From the NCBI RefSeq assembly GCF_001652265.1, contig NZ_LWBS01000108.1:56744-120743 (forward strand): 64,000 nucleotides of DNA, read 5' to 3'. Below, in pieces: positions 1 to 64,000 of this stretch. Position 1 is the stretch's first letter, and each line of letters begins with the position of its first letter. Under the pieces are notes generated by a model. It saw nothing but the letters and a program-made list of their open reading frames with translations. It did not search any database and was not told the DNA's origin. Origin of the DNA: Rhizobium leguminosarum. Its GTDB lineage: Bacteria > Pseudomonadota > Alphaproteobacteria > Rhizobiales > Rhizobiaceae. A program made the translations under genes and the position numbers.

Positions 1-1618
1 GCTTTACCCGGCGATTGCCACTCGCGACGTTACCGCCATGTCATACTACATGATATTCGGCGCCATCTTCATGATGGGCGCCAACCTCTTTTTCAGTTTC
101 CCGTTTCGGCTTTCAGTGATCACCTCGGGCCTCGTTCTCTGCGCATTTTTCGTTACGATCGAGGAATTTTTTCCTTCGAGCCAAACCTACAAGCTTGCCT
201 TCGGGATGTTCTACATTTCGTGCTTTGCCTTCACGTCGTTCGTCAATTGGCGATTGAACGTGGAGCGTCGAAACGTGTTGCTGAACGCGGCGGAGGCTCG
301 CCACCAGCACTGGGAAGCGTCCGAGCGCGGAAGGTCACTGCTCGAGCTTTCACATACTGATTACCTGACAGGCATAAGCAACAGACGCGCGCTGGATCGG
401 CGGCTCGACGAATGCTGGGCCGCCTGGAAAGACGAACGCCGCGACTTCTCCGTGTTCCTCATCGACGTCGACTTTTTCAAGCGCTTCAATGATCGCTACG
501 GACATCAGGAAGGAGACCGATGCCTGACTGTCATCGCCAATGCGCTGAAGGCGGTTGTAGAGTCGTCCAATGGCATGATCGGCAGGTATGGTGGCGAGGA
601 GTTTATCGTGGTCATGCCGGCTGGCCTCCCGAAGGTCGCGATGACTCTCGCTGAGAAGATCAGAATGGAAGTCGAGTCTCTTGCGATTGCTCACGACGAG
701 CGACCAGATGATATGTCGATCGTAACCGTCAGCATCGGCGTCGCCTTCACCCGCGAGAAAGTTGGAGAGAAAGTTGAACGAATGGTCCGTGAAGCCGACC
801 TCGCTCTCTACAATGCCAAAGCAAGTGGCCGAAACTGCATTCGCAGTTTTGATCCGTTTTTACCCCGCCCCGACGACCACGCTGGCAAACTCGTCCCGCT
901 GCTGGCGGCCGCTATCGATCGCAAACTGGTCTCGCTGGTGTACCAACCGATCTTCGACGTGACGAACGGGAAAGCAAGAGCTGTCGAGGCTTTGATGCGC
1001 CTCAGGATGCCGGATGGCACTGCGGTTTCGCCAAAGACATTCATTCCGGTTGCAGAACGAAGTGGCGCTATCCTCGAACTGGGTAGGTGGGCGATCGAGA
1101 CGGCGTGCCGTGATATACTGATGACTGATCGCATGGCTACCGTCAGCGTCAACGTGTCGCCAATACAGCTGCGCTCCCCCGGCTTTGCTGCCAGTGTCGC
1201 TGATATCCTTGCTCGATGCGGGGTCTGCGGATCGCGACTAGCCTTGGAAGTTACCGAGGGCCTGGACATGGATATGCAGTCGGAGGTGCTTAAATGCATT
1301 GCCGATCTGCGGGCACTCGGCGTCGAGATCTGGCTTGACGACTTCGGGTGCGGCTTCGCGGGCCTCTCTTGGCTGAGGGCAATCGAGTTTCAGACGGTCA
1401 AGGTCGATAGAACCTTCCTGCACGACTGCTCGAACCCACGCGGTTTGACGATGCTTCAGGACATGATTGCTCTCATCCGCAATCGTGGGAATACGATCCT
1501 GGTGGAAGGCGTCGAAACTGCAGCACAATTTTCCCTTCTCAAGGATCTTCGCATCGACCGCGTCCAGGGCTTTCATATGGGAATGCCGGTTAGCGCTGAA
1601 CTTCTGAGCGCGGCATAA
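1..1618 (+). CDS. Membrane-bound GGDEF-EAL cyclic-di-GMP protein (5' partial)
   Basis: The reading frame is open from the left edge, so the true start lies outside the window; the first internal ATG is at 38. The visible N-terminus has hydrophobic membrane segments (about codons 1-70 after that ATG) and a short linker. A GGDEF domain follows, with the motif RYGGEEF near residue 187, the acidic variant compatible with diguanylate cyclase activity. The C-terminal EAL domain retains EALMRLR, LDDFGCGFAGL, KVDR and a QGFHMG end, so phosphodiesterase residues look intact. It probably makes and/or degrades cyclic di-GMP at the inner membrane. Which activity dominates cannot be read from the sequence. 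It stands alone, with no gene closer than 300 bases downstream. Confidence 0.9.
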   Translation, partial: LYPAIATRDVTAMSYYMIFGAIFMMGANLFFSFPFRLSVITSGLVLCAFFVTIEEFFPSSQTYKLAFGMFYISCFAFTSFVNWRLNVERRNVLLNAAEARHQHWEASERGRSLLELSHTDYLTGISNRRALDRRLDECWAAWKDERRDFSVFLIDVDFFKRFNDRYGHQEGDRCLTVIANALKAVVESSNGMIGRYGGEEFIVVMPAGLPKVAMTLAEKIRMEVESLAIAHDERPDDMSIVTVSIGVAFTREKVGEKVERMVREADLALYNAKASGRNCIRSFDPFLPRPDDHAGKLVPLLAAAIDRKLVSLVYQPIFDVTNGKARAVEALMRLRMPDGTAVSPKTFIPVAERSGAILELGRWAIETACRDILMTDRMATVSVNVSPIQLRSPGFAASVADILARCGVCGSRLALEVTEGLDMDMQSEVLKCIADLRALGVEIWLDDFGCGFAGLSWLRAIEFQTVKVDRTFLHDCSNPRGLTMLQDMIALIRNRGNTILVEGVETAAQFSLLKDLRIDRVQGFHMGMPVSAELLSAA

Positions 1619-1934
1619 CTCGACCTCAAGGTTCCCAGATGGCTCAGCACGTTGCCGATGATCGGTGCGTGGCGCATGACGTCTCTGCAAATCGCGAATT
1701 CGGCCGCCCGCACGGCAAACCGCTATGAGGGGCCATCCTACGGGCACTTGCGGTCGCATCGGTCGGCCGGGAGGCCGGACCCGATCAAAGCAATTGGAGC
1801 CATTTCAACGAGGGCTGCGCCGCCATTGTCGGAAGTCTTGCTTTTGGACGAATCAGGCCGTCTGATGCAGCGAGGCAACGGATTGCCGACGGCAGACGAA
1901 TATTCGGCGGTTGAACCTGAGAATGAGGATCGAG
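1619..1934. other. Intergenic region, no supported feature
   Basis: About 316 bases between the GGDEF-EAL gene and the acyltransferase gene. Open frames here are short or run antisense into neighbours. No convincing terminator or promoter was recognised. Confidence 0.5.
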
Positions 1935-3587
1935 ATGGATCACGCCAGCAGCCCGCAATCGTCAGTGAGCGAAGAGAGGGAAGCGCGCAGGCTTCAATAC
2001 TTGACCTGGGAACACATTGCATCGGACCTCCGTCATCCAGCCCACCTTGCCCGCAAGGCGGAACTCTGGCGATCATGCGGTGCGGAGCTGGCCGAGACGT
2101 CCTACATCGCCGAGAATGCCGCAATCTTCACCGAACACCTGACGATGGGCGACCGGTCCTGGATTGCCGGGCACGCGCTCGTTCGCGGCGATGTGATCCT
2201 CGGCGACGATTGCACCATCAACCCCTATGCCTGTGTGTCCGGCAAGGTGACGTGCGGCAATGGCGTGCGGATTGCTTCGCATGCTTCGATCGTCGGCTTC
2301 AATCATGGCTTCGACGATCCGACTTTGCCGATACACCGCCAGGGTGTCGTCAGCATCGGCATCCTGATCGGCGACGATGTCTGGATCGGCGCCAATTGCG
2401 TGATCCTCGATGGCGCCACCATTGGAAATGGTGCGGTGATCGCCGCCGGAGCGGTGGTCACGGGGGACATTCCCGCCATGGCGATCGCCGGTGGCGTGCC
2501 CGCCCGGGTGCTGCGGAGTCGAGGCTCGGCGCCTGGGAAATCCGGCAGTGGCGACATCGAAGATCAATTGGTCAGACTGGGCCAGAAAGCGAAAGACCAG
2601 TGGCCGGAGATTCTTGCGCGCTGGAAAACGGACGGAGCCTATGAATCGCTGGAGGCAGACGGCATCCGGAGACCGGCGATCCGGCATCTCTGCGATGCAA
2701 TCGAGATCGCTGCCGGGTTCGGCCAGCTGCCGCCCGACCTCAATCCGGCGGAGACCGTCGAGCGTCTCCAAGGTCTGCAGGACCAAGAGAGCGGCCTTTT
2801 CCCGGAAGAGCATTCGCGAGAGTATGGGAGGGCGCTGAGGGATGATCCAACGGCGCTCTATAACGTCCTTGCGGTTGGCTATGCGCTTGAACTGCTTGGT
2901 TCCGGTCCACGGCAACCTGTCCATGCGATCGAGCTCGACGCAAGAGAGCTGGATGAATGGCTGAGCGCCCTGCCCTGGTCGACCCGGGCGTGGCACGCAG
3001 GAAGCGTGGTCGATGCGATCGGAACCGCGATGTACTTCAATGCGAAGTATTTCGGCATCAGGAATTCCCGGCAGGAACTCTTCGAGTGGCTGAGCTTGAA
3101 TGCCAACAGCGTTTCGGGGCTCTGGGGTGAGCCGACCGCGGGGGAAGGATGGCTCCAACCCGTGAACGGCTTTTATCGCCTGACGCGTGGCACCTACGCC
3201 CAGTTCGGCGCGGCCCTTCCCCACCCGCACGCCTCACTCGAAACAGTTCACCTCAATTATCGCAACCACAAGGGCTTCCTTGCTGCGAAATACAATGCGT
3301 GCAATCTGCTCGATACGATTCATCCTCTGCTGCTGATTGCCCGGCAGACCGACTACAGGCGGGCTGACGGGGAGGCGATCGCCCGCAAGCTCATATCAAA
3401 GGCCCTGGAGAGATGGCGAGATGGCGAAGGATTCCCATTCGCCGACGGTGCTGAACCGAGCCTGCAGGGGACGGAGATGTGGCTGTCCGTCATTCACCTG
3501 GCGGCCGATTTCCTGGGACTGGCAGATCGCTTCGCCTTCATCCCTAAAGGCGTTCACCGAACGGCAACCGTGGGGCTGGGTTTGTGA
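1935..3587 (+). CDS. Hexapeptide-repeat acyltransferase fused to an alpha-helical C-terminal domain
   Basis: A 550-residue protein. Roughly residues 65-200 form a left-handed beta-helix of hexapeptide repeats (GDRSWIAGHALVRGDVILG, IGDDVWIGANCVILDGATIG, ending in AGGVPARVLR), typical of O- or N-acetyltransferases using acetyl-CoA. Single-domain members are usually about 180-220 residues. The extra 320 residues look helical, with QDQESGLFPE and DGEGFPFADG segments reminiscent of the toroid repeats of terpenoid-cyclase-like folds, though I cannot assign that domain. The ATG at 1935 was chosen because GAGGA lies just upstream; an in-frame TTG at 1911 is less likely. The neighbour on the right is convergent, so the gene appears monocistronic. 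Substrate unknown. Confidence 0.75.
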   Translation: MDHASSPQSSVSEEREARRLQYLTWEHIASDLRHPAHLARKAELWRSCGAELAETSYIAENAAIFTEHLTMGDRSWIAGHALVRGDVILGDDCTINPYACVSGKVTCGNGVRIASHASIVGFNHGFDDPTLPIHRQGVVSIGILIGDDVWIGANCVILDGATIGNGAVIAAGAVVTGDIPAMAIAGGVPARVLRSRGSAPGKSGSGDIEDQLVRLGQKAKDQWPEILARWKTDGAYESLEADGIRRPAIRHLCDAIEIAAGFGQLPPDLNPAETVERLQGLQDQESGLFPEEHSREYGRALRDDPTALYNVLAVGYALELLGSGPRQPVHAIELDARELDEWLSALPWSTRAWHAGSVVDAIGTAMYFNAKYFGIRNSRQELFEWLSLNANSVSGLWGEPTAGEGWLQPVNGFYRLTRGTYAQFGAALPHPHASLETVHLNYRNHKGFLAAKYNACNLLDTIHPLLLIARQTDYRRADGEAIARKLISKALERWRDGEGFPFADGAEPSLQGTEMWLSVIHLAADFLGLADRFAFIPKGVHRTATVGLGL

Positions 3588-3598
3588 CTACGCTTCGA

Positions 3599-4486
3599 TC
3601 ACCCGTGCAATGATGCCGTCAGCCAGGCGGCGGCAAGGTCGCGTGCGTTGCTTCGCTTGGCTTTGACGGGCACGATCATGTTGTAACGATCTTCCGCGGC
3701 AAGCTCGCCACCGTCGACCTGCACCAGGGTTCCATCCTCCAGAAAGGTGCCCACCAGCATACGCCATCCCAAGGCAATGCCTTGGCCTGCGCGCGCGGCT
3801 GCGATGGTTTCGGTGTAGTGGTTGAACCGAAGCGACGGCTTTATCTCGATATTGGCGCCGGTCAGCGAAAACCACTGCGCCCAGCTATACCAGGAACGAT
3901 CGAGAACATCCGTTTCGATGAATTCGTCGGCAGAGCCGAGCGGACCATCTCCCCGACGCCGGAGATAGTCGGGAGAACAGACGGGGCAAATGACATCGCC
4001 GCGCGAGGCGATGACGGTTCCATCGCTAAAGGGCGCCACACCATATCGAATTGCCACGTCGACTTCTCCGTCGTCGAGAGCGATCGGGCTGTCCTGGGAT
4101 ATCACTCGCACCAGAATGCCCGGGTTCGCCCGGCGGAATTCGGCCAGCCGCGGCAGCAGCCAGAAAGAAGAGAATGCAACGGTCGCCCCTATGGTCAACA
4201 CGTCCTGGCTGCGCGACTGGAGCGCTTCTACGCCCTCGGCAATATCGGCAAAGCTCTTCGCCAGCGTGGCTCCGAGGTTGATGCATGCCGCCGTCGGCTC
4301 GATCGCTCGATGCTTGCGCACGAATAAGGGCTGGCCGAATTCCTCTTCCAGCAACGCAATCTGCCTGCTGACCGCCGCCTGGGTGACGCCCAATTCGGTC
4401 GCAGCCGTGGTGAAGCTCTTCTTTCTGAGCACCGCCTCCAGGGTCACCAGTGCCGTCAGCGACGGGATCCGTCTTCGGAAATGCAT
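3599..4486 (-). CDS. LysR-family transcriptional regulator, GcvA-like
   Basis: A 295-residue protein. An N-terminal winged helix-turn-helix (TTAATELGVTQAAVSRQIAL) is followed by a periplasmic-binding-like effector domain. The ATG at 4486 is preferred over the upstream GTG at 4504 because AAGAGGAG lies immediately before it. The gene is divergent from the Rieske oxygenase gene at 4598, with an inverted repeat between them, so it is the obvious candidate regulator of that demethylase operon, probably responding to a betaine or a breakdown product. The effector is not identifiable from sequence. Confidence 0.9.
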   Translation of the reverse strand: MHFRRRIPSLTALVTLEAVLRKKSFTTAATELGVTQAAVSRQIALLEEEFGQPLFVRKHRAIEPTAACINLGATLAKSFADIAEGVEALQSRSQDVLTIGATVAFSSFWLLPRLAEFRRANPGILVRVISQDSPIALDDGEVDVAIRYGVAPFSDGTVIASRGDVICPVCSPDYLRRRGDGPLGSADEFIETDVLDRSWYSWAQWFSLTGANIEIKPSLRFNHYTETIAAARAGQGIALGWRMLVGTFLEDGTLVQVDGGELAAEDRYNMIVPVKAKRSNARDLAAAWLTASLHG

Positions 4487-4503
4487 CGCAGAACTCCTCT
4501 TCA

Positions 4504-4520
4504 CATAATTAAAACTTATG
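4504..4520. promoter_or_regulatory. Candidate LysR operator (CATAA-N7-TTATG)
   Basis: CATAATTAAAACTTATG is an interrupted palindrome with perfect 5-base arms. Its outer T and A fit the T-N11-A pattern of LysR sites. It lies in the divergent region between the regulator start (4486) and the Rieske oxygenase start (4598). A further CATAA half site occurs at 4584-4588. This is inferred from symmetry and position only. Confidence 0.45.
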
Positions 4521-4597
4521 CGAACGCAATTTTTTATGCCGTTGAAACATCAGCTTTGCAAGGGCAATCTCGGGAAACTCTCGCATAAGAGGTTCTC

Positions 4598-5851
4598 ATG
4601 CTAAACAAGCTCCCATCTTCCATTTCGGCTCTTCTCGACGCTCGTGCCAACGGTCACTCTTTGCCGGCCGGCCTTTACGTCAGAGAAGACGTGTTCGAAG
4701 CAGACATCGATGTCTTCTTCCGCAATCACTGGATCTGTGTCGGCCTCGACTGCGATGTTCCCGAACCCGGTGACGCCACGGTGATCGATATCGGCAAGAC
4801 GAGCCTGATCCTTCTGCGTGACGACGACGGAGAAATTCGCGTCCTGCACAATGTCTGCCGTCATCGCGGCTCTCGCCTTCTCGATCCGGGCAAGACGATC
4901 GTCTCAAAACTCGTCTGTCCCTATCACACCTGGACCTATGAACTGACGGGTGAGCTCAGCTACGCGCCTCACATGGGCAAGGACTTCGACAAGGAGTGTC
5001 GGAGCCTCAAGTCGGTCACCTTCAAGTCGATCGGCGGACTGATTTATGTCTGTCTTTCCGACAATCCGCCCGAGGACATCGCTCTCCTCGAGCAGGCCAT
5101 GATCGAGCGCCTCGGCCCCTACGACATCCGGAATGCAAAGATTGCCTTCCAGACGGATGTCATCGAGGATGGCAACTGGAAGCTCACGATGGAGAACAAT
5201 CGCGAATGCTACCATTGCTCCGCGAACCATCCGGAGCTTTGCGTCTCCTTCGTCGATCTCGACTTCGGCTTCGACCCGGAAACGCTGACCCCGGAGGATC
5301 GCGAACAGGCCGAGGAGCATTTCAGGCTGTATGAAGAGCAGACGAAGGCCTGGGAGTCCGACGGCTTTCCGTCGGCGGCCGTCGAGCAGCTCGCCGACTG
5401 CGCCACCAACTTCCGCACCCAACGGCTGATCATCGCAGGCGCCGGCGAGTCCCAGACCCACGACGCCACCGCCGCATCCTCCAAGCTTCTTGGGCACATG
5501 ACCCGCAAGGATCTCGGCGACACGCATCTTTGGGGCCACAACAGCTGGAACCACTTCATGGGCGACCATGCGGTGGTGGCAACCGTCATTCCGCTCTCGG
5601 CGGGCAAGACGCTTGTGAGAACCAAGTGGCTGGTCCACAAGGACGCCGTCGAAGGCGTGGACTACGATCTCGACAAGCTGACGGATGTCTGGGTCGCGAC
5701 GACGGACCAGGACGCCGATCTCGTCGCGCGCTCCCATGCAGGCACTCTCGACCCGGCCTATCAGCCTGGCCCCTACTCCCGCTTTTCCGAGACGAACCTC
5801 GACAAGTTCGCCAGCTGGTACATCGATCGGATGCGCGCCCATGGATACTAG
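4598..5851 (+). CDS. Rieske non-haem iron oxygenase, betaine N-demethylase type (Stc2/HpbB1/GbcA-like)
   Basis: A 417-residue oxygenase. The Rieske [2Fe-2S] motif is C87-x-H89 ... C107-x2-H110. The mononuclear iron site has ENNRECYHCSANH, with H206 and H211 as likely ligands plus an aspartate near residue 370. Length and the ECYHC signature match the quaternary-amine demethylases (glycine betaine, proline betaine, hydroxyproline betaine) rather than aromatic dioxygenases. The expected reaction is oxidative removal of one N-methyl group as formaldehyde, with electrons from the reductase encoded directly downstream. The hydroxyproline-type genes nearby favour a proline-betaine-type substrate; glycine betaine is the main alternative. 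AAGAGG precedes the ATG. Confidence 0.88.
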   Translation: MLNKLPSSISALLDARANGHSLPAGLYVREDVFEADIDVFFRNHWICVGLDCDVPEPGDATVIDIGKTSLILLRDDDGEIRVLHNVCRHRGSRLLDPGKTIVSKLVCPYHTWTYELTGELSYAPHMGKDFDKECRSLKSVTFKSIGGLIYVCLSDNPPEDIALLEQAMIERLGPYDIRNAKIAFQTDVIEDGNWKLTMENNRECYHCSANHPELCVSFVDLDFGFDPETLTPEDREQAEEHFRLYEEQTKAWESDGFPSAAVEQLADCATNFRTQRLIIAGAGESQTHDATAASSKLLGHMTRKDLGDTHLWGHNSWNHFMGDHAVVATVIPLSAGKTLVRTKWLVHKDAVEGVDYDLDKLTDVWVATTDQDADLVARSHAGTLDPAYQPGPYSRFSETNLDKFASWYIDRMRAHGY

Positions 5852-5861
5852 GAGCCCGCAG

Positions 5862-6932
5862 ATGCCCGTAGCCAGGGCCGCCCTTCACGACGTCTGGAAC
5901 CCGGAAGAAGACGACGCGCTCATCTGCCTCGACGTCCAGCAGGAAACCCACGACGTCAAGACATTCACCTTCGCATCGCGCGAAGGCAAGCGGTTCGCGT
6001 TCAAGGCCGGGCAGTATTTTCTGTTCGACCTGGAACATAATGGAGACGCTGAAAACAGGTGCTACAGCATCTCCTCCTCGCCGCATCGGGCAAACGCCTT
6101 CTCCGTGACGGTGAAGCGCGTTCCCGGCGGAAAGATCTCCAACTGGCTTCATGACACCCTGGTTCCCGGCGCGACCGTCAAGGCGAACGGGCCGCTCGGC
6201 CACTTTGTCAGGCCCGAGACGTCGGGACGCAAGCTTCTGCTGCTGTCGGGCGGCTCCGGCATTACCCCCGTCATGTCCATTCTGCGGGAGATCGCCGACA
6301 GTTGCGAACCCGCCGACGTCGTCTTCATGCACGCCGGCCGGACGCCACAGGATCTGATCTTTCGCGACGAACTGGCCTGCATCGCCCGCAGGCTGAAGGG
6401 CCTTCGCCTCCATTTCCTCCCGGAGACCGTGGCCGGCGAGCCGTCCTGGCCCGGTCTGTCCGGTCGCATTTCGAAAGATTATATGCGGTTGGCAGTTCCC
6501 GATATCGCCGAGCGAACCGTGATGTGCTGCGGCCCCGCCCCGTTCATGGCCGCCGCGGGTGGCATTGCCGCAGAACTCGGCGTGCCCGGCTCGAATTATC
6601 TGGAAGAAAGCTTCGACGCCGCGGTGATCGACGAACCCGAGATCCCCGCGGTTCAGGAGGCAGCTGCCAAAGTCTTTCAGGTCACCTTCTCGAAACAGGC
6701 CCGCAGCATCGAGGTAACAGGTGACCAGAGCGTGCTCTCTTGTGCGAAGAAGTCGGGCGTCAGGATCCCGTCGTCCTGTGCGAATGGAGTCTGCGGCACC
6801 TGCAAGTCGAAGCTTACGTCAGGCACGGTCGACATGAACCACAATGGCGGAATTCGTCAGAGGGAAATCGACGCCGGCTTCTTTCTGCCCTGCTGCTCCA
6901 AGCCGCTCAGCGATCTGGTCATCGAGCGCTGA
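5862..6932 (+). CDS. Ferredoxin-NAD(P)H reductase component of the Rieske demethylase (GbcB/HpbC1-like)
   Basis: A 356-residue fusion. An FAD-binding ferredoxin-reductase domain has RCYSISSSP, a nucleotide-binding domain has GGSGITPVMSI, and the C-terminal plant-type [2Fe-2S] ferredoxin has SCANGVCGTC plus a later cysteine in FLPCCSK. It passes electrons from NAD(P)H to the Rieske centre of the oxygenase. The ATG at 5862 was chosen because TAGGAG, which includes the stop codon of the oxygenase gene, is its ribosome-binding site. A longer frame starting at 5685 overlaps the oxygenase and is unlikely. The 10-base spacing indicates one transcript. Confidence 0.9.
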   Translation: MPVARAALHDVWNPEEDDALICLDVQQETHDVKTFTFASREGKRFAFKAGQYFLFDLEHNGDAENRCYSISSSPHRANAFSVTVKRVPGGKISNWLHDTLVPGATVKANGPLGHFVRPETSGRKLLLLSGGSGITPVMSILREIADSCEPADVVFMHAGRTPQDLIFRDELACIARRLKGLRLHFLPETVAGEPSWPGLSGRISKDYMRLAVPDIAERTVMCCGPAPFMAAAGGIAAELGVPGSNYLEESFDAAVIDEPEIPAVQEAAAKVFQVTFSKQARSIEVTGDQSVLSCAKKSGVRIPSSCANGVCGTCKSKLTSGTVDMNHNGGIRQREIDAGFFLPCCSKPLSDLVIER

Positions 6933-6979
6933 GCGCCCGGTAACGTCGCGTCATTCACCGACAAGAGGGGCTCACTGAA

Positions 6980-8260
6980 ATGTTGCGAGAGGAAAGCGAT
7001 TCCGCCGAGCTGGCCGGCCCGACGGTCTTCAAGGATGAGCGAAAGCAGGCATATCTCAATCCTGAGGGAGCGGATCGGCCTCTTATCAGTCCTTTGCCGG
7101 CCACGACCCTCGATCGGGCTCGCCGCTATCGTCTGGGACGCCTGCGCACGAAGATGCGCGAATGGGATTGCGGCGCCCTGCTTCTCTACGATCCCGTCAA
7201 CATCCGATATGCCTTCGATTCATCGAATATGAGCATCTGGACGATGCACAACGCCTCGCGCTACGCTCTGATCCTGGCCGATGGTCCGGCGATACTTTTC
7301 GAATTCGAAGGCGCCGAACATGTCAATGACGGGCTTCCCGGCATCGACGAGATCCGGCCGGCGAAATCCTGGATATTCTTCACATCAGGGAACTTTATGG
7401 AACCCCGCCTGAAAGCCTGGGCGGACGAGGTCGCGGACCTCGTGAGCCGCAATGGCGGCAACAAGCGCGTGGCGGTGGACAGGCTCGAACCCGCCGGCGC
7501 GTTCGAACTCAGGGAACGCGGCTTCACGCTCTTAGACGGTCAGGAGCTGGCCGAGCGGGCGCGATCCATCAAAAGCACCGAGGAGATCGAGCTGATGAGA
7601 TGGACGATCCGTGTCTGCGAAGCGGGCATGGCGCGGATGTACGAGGTGTCCGAGCCCGGCCGCACCGAAAGAGAGATCTGGGCCGAGCTCCACTTCGAAA
7701 ACGCACGCAGCGGCGGCGAGTGGCTCGAGACCAAGCTCCTGACCGCAGGCCCGAGAACAAACCCCTGGTATCAGGAATGTTCGGACTACGTGGTCAAACG
7801 CGGGGAGATGATATCCTTCGACACCGATATGATCGGACCATACGGCTATTGTGCCGACCTCTCGCGGTCGTGGACAGCAGGGCACATCGCGATGAACGCC
7901 AAGCAGAAGCAACTCTACGCGGCAGCCAGGGATCAGATCGAGCACAATCTCGCCATCTTGAAGCCCGGCATGACCTTCGAAGAGTTCAACGCGCTGTCGT
8001 GGCGGATTCCAGAGAAATACCAGCCTTATCGCTACACGCTTGCTCTGCACGGAACCGGAATGGCGGACGAATGGCCGGGGATCCTTCTGCATCCGGATTT
8101 CGACCCTGATTTCAGCGGCCTCATCGAGGAGGGCATGGTGCTCAACGTCGAAAGCCTGATCGCCGAGGCCGGATCCGAGAGCATCAAGCTGGAAACCCAG
8201 GCTCTTATCACGGCAAGGGGAGCGGAGCGGCTGGACACGTTTCCGTGGGAAGAGCTCTGA
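6980..8260 (+). CDS. M24-family metalloenzyme resembling DMSP lyase DddP
   Basis: A 426-residue protein of the M24 (creatinase/prolidase) fold. Compared with DddP sequences from memory, it shares DPVNIRYAxDSxNM, GGEWxETxLLxxGPRTNPWxQEC and HGxGxxDEWP. The metal ligands align as D281, D283, D293, H357, E391 and E405, including the additional first Asp that marks DddP relative to ordinary M24 peptidases. D363, six residues after the His, matches the proposed DddP catalytic Asp. It is third in the Rieske oxygenase operon, with AAGAGGGG before the ATG. No DMSP accessory genes (DddD, AcuI) are nearby, so the substrate may be another betaine. Automated pipelines would probably call it a Xaa-Pro peptidase. 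Confidence 0.8.
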   Translation: MLREESDSAELAGPTVFKDERKQAYLNPEGADRPLISPLPATTLDRARRYRLGRLRTKMREWDCGALLLYDPVNIRYAFDSSNMSIWTMHNASRYALILADGPAILFEFEGAEHVNDGLPGIDEIRPAKSWIFFTSGNFMEPRLKAWADEVADLVSRNGGNKRVAVDRLEPAGAFELRERGFTLLDGQELAERARSIKSTEEIELMRWTIRVCEAGMARMYEVSEPGRTEREIWAELHFENARSGGEWLETKLLTAGPRTNPWYQECSDYVVKRGEMISFDTDMIGPYGYCADLSRSWTAGHIAMNAKQKQLYAAARDQIEHNLAILKPGMTFEEFNALSWRIPEKYQPYRYTLALHGTGMADEWPGILLHPDFDPDFSGLIEEGMVLNVESLIAEAGSESIKLETQALITARGAERLDTFPWEEL

Positions 8261-8267
8261 ATAAGCC

Positions 8268-8382
8268 TAGAGCATGATGCCGAAAAGTGTGTGCGGTTTT
8301 CGGACGACATCATGCTCTAACTATTTAATGTAGAACAGGATTCAGATTTTAGGCCGACCCGGCCTAAAATCATCCTGTTCTA
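8268..8382. repeat. RIME1-like Rhizobium intergenic mosaic element
   Basis: Two adjoining palindromes. The first has TAGAGCATGATG (8268-8279) pairing with CATCATGCTCTA (8308-8319), with inner CCGAAAA/TTTTCGG arms. The second has TAGAACAGGAT (8331-8341) pairing with ATCCTGTTCTA (8372-8382), with inner ATTTTAGGCC/GGCCTAAAAT. This arrangement matches the rhizobial RIME1 repeat. It sits between two convergent genes and its right end supplies the TAG stop of the gene starting at 9393. It may also act as a bidirectional terminator. Confidence 0.85.
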
Positions 8383-9393
8383 GTGCGCTCTCGAAGCGGC
8401 TGCGCGATGCTGCGACGGCGTTTGCCCGAATGTGCGCTTGAAGGTTCTGGTGAACTGCGAGGCGTTTTCAAAGCCGACGTCCAGCGCGATCTCGATCATT
8501 GGCGCCTTCGACTGGGCAAGGATCGATTTCGCCCGCTCCATGCGAACACGATTATAGGCCTTGGCGGGAGACATTCCCGTCTTGTCGATGAAGATCCTCT
8601 CCAGTTGCCGCCGTGACAGGCCAACCGTGCCGGCAAGCTTCTGAATTGAGATGCTGCCGTCGACGAACTGTTCCATCGTAATCATTGCCGCCTTGACGCG
8701 GGCGTCGTCGTAGTCGTCGTAGAGCGGACGCCGGGGCTGTATATCCGCTGAAGTTCGGGCCTTTTCGATCTGAAGGACCTCCAGCGCGTTTCGTTCGGCG
8801 TCGCGGCTGATGCATTTCCTGACCAGCAACGCCGCCATGTCGGCGGAACTGCTGCCGCCTGCGCACGATCCGCGCTGGCGATCGAGATTGAAAAGCCGAT
8901 CGGAGCGAACGCTGAGGTCGGGAAACCGCTCCCGGAATTCCTTGTAATGCAGCCAGCTCACACAGGAGTCGTGCCGCTTCATCAGGCCAGCCGCAGCCAG
9001 GATGAACGACCCCGTGCACACGCCGATCAGCGGCACCTTCTTGGCGTCCGCCTGCTTGAGAAAAGCGATGGTTTCCTGGTCGACAGGGTTTTCCACCGTC
9101 AAAAGGCCGCCGACGACCACGATGTAATTGAACTTCGACGGATCGACGAAATCGGACGTCGGAGCGACCTGAACGCCGCAGCTCGCGGTGATCAGGTGCC
9201 TCGTGCTGCCAATCACCTGCCAGTCGGCAAGCACCCTTCCGGAACGATCCTGCTCGTCGCTGGCAAGCCGCAGCGTGTCCACGAAGAGGGCGAAGGCGGA
9301 CAGCGTGAACGATCGCGCCAGAACGAACCCGACCTTGAGCCGGCTGGCCGACTTCGCAGCGTCATCTGCCTGGCGATGCTGATCGGGTCGCAT
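8380..9393 (-). CDS. GlxA-type AraC regulator with class I glutamine amidotransferase-like domain (GbdR/CdhR-like)
   Basis: A 337-residue regulator. An N-terminal DJ-1/PfpI-like ligand domain (residues ~20-200, including GVCTGSFILAAAGLM) is followed by a C-terminal AraC domain with two helix-turn-helices (IQKLAGTVGLSRRQLERIF and IALDVGFENASQFTRTFKR). This architecture is used by GbdR and CdhR, activators of glycine betaine and carnitine catabolism. It is the last gene of the minus-strand operon from 18734. The ATG at 9393 is preferred because GGGAG lies 6 bases upstream. The stop codon lies inside the RIME repeat. A role in betaine sensing is inferred from family and position. Confidence 0.88.
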   Translation of the reverse strand: MRPDQHRQADDAAKSASRLKVGFVLARSFTLSAFALFVDTLRLASDEQDRSGRVLADWQVIGSTRHLITASCGVQVAPTSDFVDPSKFNYIVVVGGLLTVENPVDQETIAFLKQADAKKVPLIGVCTGSFILAAAGLMKRHDSCVSWLHYKEFRERFPDLSVRSDRLFNLDRQRGSCAGGSSSADMAALLVRKCISRDAERNALEVLQIEKARTSADIQPRRPLYDDYDDARVKAAMITMEQFVDGSISIQKLAGTVGLSRRQLERIFIDKTGMSPAKAYNRVRMERAKSILAQSKAPMIEIALDVGFENASQFTRTFKRTFGQTPSQHRAAASRAH

Positions 9394-9418
9394 AGTCATC
9401 TCCCTGTCGAAAACGCAC

Positions 9419-10417
9419 TCATCGGATCTGAAAGCCATGCGCCAGCGGATCACGATCGTCAACGAAAATGGTGTTGTGCCCGATGACGCGCGCCCAGCCC
9501 CCGATGCTTGGAAGAATCCCGCTATAGGGCCCAATGCGTGCCTCGGCTTCGACCCGGCCCTCGAAGACGGTTCCGATCAGGCTTTCATGCCGGTATTTCG
9601 AACCGACTGTAAGCCGTCCCTTCCCATAGAGCTGGGCCATGCGGGCGGAGGTGCCGGTGCCGCCCGGCGAGCGATCAATGGCCTTCTCGCCATAGAAGAC
9701 GGCGCAGCGTCCATCCGAGACGTCATTCACCGGGCGGTCGCACCAGATTGCGTGATGCACGCCGCGTATCCTGGCGTCGTCGGGATGGACGGGATCGCAG
9801 ATACCAGCAAGTGCTGACCTGAGTCTCTGGCTGCAGCCGACAATGTCGGAGGCGGTCATGCCATCGAGGCCGCTCCAGTTATCCTGTGGTTCGATGACCG
9901 CATAATAGTTGCCGCCATAGGATATATCCACACGCAGACGGCCCATTGCCGGCACATCCACCTCGACATCAACCTCATGGAGATAGCTCGCCACATTGTG
10001 GAGACGAACGGAATCGACATACCCGCCCTTCTCCTCATAGGTAACATCAACTCTCCCCGCAGGCGTCTCAATGGCGACTCGGCCGGGTTCGCGTGGCTTG
10101 ACCAGCCCTTCCTCGATCGCAGCGGTCACGGTGCCGATGGTGCCGGCGCCGCACATCGGCAGGCAGCCGCTCACCTCGATGAAAAGCATGGCGAAATCGC
10201 AATCCTCCCGATAGGCCGGATAGATGATCGCGCCCGACATGATGTCGTGCCCCCTTGGCTCGAACATCAGCGCCTTGCGCACCCAGTCATGGTCCCTGAC
10301 AAAAATCTCCCGTCGTTCACTGATCGGCGCATGGGCAAGCATCGGACCGCCTCCGGCGACGAGGCGAACGGGATTGCCGCAGGTATGCGCATCGATACAG
10401 AAGAAGCTGTTTCTCAT
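9419..10417 (-). CDS. Proline racemase family protein (4-hydroxyproline 2-epimerase / hydroxyproline dehydratase type)
   Basis: A 332-residue member of the proline racemase family, the usual length for 4-hydroxyproline epimerases. The start MRNSFFCIDAHTCGNPVRLV and LPMCGAGTIG (catalytic C89) match that group. The second catalytic cysteine, normally in SPCGTGTSA, is glycine here (G252, codon GGC). True epimerases need both residues; the trans-3-hydroxyproline dehydratases keep only the first Cys and have Thr at the second. The reaction is therefore uncertain: a one-base-inside (elimination-type) reaction, weak epimerase, or loss of function. It lies immediately after the transporter genes in the operon. 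The start is the ATG at 10417, 16 bases after the permease gene. Confidence 0.82.
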   Translation of the reverse strand: MRNSFFCIDAHTCGNPVRLVAGGGPMLAHAPISERREIFVRDHDWVRKALMFEPRGHDIMSGAIIYPAYREDCDFAMLFIEVSGCLPMCGAGTIGTVTAAIEEGLVKPREPGRVAIETPAGRVDVTYEEKGGYVDSVRLHNVASYLHEVDVEVDVPAMGRLRVDISYGGNYYAVIEPQDNWSGLDGMTASDIVGCSQRLRSALAGICDPVHPDDARIRGVHHAIWCDRPVNDVSDGRCAVFYGEKAIDRSPGGTGTSARMAQLYGKGRLTVGSKYRHESLIGTVFEGRVEAEARIGPYSGILPSIGGWARVIGHNTIFVDDRDPLAHGFQIR

Positions 10418-10433
10418 CTTTTCATGTCCTTGC

Positions 10434-11285
10434 TCATCCTGCCTTGCGTGGCCTGTCGCGGTCGAGCAGGCCGCGGGACAGCCGGTCGAGCAGAAGGGCG
10501 ACTGCAACGATCGCCAAGCCCGCCCGCAGGCCAAGCCCCATCTCCATGCGCGTCAGGCCGCGCGTCACTTCCGCGCCGAGACCGCCGGCGCCGACAAGGC
10601 CGGCCAATACGACCATCGCCAGCGACAGAAGGATGCACTGGTTGAGCCCGACCAGGAGCGTCTGCCTGGCCAAGGGGATCTCGATCTTCCAAAGCACCGA
10701 ACGAGGCGGCGCGCCGATGGCGCTGCCGAGTTCCACAAATTCTCTCGGCACCTGGTTGAACGCCAGCGTGGTCAGGCGGAGCATCGGCGGAATGCCATAA
10801 ACGATGGTGGCGATGATTGCCGGCACCCGTCCAAGGCTGAAGATCATCACCGCAGGAATGAGGTAGACCCATGGCGGCACTGTCTGCATCACGTCGAGAA
10901 CCGGGCGAACCATCGCCTCCAATGTCTTGTGGCGCGAGCACAGGACGCCGAGCGGGAAGGCGATAAGCACGGAGATCAGAACCGCGACAGTGACCAGAGA
11001 GAGGGTCTGCATCGATGCCGTCCACAGTCCCATGAGGAGACAGAAGCCCAGGCAAAGACCCGCAAGGATCGCGGCGCGCAGACCGACGGCGACGAATGCC
11101 AGGATGACGACGATCGCGATAAGGCCATAGGGCGGCACGAAGAGGAGGAGCGCCTCGAATCCGGAAAGGACTGCTTCGATCAGATAGCTGATCGCCGCAA
11201 ACAGCGGATGAAGATTGGTGTTGAGCCAATCGACCGACGGCGCCAGGAAAGCGCCGGGCGAAAACTGCAGGATGGACGGATTCAT
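10434..11285 (-). CDS. Glycine/proline betaine ABC transporter permease (ProW/OpuAB-like), second copy
   Basis: A 283-residue inner-membrane permease with about six hydrophobic segments and the binding-protein-dependent EAA-type loop (ELGSAIGAPPRSVLWKIEIPLA). It starts within the end of the preceding permease gene (4-base ATGA-type overlap at 11282-11285). The transporter therefore uses a heterodimer of two similar permeases served by one ATPase (12136-13242) and one binding protein (13328-14179). Substrate is inferred as a quaternary amine such as proline betaine from the OpuA family and the surrounding catabolic genes. Confidence 0.88.
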   Translation of the reverse strand: MNPSILQFSPGAFLAPSVDWLNTNLHPLFAAISYLIEAVLSGFEALLLFVPPYGLIAIVVILAFVAVGLRAAILAGLCLGFCLLMGLWTASMQTLSLVTVAVLISVLIAFPLGVLCSRHKTLEAMVRPVLDVMQTVPPWVYLIPAVMIFSLGRVPAIIATIVYGIPPMLRLTTLAFNQVPREFVELGSAIGAPPRSVLWKIEIPLARQTLLVGLNQCILLSLAMVVLAGLVGAGGLGAEVTRGLTRMEMGLGLRAGLAIVAVALLLDRLSRGLLDRDRPRKAG

Positions 11286-12130
11286 GACTTCCTCCCCGTT
11301 CCGAGCCGAGCCGCGCTCTGGGTTATCCGATCAAGCACCATGGTCAGTACCACGATGGCGATCGCTCCATTGATAGAGGTCGCGATGTCGAGCGTTCTGA
11401 TCGCGCCGTAGATCGTCTCGCCGAGCCCGCCGGAGCCGACGATGCCGGCGATCACGACCATGCCGAAGGCCATCATCAGGCTCTGGTTTATGCCTGCCAT
11501 GATGCTCGGCAGAGCAAAGGGAAGGCGGATCTTGAAGAACATCTTCGCCGGCGTCATCCCGAGCGCCTCTCCAAGTTCGATGAACTCCTTGGGCGTCATC
11601 CGGATACCGAGAGACGTCAGGCGGATCGCCGGCGGTACGGCGACGATCACCGTCGCGATCAGTGCCGTCGCCGGTCCGTAGCCGAGCAGGGCGATCGCCG
11701 GCAGCAGATAGATGTATGGCGGAAGCGTCTGGATAAGATCCAGGCCGGGCTCCATGAATCGATCGAGGCCGGGGAAAAAGCCGGCGGCAATACCGATTGG
11801 GATCCCGATCGCCAGGGCGAGCGCGGTCGCGGTCAATACCAGCGCCAGCGTGCTCATCGTCTCTGGCCAGAGGCCCATGGAAAAACAAAGCGCCAGTGCA
11901 GCGCCGCTCAGCAGAGCGAACCAGACATTGACCAACCGCCAGCCGATGAGCGCCACGATCAGCGCGACCAGGTAGAAAGGCGGAAGCTGCAGGAGCCAGA
12001 GGATCCCGTCATAGAGCCCTTCGAGAAGCTGCCTGATAGAATCGAAAAGGAACTCGCCATTGTCGCTCACCCACTCGAGCGCGGCGTCCGTCCATTCGTC
12101 AAAAAGATCGGTGAAGCCTGAACTATCCAT
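11282..12130 (-). CDS. Glycine/proline betaine ABC transporter permease (ProW/OpuAB-like), first copy
   Basis: A 282-residue membrane protein with an N-terminal non-conserved segment (DEWTDAALEWVSDNGEFLFD) and then a conserved permease core containing QTLPPYIYLLPAIALLG and the coupling loop ELGEALGMTPAKMFFKIRLPFA. It follows the ATPase gene by 5 bases and overlaps the second permease gene by 4. The pair presumably forms the transmembrane channel of one betaine importer. Confidence 0.88.
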   Translation of the reverse strand: MDSSGFTDLFDEWTDAALEWVSDNGEFLFDSIRQLLEGLYDGILWLLQLPPFYLVALIVALIGWRLVNVWFALLSGAALALCFSMGLWPETMSTLALVLTATALALAIGIPIGIAAGFFPGLDRFMEPGLDLIQTLPPYIYLLPAIALLGYGPATALIATVIVAVPPAIRLTSLGIRMTPKEFIELGEALGMTPAKMFFKIRLPFALPSIMAGINQSLMMAFGMVVIAGIVGSGGLGETIYGAIRTLDIATSINGAIAIVVLTMVLDRITQSAARLGTGRKS

Positions 12131-12135
12131 GTCAA

Positions 12136-13242
12136 TCAGCTCCAGTTGTGGGACGCCGGTGTGAGATCGTGGGTGGAGGTTCCCTTGACGCCCATCAGCA
12201 GGCTGCGTGGCGTCACCACGCCGACGATCTGATCATTGTCGACGACGGCGATGGCATCGCGCTCCGACTGCATCGTCAATGTGATGAGTTCGTCGATGTC
12301 GGCGTCCGGCGTCGTGCGCGCCAGCGACGCAATGTCGGAATTCGGTTGGCTCTGCTGGAATTCGGCGACGCTGCGCATGACGGAATGCGCCTTGATCAGA
12401 TGAAGCCGGGATATGCCGGCGACGAATTCGGCGACATAGGCATCCGCCGGGTTGAGGATGATCTCCTCGGCCGTGCCGGTCTGGATGATGACGCCGTCCT
12501 TCATGATCGCAATGCGATCGCCGATCCGGATCGCCTCGTCGAGATCATGGGTGATGAACACCGCGGATTTGCCCAAGGCTTTCGTCAGCTGCCGGAATTC
12601 GTCCTGAAGTTGACGCCGGATGAGTGGATCAAGAGCGCTGAACGGCTCATCCATCAGAATGATCTCGGGGTCGGAAGCAAGCGCGCGGGCCAGCCCGACG
12701 CGTTGCTGCATGCCGCCGGAAAGCTCGTTCGGATATCGGCTCACCCAGTCGGCGAGGCCGACCTTCTCGAGCGCTGCAACGGCGGTCTTGTTTCGCTCCG
12801 GCTTGGCAATTCCCTGAACCTCGAGGCCGAAGGCCGCATTTTCCAGGACTGTCCGATGCGGCAACAGAGCGACGCTTTGAAACACCATGCCGATGTTCCT
12901 GGCGCGCATCTGCCGGAGATCGACCGGCGACAAGGCGGCGAGGTCGCGTCCCTTGACGAGGACCTTGCCGGAGCTCGGCGTGATCAGCTTGTTGAGAAGG
13001 CGGATCAGCGTCGATTTTCCGCTTCCCGACAAGCCCATGATGCAGAAGATTTCGCCGCGCCGGACCTCAATGCTCGCGTCGGATACGCCGACGACGCAGT
13101 TGAACTCCTTCAGGACCTCTTTTTTGCCGAGGCCGCGCTCTTTGATCGACTTCATTGCCGCAGCGGACTTGTCACCGAAAACTTTCCAAAGGGATTGGCA
13201 GTCGATCAGGACGTCATTGATATCGGCATTTACGGTTTTCAT
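12136..13242 (-). CDS. Glycine/proline betaine ABC transporter ATPase with CBS domain (ProV/OpuAA-like)
   Basis: A 368-residue ATPase. It has the extended N-terminus typical of OpuAA/ProV (residues ~10-55), Walker A GLSGSGKSTL, signature LSGGMQQRVGLARAL, Walker B ILMDEPFSALDP and a switch histidine in FITHDLDEA. A C-terminal CBS-like domain (ending IVGVVTPRSLLMG) may sense ionic strength or nucleotides as in OpuA. The ATG at 13242 was chosen over an upstream one at 13281 because AAAGGGG lies just before it. It powers the importer made with the two permeases and the upstream binding protein. Confidence 0.9.
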   Translation of the reverse strand: MKTVNADINDVLIDCQSLWKVFGDKSAAAMKSIKERGLGKKEVLKEFNCVVGVSDASIEVRRGEIFCIMGLSGSGKSTLIRLLNKLITPSSGKVLVKGRDLAALSPVDLRQMRARNIGMVFQSVALLPHRTVLENAAFGLEVQGIAKPERNKTAVAALEKVGLADWVSRYPNELSGGMQQRVGLARALASDPEIILMDEPFSALDPLIRRQLQDEFRQLTKALGKSAVFITHDLDEAIRIGDRIAIMKDGVIIQTGTAEEIILNPADAYVAEFVAGISRLHLIKAHSVMRSVAEFQQSQPNSDIASLARTTPDADIDELITLTMQSERDAIAVVDNDQIVGVVTPRSLLMGVKGTSTHDLTPASHNWS

Positions 13243-13292
13243 AGCGATCCCCTTTGAGCCATTCAGAGCTGGCTTCTTCATTAGGTTTCAGG

Positions 13293-13320
13293 GTGGCCGC
13301 CCGACGGATCGGACGGCCAC
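13293..13320 (-). terminator. Intercistronic stem-loop after the binding-protein gene
   Basis: GTGGCCG (13293-13299) pairs with CGGCCAC (13314-13320), with further inner pairs CCGA/TCGG. It lies 8 bases beyond the stop codon of the binding-protein gene and before the ATPase gene. Such hairpins commonly stabilise the upstream mRNA or cause partial termination, which would give more binding protein than ATPase. No U-tract follows, so full termination is unlikely. Confidence 0.55.
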
Positions 13321-13327
13321 GACGCGT

Positions 13328-14179
13328 TTAGTTCTTCTTGATATTTTCCCAGCGCTTGATCAGGTCAGCATGGGCGCCGATCCAATCCTGCACGGCCTGG
13401 TCCATGGTCTTGCCTTCATTGACCGCGCCGTTGATGGCGGTGATGTCGGCAATCGGCACGTAGACACTGGCCATCACTTCGCGTGCATGCGGGTTCTCTG
13501 CGGAGAAGCCCTTGTGGCCGATCCAGTAATAGCTCTGCGGCGGCGGGAATACGCCCTTCGGATCCTTGAGGTACTTGACCTCGTACTTCTGGACCATCCA
13601 GGACGGCTCCCAGATCGTCACCGCAATCCACTCCTTGCGATCATAGGCGGACTTGAGCGCCGCCGTCATCGCGGCGGTGCTGCCCTCGACGAGCTGGAGC
13701 TTGAGGCCATAATCCTTGACCGCATTCGAAGTATCGCGCATCAGGCCGGCGCCCGGTTCGATACCGATGATCTTGCCGCTGAACTTGTCGGCGTTTTCAT
13801 TGAGCTGTTCCAGCGAATCGATCGGGACATATTTTGGAACCGCGACGCCCTGATAGAGGCCGTGCGAAACGGGTGAGATTTTCTCGAGCCGGTTCTTGTT
13901 CTTGTCCCAGTAGTCCTGCGCAACATAGTCCGTCTGCGAGGTGAGGACCTGGATGTCACCCTTGGCTAGAGCGGCATAGGCGATGCCCCATTCGGAAAAC
14001 TCGGTCACCTTGACGGTATAGCCGGCGTCTTCGAGAACCTTCTTGGTGATACCGGTGATGGGCGTCAGGTCCTCCCACGACATCGTGCCCATGGTGATCG
14101 TCTTTTCTTCCGCGCGAGCAGGAAGGATGCTGACCCCGATCATCGCAGCGGCGCAGAGCGCCTTCCACAAAGTCTTCAT
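13328..14179 (-). CDS. Glycine/proline betaine ABC transporter substrate-binding protein (OpuAC/ProX-like)
   Basis: A 283-residue periplasmic protein with a signal peptide (MKTLWKALCAAAMIGVSILPARA, cleavage after ARA near residue 23). The mature part is an OpuAC-type domain. Tryptophans and tyrosines such as W36, VTIWEPSW and YYWIG are likely members of the aromatic cage that holds quaternary ammonium groups. It is the first transporter gene in the operon and is followed by a stem-loop, consistent with high expression. Specificity for proline betaine or hydroxyproline betaine over glycine betaine is inferred only from context. Confidence 0.88.
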   Translation of the reverse strand: MKTLWKALCAAAMIGVSILPARAEEKTITMGTMSWEDLTPITGITKKVLEDAGYTVKVTEFSEWGIAYAALAKGDIQVLTSQTDYVAQDYWDKNKNRLEKISPVSHGLYQGVAVPKYVPIDSLEQLNENADKFSGKIIGIEPGAGLMRDTSNAVKDYGLKLQLVEGSTAAMTAALKSAYDRKEWIAVTIWEPSWMVQKYEVKYLKDPKGVFPPPQSYYWIGHKGFSAENPHAREVMASVYVPIADITAINGAVNEGKTMDQAVQDWIGAHADLIKRWENIKKN

Positions 14180-14256
14180 TGTTCTTACTCCTGTTTTTCG
14201 TTCCCATTGTCATTGAAGTCTGCGAGCGGGCAGTCTTCATATTGCGCGGCGAGAGA

Positions 14257-15603
14257 TCATCCCTCGCGGCCTGCACGCAATTCCTGAAAGCGGATAACCG
14301 AATTGACCCCCAGCCACGCAAAGGGCTCGGGAGGTAATTTGCTCGGTTCCGGCTGGTTCCTGTATCGGTCGAGTTCGGAGGTACCCGCGCCGGCAGCCAG
14401 ATCGGCCGCCATCATCCCTGCGAGGGTGCTCTTGACCGTGCCGAGACCATTCTCGCAACAGGCGGAAAAAAGTCCCTCTTCGACCTCGCCGAATGCCGGC
14501 ACATGGTTTCTGCTGAGGCACAGAGCACCCGCCCAGCTATATTCCATCGGCAGGCTTTCCAGTCCGGGAAACCGCGCGTCGAACGACCGGCGCTGCTCGG
14601 CCGCCACGCCGGCGACCCGCTTCTCCGACACCTGGAGGCTCGGGTCGTAGGTGAACCTCGTCCTGATGACGATTCTCGAACGACCATCGGTGGTGATCTT
14701 TCTGACCGTCGCTCCCATCGGGTCGGCCGGCAGCAACGCCCAACGATCTGCGCCGCTCACATCGCCGCCGAACTCATTCTGGGAAAAGGCTGATGTCATC
14801 GACGCGTAGGTGAAGATGTGCATCAGCCGTCCGCGAAAATGGCCGAAGCTTTGAATATGGCCGTTCACACCCAGAATGACCTTCGGCGCGAAAACAGATC
14901 CGCGGCCGGACTTCGCCTTCCAGGACCTGCCCTCGCGCGAAAGTTCCAGCACCGGCGAGTGCTCGTGGATAGCGACCTTTGACCTAAGTCCCCGCGCCAG
15001 GCCGCGAATATAGTCGGCGGGCTGGATCATCACGGCGCCTGGCGTATAGAGCCCGCCGCGATAATAGCGCGAGCCGGTCATCTCCCGCATCTGATCGGCA
15101 TCGAGAACGCGATGCTCCTCGCCGATCTTTTCGAGCGACTTCCTGTAGTTGTCGTTAAGCCCGAGCCCCCGCTCGGAGGCGGCCGCATTCACCTTGCCCG
15201 ACGGATCGAAGGTTTCCCTGGACAAGCCGTATTCCGCCGCGACATCGGCTGCGAAGGAAATTGCCAGTCGGTTCTGCCTGATCTCGTCCTTGGTCGCCTT
15301 TTCGTCGGCCACCGAATATTCGCCTGAGGACAGATTGTGCGGCACGTCGATCATGAAGCCGGAATTCCTCCCGGCCGGTCCCTTGGCGACTTCGCGAGCC
15401 TCGAGGACGACGATCTTGTCCTCAGGGCGCAATTGCGAAAGGCGGCGCGCCGCCGACAGGCCGGCGAACCCCCCGCCGACGATCAGCCAGTCCGCGGTAA
15501 TGTCGTGCTCAAGCGCTGTTGCGGGAAAGGCGCGTTCGCTGATCGCCTCCCATCCCGAAACGCCGGTGTCGATCGGCAAGCGCTTGATCACATGGCGGGT
15601 CAT
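14257..15603 (-). CDS. FAD-dependent amine oxidoreductase, DAO/PuuB-like (possible D-hydroxyproline or N-methyl amino acid oxidase)
   Basis: A 448-residue flavoprotein of the D-amino-acid oxidase superfamily with an N-terminal Rossmann motif at residues 43-48 (IVGGGFAGLSAA) and GRNSGFM as in PuuB-type enzymes. Near the C-terminus it has FSACCENGLGTVKSTLAG. In hydroxyproline-betaine clusters, a DAO-family enzyme oxidises cis-4-hydroxy-D-proline to the pyrroline that the DapA-like enzyme then deaminates; that role fits here. Alternatively it oxidises an N-methylated imino acid. The gene start overlaps the aldehyde dehydrogenase stop by 4 bases, so the two are translationally coupled. Confidence 0.8.
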   Translation of the reverse strand: MTRHVIKRLPIDTGVSGWEAISERAFPATALEHDITADWLIVGGGFAGLSAARRLSQLRPEDKIVVLEAREVAKGPAGRNSGFMIDVPHNLSSGEYSVADEKATKDEIRQNRLAISFAADVAAEYGLSRETFDPSGKVNAAASERGLGLNDNYRKSLEKIGEEHRVLDADQMREMTGSRYYRGGLYTPGAVMIQPADYIRGLARGLRSKVAIHEHSPVLELSREGRSWKAKSGRGSVFAPKVILGVNGHIQSFGHFRGRLMHIFTYASMTSAFSQNEFGGDVSGADRWALLPADPMGATVRKITTDGRSRIVIRTRFTYDPSLQVSEKRVAGVAAEQRRSFDARFPGLESLPMEYSWAGALCLSRNHVPAFGEVEEGLFSACCENGLGTVKSTLAGMMAADLAAGAGTSELDRYRNQPEPSKLPPEPFAWLGVNSVIRFQELRAGREG

Positions 15604-17117
15604 CGGATCGTCTCGTCGACCGAGCGTTCCGAGACGTCGATCCAGATGGTCTTCAGTTCGCAGTAGTTGTCGTGGGCAAAGACCGACTTGTCGCGGCCGC
15701 CGAAGCCGGACTCCTTGTAGCCGCCGAACGGCGTACTGGCGTCGCCTTCGCCGAAGCAGTTGACGGTGACGACGCCGGCGCGGATTTCGCGCGAGAGCTT
15801 GATGGCATTCCTCAGGCTGCCGGTATAGACGGACGCCGTCAGGCCGTAATTCGTGTCATTGGCAAGAGCGATTGCTTCGGCAAGCGAATTGAAGGTGGTG
15901 ACCGAAAGCACCGGCCCGAAGATCTCTTCCTGGAAAAGACGGCTGGCAGGCGTTACACCCTCGACCACTGTCGGTTCGATGAAGATGCCGCCATGCGTTT
16001 CACCGCCATGGGTGACCGTCAGCTTCTCCTTCCTGGCGTCGTCGAGGAAGGATTTCACCTTCTCGAAATGCGCTTTGCTGACAAGCGCGCCGATGCGGTT
16101 TGCCGGGTCGAGCGGATCGCCCGTCTTCCATTCGCGCATATAGGCGCCGATGCGCTTCAGCAGCTCGTCCTTGACCTTGGAATGAACGATGAGACGCGAC
16201 GTGGCCGAGCAGTTCTCGCCCATGTTCCAGAAGGCGCCGTTGACGACCTGCTCGGCAACGAGGTCCAGGTCTTCGGCATCGTCGAGAACGACCGCGGGGT
16301 TCTTGCCGCCGCATTCGAGCACGATTTTCTTGAGGTTCGAGTCCGCGGCGTAACGCAAGAAACGGCGGCCAGTCGGCGTCGATCCGGTGAAGGCCACCAT
16401 ATCGACATCCATGTGCAGGCCGATCGGCTCGCCGACCTCCTTGCCGCCACCGGTCACGACATTGAACACGCCGGCTGGAATGCCCGCTTCATGGGCAAGC
16501 TCGGCGACGCGCAACGTGGTGAGCGTCGTTTCCTGCGCAGGCTTGACGATGACCGAGCAGCCGGCAGCGAGCGCCGGGCCGATCTTCCAGGCCAGCATCA
16601 GCAGCGGGAAATTCCACGGCAGCACGCATCCGACAACACCGATAGGCTCGCGCACGATCATCGTCAGCGCGTTGGCGCCGACCGGAGCCGTGTTGTCATA
16701 GAGCTTGTCGATCAGTTCGGCATGCCAGCGGAGCGTATGAATGGTATCGGGAACATCAACCGTCTGGCATTCGCGGACCGGCTTGCCGCTGTCGAGGCTT
16801 TCCATGACGGCGAGTTCATGCCTGTTGCGCTCCAAGAGTTTGGCGAGCTTCAGAAGCACTTCCTTGCGCTCATTGGGAGAACGAAGCCGCCAGCGGCCGT
16901 CGTCAAAGGCTTGCTTTGCCTTGGCGACGGCGGCGTCGACATCGGTGGCGTCGCATGCGGCGATCTCGGCGAGAACCTCGCCCGTCGCGGGATTCGTCGA
17001 GGCGAATGTCTGCCCGGAATTGGCCGGACGAAATGCGCCGTCGATGAAGGCATTCGTTGGAAACTGAAGGCCGGCGGCGATCGCCTTGTATTCGGAGGCG
17101 GTCAAGGGTTCATGCAT
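15600..17117 (-). CDS. NAD(P)-dependent aldehyde dehydrogenase, PuuC/HypH-like
   Basis: A 505-residue aldehyde dehydrogenase. The catalytic cysteine is in WNMGENCSATS, the general-base glutamate in LECGGKNP, and cofactor contacts in PWNFPLLM and FTGSTPTGRR. PuuC-type enzymes act on gamma-glutamyl-gamma-aminobutyraldehyde. With a DapA-like deaminase just upstream, the more likely substrate here is 2-oxoglutarate semialdehyde, the last intermediate of hydroxyproline catabolism, giving 2-oxoglutarate. It overlaps both flanking genes (8 bases upstream, 4 downstream). Substrate assignment is inference. Confidence 0.85.
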   Translation of the reverse strand: MHEPLTASEYKAIAAGLQFPTNAFIDGAFRPANSGQTFASTNPATGEVLAEIAACDATDVDAAVAKAKQAFDDGRWRLRSPNERKEVLLKLAKLLERNRHELAVMESLDSGKPVRECQTVDVPDTIHTLRWHAELIDKLYDNTAPVGANALTMIVREPIGVVGCVLPWNFPLLMLAWKIGPALAAGCSVIVKPAQETTLTTLRVAELAHEAGIPAGVFNVVTGGGKEVGEPIGLHMDVDMVAFTGSTPTGRRFLRYAADSNLKKIVLECGGKNPAVVLDDAEDLDLVAEQVVNGAFWNMGENCSATSRLIVHSKVKDELLKRIGAYMREWKTGDPLDPANRIGALVSKAHFEKVKSFLDDARKEKLTVTHGGETHGGIFIEPTVVEGVTPASRLFQEEIFGPVLSVTTFNSLAEAIALANDTNYGLTASVYTGSLRNAIKLSREIRAGVVTVNCFGEGDASTPFGGYKESGFGGRDKSVFAHDNYCELKTIWIDVSERSVDETIR

Positions 17118-18021
17118 GATTTGCTCCCGAGGTGATCTGGGCGACCGTGCGCTTCAACGTGGCGACGACGGTCTGGAGGGTTCGCTTTTCTTCGGAGTTG
17201 AGCGGACGCAGCGGCGCGCGGACCGATCCGACATTCAGCCCGATCAATTCGCATCCGTGCTTGATCGATTGAACGAACTTCCCGCATTCCAGGAAATCCA
17301 TGAGCGGCAGCATCGCCATCATGATCGCGCGGCCCTTGTCGAAATTCTTTTCGAGGACGCAGGCTTCATAGAGGGCGACATGTTCGCGCGGGAGGAAATT
17401 GGAGCCGGCGCAGACCCAGCTCTTCGCGCCCCAGGCGAAGAATTCGAGCGCCTGGTCGTCCCAGCCGCAGGACAGCGCGATGTGCGGAAATTTACGAGCG
17501 AGCAGGTGAAGATTGCCCATGTCGCCGGAGCTTTCCTTGATGGCGATCACGTTCTTCGACTTGCCGACGCGGGAGAAATACTCCTCGCCCATCACGACAC
17601 CCATGCGGGCCGGATAGTTGTAGAGCATGATCGGCAGGTTCGCCGCGCGGTCGACGGTCAGGGCGTGGACCGCATTCTCGCGCTCGGTCGGCAGCGCGTA
17701 TGGCGGTGACGACACCAGGATCGCGTCTGCGCCGAATTCCTTCGCCGCCTTTGCGTATTCGACCGAATCTTCGGTCCGCGTCGCGCCGGTTCCGATAATG
17801 AGCGGCAGCCGCGTGCGGATGACGTCTCTCGCATAGGCCGCGAGCTCGAAACGCTCCTGGCTGCTCTGGGCGTAATACTCGCCCGTCGAGCCGCCGACGA
17901 TGATGCCGTGGACGCCCGCCTCGATCAGCGATTCGAGCACGGCGGCAAAACCAGCCCTGTCGATCTGACCATTTTGATCAAGCGGCGTCACCGCCGGCGT
18001 GTAGATCCCCTCAAACTTCAC
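17110..18021 (-). CDS. DapA-superfamily lyase, likely 1-pyrroline-4-hydroxy-2-carboxylate deaminase (HypD-like)
   Basis: A 303-residue TIM-barrel enzyme of the dihydrodipicolinate synthase family. The Schiff-base lysine is K162 in AIKESSGD, and the tyrosine-containing YNYPARMG motif is at 134-141. In operons with hydroxyproline epimerase, DAO-family oxidase and a semialdehyde dehydrogenase, this family deaminates the hydroxypyrroline to 2-oxoglutarate semialdehyde. True lysine-pathway DapA is unlikely because of the catabolic operon context. It overlaps the GntR gene by 4 bases. Confidence 0.85.
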   Translation of the reverse strand: MKFEGIYTPAVTPLDQNGQIDRAGFAAVLESLIEAGVHGIIVGGSTGEYYAQSSQERFELAAYARDVIRTRLPLIIGTGATRTEDSVEYAKAAKEFGADAILVSSPPYALPTERENAVHALTVDRAANLPIMLYNYPARMGVVMGEEYFSRVGKSKNVIAIKESSGDMGNLHLLARKFPHIALSCGWDDQALEFFAWGAKSWVCAGSNFLPREHVALYEACVLEKNFDKGRAIMMAMLPLMDFLECGKFVQSIKHGCELIGLNVGSVRAPLRPLNSEEKRTLQTVVATLKRTVAQITSGANHA

Positions 18022-18734
18022 GACGATTTCTCCAATAATTGCGTGGCGGGGCCGCCGAGGAAGGCGTCCGCCTTGAGGCCTTGCGGGGCGATGAACATTT
18101 CCATGTTCTCGCGGGACAATTCCCAGTGTTCGAAGACGAGGTCGACGACGGCATTTTCGTCGTGAGCGCCGAGCGCATCGATGAAGCTGTCATGATGGCC
18201 GACGGCCACTTGAAGCCGCCGCTTCATGTCCTCGTTCCTCGGCCGGAAGAAGGTGTGGCCGATACGCGCGTGGTCGATGAGCAGCCGGCCAAGACTCGGC
18301 TGCAGATAGACGTTGCCCGACATCTCGCCGAAAATTTCGTGAAAGCGATTGTTCTCGAGGACCATCGCCAGAGCGTCCATGTTTTCGCTGGCGGCGCGGA
18401 AGCGCTCCTGCGTCTGCTTCAGGTCTGAAAGCTGGGAGGGCTTGAAGTTCTGTACGGCGAGGCGGCCGATTGCCGCGTAGATCATCGGCGCGACGAGAAA
18501 GAAATTCCGCAGGGTGGAGTGGTTCATCGGGATGACCCGCGCGCCCCTGTTCTCACGGATATCGATATAGCCCTCACCGGCAAGGCGACGAAATATGTCG
18601 CGGACCGGAGTCCGGGATAGCCCGTATCTTTCGCTCAGGCTGGCCTCGTCCAGATCGGCGTCCGGATCCAGCTCCATCGTCAGAATCTGCCGTTTCAGGT
18701 CTTCGTAGAGATTGCTCTTGGGTGTCTTTGCCAT
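18018..18734 (-). CDS. GntR-family (FCD type) transcriptional regulator
   Basis: A 238-residue regulator. The N-terminal winged helix has LSERYGLSRTPVRDIFRRLAGEGYI. The C-terminal all-helical FCD ligand domain has conserved histidines (RFHEIFGEM, HHDSF) that usually bind a metal and a carboxylate ligand. It is the first gene of the long operon running down to 8380. A perfect 11-base inverted repeat lies about 65 bases upstream, so autoregulation and control of the operon are likely. The ATG at 18734 has GGAGAG upstream; an upstream frame start at 18779 is less likely. Confidence 0.9.
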   Translation of the reverse strand: MAKTPKSNLYEDLKRQILTMELDPDADLDEASLSERYGLSRTPVRDIFRRLAGEGYIDIRENRGARVIPMNHSTLRNFFLVAPMIYAAIGRLAVQNFKPSQLSDLKQTQERFRAASENMDALAMVLENNRFHEIFGEMSGNVYLQPSLGRLLIDHARIGHTFFRPRNEDMKRRLQVAVGHHDSFIDALGAHDENAVVDLVFEHWELSRENMEMFIAPQGLKADAFLGGPATQLLEKSS

Positions 18735-18798
18735 CGTCGCTCTCCGGCCGCTCGTTGCTCTACGCCGTGAAGATGGCACGCCTCCTGCGGCGAGTCAA

Positions 18799-18825
18799 TA
18801 ATTGTGTACTCTGCGTACACAATTA
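18799..18825. promoter_or_regulatory. Perfect inverted repeat, candidate GntR operator
   Basis: TAATTGTGTAC (18799-18809) and GTACACAATTA (18815-18825) are exact reverse complements separated by TCTGC. The TTGT...ACAA core matches the usual FCD-subfamily GntR site pattern. A further half site, TACACAAT, lies at 18838-18845. Located 65 bases upstream of the GntR start, it should control the minus-strand operon. Confidence 0.7.
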
Positions 18826-19140
18826 GTATTTCTTAAATACACAATGATGCCGAGCAAAGCGCCCCGGGTGCGCGTCAGGCGTCATTTCAAAGCGCTCCCC
18901 ATGATCGGCGCTCCGCGCCGTCGGCCATCGCGGAGTTTCTTTCCAAGCGGATTATCGTGGCAGGTCGGTGAGAATTTCTCTGCAGTCGAGGCTGATGCGG
19001 TGCGCATCGACATCGATCATCAGGCGTCGGCAGCCTGGGCCGCCGGCAAACCAGCGGTGTGCGGCCATCACGGATTATCTCGATATCCGGTGGCGGCGGT
19101 TTTGTCGGGGAGCGCCGGCTCGGCGCTCCCCGGGATCAGA
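18826..19140. other. Intergenic region between GntR gene and formaldehyde operon
   Basis: About 315 bases. It contains the extra operator half site at the left and a stem-loop at 19107-19131. On the minus strand a 38-codon open frame (roughly 19070 to 18957) could be a gene remnant, but I do not recognise it. No further feature is supported. Confidence 0.4.
19107..19131 (-). terminator. Stem-loop downstream of gfa
   Basis: GGGGAGCGCCG (19107-19117) pairs perfectly with CGGCGCTCCCC (19121-19131) around a 3-base loop, starting 10 bases past the gfa stop codon. It is very stable but is not followed by a clear U-tract. It most likely ends the eight-gene minus-strand operon that starts at 27019. 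Confidence 0.55.
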
Positions 19141-19713
19141 TCATGCGGCCAGGACGCCGCTCTTCTTGGCGGTCCAGGTTGCGATGTAGTCCATCAGGCC
19201 GGGGTTTAGGCAATCGTAAGGCTCGATGCCCGATGCCTTCAGCTGCGCTCTGACGGCGTCCATCTTGGCGGGGTCGAAGCCGCTTTCGATGATCGACGAC
19301 ACAAAGGCCGCAAAGCCCGGTTTCGCCCAGCCGCTTTCCTGAAAGCGCTCCGGATGGACGAACGACAATCCCTGGAACGGATGTTCGCGCACGACCGGCC
19401 CATACATATGAACGCCGCATTCCTTGCAGGCGTGGCGCTGGATCAAGGCTGTGGAATCGACGACGGCGAGCTTATCGCCATTCTCCTGGACTTCGACGCT
19501 TTCGGTCGGCGCGACCGCCACGACCGAAAAGACGGCACCGTCGGGCTTCCAGCACTTCGTGCAGCCGCAGGCGTGGTTGTGGGCGATATCGCTCTTGATC
19601 CTTACCTTCACGGGATTGCTGGCGCACTTGCAGACGAGCGTCCCGCCTGCGAAAGCAGCGTCAGTCGCCCGAAAGCCTGAATCCACTGCCGGATGTATGG
19701 CTATGCTGGTCAT
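19141..19713 (-). CDS. gfa: S-(hydroxymethyl)glutathione synthase (glutathione-dependent formaldehyde-activating enzyme)
   Basis: A 190-residue zinc protein, close to the usual length of Gfa. Zinc-binding cysteines are visible: C28/C30 (LVCKCAS), C49/C51/C54 (ACGCTKC) and C96/C99 (HACKECG). It speeds condensation of formaldehyde with glutathione, the first step of thiol-dependent formaldehyde detoxification. The start at 19713 has GAGGAG upstream. It is the last gene after adhC and fghA, and the operon also holds the N-demethylase, so its job is to trap formaldehyde made by demethylation. Confidence 0.93.
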
Positions 19714-19767
19714 GGGTTTCTCCTCCCCTTCTGGGCCGTTTGCGATATGCCCGGCCAAGCTCTGCAA

Positions 19768-20604
19768 TCAGTCTCCCAATCTTCGCGCGTGCCAGCGCAG
19801 ATGGTCTTCCATGAATGTCGAAATGAAGAAGTAGGAGTGGCCGTAGCCTTCCTGCATGCGAAGCCGCAGGCTGATGCCGGCTGTCTCGCAGGCCTGCCTG
19901 AGCTCTCCGGGGCGCAATCCATCCTCCAGGAAGCTATCCGCTGTCCCTTGGTCGACGAGGAATTCCGGGAACCGGTGCCCGTCTTCGATCAGCGAGCAGG
20001 CATCATATGCCCGCCAGTTCTTTTCATCCGCTCCGAGGTATTGCTGGAATGCCGGCTTTGACCAGCCGGAGACCGAGGGATGGCTGATCGGCGCGAAGGC
20101 CGAGCAGCTGCCGAAGCGTTCGGGGTTCTTGAGCGCGATCGTGATCGCGCCATGTCCCCCCATCGAGTGACCGAAGATTCCCTGTCGCGTCATGTCGACC
20201 GGAAACTCGGCCGCGATAAGTTTCGGCAATTCATCGACGATGTAGCTGTACATCCGATAGTTCTGTGCAAACGGCGGCTCGGTGGCGTCGACATAAAAGC
20301 CGGCGCCTTTTCCGAACTGCCAATTGTCCGGTTCGTCCGGAATGGCGTCGCCCCGCGGGCTGGTGTCGGGGCAGACAATGATCATGCCGAGTTCTGCCGC
20401 AAGACGCCGATACTCGCCCTTTTCCATGACGTTGGCATGGGTGCAGGTCAGGCCGGAAAGGTACCATAGAACCGGCAGCTTCCGTGCTTTGGCCTGCGGC
20501 GGCAGGAATACCGCAAAGGTCATATCGCAGTCGCAGGCGTCCGAGCGATCGACGTAAACGCCCTGGGTGCCGCCATGAGAATTTTCGGTCGAGATCGTCT
20601 TCAT
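19768..20604 (-). CDS. fghA: S-formylglutathione hydrolase
   Basis: A 278-residue esterase D family enzyme with the nucleophile serine S147 in GHSMGGHGA and the SGLTCTHANV segment near residue 50 that shapes the oxyanion hole. It hydrolyses S-formylglutathione to formate and glutathione, completing glutathione-dependent formaldehyde oxidation. It starts 3 bases after the adhC stop, indicating tight coupling. A formate dehydrogenase for the product is not obvious in the operon. Confidence 0.94.
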   Translation of the reverse strand: MKTISTENSHGGTQGVYVDRSDACDCDMTFAVFLPPQAKARKLPVLWYLSGLTCTHANVMEKGEYRRLAAELGMIIVCPDTSPRGDAIPDEPDNWQFGKGAGFYVDATEPPFAQNYRMYSYIVDELPKLIAAEFPVDMTRQGIFGHSMGGHGAITIALKNPERFGSCSAFAPISHPSVSGWSKPAFQQYLGADEKNWRAYDACSLIEDGHRFPEFLVDQGTADSFLEDGLRPGELRQACETAGISLRLRMQEGYGHSYFFISTFMEDHLRWHARRLGD

Positions 20605-20607
20605 CGC

Positions 20608-21735
20608 TCAATAGACCACGACGCCACGGATGCTTTCACCCTTGTGCATCAGCTCGAAGCCCTTGTTGATGTCTTCGAGCGGCATGGTGTGGGTGATCAT
20701 CGGATCGATCTGGATCTTGCCTTGCATGTACCAGTCGACGATCTTCGGCACATCGGTGCGCCCGCGCGCGCCGCCGAAGGCGGTGCCCATCCAGTTGCGG
20801 CCGGTGACCAGCTGGAACGGACGGGTGGAGATTTCCTGGCCGGCGCCGGCAACGCCGATGATAATCGATTTGCCCCAGCCGCGGTGCGATGCTTCCAACG
20901 CCTGACGCATCACCTTGGTGTTGCCGGTGCAGTCGAAGGTGTAGTCAGCGCCGCCGATCAGGTCGCCGTTGCGTTTGGTCAGGTTGACGAGGTAAGGCAC
21001 GATGTCGTCACCGACCTCCTTCGGATTGACGAAGTGGGTCATGCCGAACTTTTCGCCCCAGGCCTTGCGGTCAGGGTTGATGTCGACGCCGATGATCATG
21101 TCGGCGCCGGCAAGACGCAGGCCCTGAAGCACGTTGAGACCGATGCCGCCGAGACCGAAGACGATCGCCGTGGCGCCGATCTCGACCTTGGCGGTATTGA
21201 TGACCGCGCCGATGCCGGTGGTCACGCCGCAGCCGATGTAGCAGATCTTGTCGAACGGCGCGTCCGGGTTGACCTTGGCAAGGGCGATCTCCGGCAGCAC
21301 GGTGACGTTCGAAAAGGTCGAGCAGCCCATATAGTGGTGGATCTTGTCCTTGCCGATCGAAAAGCGGCTCGTTCCATCCGGCATCAGCCCCTGGCCCTGG
21401 GTTGATCGAATCGCGGTGCAGAGATTGGTCTTGCGGCTGAGGCAGGAATAGCACTCGCGGCATTCCGGCGTGTAGAGCGGAATGACATGGTCGCCCTTCT
21501 TCACCGAGGTGACGCCGGGACCGACATCGACGACGATGCCGGCGCCTTCATGGCCGAGGATCGCCGGGAAGAGGCCTTCGGGATCGGCGCCCGACAAAGT
21601 GAAATCGTCGGTGTGGCAAATACCCGTTGCCTTGACCTCGACCAGCACTTCGCCGGCCCGCGGCCCTTCCAGCTGCACGGTCATCACTTCCAGCGGTTTT
21701 CCTGCCTGAACGGCAACGGCGGCGCGAACGTCCAT
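20608..21735 (-). CDS. adhC: S-(hydroxymethyl)glutathione dehydrogenase / class III alcohol dehydrogenase
   Basis: A 375-residue zinc-dependent alcohol dehydrogenase of class III (also called frmA or flhA). Visible are the catalytic zinc region [27 protein letters not shown], the four-cysteine structural zinc loop (CRECYSCLSRKTNLC) and the NAD motif GLGGIGLNVLQG. It oxidises S-hydroxymethylglutathione to S-formylglutathione with NAD. The ATG at 21735 is preferred because AAGAGGAAGG lies upstream. It sits between a degenerate DddQ-like gene and fghA in the demethylation operon. Confidence 0.94.
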   Translation of the reverse strand: MDVRAAVAVQAGKPLEVMTVQLEGPRAGEVLVEVKATGICHTDDFTLSGADPEGLFPAILGHEGAGIVVDVGPGVTSVKKGDHVIPLYTPECRECYSCLSRKTNLCTAIRSTQGQGLMPDGTSRFSIGKDKIHHYMGCSTFSNVTVLPEIALAKVNPDAPFDKICYIGCGVTTGIGAVINTAKVEIGATAIVFGLGGIGLNVLQGLRLAGADMIIGVDINPDRKAWGEKFGMTHFVNPKEVGDDIVPYLVNLTKRNGDLIGGADYTFDCTGNTKVMRQALEASHRGWGKSIIIGVAGAGQEISTRPFQLVTGRNWMGTAFGGARGRTDVPKIVDWYMQGKIQIDPMITHTMPLEDINKGFELMHKGESIRGVVVY

Positions 21736-21886
21736 TTTGATATCCTTCCTCTTAAATTGAATTCTGATGCTAGATATTCGAAGGCGCCGGCTTCTCACCG
21801 ATCTGCTGCTGCGTCACAGCCGAGATTTCATGCTCTCGCCTTCGCGCTTTTCATTCATCTCGAACCCATTGTTGCCAAGTACCCCA

Positions 21887-22582
21887 TCACCTCTCCCGCT
21901 CAACCTGGCACCAGACCGCCAGCAGCGGCCGGGCCGTGCATCTTATCGCGAAGGATTGGCCGGCGTCGTTGGCAAAGACCGTACCGACACCGGCAGAGAA
22001 CCACTCGGAATCGCCAAGGCGGATTTCGCCCGGCGAAAGCAGAATGAAGGCGCGGGGCTGCGTCTGAACATGATCGGGGAATCTTGTATAGCGATCCATG
22101 TAGATCACGCCGACTCTGAGATCGGCGCGTTCCTCCATGCCGCCGGGACCGACCAAGACCGCATGGGAGTGCGTATTGCCGAAATTCAGGCTTGCAAACG
22201 GACCGGAGCGGCCGCGTCTCCAGAGCAGCTTGTCGGCGAGACTACGGAACTGGCCGGCGATCGCCTCATATTTCCGTCCCGATTTCGCAAGATGGTTGAT
22301 GGCGTCATCAAGCCCCTCCGGCGCGCCGGGAAGAGACCCGCCCTCCGGGCGCACCTTGCCGGTTTTGAGCAGTCTCTGGAGAACCTTGCCCGCGACGAAG
22401 CTGGCAACGGCAGGAGCCTCCGCCGACAACATCAGCCCGCCGACATCGTTGAGGAATTCCTGCAACGGCCGAGAACGTCTTTCCCTGCCGATGTCGTGCA
22501 GCCGTATGTATGCCGGCTTCTCGTCATCATTCAGGAGAAGGTCGGCACCAGGTTTGATTGGACGTCCCACGACGCGCGCCAT
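21887..22582 (-). CDS. Degenerate DddQ-like cupin (DMSP-lyase-like family, active-site residues lost)
   Basis: A 231-residue protein that aligns without gaps over ~80 residues to the intact DddQ-like protein of the same operon (24330-24935). Both share GPGG(M/L)EERxDL, RxPDH, EWFS/DWFS and a tryptophan-rich end. The residues matching the DddQ metal and catalytic site are changed: Tyr to F168, second His to Q173, Glu to R177, Tyr to F179 and last His to F211; only H171 is kept. It is therefore probably not a metal-dependent lyase, and could be a regulatory or structural partner. The start has GGGGAG upstream and lies 15 bases past the etfA stop. Confidence 0.75.
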   Translation of the reverse strand: MARVVGRPIKPGADLLLNDDEKPAYIRLHDIGRERRSRPLQEFLNDVGGLMLSAEAPAVASFVAGKVLQRLLKTGKVRPEGGSLPGAPEGLDDAINHLAKSGRKYEAIAGQFRSLADKLLWRRGRSGPFASLNFGNTHSHAVLVGPGGMEERADLRVGVIYMDRYTRFPDHVQTQPRAFILLSPGEIRLGDSEWFSAGVGTVFANDAGQSFAIRCTARPLLAVWCQVERER

Positions 22583-22596
22583 GTTCGGTCTCCCCG

Positions 22597-23535
22597 CTAG
22601 AGCGCCTTTTGCAATTCCGGCAGGGCCTCGAAGAGATCGGCGACCAATCCATAGTCGGCGACCTGGAAGATCGGCGCCTCCTCGTCCTTGTTGATGGCAA
22701 CGATCACCTTCGAATCCTTCATGCCTGCCAGATGCTGGATGGCGCCTGAAATGCCGCAGGCGATGTAGAGCTGCGGCGCCACCACCTTGCCGGTCTGGCC
22801 GACCTGCCAGTCGTTCGGGGCATATCCGGCGTCGACCGCGGCTCTGGATGCACCGACGGCAGCCCCCAGCTTGTCGGCAAGCGGCAGGATGACTTCCTTG
22901 AATTTTTCCGCCGAGCCGAGTGCCCGGCCACCGGAGATGATGATCTTCGCCGATGTCAGTTCCGGGCGGTCGGAGTTGGAGAGCGCGTCTCCGATGAAGG
23001 TGGAAAGACCCGGGTCGGAAACCGCCGGAATTGCCTCGACGGCAGCCGAGCCGCCTTCGGGCGCAGCAGCAAAGGATGCCGTGCGCACGGTGATGACCTT
23101 CTTGGCGTCCGTTGCCTGCACCGTCTGGATGGCGTTGCCGGCATAGATCGGCCGCTTGAAGGTGTCGGACGAGATCACCTCGATGATTTCGGATACCTGG
23201 GCGACATCGAGAAGAGCTGCCACCCGCGGCAGCGCGTTCTTGCCGACCGAGGTCGCGGCCGAGATGATCGTGTCGTAGCTGGCGGAGAGCGAAACGATCA
23301 GGTCGGCCAGCGGTTCGGCCAGATTGTTGGCGAGTTCGTCGCTTTCGGCCAGCAGCACTTTCGAGACGCCGGCGAGCTTGGCGGCATCGGCTGCAGGCTT
23401 GGCAGCCTTGCCGGCGACGAGAATGTGAATATCGCTTGCCTGGTCCTTGGCGATCTTGGCTGCTGCCGTCAGCGCCTTGGCGGTCTGATCGGACAGGCTG
23501 GCATTGTCGTGGTCAGCCAGAAGAAGAATGGTCAT
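22597..23535 (-). CDS. etfA: Electron transfer flavoprotein alpha subunit
   Basis: A 312-residue ETF alpha subunit. The C-terminal FAD-binding half has [36 protein letters not shown] and [16 protein letters not shown], all standard. With EtfB it accepts electrons from the flavin-dependent N-demethylase encoded upstream (24983-27019) and passes them to ETF-ubiquinone oxidoreductase. It is encoded 25 bases after etfB. A dedicated ETF pair inside the operon suggests specialisation for this demethylase. Confidence 0.95.
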
Positions 23536-23560
23536 GATGATGGCTCCTGTTCCAAGCTGA

Positions 23561-24310
23561 TTACAGCACGCCGGCTTCGTTCTTGAGCTTGTCGATCAGT
23601 TCGGCGACCGACTTGACCTTGACGCCGGCCTTGCGGCCGGACGGCTCCTCGGTCTTCAACACCTTGAGACGCGGCGTGGTGGAGACACCGAAGTCGCCAG
23701 GCGTCTTCTTGTCGAGCGGCTTCTTCTTCGCCTTCATGATGTTCGGCAGTGAGGCATAGCGCGGTTCGTTCAAGCGCAGATCGGTGGTCACAACCGCCGG
23801 CAGCTTGATCTCGATCGTCTGCAGGCCGCCATCGACTTCGCGGGTGACCTGAGCCTTGCCGTCACCGATCTCGATCTTCGAGGCGAAGGTCGCCTGGGCA
23901 ATTCCCATCAGCGCCGCCAGCATCTGGCCGGTCTGGTTGCTGTCGTCATCGATCGCCTGCTTGCCGACGATGATCAGCCCAGGCTGTTCGGCATCGGCGA
24001 CAGCCTTCAAGATCTTGGCGACAGCGAGCGGCTCGATCTGATCGTCGGTCTCGACCAGGATCGCCCGATCGGCGCCCATGGCAAGGGCGGTCCTCAGCGT
24101 CTCCTCGGCTTTGGCCGGACCGATCGAGACGACCACCACTTCCTCGCACCTGCCGGCTTCCCTCAGCCGCAAGGCCTCTTCCACCGAGATCTCGTCGAAC
24201 GGGTTCATCGACATCTTCACATTGGCAAGCTCGACACCCGTGCCATCCGGCTTCACCCGGATCTTCACGTTGTAGTCGACAACCCGTTTGACTGGGACGA
24301 GTATCTTCAT
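23561..24310 (-). CDS. etfB: Electron transfer flavoprotein beta subunit
   Basis: A 249-residue ETF beta subunit beginning [17 protein letters not shown], the typical N-terminus. It has the AMP-binding segment [17 protein letters not shown] and the ETF-beta signature-like [25 protein letters not shown], which interacts with partner dehydrogenases. The ATG at 24310 is preceded by AAAGGGGGG; a longer frame from 24352 is unlikely. It lies between the DddQ-like cupin gene and etfA. Confidence 0.95.
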
Positions 24311-24329
24311 GGGCAACCCCCCTTTATTT

Positions 24330-24935
24330 CTAAACTGCTGGCCGTTCGGCAAGTAATGCCCAGAAGGCGAAGAGCGGCGTGTCGAGCGACCTCATGGCAT
24401 GCTTGATGTCGGGGACATTGTAGAAGGATCCGCCGATACCTGGCGAAAACCAGTCCCCCTCCCCCTGCTGGAACTCTCCTTCGGAAAGCACGAGATAAAC
24501 TTCCTCGGGCACATGGTCGTGATCCGGATATCGCACGTGAGGCGCCATCAAGGTCACGCCGATCCACAGGTCGCTCCGCTCTTCCAATCCTCCCGGGCCG
24601 ATAATCATGGCATTGGCATGCCCATCGACAAAATTGTCGCTGGCCGTGTGGTCATACTTGGTGCGCCGATGCCATTCAAGCATTGGCTCGATGCCTTTGA
24701 ACCCGTCGATCAAACGCGTCAGTGAAGGATATGACGTATCGAAGGAAAGCGCCACATCAAGCTGAGCACACACGGGCAATCGGCTTCCCGGCCCCGCACG
24801 CGCAGCCCCCGGGCGCTCCAGCGCCGCGAAAATCTGACGGACCGAGCGGCGGGCTTCCGGTGCCTTGGCGAACTGGTCGAAAGCCGCGAAAGCCGCATCG
24901 AGGAAAATCTGCAGGCTTTCACTGCGTAAGCTCAT
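24330..24935 (-). CDS. DddQ-like cupin metalloenzyme (DMSP-lyase-like family) with complete active site
   Basis: A 201-residue cupin. The motif [17 protein letters not shown] followed by a distant His gives Y136, H139, H141, E145, Y147 and H179. Each is exactly 16 positions beyond the residues I recall for Ruegeria lacuscaerulensis DddQ (Y120, H123, H125, E129, Y131, H163), so the metal site and the tyrosine base are conserved in sequence and spacing. The N-terminal helical region also fits. DddQ cleaves DMSP by removing an alpha proton; here, with N-methyl betaine genes all around, a related proton-abstraction reaction on a betaine or an elimination is plausible. Start ATG 24935 has GGAGGTGATG just upstream. 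Confidence 0.82.
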
Positions 24936-24982
24936 GTCATCACCTCCCAAGACGATCGGCCGGCCAGCGGTCCGCTCTGCGA

Positions 24983-27019
24983 TCAGATATCTTTCGCGAT
25001 GCGCAATCCGTCATAGACGGCGGCATGCGTGTTGCGTGCGGCGACCGCATCCCCGATCCGGAACAGCTGAAACTTGCCATCAGGATTGCGGATCACGGAC
25101 TGCGGCTCTCCGGAAAGAAGCTGGTCGTGCGACATCTCGCCGAGATTGCTCGAGCTGGGTTTCAGTTCGAAATAGAGCTCATCGAGCGGAATGGTTCCAT
25201 GATTGACGACGATCTGGTCGAAGCTCTGCTGCCTGGCAATCCCGCCGTAGTCGCTGCCGACATGGGCAACGAGCTGGTTGCCGCTCTTTTCGACGGCTTC
25301 CAGACGGTAGGTGACGGTGAAGGTCACGTCATGCTTTTGGAGGGACCGCATATAGGGCACCAGGTTCATGGCCATGACCTCGGGCGCGAAGGAGCGGTCC
25401 GGCGTCATTATCTCGACCTTGGCGCCGGCCTTGGCGAGAAACTCGGCTGCCTGAAGGCCGGCATGGTCGCCGGCATCGTCGAAGATCAGCACGTTGGTTC
25501 CAGGCTTCACGTCGCCGGAGATGATGTCCCATGAAGAGACCACCAGCTCGTTGCCGCTGGCGAGAACCTCGGTATGCGGCAAGCCGCCGGTCGCGATGAT
25601 GACGACATCGGGGTTCTCGGCCTCGATGGTATCGGCTTCCGCCCAGGTGTTGAAGTGGAAGGTGACGTCGTATTTTTCGCACTGGCTCATGCGCCAGTCG
25701 ATGATGCTGATCATCTCCCTGCGGCGCTCGCTTTGGGCGGTGAGGCGGATCTGACCGCCGGGATTGTTCGCCGCTTCGAAAACCACGACCTGGTGGCCGC
25801 GTTCTCCGGCGACGCGCGCCGCTTCCAGACCGGCCGGGCCGGCGCCGACGATGACGACCTTTTTCTTGGCGTCGGCTTTTTCCACGATATGCGGCATGGT
25901 CAGTTCGCGGCCGGTGGCGGCGTTATGGATGCAGAAGGCCGCCCCGCCCTGGTAGATGCGATCGAGACAGTAATTGGCGCCGACGCAGGGACGAATATCG
26001 TCTTCCCGCTTTTCGATGATCTTGCGGACGATGTGCGGATCGGTCATGTGGGCGCGGGTCATGCCGATCATGTCGACCTTGCCGGAGGCAATCGCGTAGC
26101 GCGCGGTGGCGACGTCGGGGATTTTTGCGGCATGGAAGGTCGGGAAGTCGGTCGCGGCGCGAATTTCGCCGGCAAAATCGAGATGCGGTGAATTCGCCAT
26201 ACCCTGGATCGGGATCACGTCTGTGAGACCGGCATCGGTATCGATGTGACCGCGAATGACGTTCAGGTAATCGATGAGGCCGCTTTCCTTCAGGCGCCTG
26301 GAGATTTCGATGCCGTCGCCCTTGCCGGTGCCGCCGGGAAGACATTCGTCGGCGGTATAGCGCACGCCCAGAATGAAGTCGTTCCCCACCCTTTGCCGGA
26401 TCGCCTTGAACACGTCGAGACAGAAGCGCAAACGATTATCGAGCGAGCCGCCGTAGGGACCGTCGAGTTCGTTGGTGAGCGGCGACGTGAACTGGTCGAT
26501 CAGATGGCCGTAGGCTTCCAGTTCGACACCGTCCATGCCGCCCGCCTTCATGCGCTCGGCGGCGTCGGCAAAATCCTTGATGATGCGCTCGATGTCCCAA
26601 TCTTCCATCTTCTTCGGGAAGGAGCGGTGGGAAGCCTCGCGATGATGCGACGGCGCCACGACCGGCAGCCAGTCGCCCTTGTCCCAGCGCGTGCGCCGGC
26701 CGAGATGGGTGAGCTGGATCATGATCGCCGCACCCTCTTCATGCACGGCGTCGGTCATTTCCCTGATCCAGGGCACGATCTCGTCCTTATAGGCGAGCAG
26801 GTTGTTGAAGACCGGCGGACTGTCCCTGGAAACCGCGGCCGAGCCGGCCGTCATCGTCAAGGCCACACCGCCCTTTGCCCGCTCCACCGTATAGGCGCGA
26901 TACCTCTCCTTCGGCATGCCGTCTTCCGGATAAGCCGGCTCGTGGGAGGTCACGATGATACGGTTGCGCAGCGTCAAATGCTTGAGCTGGTAGGGCTGAA
27001 GAAGGGGATCGTTCGACAT
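24983..27019 (-). CDS. Flavin/iron-sulfur N-methyl amine demethylase, DgcA/StcD-like (trimethylamine dehydrogenase family)
   Basis: A 678-residue protein. The N-terminal TIM barrel binds FMN (old yellow enzyme fold). A [4Fe-4S] cluster is expected in the segment CVGANYCLDRIYQGGAAFC. A nucleotide-binding domain with VVIVGAGPAGLEAARVAGERGH follows. The family includes dimethylglycine demethylase DgcA, stachydrine-pathway StcD and the N-methylhydroxyproline demethylase of hpb clusters. It should remove the last N-methyl group as formaldehyde and give electrons to the EtfAB encoded in the same operon. It is the first gene of the eight-gene operon and is divergent from a TetR gene. 2,4-dienoyl-CoA reductase is the usual misannotation. 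Confidence 0.88.
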   Translation of the reverse strand: MSNDPLLQPYQLKHLTLRNRIIVTSHEPAYPEDGMPKERYRAYTVERAKGGVALTMTAGSAAVSRDSPPVFNNLLAYKDEIVPWIREMTDAVHEEGAAIMIQLTHLGRRTRWDKGDWLPVVAPSHHREASHRSFPKKMEDWDIERIIKDFADAAERMKAGGMDGVELEAYGHLIDQFTSPLTNELDGPYGGSLDNRLRFCLDVFKAIRQRVGNDFILGVRYTADECLPGGTGKGDGIEISRRLKESGLIDYLNVIRGHIDTDAGLTDVIPIQGMANSPHLDFAGEIRAATDFPTFHAAKIPDVATARYAIASGKVDMIGMTRAHMTDPHIVRKIIEKREDDIRPCVGANYCLDRIYQGGAAFCIHNAATGRELTMPHIVEKADAKKKVVIVGAGPAGLEAARVAGERGHQVVVFEAANNPGGQIRLTAQSERRREMISIIDWRMSQCEKYDVTFHFNTWAEADTIEAENPDVVIIATGGLPHTEVLASGNELVVSSWDIISGDVKPGTNVLIFDDAGDHAGLQAAEFLAKAGAKVEIMTPDRSFAPEVMAMNLVPYMRSLQKHDVTFTVTYRLEAVEKSGNQLVAHVGSDYGGIARQQSFDQIVVNHGTIPLDELYFELKPSSSNLGEMSHDQLLSGEPQSVIRNPDGKFQLFRIGDAVAARNTHAAVYDGLRIAKDI

Positions 27020-27062
27020 GGGCCGTGGTTCCGGATTAAAACGTCAGAGGAGACGCTAAGCA

Positions 27063-27124
27063 CAATGTACATATGTGTCAACATTGAAAACAGCTTGGTC
27101 GTCGATTTCGACACTGATGTACAT
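27063..27124. promoter_or_regulatory. Divergent control region with ATGTACAT palindromes
   Basis: The self-complementary octamer ATGTACAT occurs at 27065-27072 and 27117-27124, 52 bases apart, close to five helical turns. The first copy lies in a longer inverted repeat, CAATGT (27063-27068) with ACATTG (27081-27086). These lie between the N-demethylase start (27019, minus) and the TetR start (27166, plus), so TetR binding and looping is plausible. Confidence 0.5.
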
Positions 27125-27165
27125 TTTTCTTGTGCACGGCTTGATAATTTGATAGGAGATCATCC

Positions 27166-27795
27166 ATGGATCAGGCTCTGAATGACACAGGCTGGCGCGG
27201 ATCACAGGAGGGATGGCTGGAAGCAGCGTACCACTCGCTGCTGGATTCCGGCGTGGATTCGGTGAAAATTCTGCCGCTGGCGAAGAAGCTCAATCTCTCG
27301 CGCACGAGCTTCTACTGGTTCTTCAAGGACCGGGAGGAGCTGTTGGCCGGGCTCGTGGCGCGGTGGCGCGACAAAAACACCGGTAACATCGTCAAGCAGT
27401 CCGAAGCCTACGCGGAATCGCTCGCCGAGGCGATGCTCAACGTCTTCGATTGCTGGCTCAACAATGATCTGTTCGACGCCAGGTTCGAGTTCGCCGTGCG
27501 CAGCTGGGCGCTGCAGTCCGACGAGATTCTCGCCGAGGTCCGGCAAGCCGATCAGCTCCGGCTCGATGCGCTCAAGCGGATGTTTATCCGGTTCGGGCTA
27601 CCAGAAGCGACATCAGATGTCCGAGCGCGAACAACTTACCTCGTGCAGATCGGATACATCTCTATGCAAGCTAAGGAGGAACTCGCCGTCCGCATGAAAC
27701 GGATTCCCGAATATATCGCGATCTACACCGGCGAAGTGCCGCAGCAGAGGGAGCTCGATCGCTTCTTCTCCCGGCATGGCTATAGGCCGGGTTAG
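27166..27795 (+). CDS. TetR-family transcriptional regulator
   Basis: A 209-residue protein with an N-terminal TetR DNA-binding domain (AAYHSLLDSGVDSVKILPLAKKLNLSRTSFYWFFKDREELLAGLV) and a helical ligand domain. TAGGAG precedes the ATG. It is divergent from the N-demethylase operon and is followed 11 bases later by proC and a betaine transporter, so it may control both directions. The ligand is unknown. Confidence 0.88.
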   Translation: MDQALNDTGWRGSQEGWLEAAYHSLLDSGVDSVKILPLAKKLNLSRTSFYWFFKDREELLAGLVARWRDKNTGNIVKQSEAYAESLAEAMLNVFDCWLNNDLFDARFEFAVRSWALQSDEILAEVRQADQLRLDALKRMFIRFGLPEATSDVRARTTYLVQIGYISMQAKEELAVRMKRIPEYIAIYTGEVPQQRELDRFFSRHGYRPG

Positions 27796-27806
27796 GGAAG
27801 GCCGAG

Positions 27807-28601
27807 ATGAGCGTTTCCTTGAGGATCGGGATCATTGGCGGCGGCGGTTGGCTTGGCGGAGCAATCGCCGGCTCGATCCTTGGTGCCGGCCTGGTCGAAC
27901 CTCGAAACCTCTCCCTCTCTTATCGCAGTGAGCAGCCGCGCCGCTTCCCGAATTCTTTCCTGACCACCGACAATCAGGCGCTTGCCGACCGTTCGGACGT
28001 GATCGTTCTTTCCGTCCGTCCTGATGACTGGCATGCTCTTGATGTCGATGCCGGCGGCAAGCTGGTCATCTCGGTCATGGCGGGCATCCGCCTGGACGCA
28101 CTTTCCGAGCGCCACAACACCGGTCGCGTCGTCCGCGCTTTGCCGAACGCCGCCGCCGAAGTGGCCAAGTCCTATACGCCGTGGATTGGCACGAGCGATG
28201 TCACCGAAGACGACCGGGCGCTCGTCCGCGCGATTTTTCAGGCATGCGGATCTGAGGACGAGGTCGCAAGGGAAAGCGACATCGATTACCTCACGGGTCT
28301 TTCCGGGTCCGGACCGGCATTCCCTGCGCTGCTCGCCGCCGCCATGATGCGCGACGCCATCGCTAATGGCCTGCCGGGGGGGATTGCGCGCCGCGCCGTC
28401 AACACGGTGATCACAGGCGCAGGTCGCCTGCTGGAGCGCCGCGACGAATGTCCCGATGACGTCGTTCAAACCTTTGTCGGCTATCGAGGCACCACTGCGG
28501 CAGCCATCGAGTCCATGCGCGCTGCCGGGTTCGACGCTTCGGTCGCGAAGGGACTATCGGCGGCATTCAAGAAATCGGTGAGTATGGGAGACGCTTCCTG
28601 A
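27807..28601 (+). CDS. proC: Pyrroline-5-carboxylate reductase family protein
   Basis: A 264-residue member of the ProC family. It has the N-terminal NAD(P) motif IGIIGGGGWLGGAIA and the C-terminal helical signature LTGLSGSGPAFPALLAAAMMRDA with the later TVITGAG. In housekeeping biosynthesis it makes L-proline from pyrroline-5-carboxylate. Being encoded between a TetR regulator and a betaine importer, it may instead reduce a pyrroline intermediate of betaine or proline breakdown, or rebuild proline for osmoprotection. That role is inference; the housekeeping copy may be elsewhere. Confidence 0.88.
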   Translation: MSVSLRIGIIGGGGWLGGAIAGSILGAGLVEPRNLSLSYRSEQPRRFPNSFLTTDNQALADRSDVIVLSVRPDDWHALDVDAGGKLVISVMAGIRLDALSERHNTGRVVRALPNAAAEVAKSYTPWIGTSDVTEDDRALVRAIFQACGSEDEVARESDIDYLTGLSGSGPAFPALLAAAMMRDAIANGLPGGIARRAVNTVITGAGRLLERRDECPDDVVQTFVGYRGTTAAAIESMRAAGFDASVAKGLSAAFKKSVSMGDAS

Positions 28602-28668
28602 CAACCGTTGGAGCGGGTCCTGCGGCGCCCCGCTCAGCAAAACCGGCCGCTAAACAGAGGGAACGAGA

Positions 28669-29670
28669 ATGAAAAAACTACTCGCATCGACATGTCTGAC
28701 GTTCGGCCTGATCGGCGGGGCGTCTTTCGCCAGCGCCGCCGAATGCGGCACGGTGACCATAGCCAGCATGAACTGGCAGAGTGCGGAGGTTCTCTCCAAC
28801 CTCGACAAGTTCATCCTGAACGAAGGTTATGGCTGCCAAGCGGAAATCACCGTCGGCGATACCGTTCCGACGATTACCTCGATGGCCGAAAAGGGCCAGC
28901 CTGATATCGCGCCGGAAGCCTGGATCGACCTGCTGCCCGATGTCGTCAAGAAGGGAACGGAAGAAGGCCGGATCGTCCAGGTCGGCTCTCCGCTGCCCGA
29001 TGGCGGCGTGCAGGGCTGGTGGATTCCCAAATATCTGGCCGACGCCCATCCCGACATCAAGACCATCGGTGACGTGCTGAAGCATCCCGAACTCTTCCCC
29101 GCTCCCGAGGATCCGAAGAAGGGCGCGATCTACAACGGACCGCAGGGCTGGGGCGGCACCGTGGTGACAACGCAGCTCTACAAGGCCTTCGAAGCCGACA
29201 AGGCCGGCTTCACCCTCGTCGATACCGGCTCGGCTGCCGGCCTCGATGGTTCGATCTCCAAGGCCTACGAACGCAAGGAAGGCTGGGCCGGCTATTACTG
29301 GGCGCCGACCGCTCTGCTCGGCAAGTATCAGATGGTCAAGCTGGAAGCCGGCGTGCCGAACGACGCCGCCGAATGGAAGCGCTGCAATACCGTCGCCGAC
29401 TGCCCTGATCCGAAGCCGAATGCATGGCCGGTCGATCACGTGGTGACCCTGGTTGCCAAGCCTTTTTCGGAAAAGGTTGGGCCTGAGGTCATGGACTATC
29501 TGACGAAGCGCTCCTGGAGCAATGAGACGGTCAACAAGCTGATGGCGTGGATGACCGACAACCAGGCGACCGGCGAGGACGGTGCCAAGCACTTCCTGAA
29601 GGAAAACAAGGACCTCTGGACCAAGTGGGTCTCGCCTGAGGCAGCCACGAAGATCGAAGCTGCTCTCTAA
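28669..29670 (+). CDS. Glycine/proline betaine ABC transporter substrate-binding protein, second system
   Basis: A 333-residue periplasmic protein with a signal peptide (cleavage after FASAA, near residue 24). The OpuAC-like domain has ASMNWQSAEV, EAWIDLLP, GGVQGWWIPKYL and WAGYYWAPTALLG, rich in aromatics that can cage a quaternary ammonium. It is only distantly similar to the binding protein at 13328-14179 (longer, different N-terminus), so the two importers probably differ in substrate. GAGGGAACGAG precedes the ATG. A stem-loop follows the gene. Confidence 0.88.
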   Translation: MKKLLASTCLTFGLIGGASFASAAECGTVTIASMNWQSAEVLSNLDKFILNEGYGCQAEITVGDTVPTITSMAEKGQPDIAPEAWIDLLPDVVKKGTEEGRIVQVGSPLPDGGVQGWWIPKYLADAHPDIKTIGDVLKHPELFPAPEDPKKGAIYNGPQGWGGTVVTTQLYKAFEADKAGFTLVDTGSAAGLDGSISKAYERKEGWAGYYWAPTALLGKYQMVKLEAGVPNDAAEWKRCNTVADCPDPKPNAWPVDHVVTLVAKPFSEKVGPEVMDYLTKRSWSNETVNKLMAWMTDNQATGEDGAKHFLKENKDLWTKWVSPEAATKIEAAL

Positions 29671-29680
29671 CGTCGACTAA

Positions 29681-29703
29681 GCGGTGCGCGTAAAGCGCAC
29701 CGC
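29681..29703 (+). terminator. Intercistronic stem-loop after the second binding-protein gene
   Basis: GCGGTGCGC (29681-29689) and GCGCACCGC (29695-29703) pair perfectly around GTAAA. It lies 10 bases after the stop codon of the binding-protein gene and before the permease gene, in the same arrangement as the hairpin at 13293-13320. Likely mRNA stabilisation or partial termination. Confidence 0.6.
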
Positions 29704-29764
29704 CTCTCGCTGCCGATAAAATCAAAAAGACTGCCACGGCTCTTTGAAGAAAAAGGGGAACCGA

Positions 29765-30652
29765 ATGGAATGGTTTTATAAATTCCCGCATATGGATGAC
29801 GATGCCCTTCGCAATCTGAAGAAGGCGATCGATGACGGTTTTCGCGCATTTACCCGCAGCTATGGCGACGCGATCGAAAGTCTCTTCTCCCCGCTGCAGC
29901 ATTTCCTGATCGCCGCCGACCGCTTCATGACGCAGACGCCGTGGCCGATCATTACGGCAATCATCCTTGTCATCGCATGGTTTGCGAGCCGCAGCCTGAA
30001 GATCGTCCTCGGCTGTCTCGTCACACTGCTGTTGATCGGCTATTTCGACATGTGGGACGATACGATGCGGACGGTGTCGATGATCTTCGTCTGTACCGTG
30101 CTCTCCATCGCCATCGGCATTCCGATGGGGATATTGATGGCGCGTTCCGACCGGCTACAGCGCGTTATCAATCCGATCCTCGACGTCATGCAGACCATGC
30201 CGAGCTTCGTCTATCTCATCCCTGTCGTGATGCTGCTCGGCATCGGCAAGGTGCCGGGACTGATCGCCGTCGTCATCTACGCCATCCCGCCGATGATAAG
30301 GCTGACCGATCTCGGCATCCGCCTGGTCGACAAGGACGTGCTGGAGGCCGCCGACGCTTTCGGAACGTCCAGTTCGCAGAAGCTGTTCAAGGTCCAGCTG
30401 CCGCTGGCGCTTCCCACCATCATGGCCGGCATCAACCAGACCATCATGATGGCGCTCGCCATGGTGGTCGTTGCCTCGATGATCGGCGTCCAGGGCCTTG
30501 GCCAGCCGGTTCTGAAGGCCATCGCCAACCAGTACTTCACCCTGGGTATTTTCAACGGCCTTGCCATTGTCGGCATTGCCATCATCTTCGACCGGGTCAG
30601 CCAGGCGTATGGCAAGCGGCTCCAGAAGCATCGGGAGATCGTCCATGGCTGA
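29765..30652 (+). CDS. Glycine/proline betaine ABC transporter permease, second system
   Basis: A 295-residue membrane protein with about six hydrophobic segments and the coupling loop EAADAFGTSSSQKLFKVQLPLALP. QTMPSFVYLIPVVMLLGIGKVPG matches ProW/OpuAB proteins. Only one permease gene occurs here, so this channel is presumably a homodimer, unlike the first importer. ATG 29765 has AAGGGG just upstream. The gene end overlaps the ATPase gene by 8 bases. Confidence 0.88.
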   Translation: MEWFYKFPHMDDDALRNLKKAIDDGFRAFTRSYGDAIESLFSPLQHFLIAADRFMTQTPWPIITAIILVIAWFASRSLKIVLGCLVTLLLIGYFDMWDDTMRTVSMIFVCTVLSIAIGIPMGILMARSDRLQRVINPILDVMQTMPSFVYLIPVVMLLGIGKVPGLIAVVIYAIPPMIRLTDLGIRLVDKDVLEAADAFGTSSSQKLFKVQLPLALPTIMAGINQTIMMALAMVVVASMIGVQGLGQPVLKAIANQYFTLGIFNGLAIVGIAIIFDRVSQAYGKRLQKHREIVHG

Positions 30653-31724
30653 TCAACGTTTCGGCGGCATCAAGATCCGCCACCTCTACAAGATCTTCGG
30701 TCCGAATCCTGCCGCTCATGTCGATGCCGTCCAGAAGGGATTGTCGAAGACCGAGCTCAACGAAAAGCACGGCCACGTGCTCGGCCTGAAAGATATCAAT
30801 GTCGAGATACCCTCGGGCCGCATCCAGGTCATCATGGGTCTTTCGGGTTCGGGCAAGTCGACGCTCATCCGCCACATCAATCGTCTGATCGATCCAACCG
30901 CCGGCGAAGTGCTTGTCGACGGCGTCGATGTGGTGAAAATGAATGAGACCGAATTGCGGGCGTTTCGCCGGCACCAGACGGCCATGGTGTTTCAGAAGTT
31001 TGCGCTTCTGCCGCACCGAAATGTTCTCGACAATACCATCTTCGGCCTCGAAGTGCAGGGCATAGAGCGCTCGAAAGCCGCCGACGTCGCCATGGGCTGG
31101 CTGGAACGGGTCGGCCTGAAGGGCTTCGAGAGCAAATATCCCAACCAGCTATCGGGCGGCATGCAGCAGCGCGTCGGGCTGGCGCGAGCCCTCTCGAATG
31201 ATGCTCCCGTTCTGCTGATGGACGAAGCCTATTCGGCGCTCGATCCGTTGATCCGCACGGATATGCAGACGGTCCTTCTCGACATTCAGAAGGAGATCAA
31301 GAAGACCATCGTCTTCATCACCCATGACCTCGATGAGGCCCTTCGGCTGGGCGACCAGATTGCGATCCTGCGCGATGGCGAAGTCATCCAGCAGGGCACC
31401 AGCCAGGACATCGTTCTGCGTCCGGCAGACGCCTACATCGCCAACTTCGTCAAGGAGGTCAATCGAGGCCGGGTCATCCAGGTCGATGCCGTCATGACAT
31501 CCTTGCATTCCGGCGCGGCGCCAGGCGGATTGACGATTGCATCAGGAACGACCGTCGAAGAGGCCGTCCGGATGTTGGCATCGGCGCAGGACAACGATGC
31601 GAAGGTGATTTCGCCATCCGGGGAAGCATTGGGCCTTGTCACCTTCCGCCAGCTCGCGGGCGCGATGGTGAACTCGCAGGAGGTGGCTCCCCGACGCGAC
31701 AGCGCCCTCTCGGTCGCACTTTGA
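30645..31724 (+). CDS. Glycine/proline betaine ABC transporter ATPase, second system
   Basis: A 359-residue ATPase with the long OpuAA-type N-terminus, Walker A GLSGSGKSTL, signature LSGGMQQRVGLARAL, Walker B VLLMDEAYSALDP and FITHDLDEAL. The usual proline after the catalytic glutamate is alanine here, which should not prevent ATP hydrolysis. The C-terminal ~90 residues form a weakly conserved CBS-like region. It is the last gene of the TetR-proC-importer operon. Start ATG 30645 was chosen over an upstream in-frame start inside the permease gene. Confidence 0.9.
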   Translation: MADQRFGGIKIRHLYKIFGPNPAAHVDAVQKGLSKTELNEKHGHVLGLKDINVEIPSGRIQVIMGLSGSGKSTLIRHINRLIDPTAGEVLVDGVDVVKMNETELRAFRRHQTAMVFQKFALLPHRNVLDNTIFGLEVQGIERSKAADVAMGWLERVGLKGFESKYPNQLSGGMQQRVGLARALSNDAPVLLMDEAYSALDPLIRTDMQTVLLDIQKEIKKTIVFITHDLDEALRLGDQIAILRDGEVIQQGTSQDIVLRPADAYIANFVKEVNRGRVIQVDAVMTSLHSGAAPGGLTIASGTTVEEAVRMLASAQDNDAKVISPSGEALGLVTFRQLAGAMVNSQEVAPRRDSALSVAL

Positions 31725-32866
31725 AGCTCCAAATGCGGCCGTCTTTTCGTTTCGTTGGCGACACCGATATCTGGCAGGTCGCCATCTCCGGAACCGTGAG
31801 TCGGCCGCCTGATGATTGGGGCTGAACGAGGGCTGGCGCGGCTGCGCAACCGCCTGGAAGCTCGCTGAAGATGAGCAACTGATGACGATTCTCTCGCCCG
31901 ATCCCTTCCGAGCGCGCGGGGCCTGGCAAAGTCATGCCTAAACATGAAAGATCTCTGTCCACTTTGCAGGCCGCTACGTGGAAGATGCGGCTTAAGGCGA
32001 GCGCTTGCGTATACATTTTGCGCAGGAGCAGTCCAGACTGCGTAGCGAAAAGCCGATCGGCCGACAATATCGGCGCCTGACAATTGCTCCTTGGCTGGAG
32101 AATAATAAGATCGATCCTGACCAAGGCCATGATGGTTACGGTCTCTAAGCCAAAAGGCCCGTCCATCCGTCACCCCCGAAGGGTGGAAGGGATCATACAT
32201 ACGCACCCCATCCCGTGCGTATGCTTGCATGCCTGTCTGCCTGCCGAAGGCTCCTTAAACGGTCCACTATAGAACCTTCGGCAGGCGACTGCGCGGCTTT
32301 CGGATCGGACATTCCGCAAACTTCAGATGATGAGCGTCTCGGCAAGGTCGCGGCAGTTGAACCTGTGGCGTGGCGGCTACAGCTGCAAAATCGTGTCTTC
32401 AGCGCAATCGATTTACCAGCGGACTGCCGTCATAACCGGCAGCGTAAATCTTGCCAATCGCCGCACGTTCTGTCAGTTCCTGCCGTCTCGCAAAAACATC
32501 TGAGCTCTGCCGGAACAATCGTCAATGCATTTAACGGGTTGTTTTTTTGACGCTGCCACGCCCAAATTCGGGCTGGATCGGCTGCCGAAAGCCGCTGATC
32601 CCGAGACCGACCACGCAGAAATCCACCTGCTCCGCGGCAAGCAGCTTCACTATAAGTTACAATCGTCTAATATACGGGCAAGCTCCGCCCATCCACACCG
32701 TCTGCTGGCCCTGATGAAGCCCCGCGGCGGCGGATGCATGACGACCGACAAGACTGGCAGAGGTAGGCGCGCCGATCCGGCACCCGTGCGGATCGCGCAT
32801 CACACTGGCATCTCAGAGCGGTCAGAAGGGCATGTCGAAACAGCCACATCGAACAATGGGAGCAGC
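31725..32866. other. Long intergenic region without a supported gene
   Basis: About 1.14 kb. Open frames on both strands are present but have no recognisable domains. The only clear structure is the 12-base inverted repeat at 32239-32286. The minus-strand frame around 32166-31639 has odd composition and no convincing start. It could contain decayed sequence or a small RNA, but nothing definite is supported. Confidence 0.5.
32239..32286. repeat. 12-base perfect inverted repeat in intergenic DNA
   Basis: GCCTGCCGAAGG (32239-32250) and CCTTCGGCAGGC (32275-32286) are exact reverse complements around 24 bases. It is more than 500 bases from any gene start or stop. It could be the end of a small RNA, a terminator or a leftover of a mobile element. 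Confidence 0.6.
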
Positions 32867-33865
32867 ATGACTGAAAATAGCACTGCGCCATTTTCATTTC
32901 GATTTAGTGGTTCGTCCTTCGACAACATGGTCGAAACGCTGGGCGGCGCTTTTGGCGCATTTGATGCCGAGCCCGTCGGCCGCGCCCAGGACTTCCGTTG
33001 GGGACTGGATTTCTCCGTCTGTGACAAAGCCGTCCTGCTTACGGGTTATCACGAGGCGGAGTTTCAGTTCAATATCGAGCCGACCGTGGATACGGCGGAG
33101 TATCTGTCGATCGTCGTGCCGCGCAGCGGCGGCATGGGGATCACCTATGGATCTCGCATCGCCGAGGCGGGGCAAGGAAAATTGCTTCTTTACAACAATT
33201 TCGAGCCCGACAGCGTCATCATGCATGGGCAATCGAACGTCATCGACGAGTTGCTGATCAACTGGCCCGTCATCCTGCAGACGATCGGCCAGACTTTCGA
33301 GATGCCGGTCAGCGGCTCTCTCGACCTGCTGCCCGAACTGGATCTGTCGAAGCCCGCCGGCTGGTTGATCGGCAACCTCACGGAAACGATCATCTTAGGC
33401 ATGCGCAACGATGGGCCCTTGCTGCAGTCGCCGATCGCCATGGCGCATATGACGCAGGCGCTGGCCGATCTGGTCGTACGCCTGGTGCCTCACCGGCTGT
33501 CGCATTTCCTGGAGAATGGCCCGGCCCTGATCGCCCCCCGGCATGTCCGCAGGGCGATCGAATTCATGCATGCCAATATCGATCAGCCGATCACCATGCT
33601 GAAGGTGGCCGAAGCGGCCGGCGTATCCAGTCGGGCGCTAGAAACCGGTTTTCGCGCGTTCAGAGGAACCTCTCCCGCCGCCTATCTGCTGACGCTTCGG
33701 CTACGCGCCGCGCGCCAGGAGCTGCTCGATCCCGAGAGCAAGGAGACCATGAAGGCCATCTGCCTCAAATGGGGCTTCTTTCATTTCGGCCGGTTTTCCG
33801 CAGTCTATAAAACCACATACGGAGAATACCCTTCCGACACCAGGAAGCGCGTGATCCGCCGCTAG
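32867..33865 (+). CDS. AraC-family transcriptional regulator
   Basis: A 332-residue regulator. Residues ~20-200 form an arabinose-binding-like cupin domain and the C-terminal ~100 residues an AraC DNA-binding domain (TMLKVAEAAGVSSRALETGFRAFRG and AICLKWGFFHFGRFSAVYKTTYGEYP). ATG 32867 has GGGAG upstream. A longer frame from 32525 has a low-quality N-terminus and is unlikely. No adjacent operon is divergent, so its target is unclear. Confidence 0.85.
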   Translation: MTENSTAPFSFRFSGSSFDNMVETLGGAFGAFDAEPVGRAQDFRWGLDFSVCDKAVLLTGYHEAEFQFNIEPTVDTAEYLSIVVPRSGGMGITYGSRIAEAGQGKLLLYNNFEPDSVIMHGQSNVIDELLINWPVILQTIGQTFEMPVSGSLDLLPELDLSKPAGWLIGNLTETIILGMRNDGPLLQSPIAMAHMTQALADLVVRLVPHRLSHFLENGPALIAPRHVRRAIEFMHANIDQPITMLKVAEAAGVSSRALETGFRAFRGTSPAAYLLTLRLRAARQELLDPESKETMKAICLKWGFFHFGRFSAVYKTTYGEYPSDTRKRVIRR

Positions 33866-33892
33866 CGACCGTGGCTTGCGGCGCGGAGGTGT

Positions 33893-34177
33893 TTACGTCT
33901 CGTCCCGCGGCGGCAACGTGTAGTGCACTCTCACCGTCCTTGGATCCCGCTTCACGATCTGCAGCACCCCTTCGCGTTCTGCCAGGACGTTGAGTTCCCT
34001 GAGCACGAGAGAATGCGCAATCCCCAGCAGGCGCGCAAAGGCGCGGCTGTCACGCGCTATCCCCAATTCCGCGGCGACCAGGAGACCGGCTTGGATGGAT
34101 GTCAGCCTGGTATCCCTGCCTTGCGCCGCAGCGACGAGGGCAAGAAAACGATCGCCCTCGGACACCTCTTCGCTCAC
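33893..34177 (-). CDS. Small winged-helix protein coupled to the molybdopterin oxidoreductase gene
   Basis: A 94-residue protein. The central part (SIQAGLLVAAELGIARDSRAFARLL, then LVLRELNVLAEREGVLQIV and VRVHYTL) reads as a winged helix-turn-helix similar to MarR-type proteins. It overlaps the stop of the FdhF/YdeP-type gene by 4 bases, so the two are translationally coupled. It may regulate that enzyme or its own operon. I do not recognise a named family. Confidence 0.65.
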   Translation of the reverse strand: MSEEVSEGDRFLALVAAAQGRDTRLTSIQAGLLVAAELGIARDSRAFARLLGIAHSLVLRELNVLAEREGVLQIVKRDPRTVRVHYTLPPRDET

Positions 34178-36468
34178 GCGGCTTTTCGCCGGCGGAAGGA
34201 CACCATGATGGATTTCGAGGTGGGCGTATCGCTTTCCGTACCTGCGCTGCCAAGCGGCACGAGCACGTTCAGTTCGGGATAGTAACCCGCTATGCTTCCT
34301 CGCGGAATGTCATAGGGCACAAAGCGGAAATTCTCAGCGATGCGCTCGATACCGTCATCATGCTCGCCGACCACGTCGACCCGGTCACCGGCCTCGGCAT
34401 TCATCGCCTTCAGGTCGGCTGGATGAATGAAGATGACCTGCCGCTCCCCATAGACGCCGCGGTATCGGTCATCGAGACCGTAGACCGTCGTATTGTATTG
34501 ATCGTGCGACCGGAACGTCTGCAGGGCGAAGCGCCCCTCGCCCTTTCGCGCCCGCTGATGCACCGTCTCCTCCGGAAGCGCCTCCGACGAAAATGATGCC
34601 TTGCCTGCCGGCGTATCCCACTCCCTATGGGCTGCCGTATTGCGCAGGTGGAAACCGCGCGGTTTGCGCAGGCGCGCATTGTAATTTTCGAAGCCTGGAA
34701 TGGTTGCCTCGATATGATCGCGGATACGGTCGTGGTCGTCGGCAAGCTCTGCCCAGTCGACCACGGCGGAGCCGACCGTCGCCTGTGCAATGCCGGCAAT
34801 GATGGCGACTTCCGAGAGGAGATGCGGCGAGGCCGGACGATTGATGCCGGCAGACCCATGCACCATGCTCATCGAATCCTCGACGCTTATGAGCTGTGAG
34901 TTGCCTGCCGCGTTCAGATCCATCTCGGTGCGCCCGAGGCACGGCAGGATGAAGGCCGTCTCACCGGGCATGAGATGCGAATGATTGGGTTTGGTCGCAA
35001 TATGCACCGTCAGTTTCAGCCGCCGCAGTGCCTTTTCAACGAGTGCGCTGTCGGGCGTGGCGCGGGCAAAATTGCCGCCAAGCCCGATGAAGGCCTCAGC
35101 CGAGCCGTCGAGCATTGCTCCGATCGCGGCAAGGACATTGTGGCCATGTTCGCGGGGAACGGTGAAGCGGAAATGCTTCTCCAGCGCATCAAGGAAATCA
35201 TCCGCCGGCTTTTCGTTGATGCCGACTGTGCGGTCGCCCTGCACGTTGGAATGGCCGCGAACCGGGCAAAGGCCTGCCCCCGGCCGGCCGATATTGCCGC
35301 GCAGGAACATGAAGTTGGCGATCTCGCGGATCGTCGCCACCGAATGCAGATGCTGGGTCACACCCATCGCCCAGGTGCAGATGACCCGCTCGGCCTTGAT
35401 ATAGACATCGGCCGCCCGTTCGATCTCCTTCCGGCTCAGTCCCAATTGGTCCTCGATCTCTGCCCAGTTCGTCGCCTCGACCGCTGCCCGATATTCGGCG
35501 AAACCCGCGCAGTGCCCGGCGAGAAATGCATGGTCGAGAACGGAGGGCAGGCCGGCGGCGACCGCTGCTTCTTCCGCGGCCAGCACGGCCTTCGCCATCC
35601 CGCGCACCGCGGCCATGTCGCCGCCGAGTTGCGGCTGCAGATAAAGGCTGGCGATGTCAGTCGAACCGCCGCGCAGCATCTCGACCTTGTCCTGCGGGTC
35701 GGAGAAGCGCTCCAGCCCACGTTCGCGGACGGGATTGAAGACGACCACACGCGCGCCACGGATCGCCGCCCGGCGCAAGTCGCCGAGCATCCTCGGATGG
35801 TTGGTGCCCGGGTTCTGCCCGATCACGAAGATCGCGTCGGCCTCTTCGAAATCCTCCAGCAGCACGGTCCCCTTGCCCACACCGACCGCCTGACGCATGG
35901 CGATGCCGCTTGCTTCGTGGCACATGTTGGAGCAGTCGGGAAAATTGTTGGTGCCGTAGATACGCACGAACAGCTGGTACAGGAAGGCGGCCTCGTTACT
36001 CGCCCGGCCCGACGTGTAGAATTCCGCCCGGTTTGGGCTATCGAGGCCTGTCAGAATGCTGCCGATCTCGGCAAAGGCATCCTCCCACGCGACCGGCAGG
36101 TAACGGTCGCTCGCCGCATCGTAGCGCATCGGATGCGTGAGGCGGCCGTTGAGTTCCAGTTCATAATCCGTCAGCTGGCGAAGCTGCGCTACCGTGTTTT
36201 CCGCGAAGAAGGCGGGCGTTGCCCGCTTCTCCGTTGCCTCCCAGGCGACAGCCTTCACGCCGTTCTCGCAGAACTCGAACGACGATCCGTGCTCCGGATC
36301 GCCCCAGGCGCAGCCCGGGCAATCGAATCCATCCGGCTGGTTCGCCTTCAGCATCGTCCGCGCCCCTGAAATGGGCATGCCGCTTTGCAGCAAACGCTTG
36401 CCGCAGCTCTTCAAAGCGCCCCAGCCGCCGGCTGCCGTCGATTTTTTACCAATGAATTTTGTGTCCAT
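34174..36468 (-). CDS. FdhF/YdeP-family molybdopterin oxidoreductase
   Basis: A 764-residue protein matching the length of E. coli YdeP. The N-terminus has a cysteine cluster (FDCPGCAWG ... FEFCENG) that could hold an iron-sulfur cluster, then MGD-binding domains with SNMCHEASG (likely Mo-ligand region), IGQNPGTNHPRML and LRGNIGRPGAGLCPVRGHSNVQG. Members are annotated as formate-dehydrogenase-alpha-like, but true formate oxidation is not shown. No electron-transfer subunit is adjacent; only the small winged-helix gene is. It might oxidise formate from formaldehyde detoxification, which is speculative. Confidence 0.85.
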   Translation of the reverse strand: MDTKFIGKKSTAAGGWGALKSCGKRLLQSGMPISGARTMLKANQPDGFDCPGCAWGDPEHGSSFEFCENGVKAVAWEATEKRATPAFFAENTVAQLRQLTDYELELNGRLTHPMRYDAASDRYLPVAWEDAFAEIGSILTGLDSPNRAEFYTSGRASNEAAFLYQLFVRIYGTNNFPDCSNMCHEASGIAMRQAVGVGKGTVLLEDFEEADAIFVIGQNPGTNHPRMLGDLRRAAIRGARVVVFNPVRERGLERFSDPQDKVEMLRGGSTDIASLYLQPQLGGDMAAVRGMAKAVLAAEEAAVAAGLPSVLDHAFLAGHCAGFAEYRAAVEATNWAEIEDQLGLSRKEIERAADVYIKAERVICTWAMGVTQHLHSVATIREIANFMFLRGNIGRPGAGLCPVRGHSNVQGDRTVGINEKPADDFLDALEKHFRFTVPREHGHNVLAAIGAMLDGSAEAFIGLGGNFARATPDSALVEKALRRLKLTVHIATKPNHSHLMPGETAFILPCLGRTEMDLNAAGNSQLISVEDSMSMVHGSAGINRPASPHLLSEVAIIAGIAQATVGSAVVDWAELADDHDRIRDHIEATIPGFENYNARLRKPRGFHLRNTAAHREWDTPAGKASFSSEALPEETVHQRARKGEGRFALQTFRSHDQYNTTVYGLDDRYRGVYGERQVIFIHPADLKAMNAEAGDRVDVVGEHDDGIERIAENFRFVPYDIPRGSIAGYYPELNVLVPLGSAGTESDTPTSKSIMVSFRRRKAA

Positions 36469-36544
36469 GCGCCCTTATTGTCGAAGCGGGGAAAACATCA
36501 AGGGCGCACGCGCGATGGCTCGATAGGAAAAACCTATCAAGGAT

Positions 36545-38473
36545 CTAGCCGACGTCCTTCATGGCATGCCGTTCTTCAGGCGAATGTGCCAGGATGCGAT
36601 TGCGGCCTTGCGTCTTGGCGTCGTAGAGCGCGGCATCGGCCTCGGTCAGAAGGCGGCTCGGGTCGATCCTCAAGGTGGCTCCCGTCGCGCAGGATATGCC
36701 GATGCTGGCCGTCACCCGTCCGAATTCGCTGCCGGAATGAACGATATTTTCCTGGCTTAGGAGACGCGCGAATTGCTCGGCAACGATCATGGCCCCTTTC
36801 GCACTGGTAGCGGGAAGCAATACCACGAATTCCTCTCCGCCGTAGCGTGCGACGATAGCTTCCGGGCGACTTACGGACTGGCGCAGATACTTGCTGACGA
36901 CACGCAGGCATTGGTCTCCGGCGGGATGACCATAGGTGTCGTTATAGGCCTTGAAGCGGTCGATATCGACCATCAGAAGGCTGAACGACGTGTTTTTCCT
37001 GGCGCTGCCTGCGGTCTCACGTGCGAAAGCTTCGTCGAAAGCCCGGCGATTGACGATGCCGGTGAGCCCATCGGTCTCGGCGAGATTCTTCAGCTGCTCG
37101 GCCGACAGCCGGAGGGCGATTTCCGCCTGCTTGGTCGCCGTGATGTCGGAGACAACGGCCATCGCTGTGCCGTCTTCCGCTAACCTTGTCCGGATGCTGC
37201 GCCAGTCGCCGTTGTGAAGCTGAACCTCTTCGTCCTTGTTGCTGTGCAACGTAGCACTGACGGACCTGATCCACTCTTCGCGGTCAGCGTCCGGGATACC
37301 CGTGCGCTCGCCGGTTTCGGCAACGCGGCGAAGGACGTCGCTGATATGAGCGCCAACCACGCGGGCGTCTCCGGATAGCGGAAAGGCGGCGCGATACTGA
37401 TCGTTGCAAAAAACGAGAAAACCCTTGCTGTCGTACATGGCGATGCCATCGGACATGCCGGCCATCGCATGTGACAGCAGGTTCTTGCTCTTGCGCAATT
37501 CCCGCTCCAGAGCAGTCCGCTCCGTCACGTCACGCGTGACGCCGGCAAGGCCGATCACCCGTCCCTGCCTATCCTTCAGCGGCACCTTGGAGGCGAGCAG
37601 GTATCTGTCTTCGATACGCTCGACGGAGTCGATCAGGGGCACCCTGGTGTCCATGACCTGCTGTTCGAGATAATAAAATTCTTCGGCGCGCGGCCGCGAG
37701 ATAAGATTGAAATCCGACAATCCGGTCATCTCCGCCGTGGTTCTGAAACGAAAAAGGCGGATCATATTTTCATTGACGGTGATGAACCGGCTGTTTCGGT
37801 CCTTCACGTAGAGATAGTCGGGCGACTGCGAAAACGCGGTCACCAAGATGCTTCGCTCCAGATCCCATTGCTGCGTCTTCAATAGAACGAAACCACACAG
37901 CACCGTCGCCAGGCAGTTCAATAGTGTCATCGGCAGACCGATAATGGCCAATACGCGGGCGTGCACCAAGGTGGGAAGCACGGCCATCAATACAATAAGT
38001 GCGGCGCCGAGCGCGAGGCTCAACAGCGCAACGTCCATGAGCCCGGGAGATCTCTTCCGGATCCAGACATTGGCAGCCAGGCCGATACTGGTCGCGACAG
38101 CAATTGCAATCAGACCATCGATCATTGCCGTGCCGCCGACACAGAAGCGGAAGACCATTGCCAGCGACGCCGCAAAAGCCGCTGCGATCGGTCCGCCAAA
38201 CATGCCTGCCAAAGCAAGCGGCGAAAAGCGCATGTCGATATAGATGCCGGGATTGACTTCGACGGCCAGCAAAATGGATCCGATGGAGGCAGCGCCGGCT
38301 ATGATTCCGAAGGCGATTTTTTCCTGTATGACCGAACGACGCTGAAATTGGATCGAGAAATGCGCCCAGAGCGAAATCACCAGGCACACGAATGACAGGT
38401 TGCCACCGAATTGCGTCCAGATGCCATTCACTGCGTTGGATCCACCTTCCAATACATGTATCGAACCAATCAT
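36545..38473 (-). CDS. Membrane PAS-GGDEF diguanylate cyclase with 5TMR-LYT sensor
   Basis: A 642-residue protein. Residues ~15-195 hold several membrane segments with the GIYIDMRFSPLALAGMFGGP signature of the 5TMR-LYT module. Two PAS regions follow (~210-330 and ~340-460), then a GGDEF domain with RYGGEEFVVLLP and an intact active site. It probably makes cyclic di-GMP in response to a membrane or redox/small-molecule signal. It is transcribed separately from the convergent and neighbouring genes. Confidence 0.9.
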   Translation of the reverse strand: MIGSIHVLEGGSNAVNGIWTQFGGNLSFVCLVISLWAHFSIQFQRRSVIQEKIAFGIIAGAASIGSILLAVEVNPGIYIDMRFSPLALAGMFGGPIAAAFAASLAMVFRFCVGGTAMIDGLIAIAVATSIGLAANVWIRKRSPGLMDVALLSLALGAALIVLMAVLPTLVHARVLAIIGLPMTLLNCLATVLCGFVLLKTQQWDLERSILVTAFSQSPDYLYVKDRNSRFITVNENMIRLFRFRTTAEMTGLSDFNLISRPRAEEFYYLEQQVMDTRVPLIDSVERIEDRYLLASKVPLKDRQGRVIGLAGVTRDVTERTALERELRKSKNLLSHAMAGMSDGIAMYDSKGFLVFCNDQYRAAFPLSGDARVVGAHISDVLRRVAETGERTGIPDADREEWIRSVSATLHSNKDEEVQLHNGDWRSIRTRLAEDGTAMAVVSDITATKQAEIALRLSAEQLKNLAETDGLTGIVNRRAFDEAFARETAGSARKNTSFSLLMVDIDRFKAYNDTYGHPAGDQCLRVVSKYLRQSVSRPEAIVARYGGEEFVVLLPATSAKGAMIVAEQFARLLSQENIVHSGSEFGRVTASIGISCATGATLRIDPSRLLTEADAALYDAKTQGRNRILAHSPEERHAMKDVG

Positions 38474-38965
38474 AGGGCAACACTGGTTTGAGCTTCGTTA
38501 AATAGTAGACCCATCAGGCTATTTTCGTTCGCAGACGCATCTCCAGGCCGGTCGGCAGCAATGCGACCACAGGAAAGCGCATCCGCCGTGTCGATGAGGT
38601 ATGGGCAGGCGGGCCCACTGCCAGATTTGACGACATGAGAAATACGCGAAACCGGTATTGAAAGGTCATGCTCGAGGACGGCAGGGAGACATCATGTCCG
38701 CAACGCCCTGCGGTTCGACGGCTAGCACCCGATGCCATAAGGCATGCTTAACAAAGGCATCCTTGGCGCCAGGACGCGTGGCCTAATGACGCAATATAGC
38801 GTTATCCGGATAAGTCTGCGTAATCGGGTCATTCGTTGCGAAGTGAAAGCGGTCACGAAGCCCCGCTGATACGAGCGCTGCGGCCAACCGCACAACACTT
38901 TCTTGGCTGCCATCTGATGCCGTCAGCAGCCGAGGCTGCCGACGGCATCGTCCGCCTCCTCTCTT
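38474..38965. other. Intergenic region containing an operon terminator
   Basis: About 490 bases upstream of the GGDEF gene and downstream of the minus-strand hydroxycinnamate operon. It contains the hairpin at 38916-38949. No gene is supported; short frames have no recognisable content. Confidence 0.5.
38916..38949 (-). terminator. Stem-loop terminator of the hydroxycinnamate operon
   Basis: GATGCCGTCAGCAGCC (38916-38931) pairs with GGCTGCCGACGGCATC (38934-38949) with one mismatch, immediately beyond the coniferyl aldehyde dehydrogenase stop (38966). No strong U-tract follows, as is common for rhizobial terminators. Confidence 0.6.
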
Positions 38966-40405
38966 CTACTTGCAGATCGCCGCCGCCAAAAAGCCGCGCA
39001 TCGCCTCGCCATAAGGCGGCCGCATCATGTATTCCGCTTCCACCGTCCTGCTCTGGTGATAGACGGCGCGCGGATGCGAGAAGGCGAGGAAGCCGAACTT
39101 GCCGTGATAGGCACCCATGCCCGAATGGCCGACGCCACCGAAGGGCAGGCCTTCCGCCGTGACGTGGCTCATGCAGTCGTTGACCGTCACCCCGCCGGAG
39201 GTCGTATTGTCGAGGACGCGGGCCTCCTCCTGCTGATCCTGGCTGAAGTAATAGAGGGCGAGCGGGCGCGGCTTGGCATTGATACGATCGATGACGTCGG
39301 CGATATCCCGATAGGGAAGGACCGGCAGCACCGGTCCGAAGATTTCCTCCTGCAGCACGCGCATGTCTTCCGTGGGATCGAGGATCAGGGTCGGAGGCAT
39401 GCGGTGGGCCGATTGCTGGGAGAAATTCTCTGCCGCCGGGTTGATCTCGACGACGCGGGCGCCGTTGGCCCTGGCATCGTCGATCAGGCCCTGGATGCGG
39501 GCGAGATGGCGGGCATTGACGATCGAAGTGTAATCAGGATTTTCCTTCAGCGCCGGATACATCGCGCCGACCGCCGCGACCGCGTGCCCGGCAAAGGCCT
39601 CGACGCTTTCCTCGGGCACATAGACATGGTCCGGCGCCAGGCAGATCTGGCCGGCGTTCAGCGTCTTGACGGTCATGACGCGCCGCGCCGCGTCGGCGAG
39701 ATCTGCCGAGCGGCCGATGATGACGGGCGACTTACCGCCGAGTTCAAGCGTCAGCGGCGTCAGGTTTTCCGCCGCGGCGCGCATGACGTGATGGGCGATC
39801 GCGGTTCCGCCGGTGAAGATCAGATGGTCGAAGGCAAGTGATGTAAAGGCCGTGCCCGTGGCCGGTCCGCCCTGAACGACGGCGATTTCCGTTTCGTCGA
39901 AAGCGCCGGCAATGAGGTCCGCCATCAAGGCGGCCGAGGCCGGCGTCACCTCCGACGGCTTGATCATGGCGCGGTTGCCGGCGGCGAGAATTCCGGCAAG
40001 CGGCGCCAGGGCGAGCTGATAGGGGAAATTCCACGGGCTGAGGATCCCGACAATCCCCTTCGGCTGATAGACCACTTCGGCCACCGCATCCGGGAACAAT
40101 GTCTCGTGCTGCTCGGGCTTCAGCCATTCGGCAAGATGGGCCTTGGCGTATTTGAGCGAACCGACGCAGGTGAAGACGTCGAGAAGCAGGCTCGCCTCGA
40201 CACTGCGGCTGCCGAAATCCTCCGACAGGGCAGCGGCGATCGCATCCTTATGGTCGACCAGAAGAGCGATGACGCGGTCGATGCGATCGATGCGGGTGTC
40301 GATGCTCGGCGGCCCTTCCCTCAGGAAAGACGCCCTTTGCCGGCCAAGTAGCGCCTTCATGACATCGAAGCTGGTATCGGTGGCGATTGCGGTGACGGTG
40401 TTCAT
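38966..40405 (-). CDS. calB: Coniferyl aldehyde dehydrogenase
   Basis: A 479-residue aldehyde dehydrogenase of the coniferyl-aldehyde type. The catalytic cysteine lies in LNAGQICLAPDHVYVPEE, the general base in LELGGKSP, and PWNFPYQLAL is the cofactor segment. The QICLAPDHV context is characteristic of CalB and distinguishes it from vanillin dehydrogenases. It oxidises coniferyl aldehyde to ferulate with NAD(P). It is the last gene of the operon that also holds ferulate activation and side-chain cleavage enzymes. Confidence 0.85.
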   Translation of the reverse strand: MNTVTAIATDTSFDVMKALLGRQRASFLREGPPSIDTRIDRIDRVIALLVDHKDAIAAALSEDFGSRSVEASLLLDVFTCVGSLKYAKAHLAEWLKPEQHETLFPDAVAEVVYQPKGIVGILSPWNFPYQLALAPLAGILAAGNRAMIKPSEVTPASAALMADLIAGAFDETEIAVVQGGPATGTAFTSLAFDHLIFTGGTAIAHHVMRAAAENLTPLTLELGGKSPVIIGRSADLADAARRVMTVKTLNAGQICLAPDHVYVPEESVEAFAGHAVAAVGAMYPALKENPDYTSIVNARHLARIQGLIDDARANGARVVEINPAAENFSQQSAHRMPPTLILDPTEDMRVLQEEIFGPVLPVLPYRDIADVIDRINAKPRPLALYYFSQDQQEEARVLDNTTSGGVTVNDCMSHVTAEGLPFGGVGHSGMGAYHGKFGFLAFSHPRAVYHQSRTVEAEYMMRPPYGEAMRGFLAAAICK

Positions 40406-40426
40406 TGTTTCCTCCCTTGAACGGTG

Positions 40427-41533
40427 TCAGACGGCCGGCTGACGCACGACCGGTTTCAGCACGATGCCCTTTTCCGAATCCTCCACCGCCTGGTTGATGT
40501 CGGCGAAATCATAAAAGGTGATGAGCCTGTCGAAGGGGAAGCGGCCCTGCCGATAGAGATCGATCAGCAACGGGATCAGCACGTCGGGATTGGAATCGCC
40601 CTCGACGATGCCGCGGACCCGGCGCCCGCCGGACAGGATATGAGTGAGGTCGAGCGTCAGCGTCGCGCCATGGGGCGAGGCCCCGACGATGCCACAGGTG
40701 CCGCGCGGCGCCAGCACCCGCACGCACTGGTCGATGACGGCGGGCACGCCGGAGGCATCGATCGAATAATCGACGCCGGCGCCGGTCAGCGCCATGATCG
40801 CAGCAACAGCGTCGCCCGCCTTGCCGTTGACGATGTCGGTCGCACCGAGTTCCGCCGCAAGTGCCAGCCGCGTCTCGTTGACGTCGACGGCGATGATCCG
40901 TGACACGCCGACGATCCGCGCCGCCATCACCGCGGCAAGTCCGACCGAGCCCATGCCGAAAACCGCGAGCACTTTTCCCGGCTCGACCTTCAGTGCGTTC
41001 ATGACTGCGCCGGCGCCGGTCTGGATGCCGCAGGCGAGCGGCCCGAGCAGCGCCAAGTCCGCATCTCCAGGCACTTTCACGACGTTGCGCTCATGGCACA
41101 GTGCGTGGCTGGCGAAGGAAGATTGTCCGAAAATATTGCCGTGAACCCGCTCTCCCTCGCATGAGAGCCCGCTCGAGCCATCGGCGCGCGCACCGAAGAA
41201 GTTGCGCGGAAAGAATTCGTGGCAATAGGTCTCCTCGTGATCGTTGCAGCTCGGGCAATGACCGCAGGAATTGAAGGTCATGACCACGTGATCGCCGGGC
41301 TTGACCTTGGCGACGCCCGGTCCGACACGCTCGACGATGCCGGCGCCCTCATGGCCGAGCACGACCGGCTGCGGCACCGGCAGATGCTGGTCGCGCATGA
41401 CGATATCGGTGTGGCAAACCCCTGTTGCCACGACGCGAACCAGGATTTCACCCTCGCGTGGCTCCTCCAGATCAAGCCTTTCCAGCGAAAACGGCGTATG
41501 GGGCGCACGCGCCACCGCAGCATAGATCTTCAT
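40427..41533 (-). CDS. Zinc-dependent aryl-alcohol dehydrogenase
   Basis: A 368-residue medium-chain alcohol dehydrogenase. The catalytic zinc site is [17 protein letters not shown] with GHEGAGIV, the structural zinc loop is [18 protein letters not shown], and the NAD motif is [15 protein letters not shown]. It resembles benzyl-alcohol dehydrogenases (AreB/XylB type) and could oxidise coniferyl, vanillyl or p-hydroxybenzyl alcohol. ATG 41533 has GGGAGGAGG upstream; the longer frame from 42133 runs antisense-like through the neighbour and was rejected. Confidence 0.85.
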
Positions 41534-41589
41534 TGCTTTCCTCCTCCCGATGATCGGCTCGTCAACGGCCCGGCATGCCGGGCCCGTCC

Positions 41590-42414
41590 TCAGCGGTCGC
41601 GCTTGTAGGCGCCGAGCCCCGGCTGGTAGGTCTTGTCGTCGAGGAACTGCTTCAGCCCCTCGTCGCGTCCCTTGGTCTTGTCGAGAAACAGCATCTGTTC
41701 CAGCTTGGCGTAGATGTAATCGTCGGCGAGATCCCAGGGCAGATCGCGCACCCGCTTGTAGGTGTCCTTGGCGGCCTTCAGCGTCACCGGGTTCTTTTCG
41801 AGCAGGCTGGCGCAGATCTTGCGGACCCGGGTTTCCAGCTCCGCCAGCGGCACGGCTTCGTTGACGAGCCCCATTTCCGCGGCCTTGCGCCCGCCAAACA
41901 GTTCGCCAGTCATGATGTAATAGAGAGCGTCGCGATGGCGCATCACTTCGGCGACCGCGCGGGTGACGTTGCCGCCCGGCAGAATGCCCCAGTTGATCTC
42001 GGAGAGGCCGAAATTCGCCTCCTCGGCGGCGATGGCGAGATCGCAGGAAACCAGCGGCGTGAAGGCGCCGCCGAAACACCAGCCGTTGACCATGGCGATC
42101 GTCGGCTTTTCGAAATACATCAGCCGGCTCCACCAGCCGCCGGATTGCCGGCGCGCCTTTAGCGTCGCATTGCGCGGTTTGTCGTCGTTGTCGCGGAAAT
42201 ATTCCTTCAGATCCATGCCGGCGGACCAGGATTCGCCGGCGCCGCGCAGGACGAGCACGCCGCAGCGCTCGTCGCCCTCGAGCTCGTCGAGCACTTCGAG
42301 CATCCGGGCGTTCAGGGCCGGATTCATCGCATTGCGCTTTTCCGGACGATTGAGGGTCACGAAGGCGATGCCATTATCGAATTCGACCAGAACCGGCGAT
42401 TGCATATCGGTCAT
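41590..42414 (-). CDS. ech: p-Hydroxycinnamoyl-CoA hydratase/lyase (feruloyl-CoA hydratase/lyase)
   Basis: A 274-residue crotonase-fold enzyme. GMDLKEYFRD, AMVNGWCFGGAFTPLVSCDLA and FGLSEINWGILPGGNV match hydroxycinnamoyl-CoA hydratase-lyases closely, including S123 and the glutamate E139, and the later YIYAKLEQMLF holds the phenol-binding tyrosine. It hydrates feruloyl- or coumaroyl-CoA and splits it to vanillin or p-hydroxybenzaldehyde plus acetyl-CoA. ATG 42414 has GGAG upstream. It lies directly downstream of the CoA ligase gene. Confidence 0.92.
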   Translation of the reverse strand: MTDMQSPVLVEFDNGIAFVTLNRPEKRNAMNPALNARMLEVLDELEGDERCGVLVLRGAGESWSAGMDLKEYFRDNDDKPRNATLKARRQSGGWWSRLMYFEKPTIAMVNGWCFGGAFTPLVSCDLAIAAEEANFGLSEINWGILPGGNVTRAVAEVMRHRDALYYIMTGELFGGRKAAEMGLVNEAVPLAELETRVRKICASLLEKNPVTLKAAKDTYKRVRDLPWDLADDYIYAKLEQMLFLDKTKGRDEGLKQFLDDKTYQPGLGAYKRDR

Positions 42415-42455
42415 GAGATTACTCCATGGGTTTCGGCGTGAATGCCGGGGCCGCT

Positions 42456-44042
42456 TCACAGGGCCTGTCGTTGAAGGGTTTCGTCGGAATGGAACTGGCG
42501 CAGGACATGTTTCTGCACCTTGCCGGAGGCGGTGCGGGGAATGGCCTCGACGAAGAGGATGCGCGCCGGGCGCTTGAAGGCCGCGAGCCTCGCCGCGCAA
42601 TGGCCAGCGATCTCATCGCCCGTTGCCACGGCACCCGGCCGCAGCACGACATAGGCGACACCGCATTCGCCCCATCGGATATCAGGAATGCCGACGACCG
42701 CGGCGTCGAGGATATCGGGATGGCTTGCCAGTGCGGCTTCGACCTCGGCGGGATAAACATTCTCGCCGCCGCTGATGTACATGTCCTTCAGCCGGTCGAC
42801 GATGCGATAAAAGCCGTTCGCTTCGCGTCGGCCGAGATCGCCGGTACGGTACCACCCGTCGGTGAAGGCGGCAGCGGTTTCCTCAGGCTTGTTCCAGTAG
42901 CCGGGCGTCACCGCCGGCCCGCGCAACCAGAGTTCGCCGATCTCGCCTTCATCAACCTCGCGGCCGTCCTCGTCGACGATGCGAATGTCGAGCAAGGGCG
43001 CCGGAAGACCGACGCTGCCGGGATTATCCTGCACGGCGCGCCGATCGATCGGCACGTGCAGCACCGTTCCGGCCTCACTCATGCCGTAACCGTTGACCAG
43101 CGCAACGCCGTCGTCGAGATAGCTTTCGATCAGCGCCTGCGTCAGCGGCGCGCCGCCGACGAAGATCGCATGCAGGCAGGCGAGCGCCGCGGCGCTGTAG
43201 GCGGGATCATTGCGCAAGGCGAGCGCGATCTGCGGCACGGCGAAATAATGGGTGATGGCACGCTGCCGGTCGGCAAGGGCTGCGAGTGTCCGCGCCGGCG
43301 TGAAGCGGTCGGAGACGACGAGCGTGCCGCCCAGCATCAATGTGGTGCGCGCCACCGCGATCAGACCAATCGTGTGGAAGAACGGCAGGTCGCAAAGCGC
43401 GACGGATTTCGGCCCGATCTCTCCGACGACGGAAAAGTTGATAGCGGCAAAGAAGGCGTTGCGGCGGGTGATGACGACGCCCTTCGGCTGTCCCGTCGTG
43501 CCCGAGGTATAGAGAAGGACACAGGGTCCATCGGCATCGGCGGACACCGGCGCGGCCGGAAGGCTCGCCTCGATCCGCGCGGCGAGACCGGCCGGGCCGT
43601 CGGCCATCGATATCACCGCCATCTCCGGATCGGCTCCCGCAAGGCTGGCGACGGTTGCCGCGAACTCCTCGTCGTGAACGAGCAGAGCCGGCGCGCAATC
43701 GGCAAGGATCGGCCGAAGCTCGGCGGCGTTGAGGCGCCAGTTGAGCGGCACGTAGATGGCGCCGGCACGCTGGCAGGCAAAGGCAAGCACGATCGAATCT
43801 ATCGAGTTGCGCGCCAGCATGGCGACACGCGCCCCGTCGCGGCGCGCTCCGAGCACATCACTCAGGAGGCCGGTGCAGCGGGCAATCCGCGCATCGAACT
43901 CTGCATAAGTGAGCTGCTGGCCGGTGGCGATCTCGAACAGGGCCGGACGGTCCGGTGCGACGCGGGCGCGGTAAAGGATCGGATCATCCGTCACCAGTCC
44001 GCAATCCGTCGACGAAGCCATCCCGGAAAAGGAATGCGCCAT
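42456..44042 (-). CDS. fcs: Feruloyl/p-coumaroyl-CoA synthetase
   Basis: A 528-residue acyl-CoA synthetase of the ANL superfamily. The AMP-binding loop is LLYTSGTTGQPKG, with GYGMSEAG, YRTGDLG and the C-terminal lysine motif RTASGKVQK. It activates hydroxycinnamates such as ferulate and p-coumarate to CoA thioesters for the adjacent hydratase-lyase. It is the first gene of the minus-strand operon and is divergent from a MarR gene, with an inverted repeat between. Substrate is inferred from neighbours. Confidence 0.9.
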   Translation of the reverse strand: MAHSFSGMASSTDCGLVTDDPILYRARVAPDRPALFEIATGQQLTYAEFDARIARCTGLLSDVLGARRDGARVAMLARNSIDSIVLAFACQRAGAIYVPLNWRLNAAELRPILADCAPALLVHDEEFAATVASLAGADPEMAVISMADGPAGLAARIEASLPAAPVSADADGPCVLLYTSGTTGQPKGVVITRRNAFFAAINFSVVGEIGPKSVALCDLPFFHTIGLIAVARTTLMLGGTLVVSDRFTPARTLAALADRQRAITHYFAVPQIALALRNDPAYSAAALACLHAIFVGGAPLTQALIESYLDDGVALVNGYGMSEAGTVLHVPIDRRAVQDNPGSVGLPAPLLDIRIVDEDGREVDEGEIGELWLRGPAVTPGYWNKPEETAAAFTDGWYRTGDLGRREANGFYRIVDRLKDMYISGGENVYPAEVEAALASHPDILDAAVVGIPDIRWGECGVAYVVLRPGAVATGDEIAGHCAARLAAFKRPARILFVEAIPRTASGKVQKHVLRQFHSDETLQRQAL

Positions 44043-44087
44043 TTTCTCCTCCCATGCCCACCGCTCCCCGCGCTAGGCATCACATTT

Positions 44088-44102
44088 GTATGCAACACAT
44101 AC
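44088..44102. promoter_or_regulatory. Candidate MarR operator (GTATG-N5-CATAC)
   Basis: GTATG (44088-44092) and CATAC (44098-44102) are exact inverted arms around CAACA. The site lies 46 bases upstream of the CoA ligase start and about 140 upstream of the MarR start, so repressor binding would block the catabolic operon. Inferred from symmetry and location. Confidence 0.5.
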
Positions 44103-44242
44103 TAATATCTTTTTCCCATGATGCAAGAGGCTGTTTAGGGCAAATCCGATCATTCGAATGGCGCGGGGAAATCCGCACTCCGGATATTGACTAACCTGCT
44201 GATTTTGATGGTTATGGCGCCTGGACAAGGCGAGAACGAACG

Positions 44243-44728
44243 ATGGCAGCAAAATCACCGCAGGACGATTTCGAGGGCGACGATGCGCCCGTGACCCCGG
44301 GCCTCGACGTCGGCCGGCTTGGCGATCTGCTGGGATTTCATCTGCGCATGGCGCATGTCGCCGTCTATCGCGACTTCGCCGAAACCATGTCGGCGCTGGC
44401 GCTGACGCAGAAGCAGCTGGCGGTGATGGAACTCGTCGCCGGCAATCCGGGCGCATCGCAGATCGACCTTGCCAATACGCTCGGCACCGACCGGGCGACG
44501 ATGATGGCCCTAGTCAACCGGCTGGCAGCCCGCGACTTCATCGAGCGCCGCCCCTCCGCGGCCGACCGCCGCCGCCAGGAACTTCATCTGACGAAGGCGG
44601 GACGCGCAATGCTCGCGCGGGCGCGTGAGCTGATCGACAAGCATGAACAGCGTTTCATCGAGCTGTTTTCACGCGACGAAATGGATGCGCTGCTGACGGC
44701 GCTGAAGCGGATATACAAGGGAAACTGA
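44243..44728 (+). CDS. MarR-family regulator of hydroxycinnamate catabolism (CouR/FerR-like)
   Basis: A 161-residue MarR protein with a standard winged helix (SQIDLANTLGTDRATMMALVNRLAARDFIERRPSAADRRRQELHLT). It is divergent from the fcs-ech-adh-calB operon, the classic arrangement of CouR/FerR repressors released by hydroxycinnamoyl-CoA. Ligand is inferred from the target operon. Confidence 0.85.
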   Translation: MAAKSPQDDFEGDDAPVTPGLDVGRLGDLLGFHLRMAHVAVYRDFAETMSALALTQKQLAVMELVAGNPGASQIDLANTLGTDRATMMALVNRLAARDFIERRPSAADRRRQELHLTKAGRAMLARARELIDKHEQRFIELFSRDEMDALLTALKRIYKGN

Positions 44729-44851
44729 AGCCCGCCGTTGCTTGGGAAGCGAGCAGCATCCAAGCCTATCGATTTCTATTGGGACACTCCCGTGATATGA
44801 TCCCCGTCCTGGCGTTGTCCGCCGTGGGTTCTGCACACGGAGACTTGTCTC

Positions 44852-46258
44852 ATGAGCGAAGTGGACGTCCTTTTTGCCTCCCTGCGACAGGCGGCTGACC
44901 CGCAGACGGTCGAGCGCATCGAAAACGTCGTCATGCATGGCTCGGATCGCGAGCTCAATCGCATCAATGCGCTCGCTTTCGCCGATCAGCACCATCTCGA
45001 TGAAGAGAAAACCATCGCCGCATTTCTCCATGCGGCCCGCATAGGCGCATTCGAGATGACCTGGAATGTCCTTTGCCCGGGATGCGGCGGCGTCCTCGAC
45101 AGCGGCGCAACCCTCAAAACCGTCGTCCACGAGACGTACCATTGCGCGCTCTGCGCGGCCGGATACGAGCCGACCCTCGACGAGATGGTCGAGGTCACGT
45201 TCACGGTCAGCCCGCGCGTGCGCAGGATTGCCGCCCACGACCCCGATCGGTTGCCGCCGCTCGAGTACTACCGGCAGATCTTCTTCAGCTCCGGGGTCGA
45301 CCTGCCTGACGATCTCGAAGCGAGGTTCGCGCGCATCCAGTTGGAGATGATCGAGCTGGATCCGGGCGAGAAGGCCTTCGTCTCCCTGCAACTGCCGGCG
45401 CAGTTCGTCATCATCTTCGATCCGGTGACACACTCGGCGCAGTTCATCGACGTGCAGGGTGAGCCCACCGACGAACGTCAAACCCTTTCGATGATCATCA
45501 GTCGGACGCATGCGCTGAACGAAACGCTGACCCTGCGCCCGGGCTCACTGCGGCTGACGCTCGAGAACCACACCGATCGCAGGGTGGTGCCGAACGTCTG
45601 CATCGCAGGAGACGAGCTGCACGACCTGCTGGGCCGCAGGCGGCCTTTCCTGACGGCCAAGCGTCTGCTGACGAACCAGAGCTTCCGCGACATCTATCGG
45701 ACCGACACACTCGACGTCGACCAGCGCCTCAAGATCACCAGCCTGACGTTCCTCTTCACCGACTTGAGGGGCTCGACCGCGCTTTACGAGCGCGTCGGAG
45801 ATCTTGCCGCTTTCGATCTAGTGCGGGCGCATTTCCGGGTTCTTCACGAGATCGTCGCCACAGAGGCCGGAGCGGTGGTCAAGACCATAGGCGATGCGGT
45901 GATGGCGACCTTCCCGAGCCCGGACCGCGCGGTGGCGGCGGCACTCAAGATGCGGGAGGCGATGCTTCGGTTGAATGCCGAACACGGCAGCGACGACCTT
46001 CTCCTGAAGATCGGCATCCATGAGGGACCATGCCTCGCAGTCAACCTGAACGACCGGCAGGACTACTTCGGCCAGACCGTCAATATCGCCTCCCGCGTCC
46101 AGGGCCTTGCCGATCCCAATGTGATCATGACGACGGAGGCGATCGTCGACGATGCCCAAGTTTCAGAGATCCTCCGCGACAGCGGCATCACATCGGCCTC
46201 CCGGATGGCGGAGCTTCAGGGCATCGGGAGAGAGGTCAGGATTTTTGCGCTGTCGTGA
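44852..46258 (+). CDS. Class III adenylate/guanylate cyclase with N-terminal DUF5939 zinc-ribbon-like domain
   Basis: A 468-residue soluble cyclase. Residues ~60-290 form a DUF5939-type region with paired cysteines (CPGC and CALC), suggesting a zinc site. Residues ~293-468 form a class III cyclase domain with TFLFTDLRGSTALYERVGD, IGDAVMATFPSP and GQTVNIASRVQ. Both metal-binding aspartates appear present. It should make cAMP (or cGMP). It stands apart from the catabolic genes. Confidence 0.85.
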   Translation: MSEVDVLFASLRQAADPQTVERIENVVMHGSDRELNRINALAFADQHHLDEEKTIAAFLHAARIGAFEMTWNVLCPGCGGVLDSGATLKTVVHETYHCALCAAGYEPTLDEMVEVTFTVSPRVRRIAAHDPDRLPPLEYYRQIFFSSGVDLPDDLEARFARIQLEMIELDPGEKAFVSLQLPAQFVIIFDPVTHSAQFIDVQGEPTDERQTLSMIISRTHALNETLTLRPGSLRLTLENHTDRRVVPNVCIAGDELHDLLGRRRPFLTAKRLLTNQSFRDIYRTDTLDVDQRLKITSLTFLFTDLRGSTALYERVGDLAAFDLVRAHFRVLHEIVATEAGAVVKTIGDAVMATFPSPDRAVAAALKMREAMLRLNAEHGSDDLLLKIGIHEGPCLAVNLNDRQDYFGQTVNIASRVQGLADPNVIMTTEAIVDDAQVSEILRDSGITSASRMAELQGIGREVRIFALS

Positions 46259-46600
46259 GGTCGGTTTGCTCTTCGACCGTCGGGCCGAGTTTAGCAGTTT
46301 CCGCTAACGGCCGAAGCGGACATGGAAGCTTCCATCACTGCAAGGCGGCTTCGCGCCCCCATTTCGGTCGTTGAGACCGCGTTGACGCTTAGCTGAAAGC
46401 AGCGGTTCAGTTTCGGCCGTCAGAGTGGCGATGAAGGGGTGGGAAGCCGAAGTTCGGGCGCCCCTCGGCTGAGGTCTGCTCCCACCGGGTTGCTGTCGTT
46501 GCGTGACTCCCTATACTGCGACACCGCAATAACAAATGTCGGAGTCAGAATCATCGCTCCATCGGGAGTTACGACAAAGTCGTTGCAGCGGAGCAAGTGT
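46259..46600. other. Intergenic region, decayed sequence
   Basis: About 340 bases between the two cyclase genes, which converge. It includes GCTAACGGCCGAAGCGGACA and related short segments that recur loosely near 51.28 kb. No gene or clear terminator recognised. Confidence 0.4.
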
Positions 46601-49600
46601 TCAGGTGCTCAATTTACTACCTCCGCAGCTCTCAAGGACCGCTTGAGCATCCTGAAGATCGAGCGTCCCGTGGCCGTTAGAGAGACAGCCGAGGAGCGGC
46701 ATGAGCAGCTCGCAGGCCTGCGCCCTAAGACCCTGTGCTCGCCAAAGCCGGGCCAAACTCACCGCCGAGCGCAGTTCCCACATCTTCGCATCCTGCATGC
46801 GGGCGACGTCGAGCGCACGGCGGAAGCACGTCTCGATTTCGGCAGGATCGCACTCTGAGCTCGATGATATGAGTTCGCCCTTGAGCCGATGCAGCTCCGC
46901 CTCGCACCAGCGGTTGCCAGTGCGTGCGACAATGGTAAGCGCCTCGTGGATCAAGGTACTACCCTCGGCAAAACGATCAGCTTTTCCATGCGCCTCCGCG
47001 AGTAAGCCCATCGCCCAAGGCGCCGTCATTCCTGACCCGATCGCCTGCATGCCAGCCAACCCGTCTCGCAACCGCTCGATGCCTTCCGCGATCAGGCCCC
47101 GCTCCGCCAGCACCCACCCCTGCAGGAAGACTCCCTGGGTTTGCCAGAATGGAAATTCGTGTTCGGCCGCGAACGCCAACGCCAACTCCGCCGCCTCTTG
47201 CGCCTTGGCGATGTCGCGTCGATGCACCTGCAAAATCGCCGCCCATGTCAGTACATAGGCACGGCTGAACAAATGCCTGAGGCTCGCGGTCATGGCGAGC
47301 GCCTCGTCCATCAGCTCCAGCGCCCGGTCATCGTGGCCGAGATACCACTGCGCCATGCCGCCACGGCACAGGCAGATCGGTCCTCCATCCTGTCCATAGA
47401 GCGCTAGATGGGCCCGGTGCTGGGCGATGTCGTATTGGCTGATCCCGTGCTCGAAGTGCTTCCATGCCGAGGCGAATTCACCACGCCAGGAGCAGGTAAT
47501 GCCCAAAGCATAGGACGCTTCCACCACGAGCACAGGATCCGAGATCTGCTGCGCCAACCTCAGAAGCCGTTCGCCAAGGTCCCGCGCCGCGGAAAGCTCG
47601 GACCGCACCGCATGATGAATGGTGAGACCGAGGAGCACCGGGAACAGCCTGGGCGTTTCCTGGATCCGCTCCGCCAGGTTGAGAGCACGGTTGTAGACGC
47701 GCTCGACCTCCAGGTGGCCATAGCCCTTCGCGGCGGTAAGCACTCGTCCCATGGTGATCAACAACGTCAGCTCAAGCTCGAGTTGCTCCGGATTCTCGGG
47801 CATCTGGGCGAGCAGGTCGAGTGCCTTGGCCAAATGGCCGACGGCCTCGGTATTCGCCGCCCGCTCGTTTGCGTGCTCGGCGGCCCGGTGCCAGAACACG
47901 ACGGCTTGCGGCAGCTCTCCTGCCTCCGTCAGATGATGGGCCAGGAGCTCCGGCTGAGCGGACACGACATGTGGGGCGAGTTCTTCGAAGACCTGCGCAA
48001 TACGGCGATGTAGTTTCCGGCGGCGACTCTTGAGGAGCGACTGATATGCGGTATCTCGGACGAGCGCGTGCTTGAAGCTGTAGATCGCGTTAGGGGGGCT
48101 TCCGCGCCGAAAAACTAGCTCAGTAGCAACCAGTTGATCAAGGCTCCACTGCAGCTCATGCTCATCGAGCACTGCTAACGCCGCAATCAGCTCATAGGAG
48201 AACTCGCGCCCAATGCAGGCGCCGATCTGCGCCACCACCTTGGCCCTACCGAGGCGGTCGAGGCGGGCCATCAGCGAGTCGTATAGCGTTACCGGGATCG
48301 CCAGCGGCGGCATATGTGCAGCCGGTCCAAACTGATCGCCGGCCACTCCCAGGCGACCAGATTCGAGCATGGTTTTGGTCAACTCCTCAAGGTACAGCGG
48401 TACGCCATCGGTGTTGGCCAGGATGTAATCGAGCACTCCGGCAGGCAGTGCCTTTCCGCCGGTCAGCCGTTCGACCAGCGATTGAGCGTGCGCCCGGTCG
48501 AGGCGATTCAGGACCACCTTTGTCACGTGCCGGTAACTACGCCAAGGCGGGACGAACTCGGGCCTGTGGGTAATGACCAGCAGCACCGGGAGCTGCCGGA
48601 TGTGGTTCACGAACAAGCCGAACAGCTCAAGGCTACTCGCGTCCAGCCAGTGAGCGTCCTCAAGCACCAGGAGCACCGGCTGCTTCGCAGCCAGTCTGCC
48701 AAGCTGGGCGATGAGCACGTCGAAGGTTCGGTTCTTACGCTGTTGGGGCGCGAGATCCAGTATTGGACAGTGGCCAGTGCCTGGAATTCCGAGAAGCTCC
48801 GCCAACAATGGGAGCGCTTCGCTCACCTCACCCACCTGTTCCGCGATCAGCGCCTGGAGTTTGTCGAGCTTCACGACCGATGAATCCTCGCGTTCAAATC
48901 CCGCTTCCTGTTCAAGCTGGCCAATCACCGGACGAAGCGCGCTGTTGATGTGGTATGGCGAGGCGAAGTAGCGGCGCAACCTGTGTGGGTCTCGAAGGAG
49001 ACGCTCGCGAAGGGCCAGGGCGAGACGCGACTTGCCGATTCCGGCCTCACCTTCGAGCAGGACGACCTGACCTTCCTTGGCCTTGGCCTGAGTCCAGCGA
49101 TCGACCAACAATGCGAGTTCCGGGTCACGGCCGACCAAGGGCAGCACGGTCGCGTGACCCGCCTCGAAGCGGTCGTCGCTACGCACTTCGCCGAGCACCC
49201 GAAACGCTTCAGCCGCCCCGGAAAAACCTTTGATCGGTCGCAGTCCGATGCTTTCGAGCTTGAACTGGCCCCGCAGCAGTGCGCGCGTTGCTTCGGCAAT
49301 GACCACTGTGCCGGATCCGGCTAACTCCTGTAGGCGGGCCGCCAGGTTCGGGGTTTCACCTACAACGCTGCATTCCTCGGCCTCGCCGGTGCCGATGATG
49401 TCACCCACCACGACCAGGCCAGTGGCGATTCCGATCCGAACAGCCAGGTGCTCGCCTGCCGCATCCAGCCGGTCGACGGCCTCAACGACCGCTAGGCCGG
49501 CCCTCACGGCCCGCTCGGCATCTTCCTCGTGGGCCTGGGGATAGCCGAAGTATACGAGGACGCCGTCGCCCATATACTTGGCAACAAAACCGTCGTACCG

Positions 49601-49969
49601 GCCGACGATCTCGGTGGCGCAAGCACGGTATGCAACGATCGAGTGCCGTAGGTCTTCTGGATCGAGGCGGGCGGAGAGTGCTGTCGATCCAACGAGATCG
49701 CAGAACATCACCGTAAGCTGTCGCCGTTCCGCCTCGCTGTGGATCGGTGACACGGAGGGACGTAGTGCCGCCATGGGCGGCGGCGACTGCTGAGCCAGAG
49801 TCGCGGCCGCCCTGAGAAAACGCTTGCGGTCACCAAGGGACAGTCCGAGCTCGTTGAGGTCGGCATCGGTGAGATCGTCGACGACATCGAGATCGATGCC
49901 GTTCTTCAAGAAGGCTTGGCGATACCGCTCAAGCCTGATGCTGGCGAGCCAGTCGCCGATGTCGGGCAT
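46601..49969 (-). CDS. SAM-class III cyclase-AAA ATPase-TPR signalling protein
   Basis: A 1122-residue multidomain protein. Residues ~1-65 form a SAM domain, ~80-260 a class III cyclase domain (VMFCDLVGSTALSARLDPE, YMGDGVLVYFGYP), ~275-560 an AAA ATPase (P-loop LEGEAGIGKSRLALAL; Walker B LLVLEDAHWLD), and ~640-1110 TPR-like helical repeats. This architecture is common in rhizobial genomes. Nucleotide cyclase activity is expected because the metal aspartates are present. It may sense protein or ligand binding through the TPR part. Function unknown. Confidence 0.85.
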   Translation of the reverse strand: MPDIGDWLASIRLERYRQAFLKNGIDLDVVDDLTDADLNELGLSLGDRKRFLRAAATLAQQSPPPMAALRPSVSPIHSEAERRQLTVMFCDLVGSTALSARLDPEDLRHSIVAYRACATEIVGRYDGFVAKYMGDGVLVYFGYPQAHEEDAERAVRAGLAVVEAVDRLDAAGEHLAVRIGIATGLVVVGDIIGTGEAEECSVVGETPNLAARLQELAGSGTVVIAEATRALLRGQFKLESIGLRPIKGFSGAAEAFRVLGEVRSDDRFEAGHATVLPLVGRDPELALLVDRWTQAKAKEGQVVLLEGEAGIGKSRLALALRERLLRDPHRLRRYFASPYHINSALRPVIGQLEQEAGFEREDSSVVKLDKLQALIAEQVGEVSEALPLLAELLGIPGTGHCPILDLAPQQRKNRTFDVLIAQLGRLAAKQPVLLVLEDAHWLDASSLELFGLFVNHIRQLPVLLVITHRPEFVPPWRSYRHVTKVVLNRLDRAHAQSLVERLTGGKALPAGVLDYILANTDGVPLYLEELTKTMLESGRLGVAGDQFGPAAHMPPLAIPVTLYDSLMARLDRLGRAKVVAQIGACIGREFSYELIAALAVLDEHELQWSLDQLVATELVFRRGSPPNAIYSFKHALVRDTAYQSLLKSRRRKLHRRIAQVFEELAPHVVSAQPELLAHHLTEAGELPQAVVFWHRAAEHANERAANTEAVGHLAKALDLLAQMPENPEQLELELTLLITMGRVLTAAKGYGHLEVERVYNRALNLAERIQETPRLFPVLLGLTIHHAVRSELSAARDLGERLLRLAQQISDPVLVVEASYALGITCSWRGEFASAWKHFEHGISQYDIAQHRAHLALYGQDGGPICLCRGGMAQWYLGHDDRALELMDEALAMTASLRHLFSRAYVLTWAAILQVHRRDIAKAQEAAELALAFAAEHEFPFWQTQGVFLQGWVLAERGLIAEGIERLRDGLAGMQAIGSGMTAPWAMGLLAEAHGKADRFAEGSTLIHEALTIVARTGNRWCEAELHRLKGELISSSSECDPAEIETCFRRALDVARMQDAKMWELRSAVSLARLWRAQGLRAQACELLMPLLGCLSNGHGTLDLQDAQAVLESCGGSKLST

Positions 49970-50292
49970 GACCTAGCATCCTCTGACATGGTCGAATTCG
50001 GATTGCTCTGAGGCGCTTTCCCACGGGTCGAGGATATACAGCTTACACCTGTCGCCCTGACCAGTCACCCACGGCTGGCACGTGGAACGGCTGCAATAGC
50101 GCCCCAAATCCGGACCATCAATGGCGGATGGGCATCGTCGCGTCTCGACGCTTTGTTGTCCTTCACAGGCCTGTTCGGGAACGGCGGCTTTGTATGGAGA
50201 AACCCGCCGTCACCTGCCGCTGCCCAGATTTGCCCCAGTCAGAACGCCATCCGGGATGGCTCATGTTCCCATAACCGGGTGAGGGAAGCACT
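49970..50292. other. Intergenic region, no supported feature
   Basis: About 320 bases between the SAM-cyclase gene start and the 3' end of the methyltransferase pseudogene. Nothing recognisable beyond a possible promoter for the cyclase gene. Confidence 0.4.
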
Positions 50293-51084
50293 TTATCCCC
50301 TGGCTGTCGCCAGATTGGTGCTGAGCTCGAAGGCGATTTGCGATCCATCGCTGTATGGCTGCAGCGCGGGCGCACTCTCGCTCACGACCTCCTCCACGAC
50401 ACGCTTGCGTTCCTGATCGCCCATGTCTTTGCCGGCAGCACTCATGCCGACCAGCGCCATCGTATTCAACCGCAGGAAGGATGCGCCGTCCTTGAAACGG
50501 ATGGTGCGAGACATCGCCTTGAACGGACTCCGAGGAAGCCGGCGTCCCGGAGCAGCGCCTCAAAAGCTGTACCGCTGATCGGCGATGGCGCCCAGATGGC
50601 GCTCCGCAACGCGGCGCAGCTCCCGCACGAACGGGATTTCATCATCGGAGCGCCACGTTGCCACCGCCAGCCTGCCACCCTTCGCCAGGGCCCGCCGCAT
50701 CTGCGGTGTCGCCGCGTGCTTATCAGGAAAGAACTGCATTCCCTGTTGGCAGACGACAATGTCGAACTGCTCTCCGTCGCGAAGAGGCAGTGCGCTGGCA
50801 TTGCCCTCGCGCCAGTCGATGCGCGGTGCCACAGCGCGCGCCACGGCGAGCATATCCGAACTGATGTCGATGCCGACGATGTATCCGGCGTCGCCGAGGC
50901 GCTCCTTTGCGACGCGTGCGACTATTCCTGTTCCACAAGCGATATCTAGGACACGATCGCCTGGAGACAGTTCCAACTCTTCGAAAGTCATTTCGGCCCA
51001 CGGCCGAAAGAGAGGGTCAACGAGCCACCGCTCGTACATCTCCGAGAAAGTTGCCTGGTTCATTGCGTGGCTGGGAAGGGTCAT
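50293..51084 (-). pseudogene. Frameshifted SAM-dependent methyltransferase
   Basis: The first ~175 codons from ATG 51084 (GGAGGA upstream) read as a class I methyltransferase with LDIACGTGIVARVAKERLG (SAM-binding), IVGIDISSDML and LAVATWRSDDE. The frame then hits TGA at 50560-50562. The next homologous piece, FEALLRDAGFLGV, is in another frame, and the rest (MSRTIRFKDGASFLRLNT, down to 50293) returns to the first frame. Two compensating frameshifts about 50 bases apart therefore break the gene. Truncated protein could still be made, but it lacks the C-terminal ~75 residues. Confidence 0.75.
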
Positions 51085-51459
51085 GATTATCCTCCGCGAA
51101 GTTGCCACCCGATCATTATTTGGAGACGGGGCGGACGCCCGTTTCGTCAGCATACTTGGTCATTCTGGCACCGAAGCCCGTATGGTGATAATCCACCATT
51201 GCTGCCGTTCGCTGGCGTCAGATCGAACGGCAGCAATGGGTCGGGAGCTGCCTGCCTCTGATCGGTTGATGAATGGGCGCTATCGCAGTTTTGGCCTTGA
51301 AAGCGGACAGACCGTTCCCGGCCCCAAATCGGTCATTCCTTCAAGCCGGGGCAACAACTGCTCCTGGCGCATCGCAGTCCTAGGCGGCCTGGGATTCCGA
51401 GTTCAGCATGATTTGTGACCCAGGATTGGCGAGCTATTACTTTGACCAATGCCCTGAGC
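51085..51459. other. Intergenic region with a 16-base inverted repeat
   Basis: About 375 bases between the methyltransferase pseudogene and the AraC gene. It contains the perfect inverted repeat at 51196-51239. Short motifs resembling those in the 46259-46600 gap suggest decayed repeated sequence at both ends of the cyclase/pseudogene block. No gene supported. Confidence 0.4.
51196..51239. repeat. 16-base perfect inverted repeat
   Basis: CCATTGCTGCCGTTCG (51196-51211) and CGAACGGCAGCAATGG (51224-51239) pair exactly around a 12-base loop. It may be a terminator-like hairpin or part of a repeated element; no matching gene end is close. Confidence 0.6.
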
Positions 51460-52359
51460 CTAAGGCCAGTCGGCATAACCCGAGGACAGCATGCTGTTCT
51501 CTGAGCCGGCCGACGCGCGGGCGATCTCGCGGTAACCGGCGGGGGAAAGTCCGGTCTTGCGCTTGAAGAAATGGCTGAAATAGGTCGGGTCGCGAAAGCC
51601 GAGGCTGTCGGAGATTTCCTGGATATTGCGGGCCGATCGTTCCAATCTCAGCTTTGCCTCCTGCACCACGCGCTCGTGCAGAAGCTGGATCGGCGAGCGG
51701 CCGAGCGCTCTTTGGCAGGTGGAATGCAGCCGGTCGGCCGTGACGCCCAGTTCCGCGGCATAATCGCTGATCGGCCGGTGCTGGCGGAAACCGGCCTCGA
51801 CGAGTTGCCGATATCTCTGCAGGATCGATCCGGTTTCGCCCTGCCCGCGCTGTTCGCTTCTTTCGCCATCGGAGCCGCGCCACAGCGCCATCAGGATGAG
51901 CCTGATATAGGCGGATGCGACCATCCAGGAGGAGCGGGAGGGATCGCCCAGTTCCCGCACGAAGCCGGAGATCAGCGGGCTGATTTCGGTGACCGTCAAG
52001 GGATCCAGTGCCTCGACCAGCTTGCGCTGCTCGGTGAAGAGGCGCAGCGAATAGGATTCCACCTTGTCGCCGATCGCATCGACCATGATCTGCGGCGAAG
52101 CGCCGACCAGATGAGCCGCAGTTCCGGCTGATATCGACAGGTCGCATCGCGCCTGCGGCGGCAGGAAGGCAAGCAGCGGTCCGTGCAGCGGCCGATGTTC
52201 GCCATTGTCGAAGTGAAGTTCCCCACTCCCCTCCCCGAGCAGAAGGAAATGATGGAAATCGGCATAGAGTCCTTTTTGGACACGGATACGCCGGTGCGAC
52301 AGCGACGGCCCGTGCCACTCGCCCCTGGCATAGTGATGAATCCCCCCGTTCGTCGCCAA
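51460..52359 (-). CDS. AraC-family transcriptional regulator (PobR/aromatic type)
   Basis: About 299 residues. An N-terminal cupin ligand domain (FHHFLLLGEGSGELHF) is followed by a C-terminal AraC DNA-binding domain (ISDYAAELGVTADRLHSTCQRALGRSPIQLL and SDSLGFRDPTYFSHFFKRKTGLSP). The start is uncertain: TTG 52359 has GGAGGAG 6 bases upstream, while GTG 52401 is also in frame. It is divergent from the aldehyde dehydrogenase-transporter operon and is its likely activator, probably sensing an aromatic acid or aldehyde. Confidence 0.85.
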   Translation of the reverse strand: MATNGGIHHYARGEWHGPSLSHRRIRVQKGLYADFHHFLLLGEGSGELHFDNGEHRPLHGPLLAFLPPQARCDLSISAGTAAHLVGASPQIMVDAIGDKVESYSLRLFTEQRKLVEALDPLTVTEISPLISGFVRELGDPSRSSWMVASAYIRLILMALWRGSDGERSEQRGQGETGSILQRYRQLVEAGFRQHRPISDYAAELGVTADRLHSTCQRALGRSPIQLLHERVVQEAKLRLERSARNIQEISDSLGFRDPTYFSHFFKRKTGLSPAGYREIARASAGSENSMLSSGYADWP

Positions 52360-52610
52360 CGCGTCTCCTCCAATCCCCAAGTCGAACAATGCTGATATCA
52401 CCGGATAATTACAATATTAACCCAATAAATCGCATTCCATCTGCGCCAGATCGGCGTAACCTTTTCTCATCAGCCTTTGGGAGGAGGCACTTCAGCAGAT
52501 GCAGGAAACGTCAGGCGACCCTTGTGGCGCGGCGTCCGCTCGTTTTCTCCCATGGCAATAAGGCAGGCGCCGGCACTTGGCGCCAACACGTGACGATATT
52601 GGGTGGAACA

Positions 52611-54062
52611 GTGTTCGCGGCAAAGCTGATGATCAACAACGAGGCGATGGATGCTTCCGAAGGGGCCACCTTCGAACGCATCGATCCGTTGACCGGCGAC
52701 GTCGCAACGATCGCCTCGGCAGGAGCCGTTGCCGACATGACGCGGGCAGCCAATGCGGCCGCGGCCGCCTTTCCGGACTGGTCGCAGACCGGCCCGGGCG
52801 AACGGCGCAGGCTTCTGAATGCCGCAGCCGATGTCCTCGACGCCCGCACGCCCGAACTTATTGCCGCCATGACCGGCGAAACCGGCGCCACCGCGCAATG
52901 GGCGGCGATCAATTGCGGCCTTGGCGCCGATATTCTTCGCGAGGCGGCGGCGATGACCACGCAAATATCCGGCGAGCTCATTCCTTCCGGCATTCCGGGA
53001 AGCCTCGCCATGGCGGTCCGCCAGCCGGCAGGCGTCTGCCTCGGCATCGCCCCCTGGAATGCGCCTATTATCCTCGGCACCCGCGCCGTCGCCATGCCGC
53101 TTGCCTGCGGCAACACCGTCATCCTCAAGGCTTCCGAACTCTGCCCGAAGACCCATGGCCTGATCGGCGACATCATGCGTGACGCCGGTTTTCCGCGCGG
53201 CGTCGTCAATGTCGTTTCCAATGCGCCGAGCGATGCCGCCGCCGTCGTCGATGCGCTGATCGCCCATCCCGCCGTGCGCCGCATCAACTTCACCGGCTCC
53301 ACCCGTGTCGGCAGGATCATTGCCGAATCCGCGGCAAGGCATCTCAAGCGCTGCCTGCTCGAACTCGGCGGCAAGGCGCCGTTCATCGTCCTTGCCGACG
53401 CCGATATCGATGAGGCCGTGCGTGCTGCCGCCTTCGGCGCCTTCATGAACCAGGGCCAGATCTGCATGTCGACCGAGCGGATCATCCTGATGGACGAGAT
53501 TGCCGACGGCTTCGTCGGCAAGTTCCGGACGAAGGCCGCAACCCTCGTCGCCGGCAACCCCGAGGACGGCAACGCGCCGCTCGGCACGCTGATCAACACC
53601 GAAGCCGTCCGCCGTGTCCGGTCGCTCGTCGATGATGCCCTGCAGAAGGGCGCCGTGCTCGTCTGCGGCGGCCAGGCCAACGGCACGCTGATGGACGCGA
53701 CCGTCATCGATCATGTGACGCCAGCCATGCGCATCTACCGCGAGGAGAGCTTTGGGCCGGTCGCGGCAATCGTCCGGGTCGGCAGCGTCGACGAGGCCGT
53801 GACGATTGCCAACGACAATGAATACGGGCTGTCGGCCGCCGTCTTCAGCGCCGACGTCAATGCAGCGCTTGCCGTCGCCATGCGGCTCGAATCCGGCATC
53901 TGCCACATCAACGAATCCACAGTTTCCGACGAGCCGCAAATGCCGTTCGGCGGCGTCAAGTCAAGCGGCTACGGCCGCTTCGGCGGCAAGGCTGCGATCG
54001 ATGAATTCACCGAGCTCAGATGGATCATCATGGGTTCGGGAAAACGGCACTACCCGATCTGA
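52611..54062 (+). CDS. Vanillin-dehydrogenase-like aldehyde dehydrogenase (copy 1)
   Basis: A 483-residue NAD(P)-dependent aldehyde dehydrogenase. The catalytic Cys is in MNQGQICMSTERI, the general base in LELGGKAP, and PWNAPIILGTRA contacts the cofactor. QICMSTERI is typical of vanillin and salicylaldehyde dehydrogenases. GTG 52611 is chosen because it gives exactly the same length as the paralogue at 59725-61176 and aligned N-termini; ATG 52629 is an alternative. It probably oxidises vanillin or p-hydroxybenzaldehyde from the ech reaction. It is the first gene after the divergent AraC regulator. Confidence 0.82.
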   Translation: MFAAKLMINNEAMDASEGATFERIDPLTGDVATIASAGAVADMTRAANAAAAAFPDWSQTGPGERRRLLNAAADVLDARTPELIAAMTGETGATAQWAAINCGLGADILREAAAMTTQISGELIPSGIPGSLAMAVRQPAGVCLGIAPWNAPIILGTRAVAMPLACGNTVILKASELCPKTHGLIGDIMRDAGFPRGVVNVVSNAPSDAAAVVDALIAHPAVRRINFTGSTRVGRIIAESAARHLKRCLLELGGKAPFIVLADADIDEAVRAAAFGAFMNQGQICMSTERIILMDEIADGFVGKFRTKAATLVAGNPEDGNAPLGTLINTEAVRRVRSLVDDALQKGAVLVCGGQANGTLMDATVIDHVTPAMRIYREESFGPVAAIVRVGSVDEAVTIANDNEYGLSAAVFSADVNAALAVAMRLESGICHINESTVSDEPQMPFGGVKSSGYGRFGGKAAIDEFTELRWIIMGSGKRHYPI

Positions 54063-54135
54063 TTCTGATTGAGATCGGCCGAAATGAATACTGGGAACGG
54101 GCTGGGAGGCCCGATCAAGAGGGAGGAATGAATTC

Positions 54136-55455
54136 ATGAACGGCATTTTCCGCAGCGGAAAAATCAACGCGGCATCTCTGAGCCGCCGCTCTTTCATCGC
54201 ATCGACCGTGGCGAGTGGTGCGGCGCTGGCGCTTTCCGGCCGCACGGCCTTTGCTCAAAGCAGCGATACGCTGAAGGTCGGCTTCATCAGCCCGCGCACC
54301 GGCCCCCTCGGCGGCTTCGGCGAAACGGACGGCTACGTGCTCGAACTGGCGCGCAAGGCGCTGGCGAACGGCCTGCAGGCGGGCGGCAAGACCTGGAAGG
54401 TGGAGATTCTCGACCAGGACACCCAGTCGGATCCCTCGCGCGCCGGCCAGTTGGCGAAGGATCTCATCAACAACCAGGCGATCGACCTGATGCTTGCCGT
54501 CTCGACGCCAGAAACCATCAATCCGGTGGCCGATGCCTGCGAAGCGGCCGGCATTCCCTGCCTTTCGACGGTCATGCCTTGGGAAGCCTGGTATTTCGGC
54601 CGCGGCGCCAAGCCGGGCGCACCCTCGCCGTTCAAGTGGACCTATCATTTCGGCTTCGGCGTCGAAGAGTTCCACAAGGCCTATGTTTCGCAGTGGAACC
54701 TGATCGAGACCAATAAGAAGGTCGGCGTCATGTATCCCAACGACGCCGATGGCAATGCGATCCGCACCCATCTGGCGCCAGCGCTCGCCAAGGCCGGCTT
54801 CACCATAGTCGATCCGGGAGCCTATGAAACCGGAACCACCGACTTTACCGCGCAGATCGCTCTCTTCAGACAGGAGGGCGTGGAGATCTTCAACTCGTTC
54901 CCGATACCGCCCGACTTCGCCGCCTTCTGGCGTCAGGCCGCGCAGCAGGGCCTCACCCAGCAGATCAAGATCTGCCAGATCGCCAAGACGGGCCTGTTTC
55001 CGTCTGACATCGAGGCGCTCGGCGACCTCGGCCTGAACATCGGCAGCGCCGCCTACTGGCACAAGGCCTTCCCCTACAAATCCACGCTCACAGGCGTATC
55101 GGGAACCGAACTCGCCGATGGCTATGAAACGGCCAGCGGCAAGCAGTGGACGCAGCAGCTCGGCGCCAGCCTTGCGCTTCTCGACGCCGGCTTCGACGCG
55201 CTGAAGGCCAGCGCCGACGTCAAGAGTAAGGAGGCCGTCGCCAAGGCGATCAGCACGCTGAAGACCACCACCATCGCCGGCAAGGTCGATTTCACCAGCG
55301 GCCCGGTCGCCAACGTCTCTCCCGGGCCGATCATCGGCACGCAATGGGTGAAAGCGCCGGAGGGCTCGAAATTCGCGCTCGACTACGTCGTCACCGAAAA
55401 CGCCACCGACCCCAATGTCCCGGTCGGCGCCAAGCTCACCGCCTACAACGGATAA
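54136..55455 (+). CDS. HAAT-family ABC transporter substrate-binding protein
   Basis: A 439-residue periplasmic-binding protein of the branched-chain amino acid (HAAT) type. The leader SLSRRSFIASTVASGAALAL has a twin-arginine motif, so Tat export is likely, with cleavage near AFA (residue ~40). The mature part has KVGFISPRTGPLGGFGETDGY. In aromatic operons such proteins bind hydroxycinnamates or phenolic acids (as CouP). It heads the four transporter genes that follow it. GAGGGAGG precedes the ATG. Confidence 0.87.
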   Translation: MNGIFRSGKINAASLSRRSFIASTVASGAALALSGRTAFAQSSDTLKVGFISPRTGPLGGFGETDGYVLELARKALANGLQAGGKTWKVEILDQDTQSDPSRAGQLAKDLINNQAIDLMLAVSTPETINPVADACEAAGIPCLSTVMPWEAWYFGRGAKPGAPSPFKWTYHFGFGVEEFHKAYVSQWNLIETNKKVGVMYPNDADGNAIRTHLAPALAKAGFTIVDPGAYETGTTDFTAQIALFRQEGVEIFNSFPIPPDFAAFWRQAAQQGLTQQIKICQIAKTGLFPSDIEALGDLGLNIGSAAYWHKAFPYKSTLTGVSGTELADGYETASGKQWTQQLGASLALLDAGFDALKASADVKSKEAVAKAISTLKTTTIAGKVDFTSGPVANVSPGPIIGTQWVKAPEGSKFALDYVVTENATDPNVPVGAKLTAYNG

Positions 55456-55461
55456 CGCACA

Positions 55462-56217
55462 GTGCTGCAGCGGGAAGCTCAAAGACGGCCGGGGGAAGCC
55501 TTTCTCTCGGCCAAGGGGATCCACAAGCGGTTCGGCGCGCTCGTGGTGCTGGAGAATCTGGATTTTTCCATGGGCGATGGCGAGGCGATCGGCATTGTCG
55601 GGCCGAACGGCGCCGGCAAGACGACCCTGCTCAGCGTGCTCGCCGGCGCCTTCCCGCCGAATGCGGGAAGCATCACCTTCGACGGCGTCGACGTCACAAG
55701 CCGGACGGCAGCGGAACGCTGCCGCTCCGGGCTCGTCCGGACCCATCAGATTCCCAAACCCTTCGGCGGCATGACGACCTTCGAAAATGTCTTCGTCGCC
55801 GCATCGCACGGCAATGCCGCAAGCCGCGACGAGGCCTATGAGCGCGTGGTGGATTCGCTTTCGCTCTGCGGCATGCTGGGCGTCGCCAACCGCCCGGCCG
55901 ACACGCTCGGCCTGCTGGACCGCAAACGCCTGGAGCTTGCCCGTGCGCTTGCCACGCAGCCGAGGCTGCTGCTGCTCGACGAGATCGGCGGCGGCCTGAC
56001 CGATGGCGAGGCGAGCGAGCTGGTGGAGACCATCCTCGGATTGCGCCGCCGCGGCATCGGCATCGTCTGGATCGAGCATATCGTTCATATCCTGCTGCAG
56101 GTGGCGGAGCGGCTGATCTGCATGGACGCCGGCAGGATCATCGCCGATGGCCAACCGAAAACGGTCATGAGCGATGCGGAAGTGGTCAAGGCCTATCTCG
56201 GAGGGACACCCGCATGA
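55462..56217 (+). CDS. HAAT-type ABC transporter ATPase (LivG-like)
   Basis: A 251-residue ATPase with Walker A GPNGAGKTTL, Walker B LLLLDEIGGGL, and the LivG-type HQIPKPFGGMTTFENV. The usual LSGG signature is replaced: the segment before the Walker B reads TLGLLDRKRLELARAL, a known LivG variation. The start is GTG 55462, 6 bases past the binding-protein stop. It overlaps the next ATPase gene by 4 bases. Confidence 0.87.
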   Translation: MLQREAQRRPGEAFLSAKGIHKRFGALVVLENLDFSMGDGEAIGIVGPNGAGKTTLLSVLAGAFPPNAGSITFDGVDVTSRTAAERCRSGLVRTHQIPKPFGGMTTFENVFVAASHGNAASRDEAYERVVDSLSLCGMLGVANRPADTLGLLDRKRLELARALATQPRLLLLDEIGGGLTDGEASELVETILGLRRRGIGIVWIEHIVHILLQVAERLICMDAGRIIADGQPKTVMSDAEVVKAYLGGTPA

Positions 56218-56942
56218 GCCTTCTCTCCATCCGCGACCTCGACGTCCGCCACGGCCTCCTCCAGGCGGTGCGCGGCGTCAGTTTCGATCTTGCCAAGGGC
56301 GAGGTGCTGGCGCTGGTCGGCGCAAATGGCGCGGGCAAGACGACGCTGCTCAGATCGATCGCCGGCGCCCATCTGCCATCCTCCGGCCGCGTCCTTCTCA
56401 ACGATGAAGATCTGGCCGCCGTCCCGTCCCACAAGCGGATCGCCAAGGGCATCGCCCTGGTGCCGGAAGGCCGGCGGCTGTTTTCTCAGATGACGGTGGA
56501 GGAGAACCTGCTTCTCGGAAAGAGTTCCGGCCGCAAGGGCGAGTGGAGCATCGACCGCGTCCTCGACGCCTTTCCGAACCTGAAACCCCGCCGTCACGCC
56601 AAGACAGGACATCTTTCGGGCGGGGAACAGCAGGCGACCGCCATCGCCCGGGCGCTGATGAGCAATCCCGATATTCTTCTCCTGGATGAGGTCTCGCTCG
56701 GGCTTTCGCCTCTGGTCGTCGATCGCGTCTATGCCCAGTTGCAGGCGCTGCTCACCTCGGGAACGACCATCGTGCTCGTCGAGCAGGATCTCGCCCGCGC
56801 CATGAGTGTCGCAAGCCGTGTCATCTGCATGCTGGAAGGGCGCATCGTCCTCGACAGGCCGGCCGCCGCCGTCACGCGCGAGCACGTCACCCAGGCCTAT
56901 TTCGGATTGCACCGGACAGCCGGCGAAAGGAGCGCATCGTGA
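56214..56942 (+). CDS. HAAT-type ABC transporter ATPase (LivF-like)
   Basis: A 242-residue ATPase with Walker A GANGAGKTTL, signature LSGGEQQATAIARAL, Walker B ILLLDEVSLGL and the LivF-like LVPEGRRLFSQMTVEENL. It forms a heterodimer with the LivG-like ATPase. Both ends overlap neighbours by 4 bases, showing translational coupling. Confidence 0.88.
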   Translation: MSLLSIRDLDVRHGLLQAVRGVSFDLAKGEVLALVGANGAGKTTLLRSIAGAHLPSSGRVLLNDEDLAAVPSHKRIAKGIALVPEGRRLFSQMTVEENLLLGKSSGRKGEWSIDRVLDAFPNLKPRRHAKTGHLSGGEQQATAIARALMSNPDILLLDEVSLGLSPLVVDRVYAQLQALLTSGTTIVLVEQDLARAMSVASRVICMLEGRIVLDRPAAAVTREHVTQAYFGLHRTAGERSAS

Positions 56943-57853
56943 TCAACACCCTGCTCCAGGGCATCCTGCTCGGCGGCTACTACGCCGTAATCGCCTGCGG
57001 ACTGTCCTTCATGTTCTCGGTCATGCGGATCATCAATCTCGCGCATGGCAGCCTGGCGGTCGCAGCCGCTTACGGGCTGTGGCTGCTCGCCGCCAAAGCC
57101 GGCATTCCGCCCTTCGCCGGCCTGCTGATCGTGCTGCCGGTCATGGCGGCCGCCGGCTGGCTGCTGCAGCGCTTCATTCTGGAGCGCAGCGCCCGCGGCG
57201 GCACGCTTCTGCCGATCCTGACGACCTTCGGCCTGTCGATCGTCATCGACAACCTGCTGTTCGAGCAGTTCGGCGCCGACACCCGCTCGCTCGCGCCGTT
57301 CATCGGCAACCTGTCCTACGCATCCTGGCAACTGCCGGGCCACATCTTCGTCGGCAAGCTTGCCGTGATGATGATGGTGACGGCAATCCTTATTCTCGGC
57401 GGGCTGCAGTTCTTCCTGAGCCGCTTTGCGCTCGGTCGCTCGATCCGCGCCACGGCCGAAGATCCCGATACGGCGGGGCTGGTCGGCATCGACGCCCGCA
57501 GGGTAAACGCCGTCGCCACCGCGATCACCATGGTCACGGTCGGGATCGCCGGTGCTTTTCTCGGGATGCAGGCAACCTTCAGCCCCTATGCCGGAGCCCC
57601 GCAGCTTCTCTTCGCCTTCGAGGCGGCCGTCATCGGCGGAGCGGGATCGCTATGGGGCACACTTGCCGGCGGCATCGTTCTCGGTCTTGCCCAATCGCTC
57701 GGCGCCCAATTGCATCCGCAAGGCTTCCTGATCGGCGGCCATGCCGTGTTCCTGCTGGTGCTTTTCGTCAGGCTATCCCGGTTCGGCACGCCGGTTCCCG
57801 ACAAACTTGGCGCCTCTCTCAAATTGCGCGCCCGTCTCCGGAGACCGACATGA
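56939..57853 (+). CDS. HAAT-type ABC transporter permease (LivH-like)
   Basis: A 304-residue membrane protein with about eight hydrophobic segments and LivH features (GILLGGYYAVIACGLSFMFSVMRIINLAHG at the start; GRSIRATAEDPDTAGLVGI in the coupling loop). GTG 56939 overlaps the LivF-like stop. It pairs with the LivM-like permease encoded next. Confidence 0.88.
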   Translation: MINTLLQGILLGGYYAVIACGLSFMFSVMRIINLAHGSLAVAAAYGLWLLAAKAGIPPFAGLLIVLPVMAAAGWLLQRFILERSARGGTLLPILTTFGLSIVIDNLLFEQFGADTRSLAPFIGNLSYASWQLPGHIFVGKLAVMMMVTAILILGGLQFFLSRFALGRSIRATAEDPDTAGLVGIDARRVNAVATAITMVTVGIAGAFLGMQATFSPYAGAPQLLFAFEAAVIGGAGSLWGTLAGGIVLGLAQSLGAQLHPQGFLIGGHAVFLLVLFVRLSRFGTPVPDKLGASLKLRARLRRPT

Positions 57854-58875
57854 CCGTTCTCTCCAACGGAATATCGATAGAGCGCTGGACAAAGTCGTCG
57901 CGGGTGGCGCTGGGTTCGATGGCCGCGGTGCTCGCCCTGCTGATGTTTGCCCCCGCTGTGCTCGGCGCCGGCGCGATCGACCGGATGACGGCCCTGTTCA
58001 TCTACGTGATCCTTGCCGCCATGTGGAATGCGCTTGCCGGTTTCGGCGGGCTGGTCTCGGTCGGCCAGCAGGTGTTCTTCGGCCTCGGCGCCTATTTCAC
58101 CATCCGGCTTGCGGATGCGGGGCTCAATCCCTTCGTCGCGCTGTTTGCCGCCGCGATCGTGACCGGCATGCTGTCGATCCCGCTGTCGCTGTTCATGCTG
58201 CGTCTGAAGGGCGGCGAGTTCGCGATCGGCATGTGGGTGATATCAGAACTTGCCCATCTGCTGGTCAACCTCGACCGGCTGATCCAGGGGGAAACGGGAA
58301 CCTCGCTGATCTCGCTCAATGTCTATGATAGCGGCACGCGGCGGGCAACGATCTACTGGCTGGCCTTGACGGCCATGGCCGCCCTGCTCGGCGCCCTCTT
58401 CATGCTGATGCGCAGCCGTGCAGGTGCGGCCATGCAGGCGATCCGCGACAATGAGGAGGCGGCGACCTCGGTCGGTGTGCGCGTGATCGCAACCAAGAGG
58501 CTGCTCTTCGTGCTCGCAGCCTTCGGTATCGCGGTTGCCGGAGGCCTGTGGCTGGCGACCGCCACGACCTTCCAGCCGAAAACCTATTTCAGCGTTCAAT
58601 GGACGGCCTACATGATCTTCATGGTGCTGGTCGGCGGGATCGGCAAGTTCGAAGGCGCGATCCTCGGCGCCATCCTGTTCTTCGTGATCGAGACCGTCTT
58701 TGGCGGCGCCGGCGTCTGGTACCTGATCGGCCTCGGCGCCACCGCCGTCATTTTCTCGCTCTACCTGCCGCGCGGCCTTTGGGGCGAAGTCGAGCGCCGC
58801 TTCGATTTTCAACTTCTGCCCGTCGGCTACCGACTGAAATTGCCCGGTCCGACCAAGATCCAATGGAAAGAATGA
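57850..58875 (+). CDS. HAAT-type ABC transporter permease (LivM-like)
   Basis: A 341-residue membrane protein. It has the LivM core AAMWNALAGFGGLVSVGQQVFFGLGAYF and coupling loop AIRDNEEAATSVGVRVIATKR. ATG 57850 overlaps the previous stop by 4 bases. A longer in-frame start at 56806 would overlap two genes and is rejected. With the binding protein and ATPases it completes one importer, probably for an aromatic acid. Confidence 0.88.
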   Translation: MTVLSNGISIERWTKSSRVALGSMAAVLALLMFAPAVLGAGAIDRMTALFIYVILAAMWNALAGFGGLVSVGQQVFFGLGAYFTIRLADAGLNPFVALFAAAIVTGMLSIPLSLFMLRLKGGEFAIGMWVISELAHLLVNLDRLIQGETGTSLISLNVYDSGTRRATIYWLALTAMAALLGALFMLMRSRAGAAMQAIRDNEEAATSVGVRVIATKRLLFVLAAFGIAVAGGLWLATATTFQPKTYFSVQWTAYMIFMVLVGGIGKFEGAILGAILFFVIETVFGGAGVWYLIGLGATAVIFSLYLPRGLWGEVERRFDFQLLPVGYRLKLPGPTKIQWKE

Positions 58876-58915
58876 GCCGGCTTGCTTCTGGATTCTCTCG
58901 CGAAAGGGGACGTTC

Positions 58916-59701
58916 ATGCTTTTTGGTAAGGCAATCCTGGTGACCGGCGTGGCTTCCGGCATCGGCGCTCGCACGGCGGAATTGGCCGGCCAGATGGGTG
59001 CCGAGGTCATCGGCGTCGATGTGCGCGAACCTGCCAGTGGAAGTGCCGCCTTCATCAAGGGTGACCTCTCCACAGCATCAGGCGTTGCCGAGATCGTCGC
59101 GCAACTTCCAGCCCGGCTCGATGCGCTCGCCAATGTCGCCGGCCTTTCCGGCAGCACCGGCGTCGCCTCAACGCTTGCCGTCAATTTCTATGGGCTTCGT
59201 GCCCTGTCCGAAGCCGTGGCGCCCCGCCTGCGCGAAGGCGGGGCCATCGTCAATGTCGCCTCGATCGCCGGCTACGGCTGGCGCGCCAATCTCGAGCGGG
59301 CAAAGTCCCTGACATCAATCGAAGGCTTTCCCGACGTGGCGGCAGTTGTCGCTGAGCACGATCTCAAGAATGAGGAAGGTTACCCGCTCTCCAAGGAGCT
59401 GCTGCTGCTCTGGACCATGCGGGCAGCCCACCAGCCGCTGTTCAAGAACCGCGGCATCCGGGTCAATGCGGTCAGTCCCGGGCCGGTGGAAACGCCGATC
59501 CTCAAGCAGTTCCGCGCCGTACTCGGCGACGCCAGGGTCGACAGCGACATTACCCGCGTCGGCCGCGCCGGCACCTCCGCCGATATCGCACCCGCCGTGC
59601 TCTTCCTCTGCTCGGATGGAGCACGCTGGATCAACGGCGCCAATCTTGCCGCCGACGGCGGCCTCGAAGCTTCCATCAATGCCGAAGTCCTCGGCTTCTA
59701 G
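58916..59701 (+). CDS. Short-chain dehydrogenase, coniferyl-alcohol dehydrogenase-like
   Basis: A 261-residue SDR. NAD motif TGVASGIG, the YxxxK motif YPLSKELLLL (residues ~163-167), and the C-terminal PGPVETPIL. The protein resembles coniferyl-alcohol dehydrogenases such as CalA and 3-alpha-hydroxysteroid dehydrogenases. In this operon it most likely oxidises coniferyl alcohol to coniferyl aldehyde, the substrate of the aldehyde dehydrogenase at 38966-40405. AAAGGGGA precedes the ATG. Confidence 0.82.
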   Translation: MLFGKAILVTGVASGIGARTAELAGQMGAEVIGVDVREPASGSAAFIKGDLSTASGVAEIVAQLPARLDALANVAGLSGSTGVASTLAVNFYGLRALSEAVAPRLREGGAIVNVASIAGYGWRANLERAKSLTSIEGFPDVAAVVAEHDLKNEEGYPLSKELLLLWTMRAAHQPLFKNRGIRVNAVSPGPVETPILKQFRAVLGDARVDSDITRVGRAGTSADIAPAVLFLCSDGARWINGANLAADGGLEASINAEVLGF

Positions 59702-59724
59702 TTTTTGTCCCCAGGAGATCTCCG

Positions 59725-61176
59725 ATGAATATTTCCCTCCTCATAAACGGCGCCGACCGTGCAGCCTCCGGCGGCCGGACCTTTGATCGCATCGATCCCT
59801 TCACCGAGAAGCTCGCAAGCCGCGCCGCCGCAGCAGGCCTGGACGACGTTGCCGCGGCCGCCGACGCCGCCGCCGCCGCCGCCGCCTTCGGCGCCTGGTC
59901 GAAGACCGGCCCCGGCCAGCGCCGAGCGATCCTGATGAAGGCCGCCGATATCATGGATTCCAAGGTCGGCGAGTTTACCCGGCTGATGATCGAGGAGACG
60001 GGCGCAACCGCGCCCTGGGCCGGCTTCAATGTCATGCTCGCCGCCAACATCCTGCGCGAGGCCGGCGCCATGACGACTCAGATATCAGGCGAAATCATCC
60101 CTTCCGACAAGCCGGGCACGCTCGCCATGGGCGTTCGCCAGGCTGCGGGCGTCTGCCTGGCAATTGCCCCCTGGAACGCGCCGGTCATCCTCGCCACCCG
60201 CGCCATCGCCATGCCGATCGCCTGCGGCAATACCGTCGTCCTCAAGGCATCCGAACAATGCCCCGGCACGCACCGGCTGATTGCGACAGTGCTGACCGAG
60301 GCCGGCCTGCCGGCCGGCGTCATCAACGTCCTCACCAACGCGCCGGAGGATGCGCCTGAGATCGTCACCGCGCTGATTGCTCATCCGGCCGTCAAGCGCG
60401 TGAACTTCACCGGCTCGACCAAGGTCGGCAAGATCATCGCCGAGACGTGCGGCAAATATCTCAAGCCTGCCCTTCTCGAACTCGGCGGCAAGGCGCCGCT
60501 GGTTATCCTCGACGACGCCGATATCGACGGTGCCGTCAATGCCGCCATTTTCGGCGCCTTCATGCACCAGGGCCAAATCTGCATGTCGACGGAGCGCATC
60601 ATCGTCGACGAGACGATCGCCGACCAGTTCGTCGCCAAACTGGCCGCCCGCGCCAGCCAACTGCCGGCCGGCGATCCGCGCGGCCACGTCGTTCTCGGTT
60701 CGCTGATCAGCCTCGACGCAGCGAAGAAAATGGAGGAGCTGATTGCCGATGCGACGGCCAAGGGGGCAAAGCTCGTGGCCGGCGGCAAGCGCTCGGGCAC
60801 CGTGGTCGAGGCGACGCTGCTCGATCACGTCACGTCCGAGATGCGCGTCTATGCGGAAGAATCCTTCGGCCCGGTGAAACCGATCATTCGCGTCTCCGGT
60901 GAAGAAGAAGCCATCCGCATCGCCAACGACACCGAATACGGCCTGTCCTCCGCCGTCTTCAGCCGGAATGTCCAACGGGCAATGGCGGTTGCGGCACGGA
61001 TCGAATCCGGCATCTGCCACATCAATGGCCCGACGGTGCACGACGAGGCGCAAATGCCCTTCGGCGGCGTCAAGGGCAGCGGCTACGGCCGTTTCGGCGG
61101 CAAGGCGGCGATCGCCGAATTTACCGACCTGCGGTGGATCACGGTCGAGGATTCCTCTCAGCACTATCCCTTCTGA
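59725..61176 (+). CDS. Vanillin-dehydrogenase-like aldehyde dehydrogenase (copy 2)
   Basis: A 483-residue aldehyde dehydrogenase with MHQGQICMSTERIIV (catalytic Cys) and LELGGKAP (general base). It is the same length as copy 1 (52611-54062) and clearly its paralogue. A GCC-rich stretch near 59865-59890 encodes an alanine run not present in most relatives. It starts 23 bases after the SDR gene. Vanillin and p-hydroxybenzaldehyde are likely substrates, possibly split between the two copies. Confidence 0.83.
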   Translation: MNISLLINGADRAASGGRTFDRIDPFTEKLASRAAAAGLDDVAAAADAAAAAAAFGAWSKTGPGQRRAILMKAADIMDSKVGEFTRLMIEETGATAPWAGFNVMLAANILREAGAMTTQISGEIIPSDKPGTLAMGVRQAAGVCLAIAPWNAPVILATRAIAMPIACGNTVVLKASEQCPGTHRLIATVLTEAGLPAGVINVLTNAPEDAPEIVTALIAHPAVKRVNFTGSTKVGKIIAETCGKYLKPALLELGGKAPLVILDDADIDGAVNAAIFGAFMHQGQICMSTERIIVDETIADQFVAKLAARASQLPAGDPRGHVVLGSLISLDAAKKMEELIADATAKGAKLVAGGKRSGTVVEATLLDHVTSEMRVYAEESFGPVKPIIRVSGEEEAIRIANDTEYGLSSAVFSRNVQRAMAVAARIESGICHINGPTVHDEAQMPFGGVKGSGYGRFGGKAAIAEFTDLRWITVEDSSQHYPF

Positions 61177-61195
61177 GCCGGTTTGACAGGCTTCA

Positions 61196-61229
61196 CCGTG
61201 CCACGACGCCATTTGCGGTCGTGGCACGG
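61196..61229 (+). terminator. Terminator after the aromatic-uptake operon
   Basis: CCGTGCCACGAC (61196-61207) and GTCGTGGCACGG (61218-61229) form a perfect 12-base stem around 10 bases, starting 19 bases after the last stop codon of the operon. No U-tract follows, but the stem is strong and positioned as expected. Confidence 0.65.
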
Positions 61230-61427
61230 CCTGTGCACAGACCGCAAAAGGGATTTCGCACCGCCCTTAGGAAGATGCTTCAGCGCTTCGGTATGGTGTG
61301 GGCCGCGAAATGGCCCGGTGCCTGTTTGAAAAGGTTCCAGGACCTGTTCTCGGGCTCCAGTCCGGAACCAAAACCTTGTCACGCGTATTCGGTCGAGAAT
61401 GGCTTTCGACCTTATGCGGGTGAGCAA

Positions 61428-61775
61428 ATGGCCTTGCACATCAAACGAATTTACGAACCGAAAGACGGTAAGGACGGCATGCGCATCCTGGTCGACAGGC
61501 TATGGCCTCGGGGGTTGAACAAACAGGATGCAGCAGTCGATATCTGGTTGAAGGATATCGCGCCAAGCCCGGCGCTACGCCGTTGGTTCGGCCACGACCC
61601 CGCCAAATGGACCGAGTTTCAGCAGCGGTATCGGGACGAGCTGGAGAAGAACCCATCCGCCGTCGAGGAGTTGAAACGTCAGATCCGGCAAGAGGACGCG
61701 ACGCTTCTGTACGCTGCGAAAGACCTGCACCACAATCACGCTATCGTTCTTCAGCACTTCCTCGGCAAAGTCTGA
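61428..61775 (+). CDS. DUF488 family protein
   Basis: A 115-residue protein with IKRIYEPKDGKDGMRILVDRLWPRG near the N-terminus and LLYAAKDLHHNHAIVLQHFL near the C-terminus, both typical of DUF488. The biochemical role of the family is not known to me. ATG 61428 is chosen by alignment to the family start (MALHIKRIYEP); no strong ribosome-binding site is obvious. Longer frames upstream lack conserved content. Confidence 0.8.
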   Translation: MALHIKRIYEPKDGKDGMRILVDRLWPRGLNKQDAAVDIWLKDIAPSPALRRWFGHDPAKWTEFQQRYRDELEKNPSAVEELKRQIRQEDATLLYAAKDLHHNHAIVLQHFLGKV

Positions 61776-61913
61776 CCGCCGCCGATGATACACGCTCTCT
61801 CCGTGTCCGAAATTTCCGGGAACCTTTCCGACAAACCTGCATCCAATGTTCGCTTCCGAAGGCGCACCACCGTTGCCGCCGGAAGGCATTCGGTCACGAC
61901 ACAAGGGAGACAG

Positions 61914-62438
61914 ATGATGTTGAAACGAATTCTCGGCGCCACCCTGATGGCGGCATCGATCGGCACGACCTCGATCGCCGCCGATGCCAAGCCGACCGAT
62001 CCCCAGATCGCCCACATCGCCTATACGGCGGGACAGATCGATATCACCGCGGCTGAGCAGGCGTTGAAGAAGAGCAAGAATACCGACGTCATTGCATTCG
62101 CCAAAACCATGGAGCGCGACCACAAGGCTGTCAACGATCAGGCGCTCGCTCTCGTCAAGAAGCTGAAAGTGACACCCGAAGACAACCCCGTCAGCCAGTC
62201 CTTGTCGACACAGGCGACCAAGGAACTGACGACGCTGGAGGCGCTCGACGGCGCGGCGTTCGACAAGGCCTATGTCGAAAACGAAGTCGCCTATCACAAG
62301 TCGGTCAACGACGCGCTTGCCAACATCTTGATCCCGTCGGCTCAGAACAAAGATCTCACGTCGCTGCTGAAAACGGGCCTGGCCCTGTTCAAGGAACATC
62401 AGATGCATGCCGAGCATCTGGCTTCCACGATCAAATAG
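61914..62438 (+). CDS. DUF4142 periplasmic protein
   Basis: A 174-residue protein with a signal peptide (MMLKRILGATLMAASIGTTSIAADA). The mature DUF4142 region is helical, with AEQALKKSKNTDVIAFAKTMERDH and EVAYHKSVNDAL, reminiscent of ferritin-like four-helix proteins. GGGAG precedes ATG 61914. It is followed 8 bases later by a cupredoxin gene and then an ECF sigma gene, a common envelope-stress type grouping in rhizobia. Confidence 0.85.
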   Translation: MMLKRILGATLMAASIGTTSIAADAKPTDPQIAHIAYTAGQIDITAAEQALKKSKNTDVIAFAKTMERDHKAVNDQALALVKKLKVTPEDNPVSQSLSTQATKELTTLEALDGAAFDKAYVENEVAYHKSVNDALANILIPSAQNKDLTSLLKTGLALFKEHQMHAEHLASTIK

Positions 62439-62446
62439 GCTGAGGA

Positions 62447-62767
62447 ATGGGCTCGCTCATGAAATCGCTCCCGCTGCTGTCTGCACTGCTTTGGGCGGGC
62501 GGCGGGGTTGCCTCGGCGGCGGACTATCAGATCACCATCACCGGCATGAAATTCGGCTCGCCGCCTGCCGAGCTGCATGTCGGCGATGTGGTCGTCTGGC
62601 GAAACGATGATATATTCAGGCACACGGCAACCGCTCGCGATAGGAACTTCGATATCGACCTGCCGCCGAAATCGGAAGGCCGCATGACTGTCGCCCAGGC
62701 GGGAGCGATTGATTTTTATTGTCGTTTTCATCCCGCCATGACGGGCAAACTGGACATCCGGCCGTAG
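62447..62767 (+). CDS. Cupredoxin (amicyanin/pseudoazurin-like blue copper protein)
   Basis: A 106-residue protein. A signal peptide (cleavage near VASAAD) precedes a single cupredoxin domain. Type 1 copper ligands are visible: the first His in DIFRHTATA and the C-x2-H-x2-M loop in YCRFHPAMTGKL. It probably carries electrons in the periplasm. The start may be ATG 62447 or ATG 62459; GAGGA lies directly before the first. Confidence 0.87.
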   Translation: MGSLMKSLPLLSALLWAGGGVASAADYQITITGMKFGSPPAELHVGDVVVWRNDDIFRHTATARDRNFDIDLPPKSEGRMTVAQAGAIDFYCRFHPAMTGKLDIRP

Positions 62768-62811
62768 GCCGGGCTCCAATTGACAGACGGGCAAGCAGAC
62801 GGAGAACTCCC

Positions 62812-63525
62812 ATGGCAGCCATTCCGGTTGCGGCCGAGCGACACCGGCCACAGATATCGACATTATCTGACGCTGATCTCGTGCCCCTGGCGAAAATGGG
62901 CGACGAGCCCGCCATCCGCACCATCGTTCAGCGTCATAATCAGCGCCTGTTCCGGACGGCGCGCGCCATCATCCGCAACGATGCGGAGGCGGAAGACGTC
63001 GTCCAGGCCGCCTATGTCAAGGCCTTCACCAATCTGGCGACGTTCCGGGGCGAGGCGCAACTCTCCACATGGCTGACCCGCATTACGCTCAACGAGGCGC
63101 TGGGCCGTGCGCGGGCCCGAAAGAACACCACCGGGCTCGAGGAAATCGACATGCAGACGACGGCGCCGGGTGGCGAAGTGTTACAGTTTCCGTCCTCCCT
63201 GTCCGCAACCGATCCGGAAACCGAGCTCGCCAGGAGCCAGGCGCGGCATCTTCTCGAAAATGCGGTCGACGAGCTGCCGGATGATTTTCGCGCCATCTTC
63301 GTGCTGCGGGATGTCGAGGGCATGAGCACGGACGAGGCCGCCTCTTATCTCGGCATAAGACCCGAAACCGCCAAGACCCGGCTCCACCGAGCGCGCAAGA
63401 TGATGCGCCAGTCGATCGAAAAACAGCTCTCCGGCGCATTCTCGGCCCTGTTCCCGTTCGATGGCGCCCGCTGCGCTTTCATGGCCGATCGTGTCATCGC
63501 CGCTCTTCGTCACAAAATCTCATGA
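62812..63525 (+). CDS. ECF-family RNA polymerase sigma factor
   Basis: A 237-residue sigma factor. Region 2 has ARAIIRNDAEAEDVVQAAYVKAFTNL and TWLTRITLNEALGR; region 4 has LPDDFRAIFVLRDVEGMSTDEAASYLGIRPETAKTRLHRARKMM. ATG 62812 has GGAGA upstream. No anti-sigma gene is adjacent inside the window. The DUF4142-cupredoxin-sigma order suggests they respond together to a stress at the cell envelope. Confidence 0.9.
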   Translation: MAAIPVAAERHRPQISTLSDADLVPLAKMGDEPAIRTIVQRHNQRLFRTARAIIRNDAEAEDVVQAAYVKAFTNLATFRGEAQLSTWLTRITLNEALGRARARKNTTGLEEIDMQTTAPGGEVLQFPSSLSATDPETELARSQARHLLENAVDELPDDFRAIFVLRDVEGMSTDEAASYLGIRPETAKTRLHRARKMMRQSIEKQLSGAFSALFPFDGARCAFMADRVIAALRHKIS

Positions 63526-63650
63526 TTGCTCATATTAGAGTCGATGCGGCTTGCCGGGAAGCACAACGATACCGACAGCTCCCTATTATCGCTGATCCGT
63601 TTGGACCCCGCGTAGATCCAGTCGCCTGTCCCGCGGCAGCCTGTCAGAGG

Positions 63651-64000
63651 CTAAGACATGCGGGTGGTGTCGAGAGCGTAACCCGCCCCATATATCGTGC
63701 GAATTCTCAGGGTCCGGAGTCCTGCAAACGCTTTTCGCAGCCGGCCGATATGCACGTCAACCGTCCGACTTTCTACAGCGTGCGGATTGCGCCAAACGGC
63801 CTCAATGAGTTGCTCGCGTGTACTGATCTGCCCCTGCCTTTCGAATAGAAACCTGAGGATTCTCATCTCCATGGGCGCAAGCGCTATTCTCTTGCCTGAA
63901 ACCACGACGGCGTGCGACCCAAAGACAATCTCGGCGGCGGCAGCGAAGTTTGGTAGGGTTCCAGCCTGCGGCAGGGGTTTTATGCCGTGCAGAAACGCGA
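63651..64000 (-). CDS. OmpR/PhoB-type response regulator, DNA-binding end (5' partial)
   Basis: The frame is open through the right edge, so the receiver domain would lie outside. The visible C-terminal part is a winged helix with MEMRILRFLFERQGQISTRE, VESRTVDVHIGRLRKAF and RTIYGAGYAL, typical of OmpR/PhoB family members. The N-terminal visible part (FLHGIKPLPQAGTLPNF) is a linker. An internal GTG at 63905 is not the true start. Kinase partner and targets are unknown. Confidence 0.85.
   Translation of the reverse strand, partial: AFLHGIKPLPQAGTLPNFAAAAEIVFGSHAVVVSGKRIALAPMEMRILRFLFERQGQISTREQLIEAVWRNPHAVESRTVDVHIGRLRKAFAGLRTLRIRTIYGAGYALDTTRMS

Follow-up and report, generated by a model that had tools for sequence, protein, structure and literature searches.

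Databases label one protein of Rhizobium leguminosarum a dimethylsulfoniopropionate (DMSP) lyase. The protein, called CUP1 here, is encoded within an N-demethylase/ETF operon. What does a cupin with the active site of a DMSP lyase do in such company? We addressed this question in a 64,000-nucleotide stretch of R. leguminosarum DNA (the window) and in related loci and genomes. CUP1 is a real feature: the family to which it belongs is an established one, if mostly of unknown function, and its well-conserved context gives it a testable role in a pathway. Proline betaine is a methylated osmoprotectant made by plants, and CUP1 very probably acts in the pathway of this compound.

The CUP1 reading frame lies on the minus strand, with its ATG at 24935 and its stop at 24330, and encodes 201 amino acids; a plus-strand reading of 24330..24935 is excluded by four stops. 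Pfam and alignments place the product among the metal cupins of PF16867 (DMSP_lyase-like), with an intact six-residue site of the DddQ type. Against the PF16867 DMSP_lyase model CUP1 scores 188 bits, where the gathering cut-off is 27, and the E-value of 1.3e-55 excludes chance as the source of the residue matches. The initial annotation had given a constant offset of 16 between these residues and those of DddQ. The alignment agrees: Y136, H139, H141, E145, Y147 and H179 stand opposite DddQ Y120, H123, H125, E129, Y131 and H163, each 16 positions away. These DddQ residues form the active site and are essential for catalysis, according to an extract of PMC4437653. In the mutant chain 4la3 (DddQ Y131A), the substituted Ala lies opposite CUP1 Y147. 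The site (YHHEYH) is present in every CUP1-type row of the family alignment. As read from the sequence, the cupin metal-site residues and the two catalytic tyrosines are complete in CUP1, and the metal itself is predicted. A search of PDB sequences with CUP1 returned five DddQ-type chains and then, at E 0.095, 5xkx, which is DddY by its PDB title. Structure modelling likewise predicts a DddQ-type fold, N-terminal helices included. The copy on pRL12 of R. johnstonii (leguminosarum) 3841 is 95% identical to CUP1, in keeping with a genome of the R. leguminosarum kind.

The surrounding genes point to demethylation. An N-demethylase/ETF operon had been claimed, and the Pfam and NCBIfam matches uphold it: a TMADH/OYE-type flavoprotein is followed by the cupin, ETF-beta, ETF-alpha, a second cupin, FrmA, FGH and GFA. 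The flavoprotein (24983..27019, minus strand; 678 amino acids, Pfam Oxidored_FMN and Pyr_redox) resembles the N-methylproline demethylases HpbA and StcD, and it ends 47 nt before CUP1 starts. It is of the TMADH type of FMN oxidoreductase, with ETF genes adjoining, and its PDB hits include trimethylamine and histamine dehydrogenases. Its position is that of the annotated hpbA in P. pantotrophus, and it is 88% identical to an OYE on pSymB of S. meliloti 2011; stcD is carried on pSymB, as stated in an extract of PMC12239276.

All the genes downstream of CUP1 in the operon share its strand. The ETF beta subunit occupies 23561..24310, where the reading frame opens with TTG at 24352 and the sequence makes the ATG at 24310 the likely start; the ETF alpha subunit follows at 22597..23535, assigned by a domain match. 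Next comes the second PF16867 cupin, cup2 (21887..22582, 231 amino acids), assigned by Pfam, alignments and a model; its metal site is lost. The remaining three genes encode S-(hydroxymethyl)glutathione dehydrogenase (FrmA, class III ADH; 20608..21798, with the ATG likely at 21735; TIGR02818), S-formylglutathione hydrolase (19768..20604; TIGR02821) and S-(hydroxymethyl)glutathione synthase (GFA; 19141..19767; TIGR02820), each above its NCBIfam cut-off. The operon has the look of a demethylation unit that releases formaldehyde.

Divergent from the demethylase, on the plus strand, is a TetR-like regulator (27166..27795), so named because of where it lies and because its counterpart at locus L125 is annotated TetR/AcrR; it had no match in Pfam at 1e-6 or in NCBIfam at 1e-20. 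A P5C-reductase-like protein (27807..28601, plus; 167.8 bits, under the housekeeping ProC cut-off of 196.75) and a betaine/proline-type ABC transporter, ProX-ProW-ProV (28669..31724, plus; OpuAC, a permease domain and proV above cut-off), complete this side. Elsewhere in the island are a 4-hydroxyproline 2-epimerase of the proline racemase family (9419..10534, minus; PF05544, and PRK13971 at 576.9 bits with a cut-off of 376) and a set that by family is hydroxyproline-catabolic: a DAO-family oxidase, an aldehyde dehydrogenase and a DHDPS-family protein (14257..18021, minus). A Rieske oxygenase (4598-5851) and its reductase (5685-6932), together 4598..6932 on the plus strand, are by context of the proline-betaine demethylase type. 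Taken together, the operon, the divergent genes and the island suggest catabolism of proline betaine and of hydroxyproline or its betaine. Beyond the transporter, at 34174-36468 on the minus strand, lies a gene that reads like a molybdopterin oxidoreductase; many loci of the R. leguminosarum group have a homologue in this place, past the betaine transporter.

Could CUP1 simply be what the databases call it, a true DMSP lyase with the function of DddQ, cleaving DMSP imported by the betaine transporter? Besides the name, it shares family, fold and six residues with DddQ, and the island offers a second hint. The initial annotation had noted a DddP-type gene with an intact site, and at the level of sequence this gene is real: the M24 protein at 6980..8260 on the plus strand, recognised by alignment to DddP chains, retains the Tyr and the Asp that are mutated in DddP chains 4s00 and 4s01, respectively. 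A DddP-like gene occurs in two of 80 named cupin loci (L075, L078) and also at L149 and L190, in flanks of at most 10 kb, whereas the two genes are 16 kb apart in the window.

The family tree argues against this role. Its 61 rows split, at 100/99, into a clade of 36 rows with CUP1 and cup2 and a clade of 25 rows that includes three DddQ chains, whose rows were partial. Inside the former, the demethylase-linked cupins form one group (98/89), into which L086 and L088 also fall, cupins whose surroundings (L152, L154) lack a demethylase; the metal-less cup2 lineage is a group of its own (100/100). CUP1 and DddQ 4la2 are identical at 30 of 126 aligned positions, the six site residues among them. 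Fifty-seven columns (residues 67-192) are invariant in 14 close kin of CUP1; DddQ 4la2 shares 19 of these and differs at 38. The description of CUP1 as a DddQ-like cupin holds for the intact site but finds no support for closeness to DddQ itself, which belongs to a different clade and departs from the kin at 38 of the 57 invariant columns.

A weak further point against DMSP lysis is that no AcuI scored above cut-off in the window's own genome, which is 93% complete. AcuI was found in eight of 12 cupin genomes, the window's own being among the four without, and in five other genomes with a known cupin position it lies on another contig than the cupin. It is a poor test, because in roseobacters no acuI is reported near dddQ and because rhizobia that bear dddD, such as R. 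leguminosarum WSM2304, have none. R. leguminosarum J391 has served as the host for DMSP screens, in an extract that shows no DMS control value, so this use is given no weight here. On balance DMSP lysis is unlikely as the role of CUP1, and we give very little credence to a DddQ-like enzyme fed by the betaine transporter.

How closely is the cupin tied to the demethylase? We examined 80 named cupin loci, the best 80 of 157 relatives. In 70 of them the demethylase is the next gene upstream, on the same strand, and in 72 it lies inside the examined locus; in the 70 adjacent loci the gap between the two genes is 10-167 nt. Among 180 genomes of the family, all nine that have CUP1 at 60% identity or more carry an adjacent demethylase of at least 81%. 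A demethylase of at least 79% is present in 34 of the 180, and the association of the two genes has a p of 1.2e-7, uncorrected for kinship.

The arrangement reaches beyond R. leguminosarum. Plasmid pPAN2 of P. pantotrophus carries hpbA, a cupin, ETFB and ETFA in this order, with hpbD, a Rieske gene, P5CR and ProVWX around them; its cupin is 40% identical to CUP1 over the whole length. In Rhizobium sp. AB2/73 the operon continues with ETF-QO, FrmA, FghA and Gfa, up to an M24 gene in convergent orientation, and on pSymB of S. meliloti 2011 the cupin and demethylase adjoin. At L224, outside the class, a demethylase (70%) and a cupin (54%) are adjacent, with a P5CR-like gene and ETF beside them.

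The loci with no adjacent demethylase vary. At L044 the order is Rieske, reductase, cupin; L042, L045, L076 and L213 have hydroxyproline genes; and L054, L056, L059, L077 and L081 (five of the 80) lack every betaine and hydroxyproline gene that was sought. Eight of the 80 have no demethylase in the examined stretch; one of 74-83% is found elsewhere in the genomes of L045, L054, L056 and L076, only a relative of 59-63% in those of L042, L059 and L081, and none at E 1e-150 in that of L077. The picture is more varied in the wider family: none of the sought genes stands beside the cupins of L210 (58%), L211 (54%) and L214-L220 (36-45%). These loci, like the five above, weigh against the pathway reading.

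Seen from the side of the demethylase, the cupin is accessory, since its presence is patchy. It is also dispensable, a point against the catabolic role proposed below, for it is not directly downstream in 20 of 90 distinct demethylase loci, most of this lacking set being hand-picked: 20 demethylase regions were chosen by hand, 19 without an adjacent cupin and one (L147) with it. Seven duplicates and the loci with short flanks were left out of the 90, and the counts are uncorrected for kinship. On a quick tree of the demethylase, which left out rows with stops, short rows and rows below 68% identity and in which near-copies were thinned, presence of the cupin changes at least 15 times, with three of the changes forced by strongly supported branches. 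The cupin also evolves faster than the demethylase, with a dN/dS of 0.151 as against 0.052 (27 pairs each).

Which genes accompany the pair? Of 70 demethylase loci with the cupin, 62 have a P5CR-like gene nearby, as have 5 of the 20 without it; for the ProX transporter the counts are 63 of 70 and 7 of 20. TetR (68/70 and 19/20) and Rieske genes (15/70 and 4/20) were counted in the same way. ETF-beta is near in 32 of the 70 and in none of the 20; the former count is a minimum, as many of the loci stop shortly after the cupin, and on these figures we rejected ETF as an obligatory companion of CUP1. Among the loci that bear ProX, the P5CR-like gene accompanies 58 of 63 with the cupin and four of seven without (p 0.028). 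The link to P5CR is weaker among these transporter-bearing loci and so may reflect complete clusters. Two loci have no demethylase in the examined stretch and yet a P5CR-like gene: at L203 just upstream of the cupin, and at L042 upstream with an AraC-type gene between. Near the cupin of L045 is an OCD protein that resembles pyrroline-2-carboxylate reductase (240 bits, below the cut-off of 322), and beside that of L152 an Ldh_2 protein. The conserved demethylase context is the new evidence here; the P5C-reductase-like partner and the metal-less cup2 are absent from the initial annotation.

Tight coupling need not mean catalysis. CUP1 might be a non-catalytic or auxiliary partner of the demethylase and ETF, binding metal or acting as a sensor, possibly together with cup2. 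The short gap of the 70 adjacent loci would suit such a partner, and NCBI names some CUP1 copies 'transcriptional regulator' (among 120 of 825 homologues listed). A scaffold would need none of the six catalytic residues, however, and every CUP1-type row has them all; moreover, demethylase orthologues of 75-91% do without an adjacent cupin in 21 of 106 rows.

The second cupin is a further argument for an auxiliary function. The protein is 33% identical to CUP1 and keeps one of the six site residues: F168, H171, Q173, R177, F179 and F211 replace Y, H, H, E, Y and H. The full metal site is absent from all the cup2-lineage rows aligned. The predicted structure (pLDDT 81.5) nevertheless finds its best fold matches in DddQ entries, and a dN/dS of 0.092 over ten non-independent pairs indicates purifying selection. 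We considered a decaying gene and rejected it on this ratio. A dead paralogue is thus retained under selection in the same operon: cup2 is present in the operon at all ten loci of the R. leguminosarum/etli group (L003-L029) with at least 3 kb downstream, and L147 has a homologue of 40% identity in its operon. Named relatives in the cup2 lineage are Rhizobium or Pararhizobium (47 proteins, many nameless), with a Sinorhizobium copy at L128. As a general partner of the demethylase cup2 fails, for seven relatives (L191-L197) have no demethylase genes in surroundings of 14-20 kb. It looks like a retained pseudoenzyme and is a candidate pseudoenzyme partner. For CUP1 itself, with its complete site, we judge a purely auxiliary role improbable.

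What, then, might CUP1 catalyse? Tentatively, and at somewhat less than an even chance, we take it to be a metal-dependent cupin with an accessory part in the catabolism of proline betaine (stachydrine) and hydroxyproline betaine in Rhizobium, where it would abstract the alpha-proton of an N-methylated proline. Proton abstraction on a methylated onium carboxylate had been suggested for this island from the start; it survives, though as no more than a reasonable inference. The residues H141, E145 and H179, with Y147, would hold a divalent metal to which the carboxylate of the substrate binds, and Y136, Y147 or H139 would take the alpha-proton, as proposed for DddQ. Metal-carboxylate binding with proton removal by Tyr or His is proposed for both DddQ and DddW in the extract of PMC4437653. 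The substrate would be an N-methylated proline that the pathway could not otherwise use.

Beta-elimination of a 3-hydroxylated N-methylproline seems the likeliest single reaction, if a doubtful one when named by itself. It would be the DddQ reaction with OH as the leaving group. The resulting pyrroline could then go to the P5C-reductase-like protein, which may act on a methylated or shifted pyrroline, and the reduced product to HpbA for demethylation. 3-Hydroxystachydrine occurs in plants; no gene specific to 3-hydroxyproline was identified. Epimerisation at the alpha-carbon comes second and is a fairly unlikely choice; elimination is favoured because of the link to the reductase. The two reactions are chemically close, since one enzyme of the enolase superfamily does both: it epimerises cis-3-hydroxy-L-proline and also dehydrates it to pyrroline-2-carboxylate, and it has hydroxyproline-betaine epimerase and proline-betaine racemase among its relatives (extract of PMC5144071).

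Epimerisation might also be the whole function. CUP1 would then epimerise (racemise) N-methylproline or (hydroxy)proline betaine at the alpha-carbon, like HpbD in role, converting isomers that a stereospecific demethylase cannot use. Two Tyr and a His round a metal-bound carboxylate would suit proton transfer on two faces, and a search of the window's genome for HpbD gave no match at E 1e-60. Strict HpbD (five genomes, at least 56%) and CUP1 at 60% or more (nine genomes) never occur together among the 180, which says little because the overlap expected by chance is below one. P. pantotrophus, however, has HpbD as well as the cupin, and the island already has its 4-hydroxyproline epimerase. This epimerase also speaks against any need for CUP1, and no cupin is needed to complete the known route to proline or 4-hydroxyproline. 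We consider an HpbD-like role rather unlikely. Replacement of HpbD was discarded as the main idea given the P. pantotrophus case and the small sample, as was the idea that proline racemase is lost in genomes whose cupin belongs to a hydroxyproline operon, PF05544 genes being present in eight of eight such genomes.

Distant members of the family occur in other settings. The cupins of L150 (8995-9864) and L151 (8612-9487), 46% identical and with the site intact, have an arginine-deiminase/DDAH-like protein and formate-THF ligase for neighbours, in a methylamine/C1 setting of another kind. At L202 (9668-14808) a cupin (41%) is directly upstream of DAO-family and sarcosine-oxidase-alpha-type proteins. 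In these three loci C1 genes take the place of betaine genes. Further C1 leads are a sarcosine oxidase near the cupin of L189, in addition to that beside the cupin of L202, and glyA at L126, in addition to the ligase of L150 and L151. A general C1 or formaldehyde role was not adopted and is a lead only, many other distant members having none of the sought genes. Near the cupins of L214-L216 (42-45%) is a gene whose sequence reads like that of an adenylosuccinate lyase.

A literature search that covered few subscription papers found, among the titles and abstract openings listed, no published link of the cupin to stachydrine or proline-betaine catabolism, and the extracts of PMC3017554, PMC4029986 and PMC4113996 say nothing of the cupin. 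The link would matter in two ways. DMSP-lyase labels on family members of unknown function could mislead estimates of DMS production. Proline betaine gives one clade a testable role, also in model strains such as R. leguminosarum 3841 and S. meliloti 2011. We offer a broader and more speculative suggestion, which we doubt more than we believe: a large clade of 'DMSP lyases' from soil and rhizosphere bacteria would consist of alpha-carbon lyases or epimerases of N-methylated prolines, with DMSP cleavage as one specialisation within a broader betaine chemistry, and in R. leguminosarum/etli the cupin would work with its metal-dead paralogue from the same operon. If this were true, a marine sulfonium lyase and a terrestrial betaine enzyme would share one active site.

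How does CUP1 compare with known systems? It is 20-24% identical to DddQ of Ruegeria lacuscaerulensis (4LA2), R. pomeroyi (5CU1) and Roseovarius nubinhibens (4B29). DddQ differs from the kin of CUP1 at the invariant H106, N108, W124, R135 and R182 and forms a separate, supported clade, whereas the context of CUP1 is a demethylation operon. DddP (4RZY, 4B28) aligns with the M24 neighbour over residues 40-424 of 426, with 39% identity to 4rzy (151/385); the M24 gene adjoins the Rieske operon, and its fold is unrelated to that of the cupin. With the Hpb/Stc pathway of proline betaine (HpbA, StcD, the Rieske demethylase and HpbD) the locus has in common the same kind of demethylase, ETF, Rieske, transporter and formaldehyde genes; we know of no step in that pathway assigned to a cupin. 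Lei et al. 2018 reportedly described DMSP-lyase-like (DLL) cupins whose function is unknown. CUP1 shares their family, and to that family the present analysis adds a specific pathway context.
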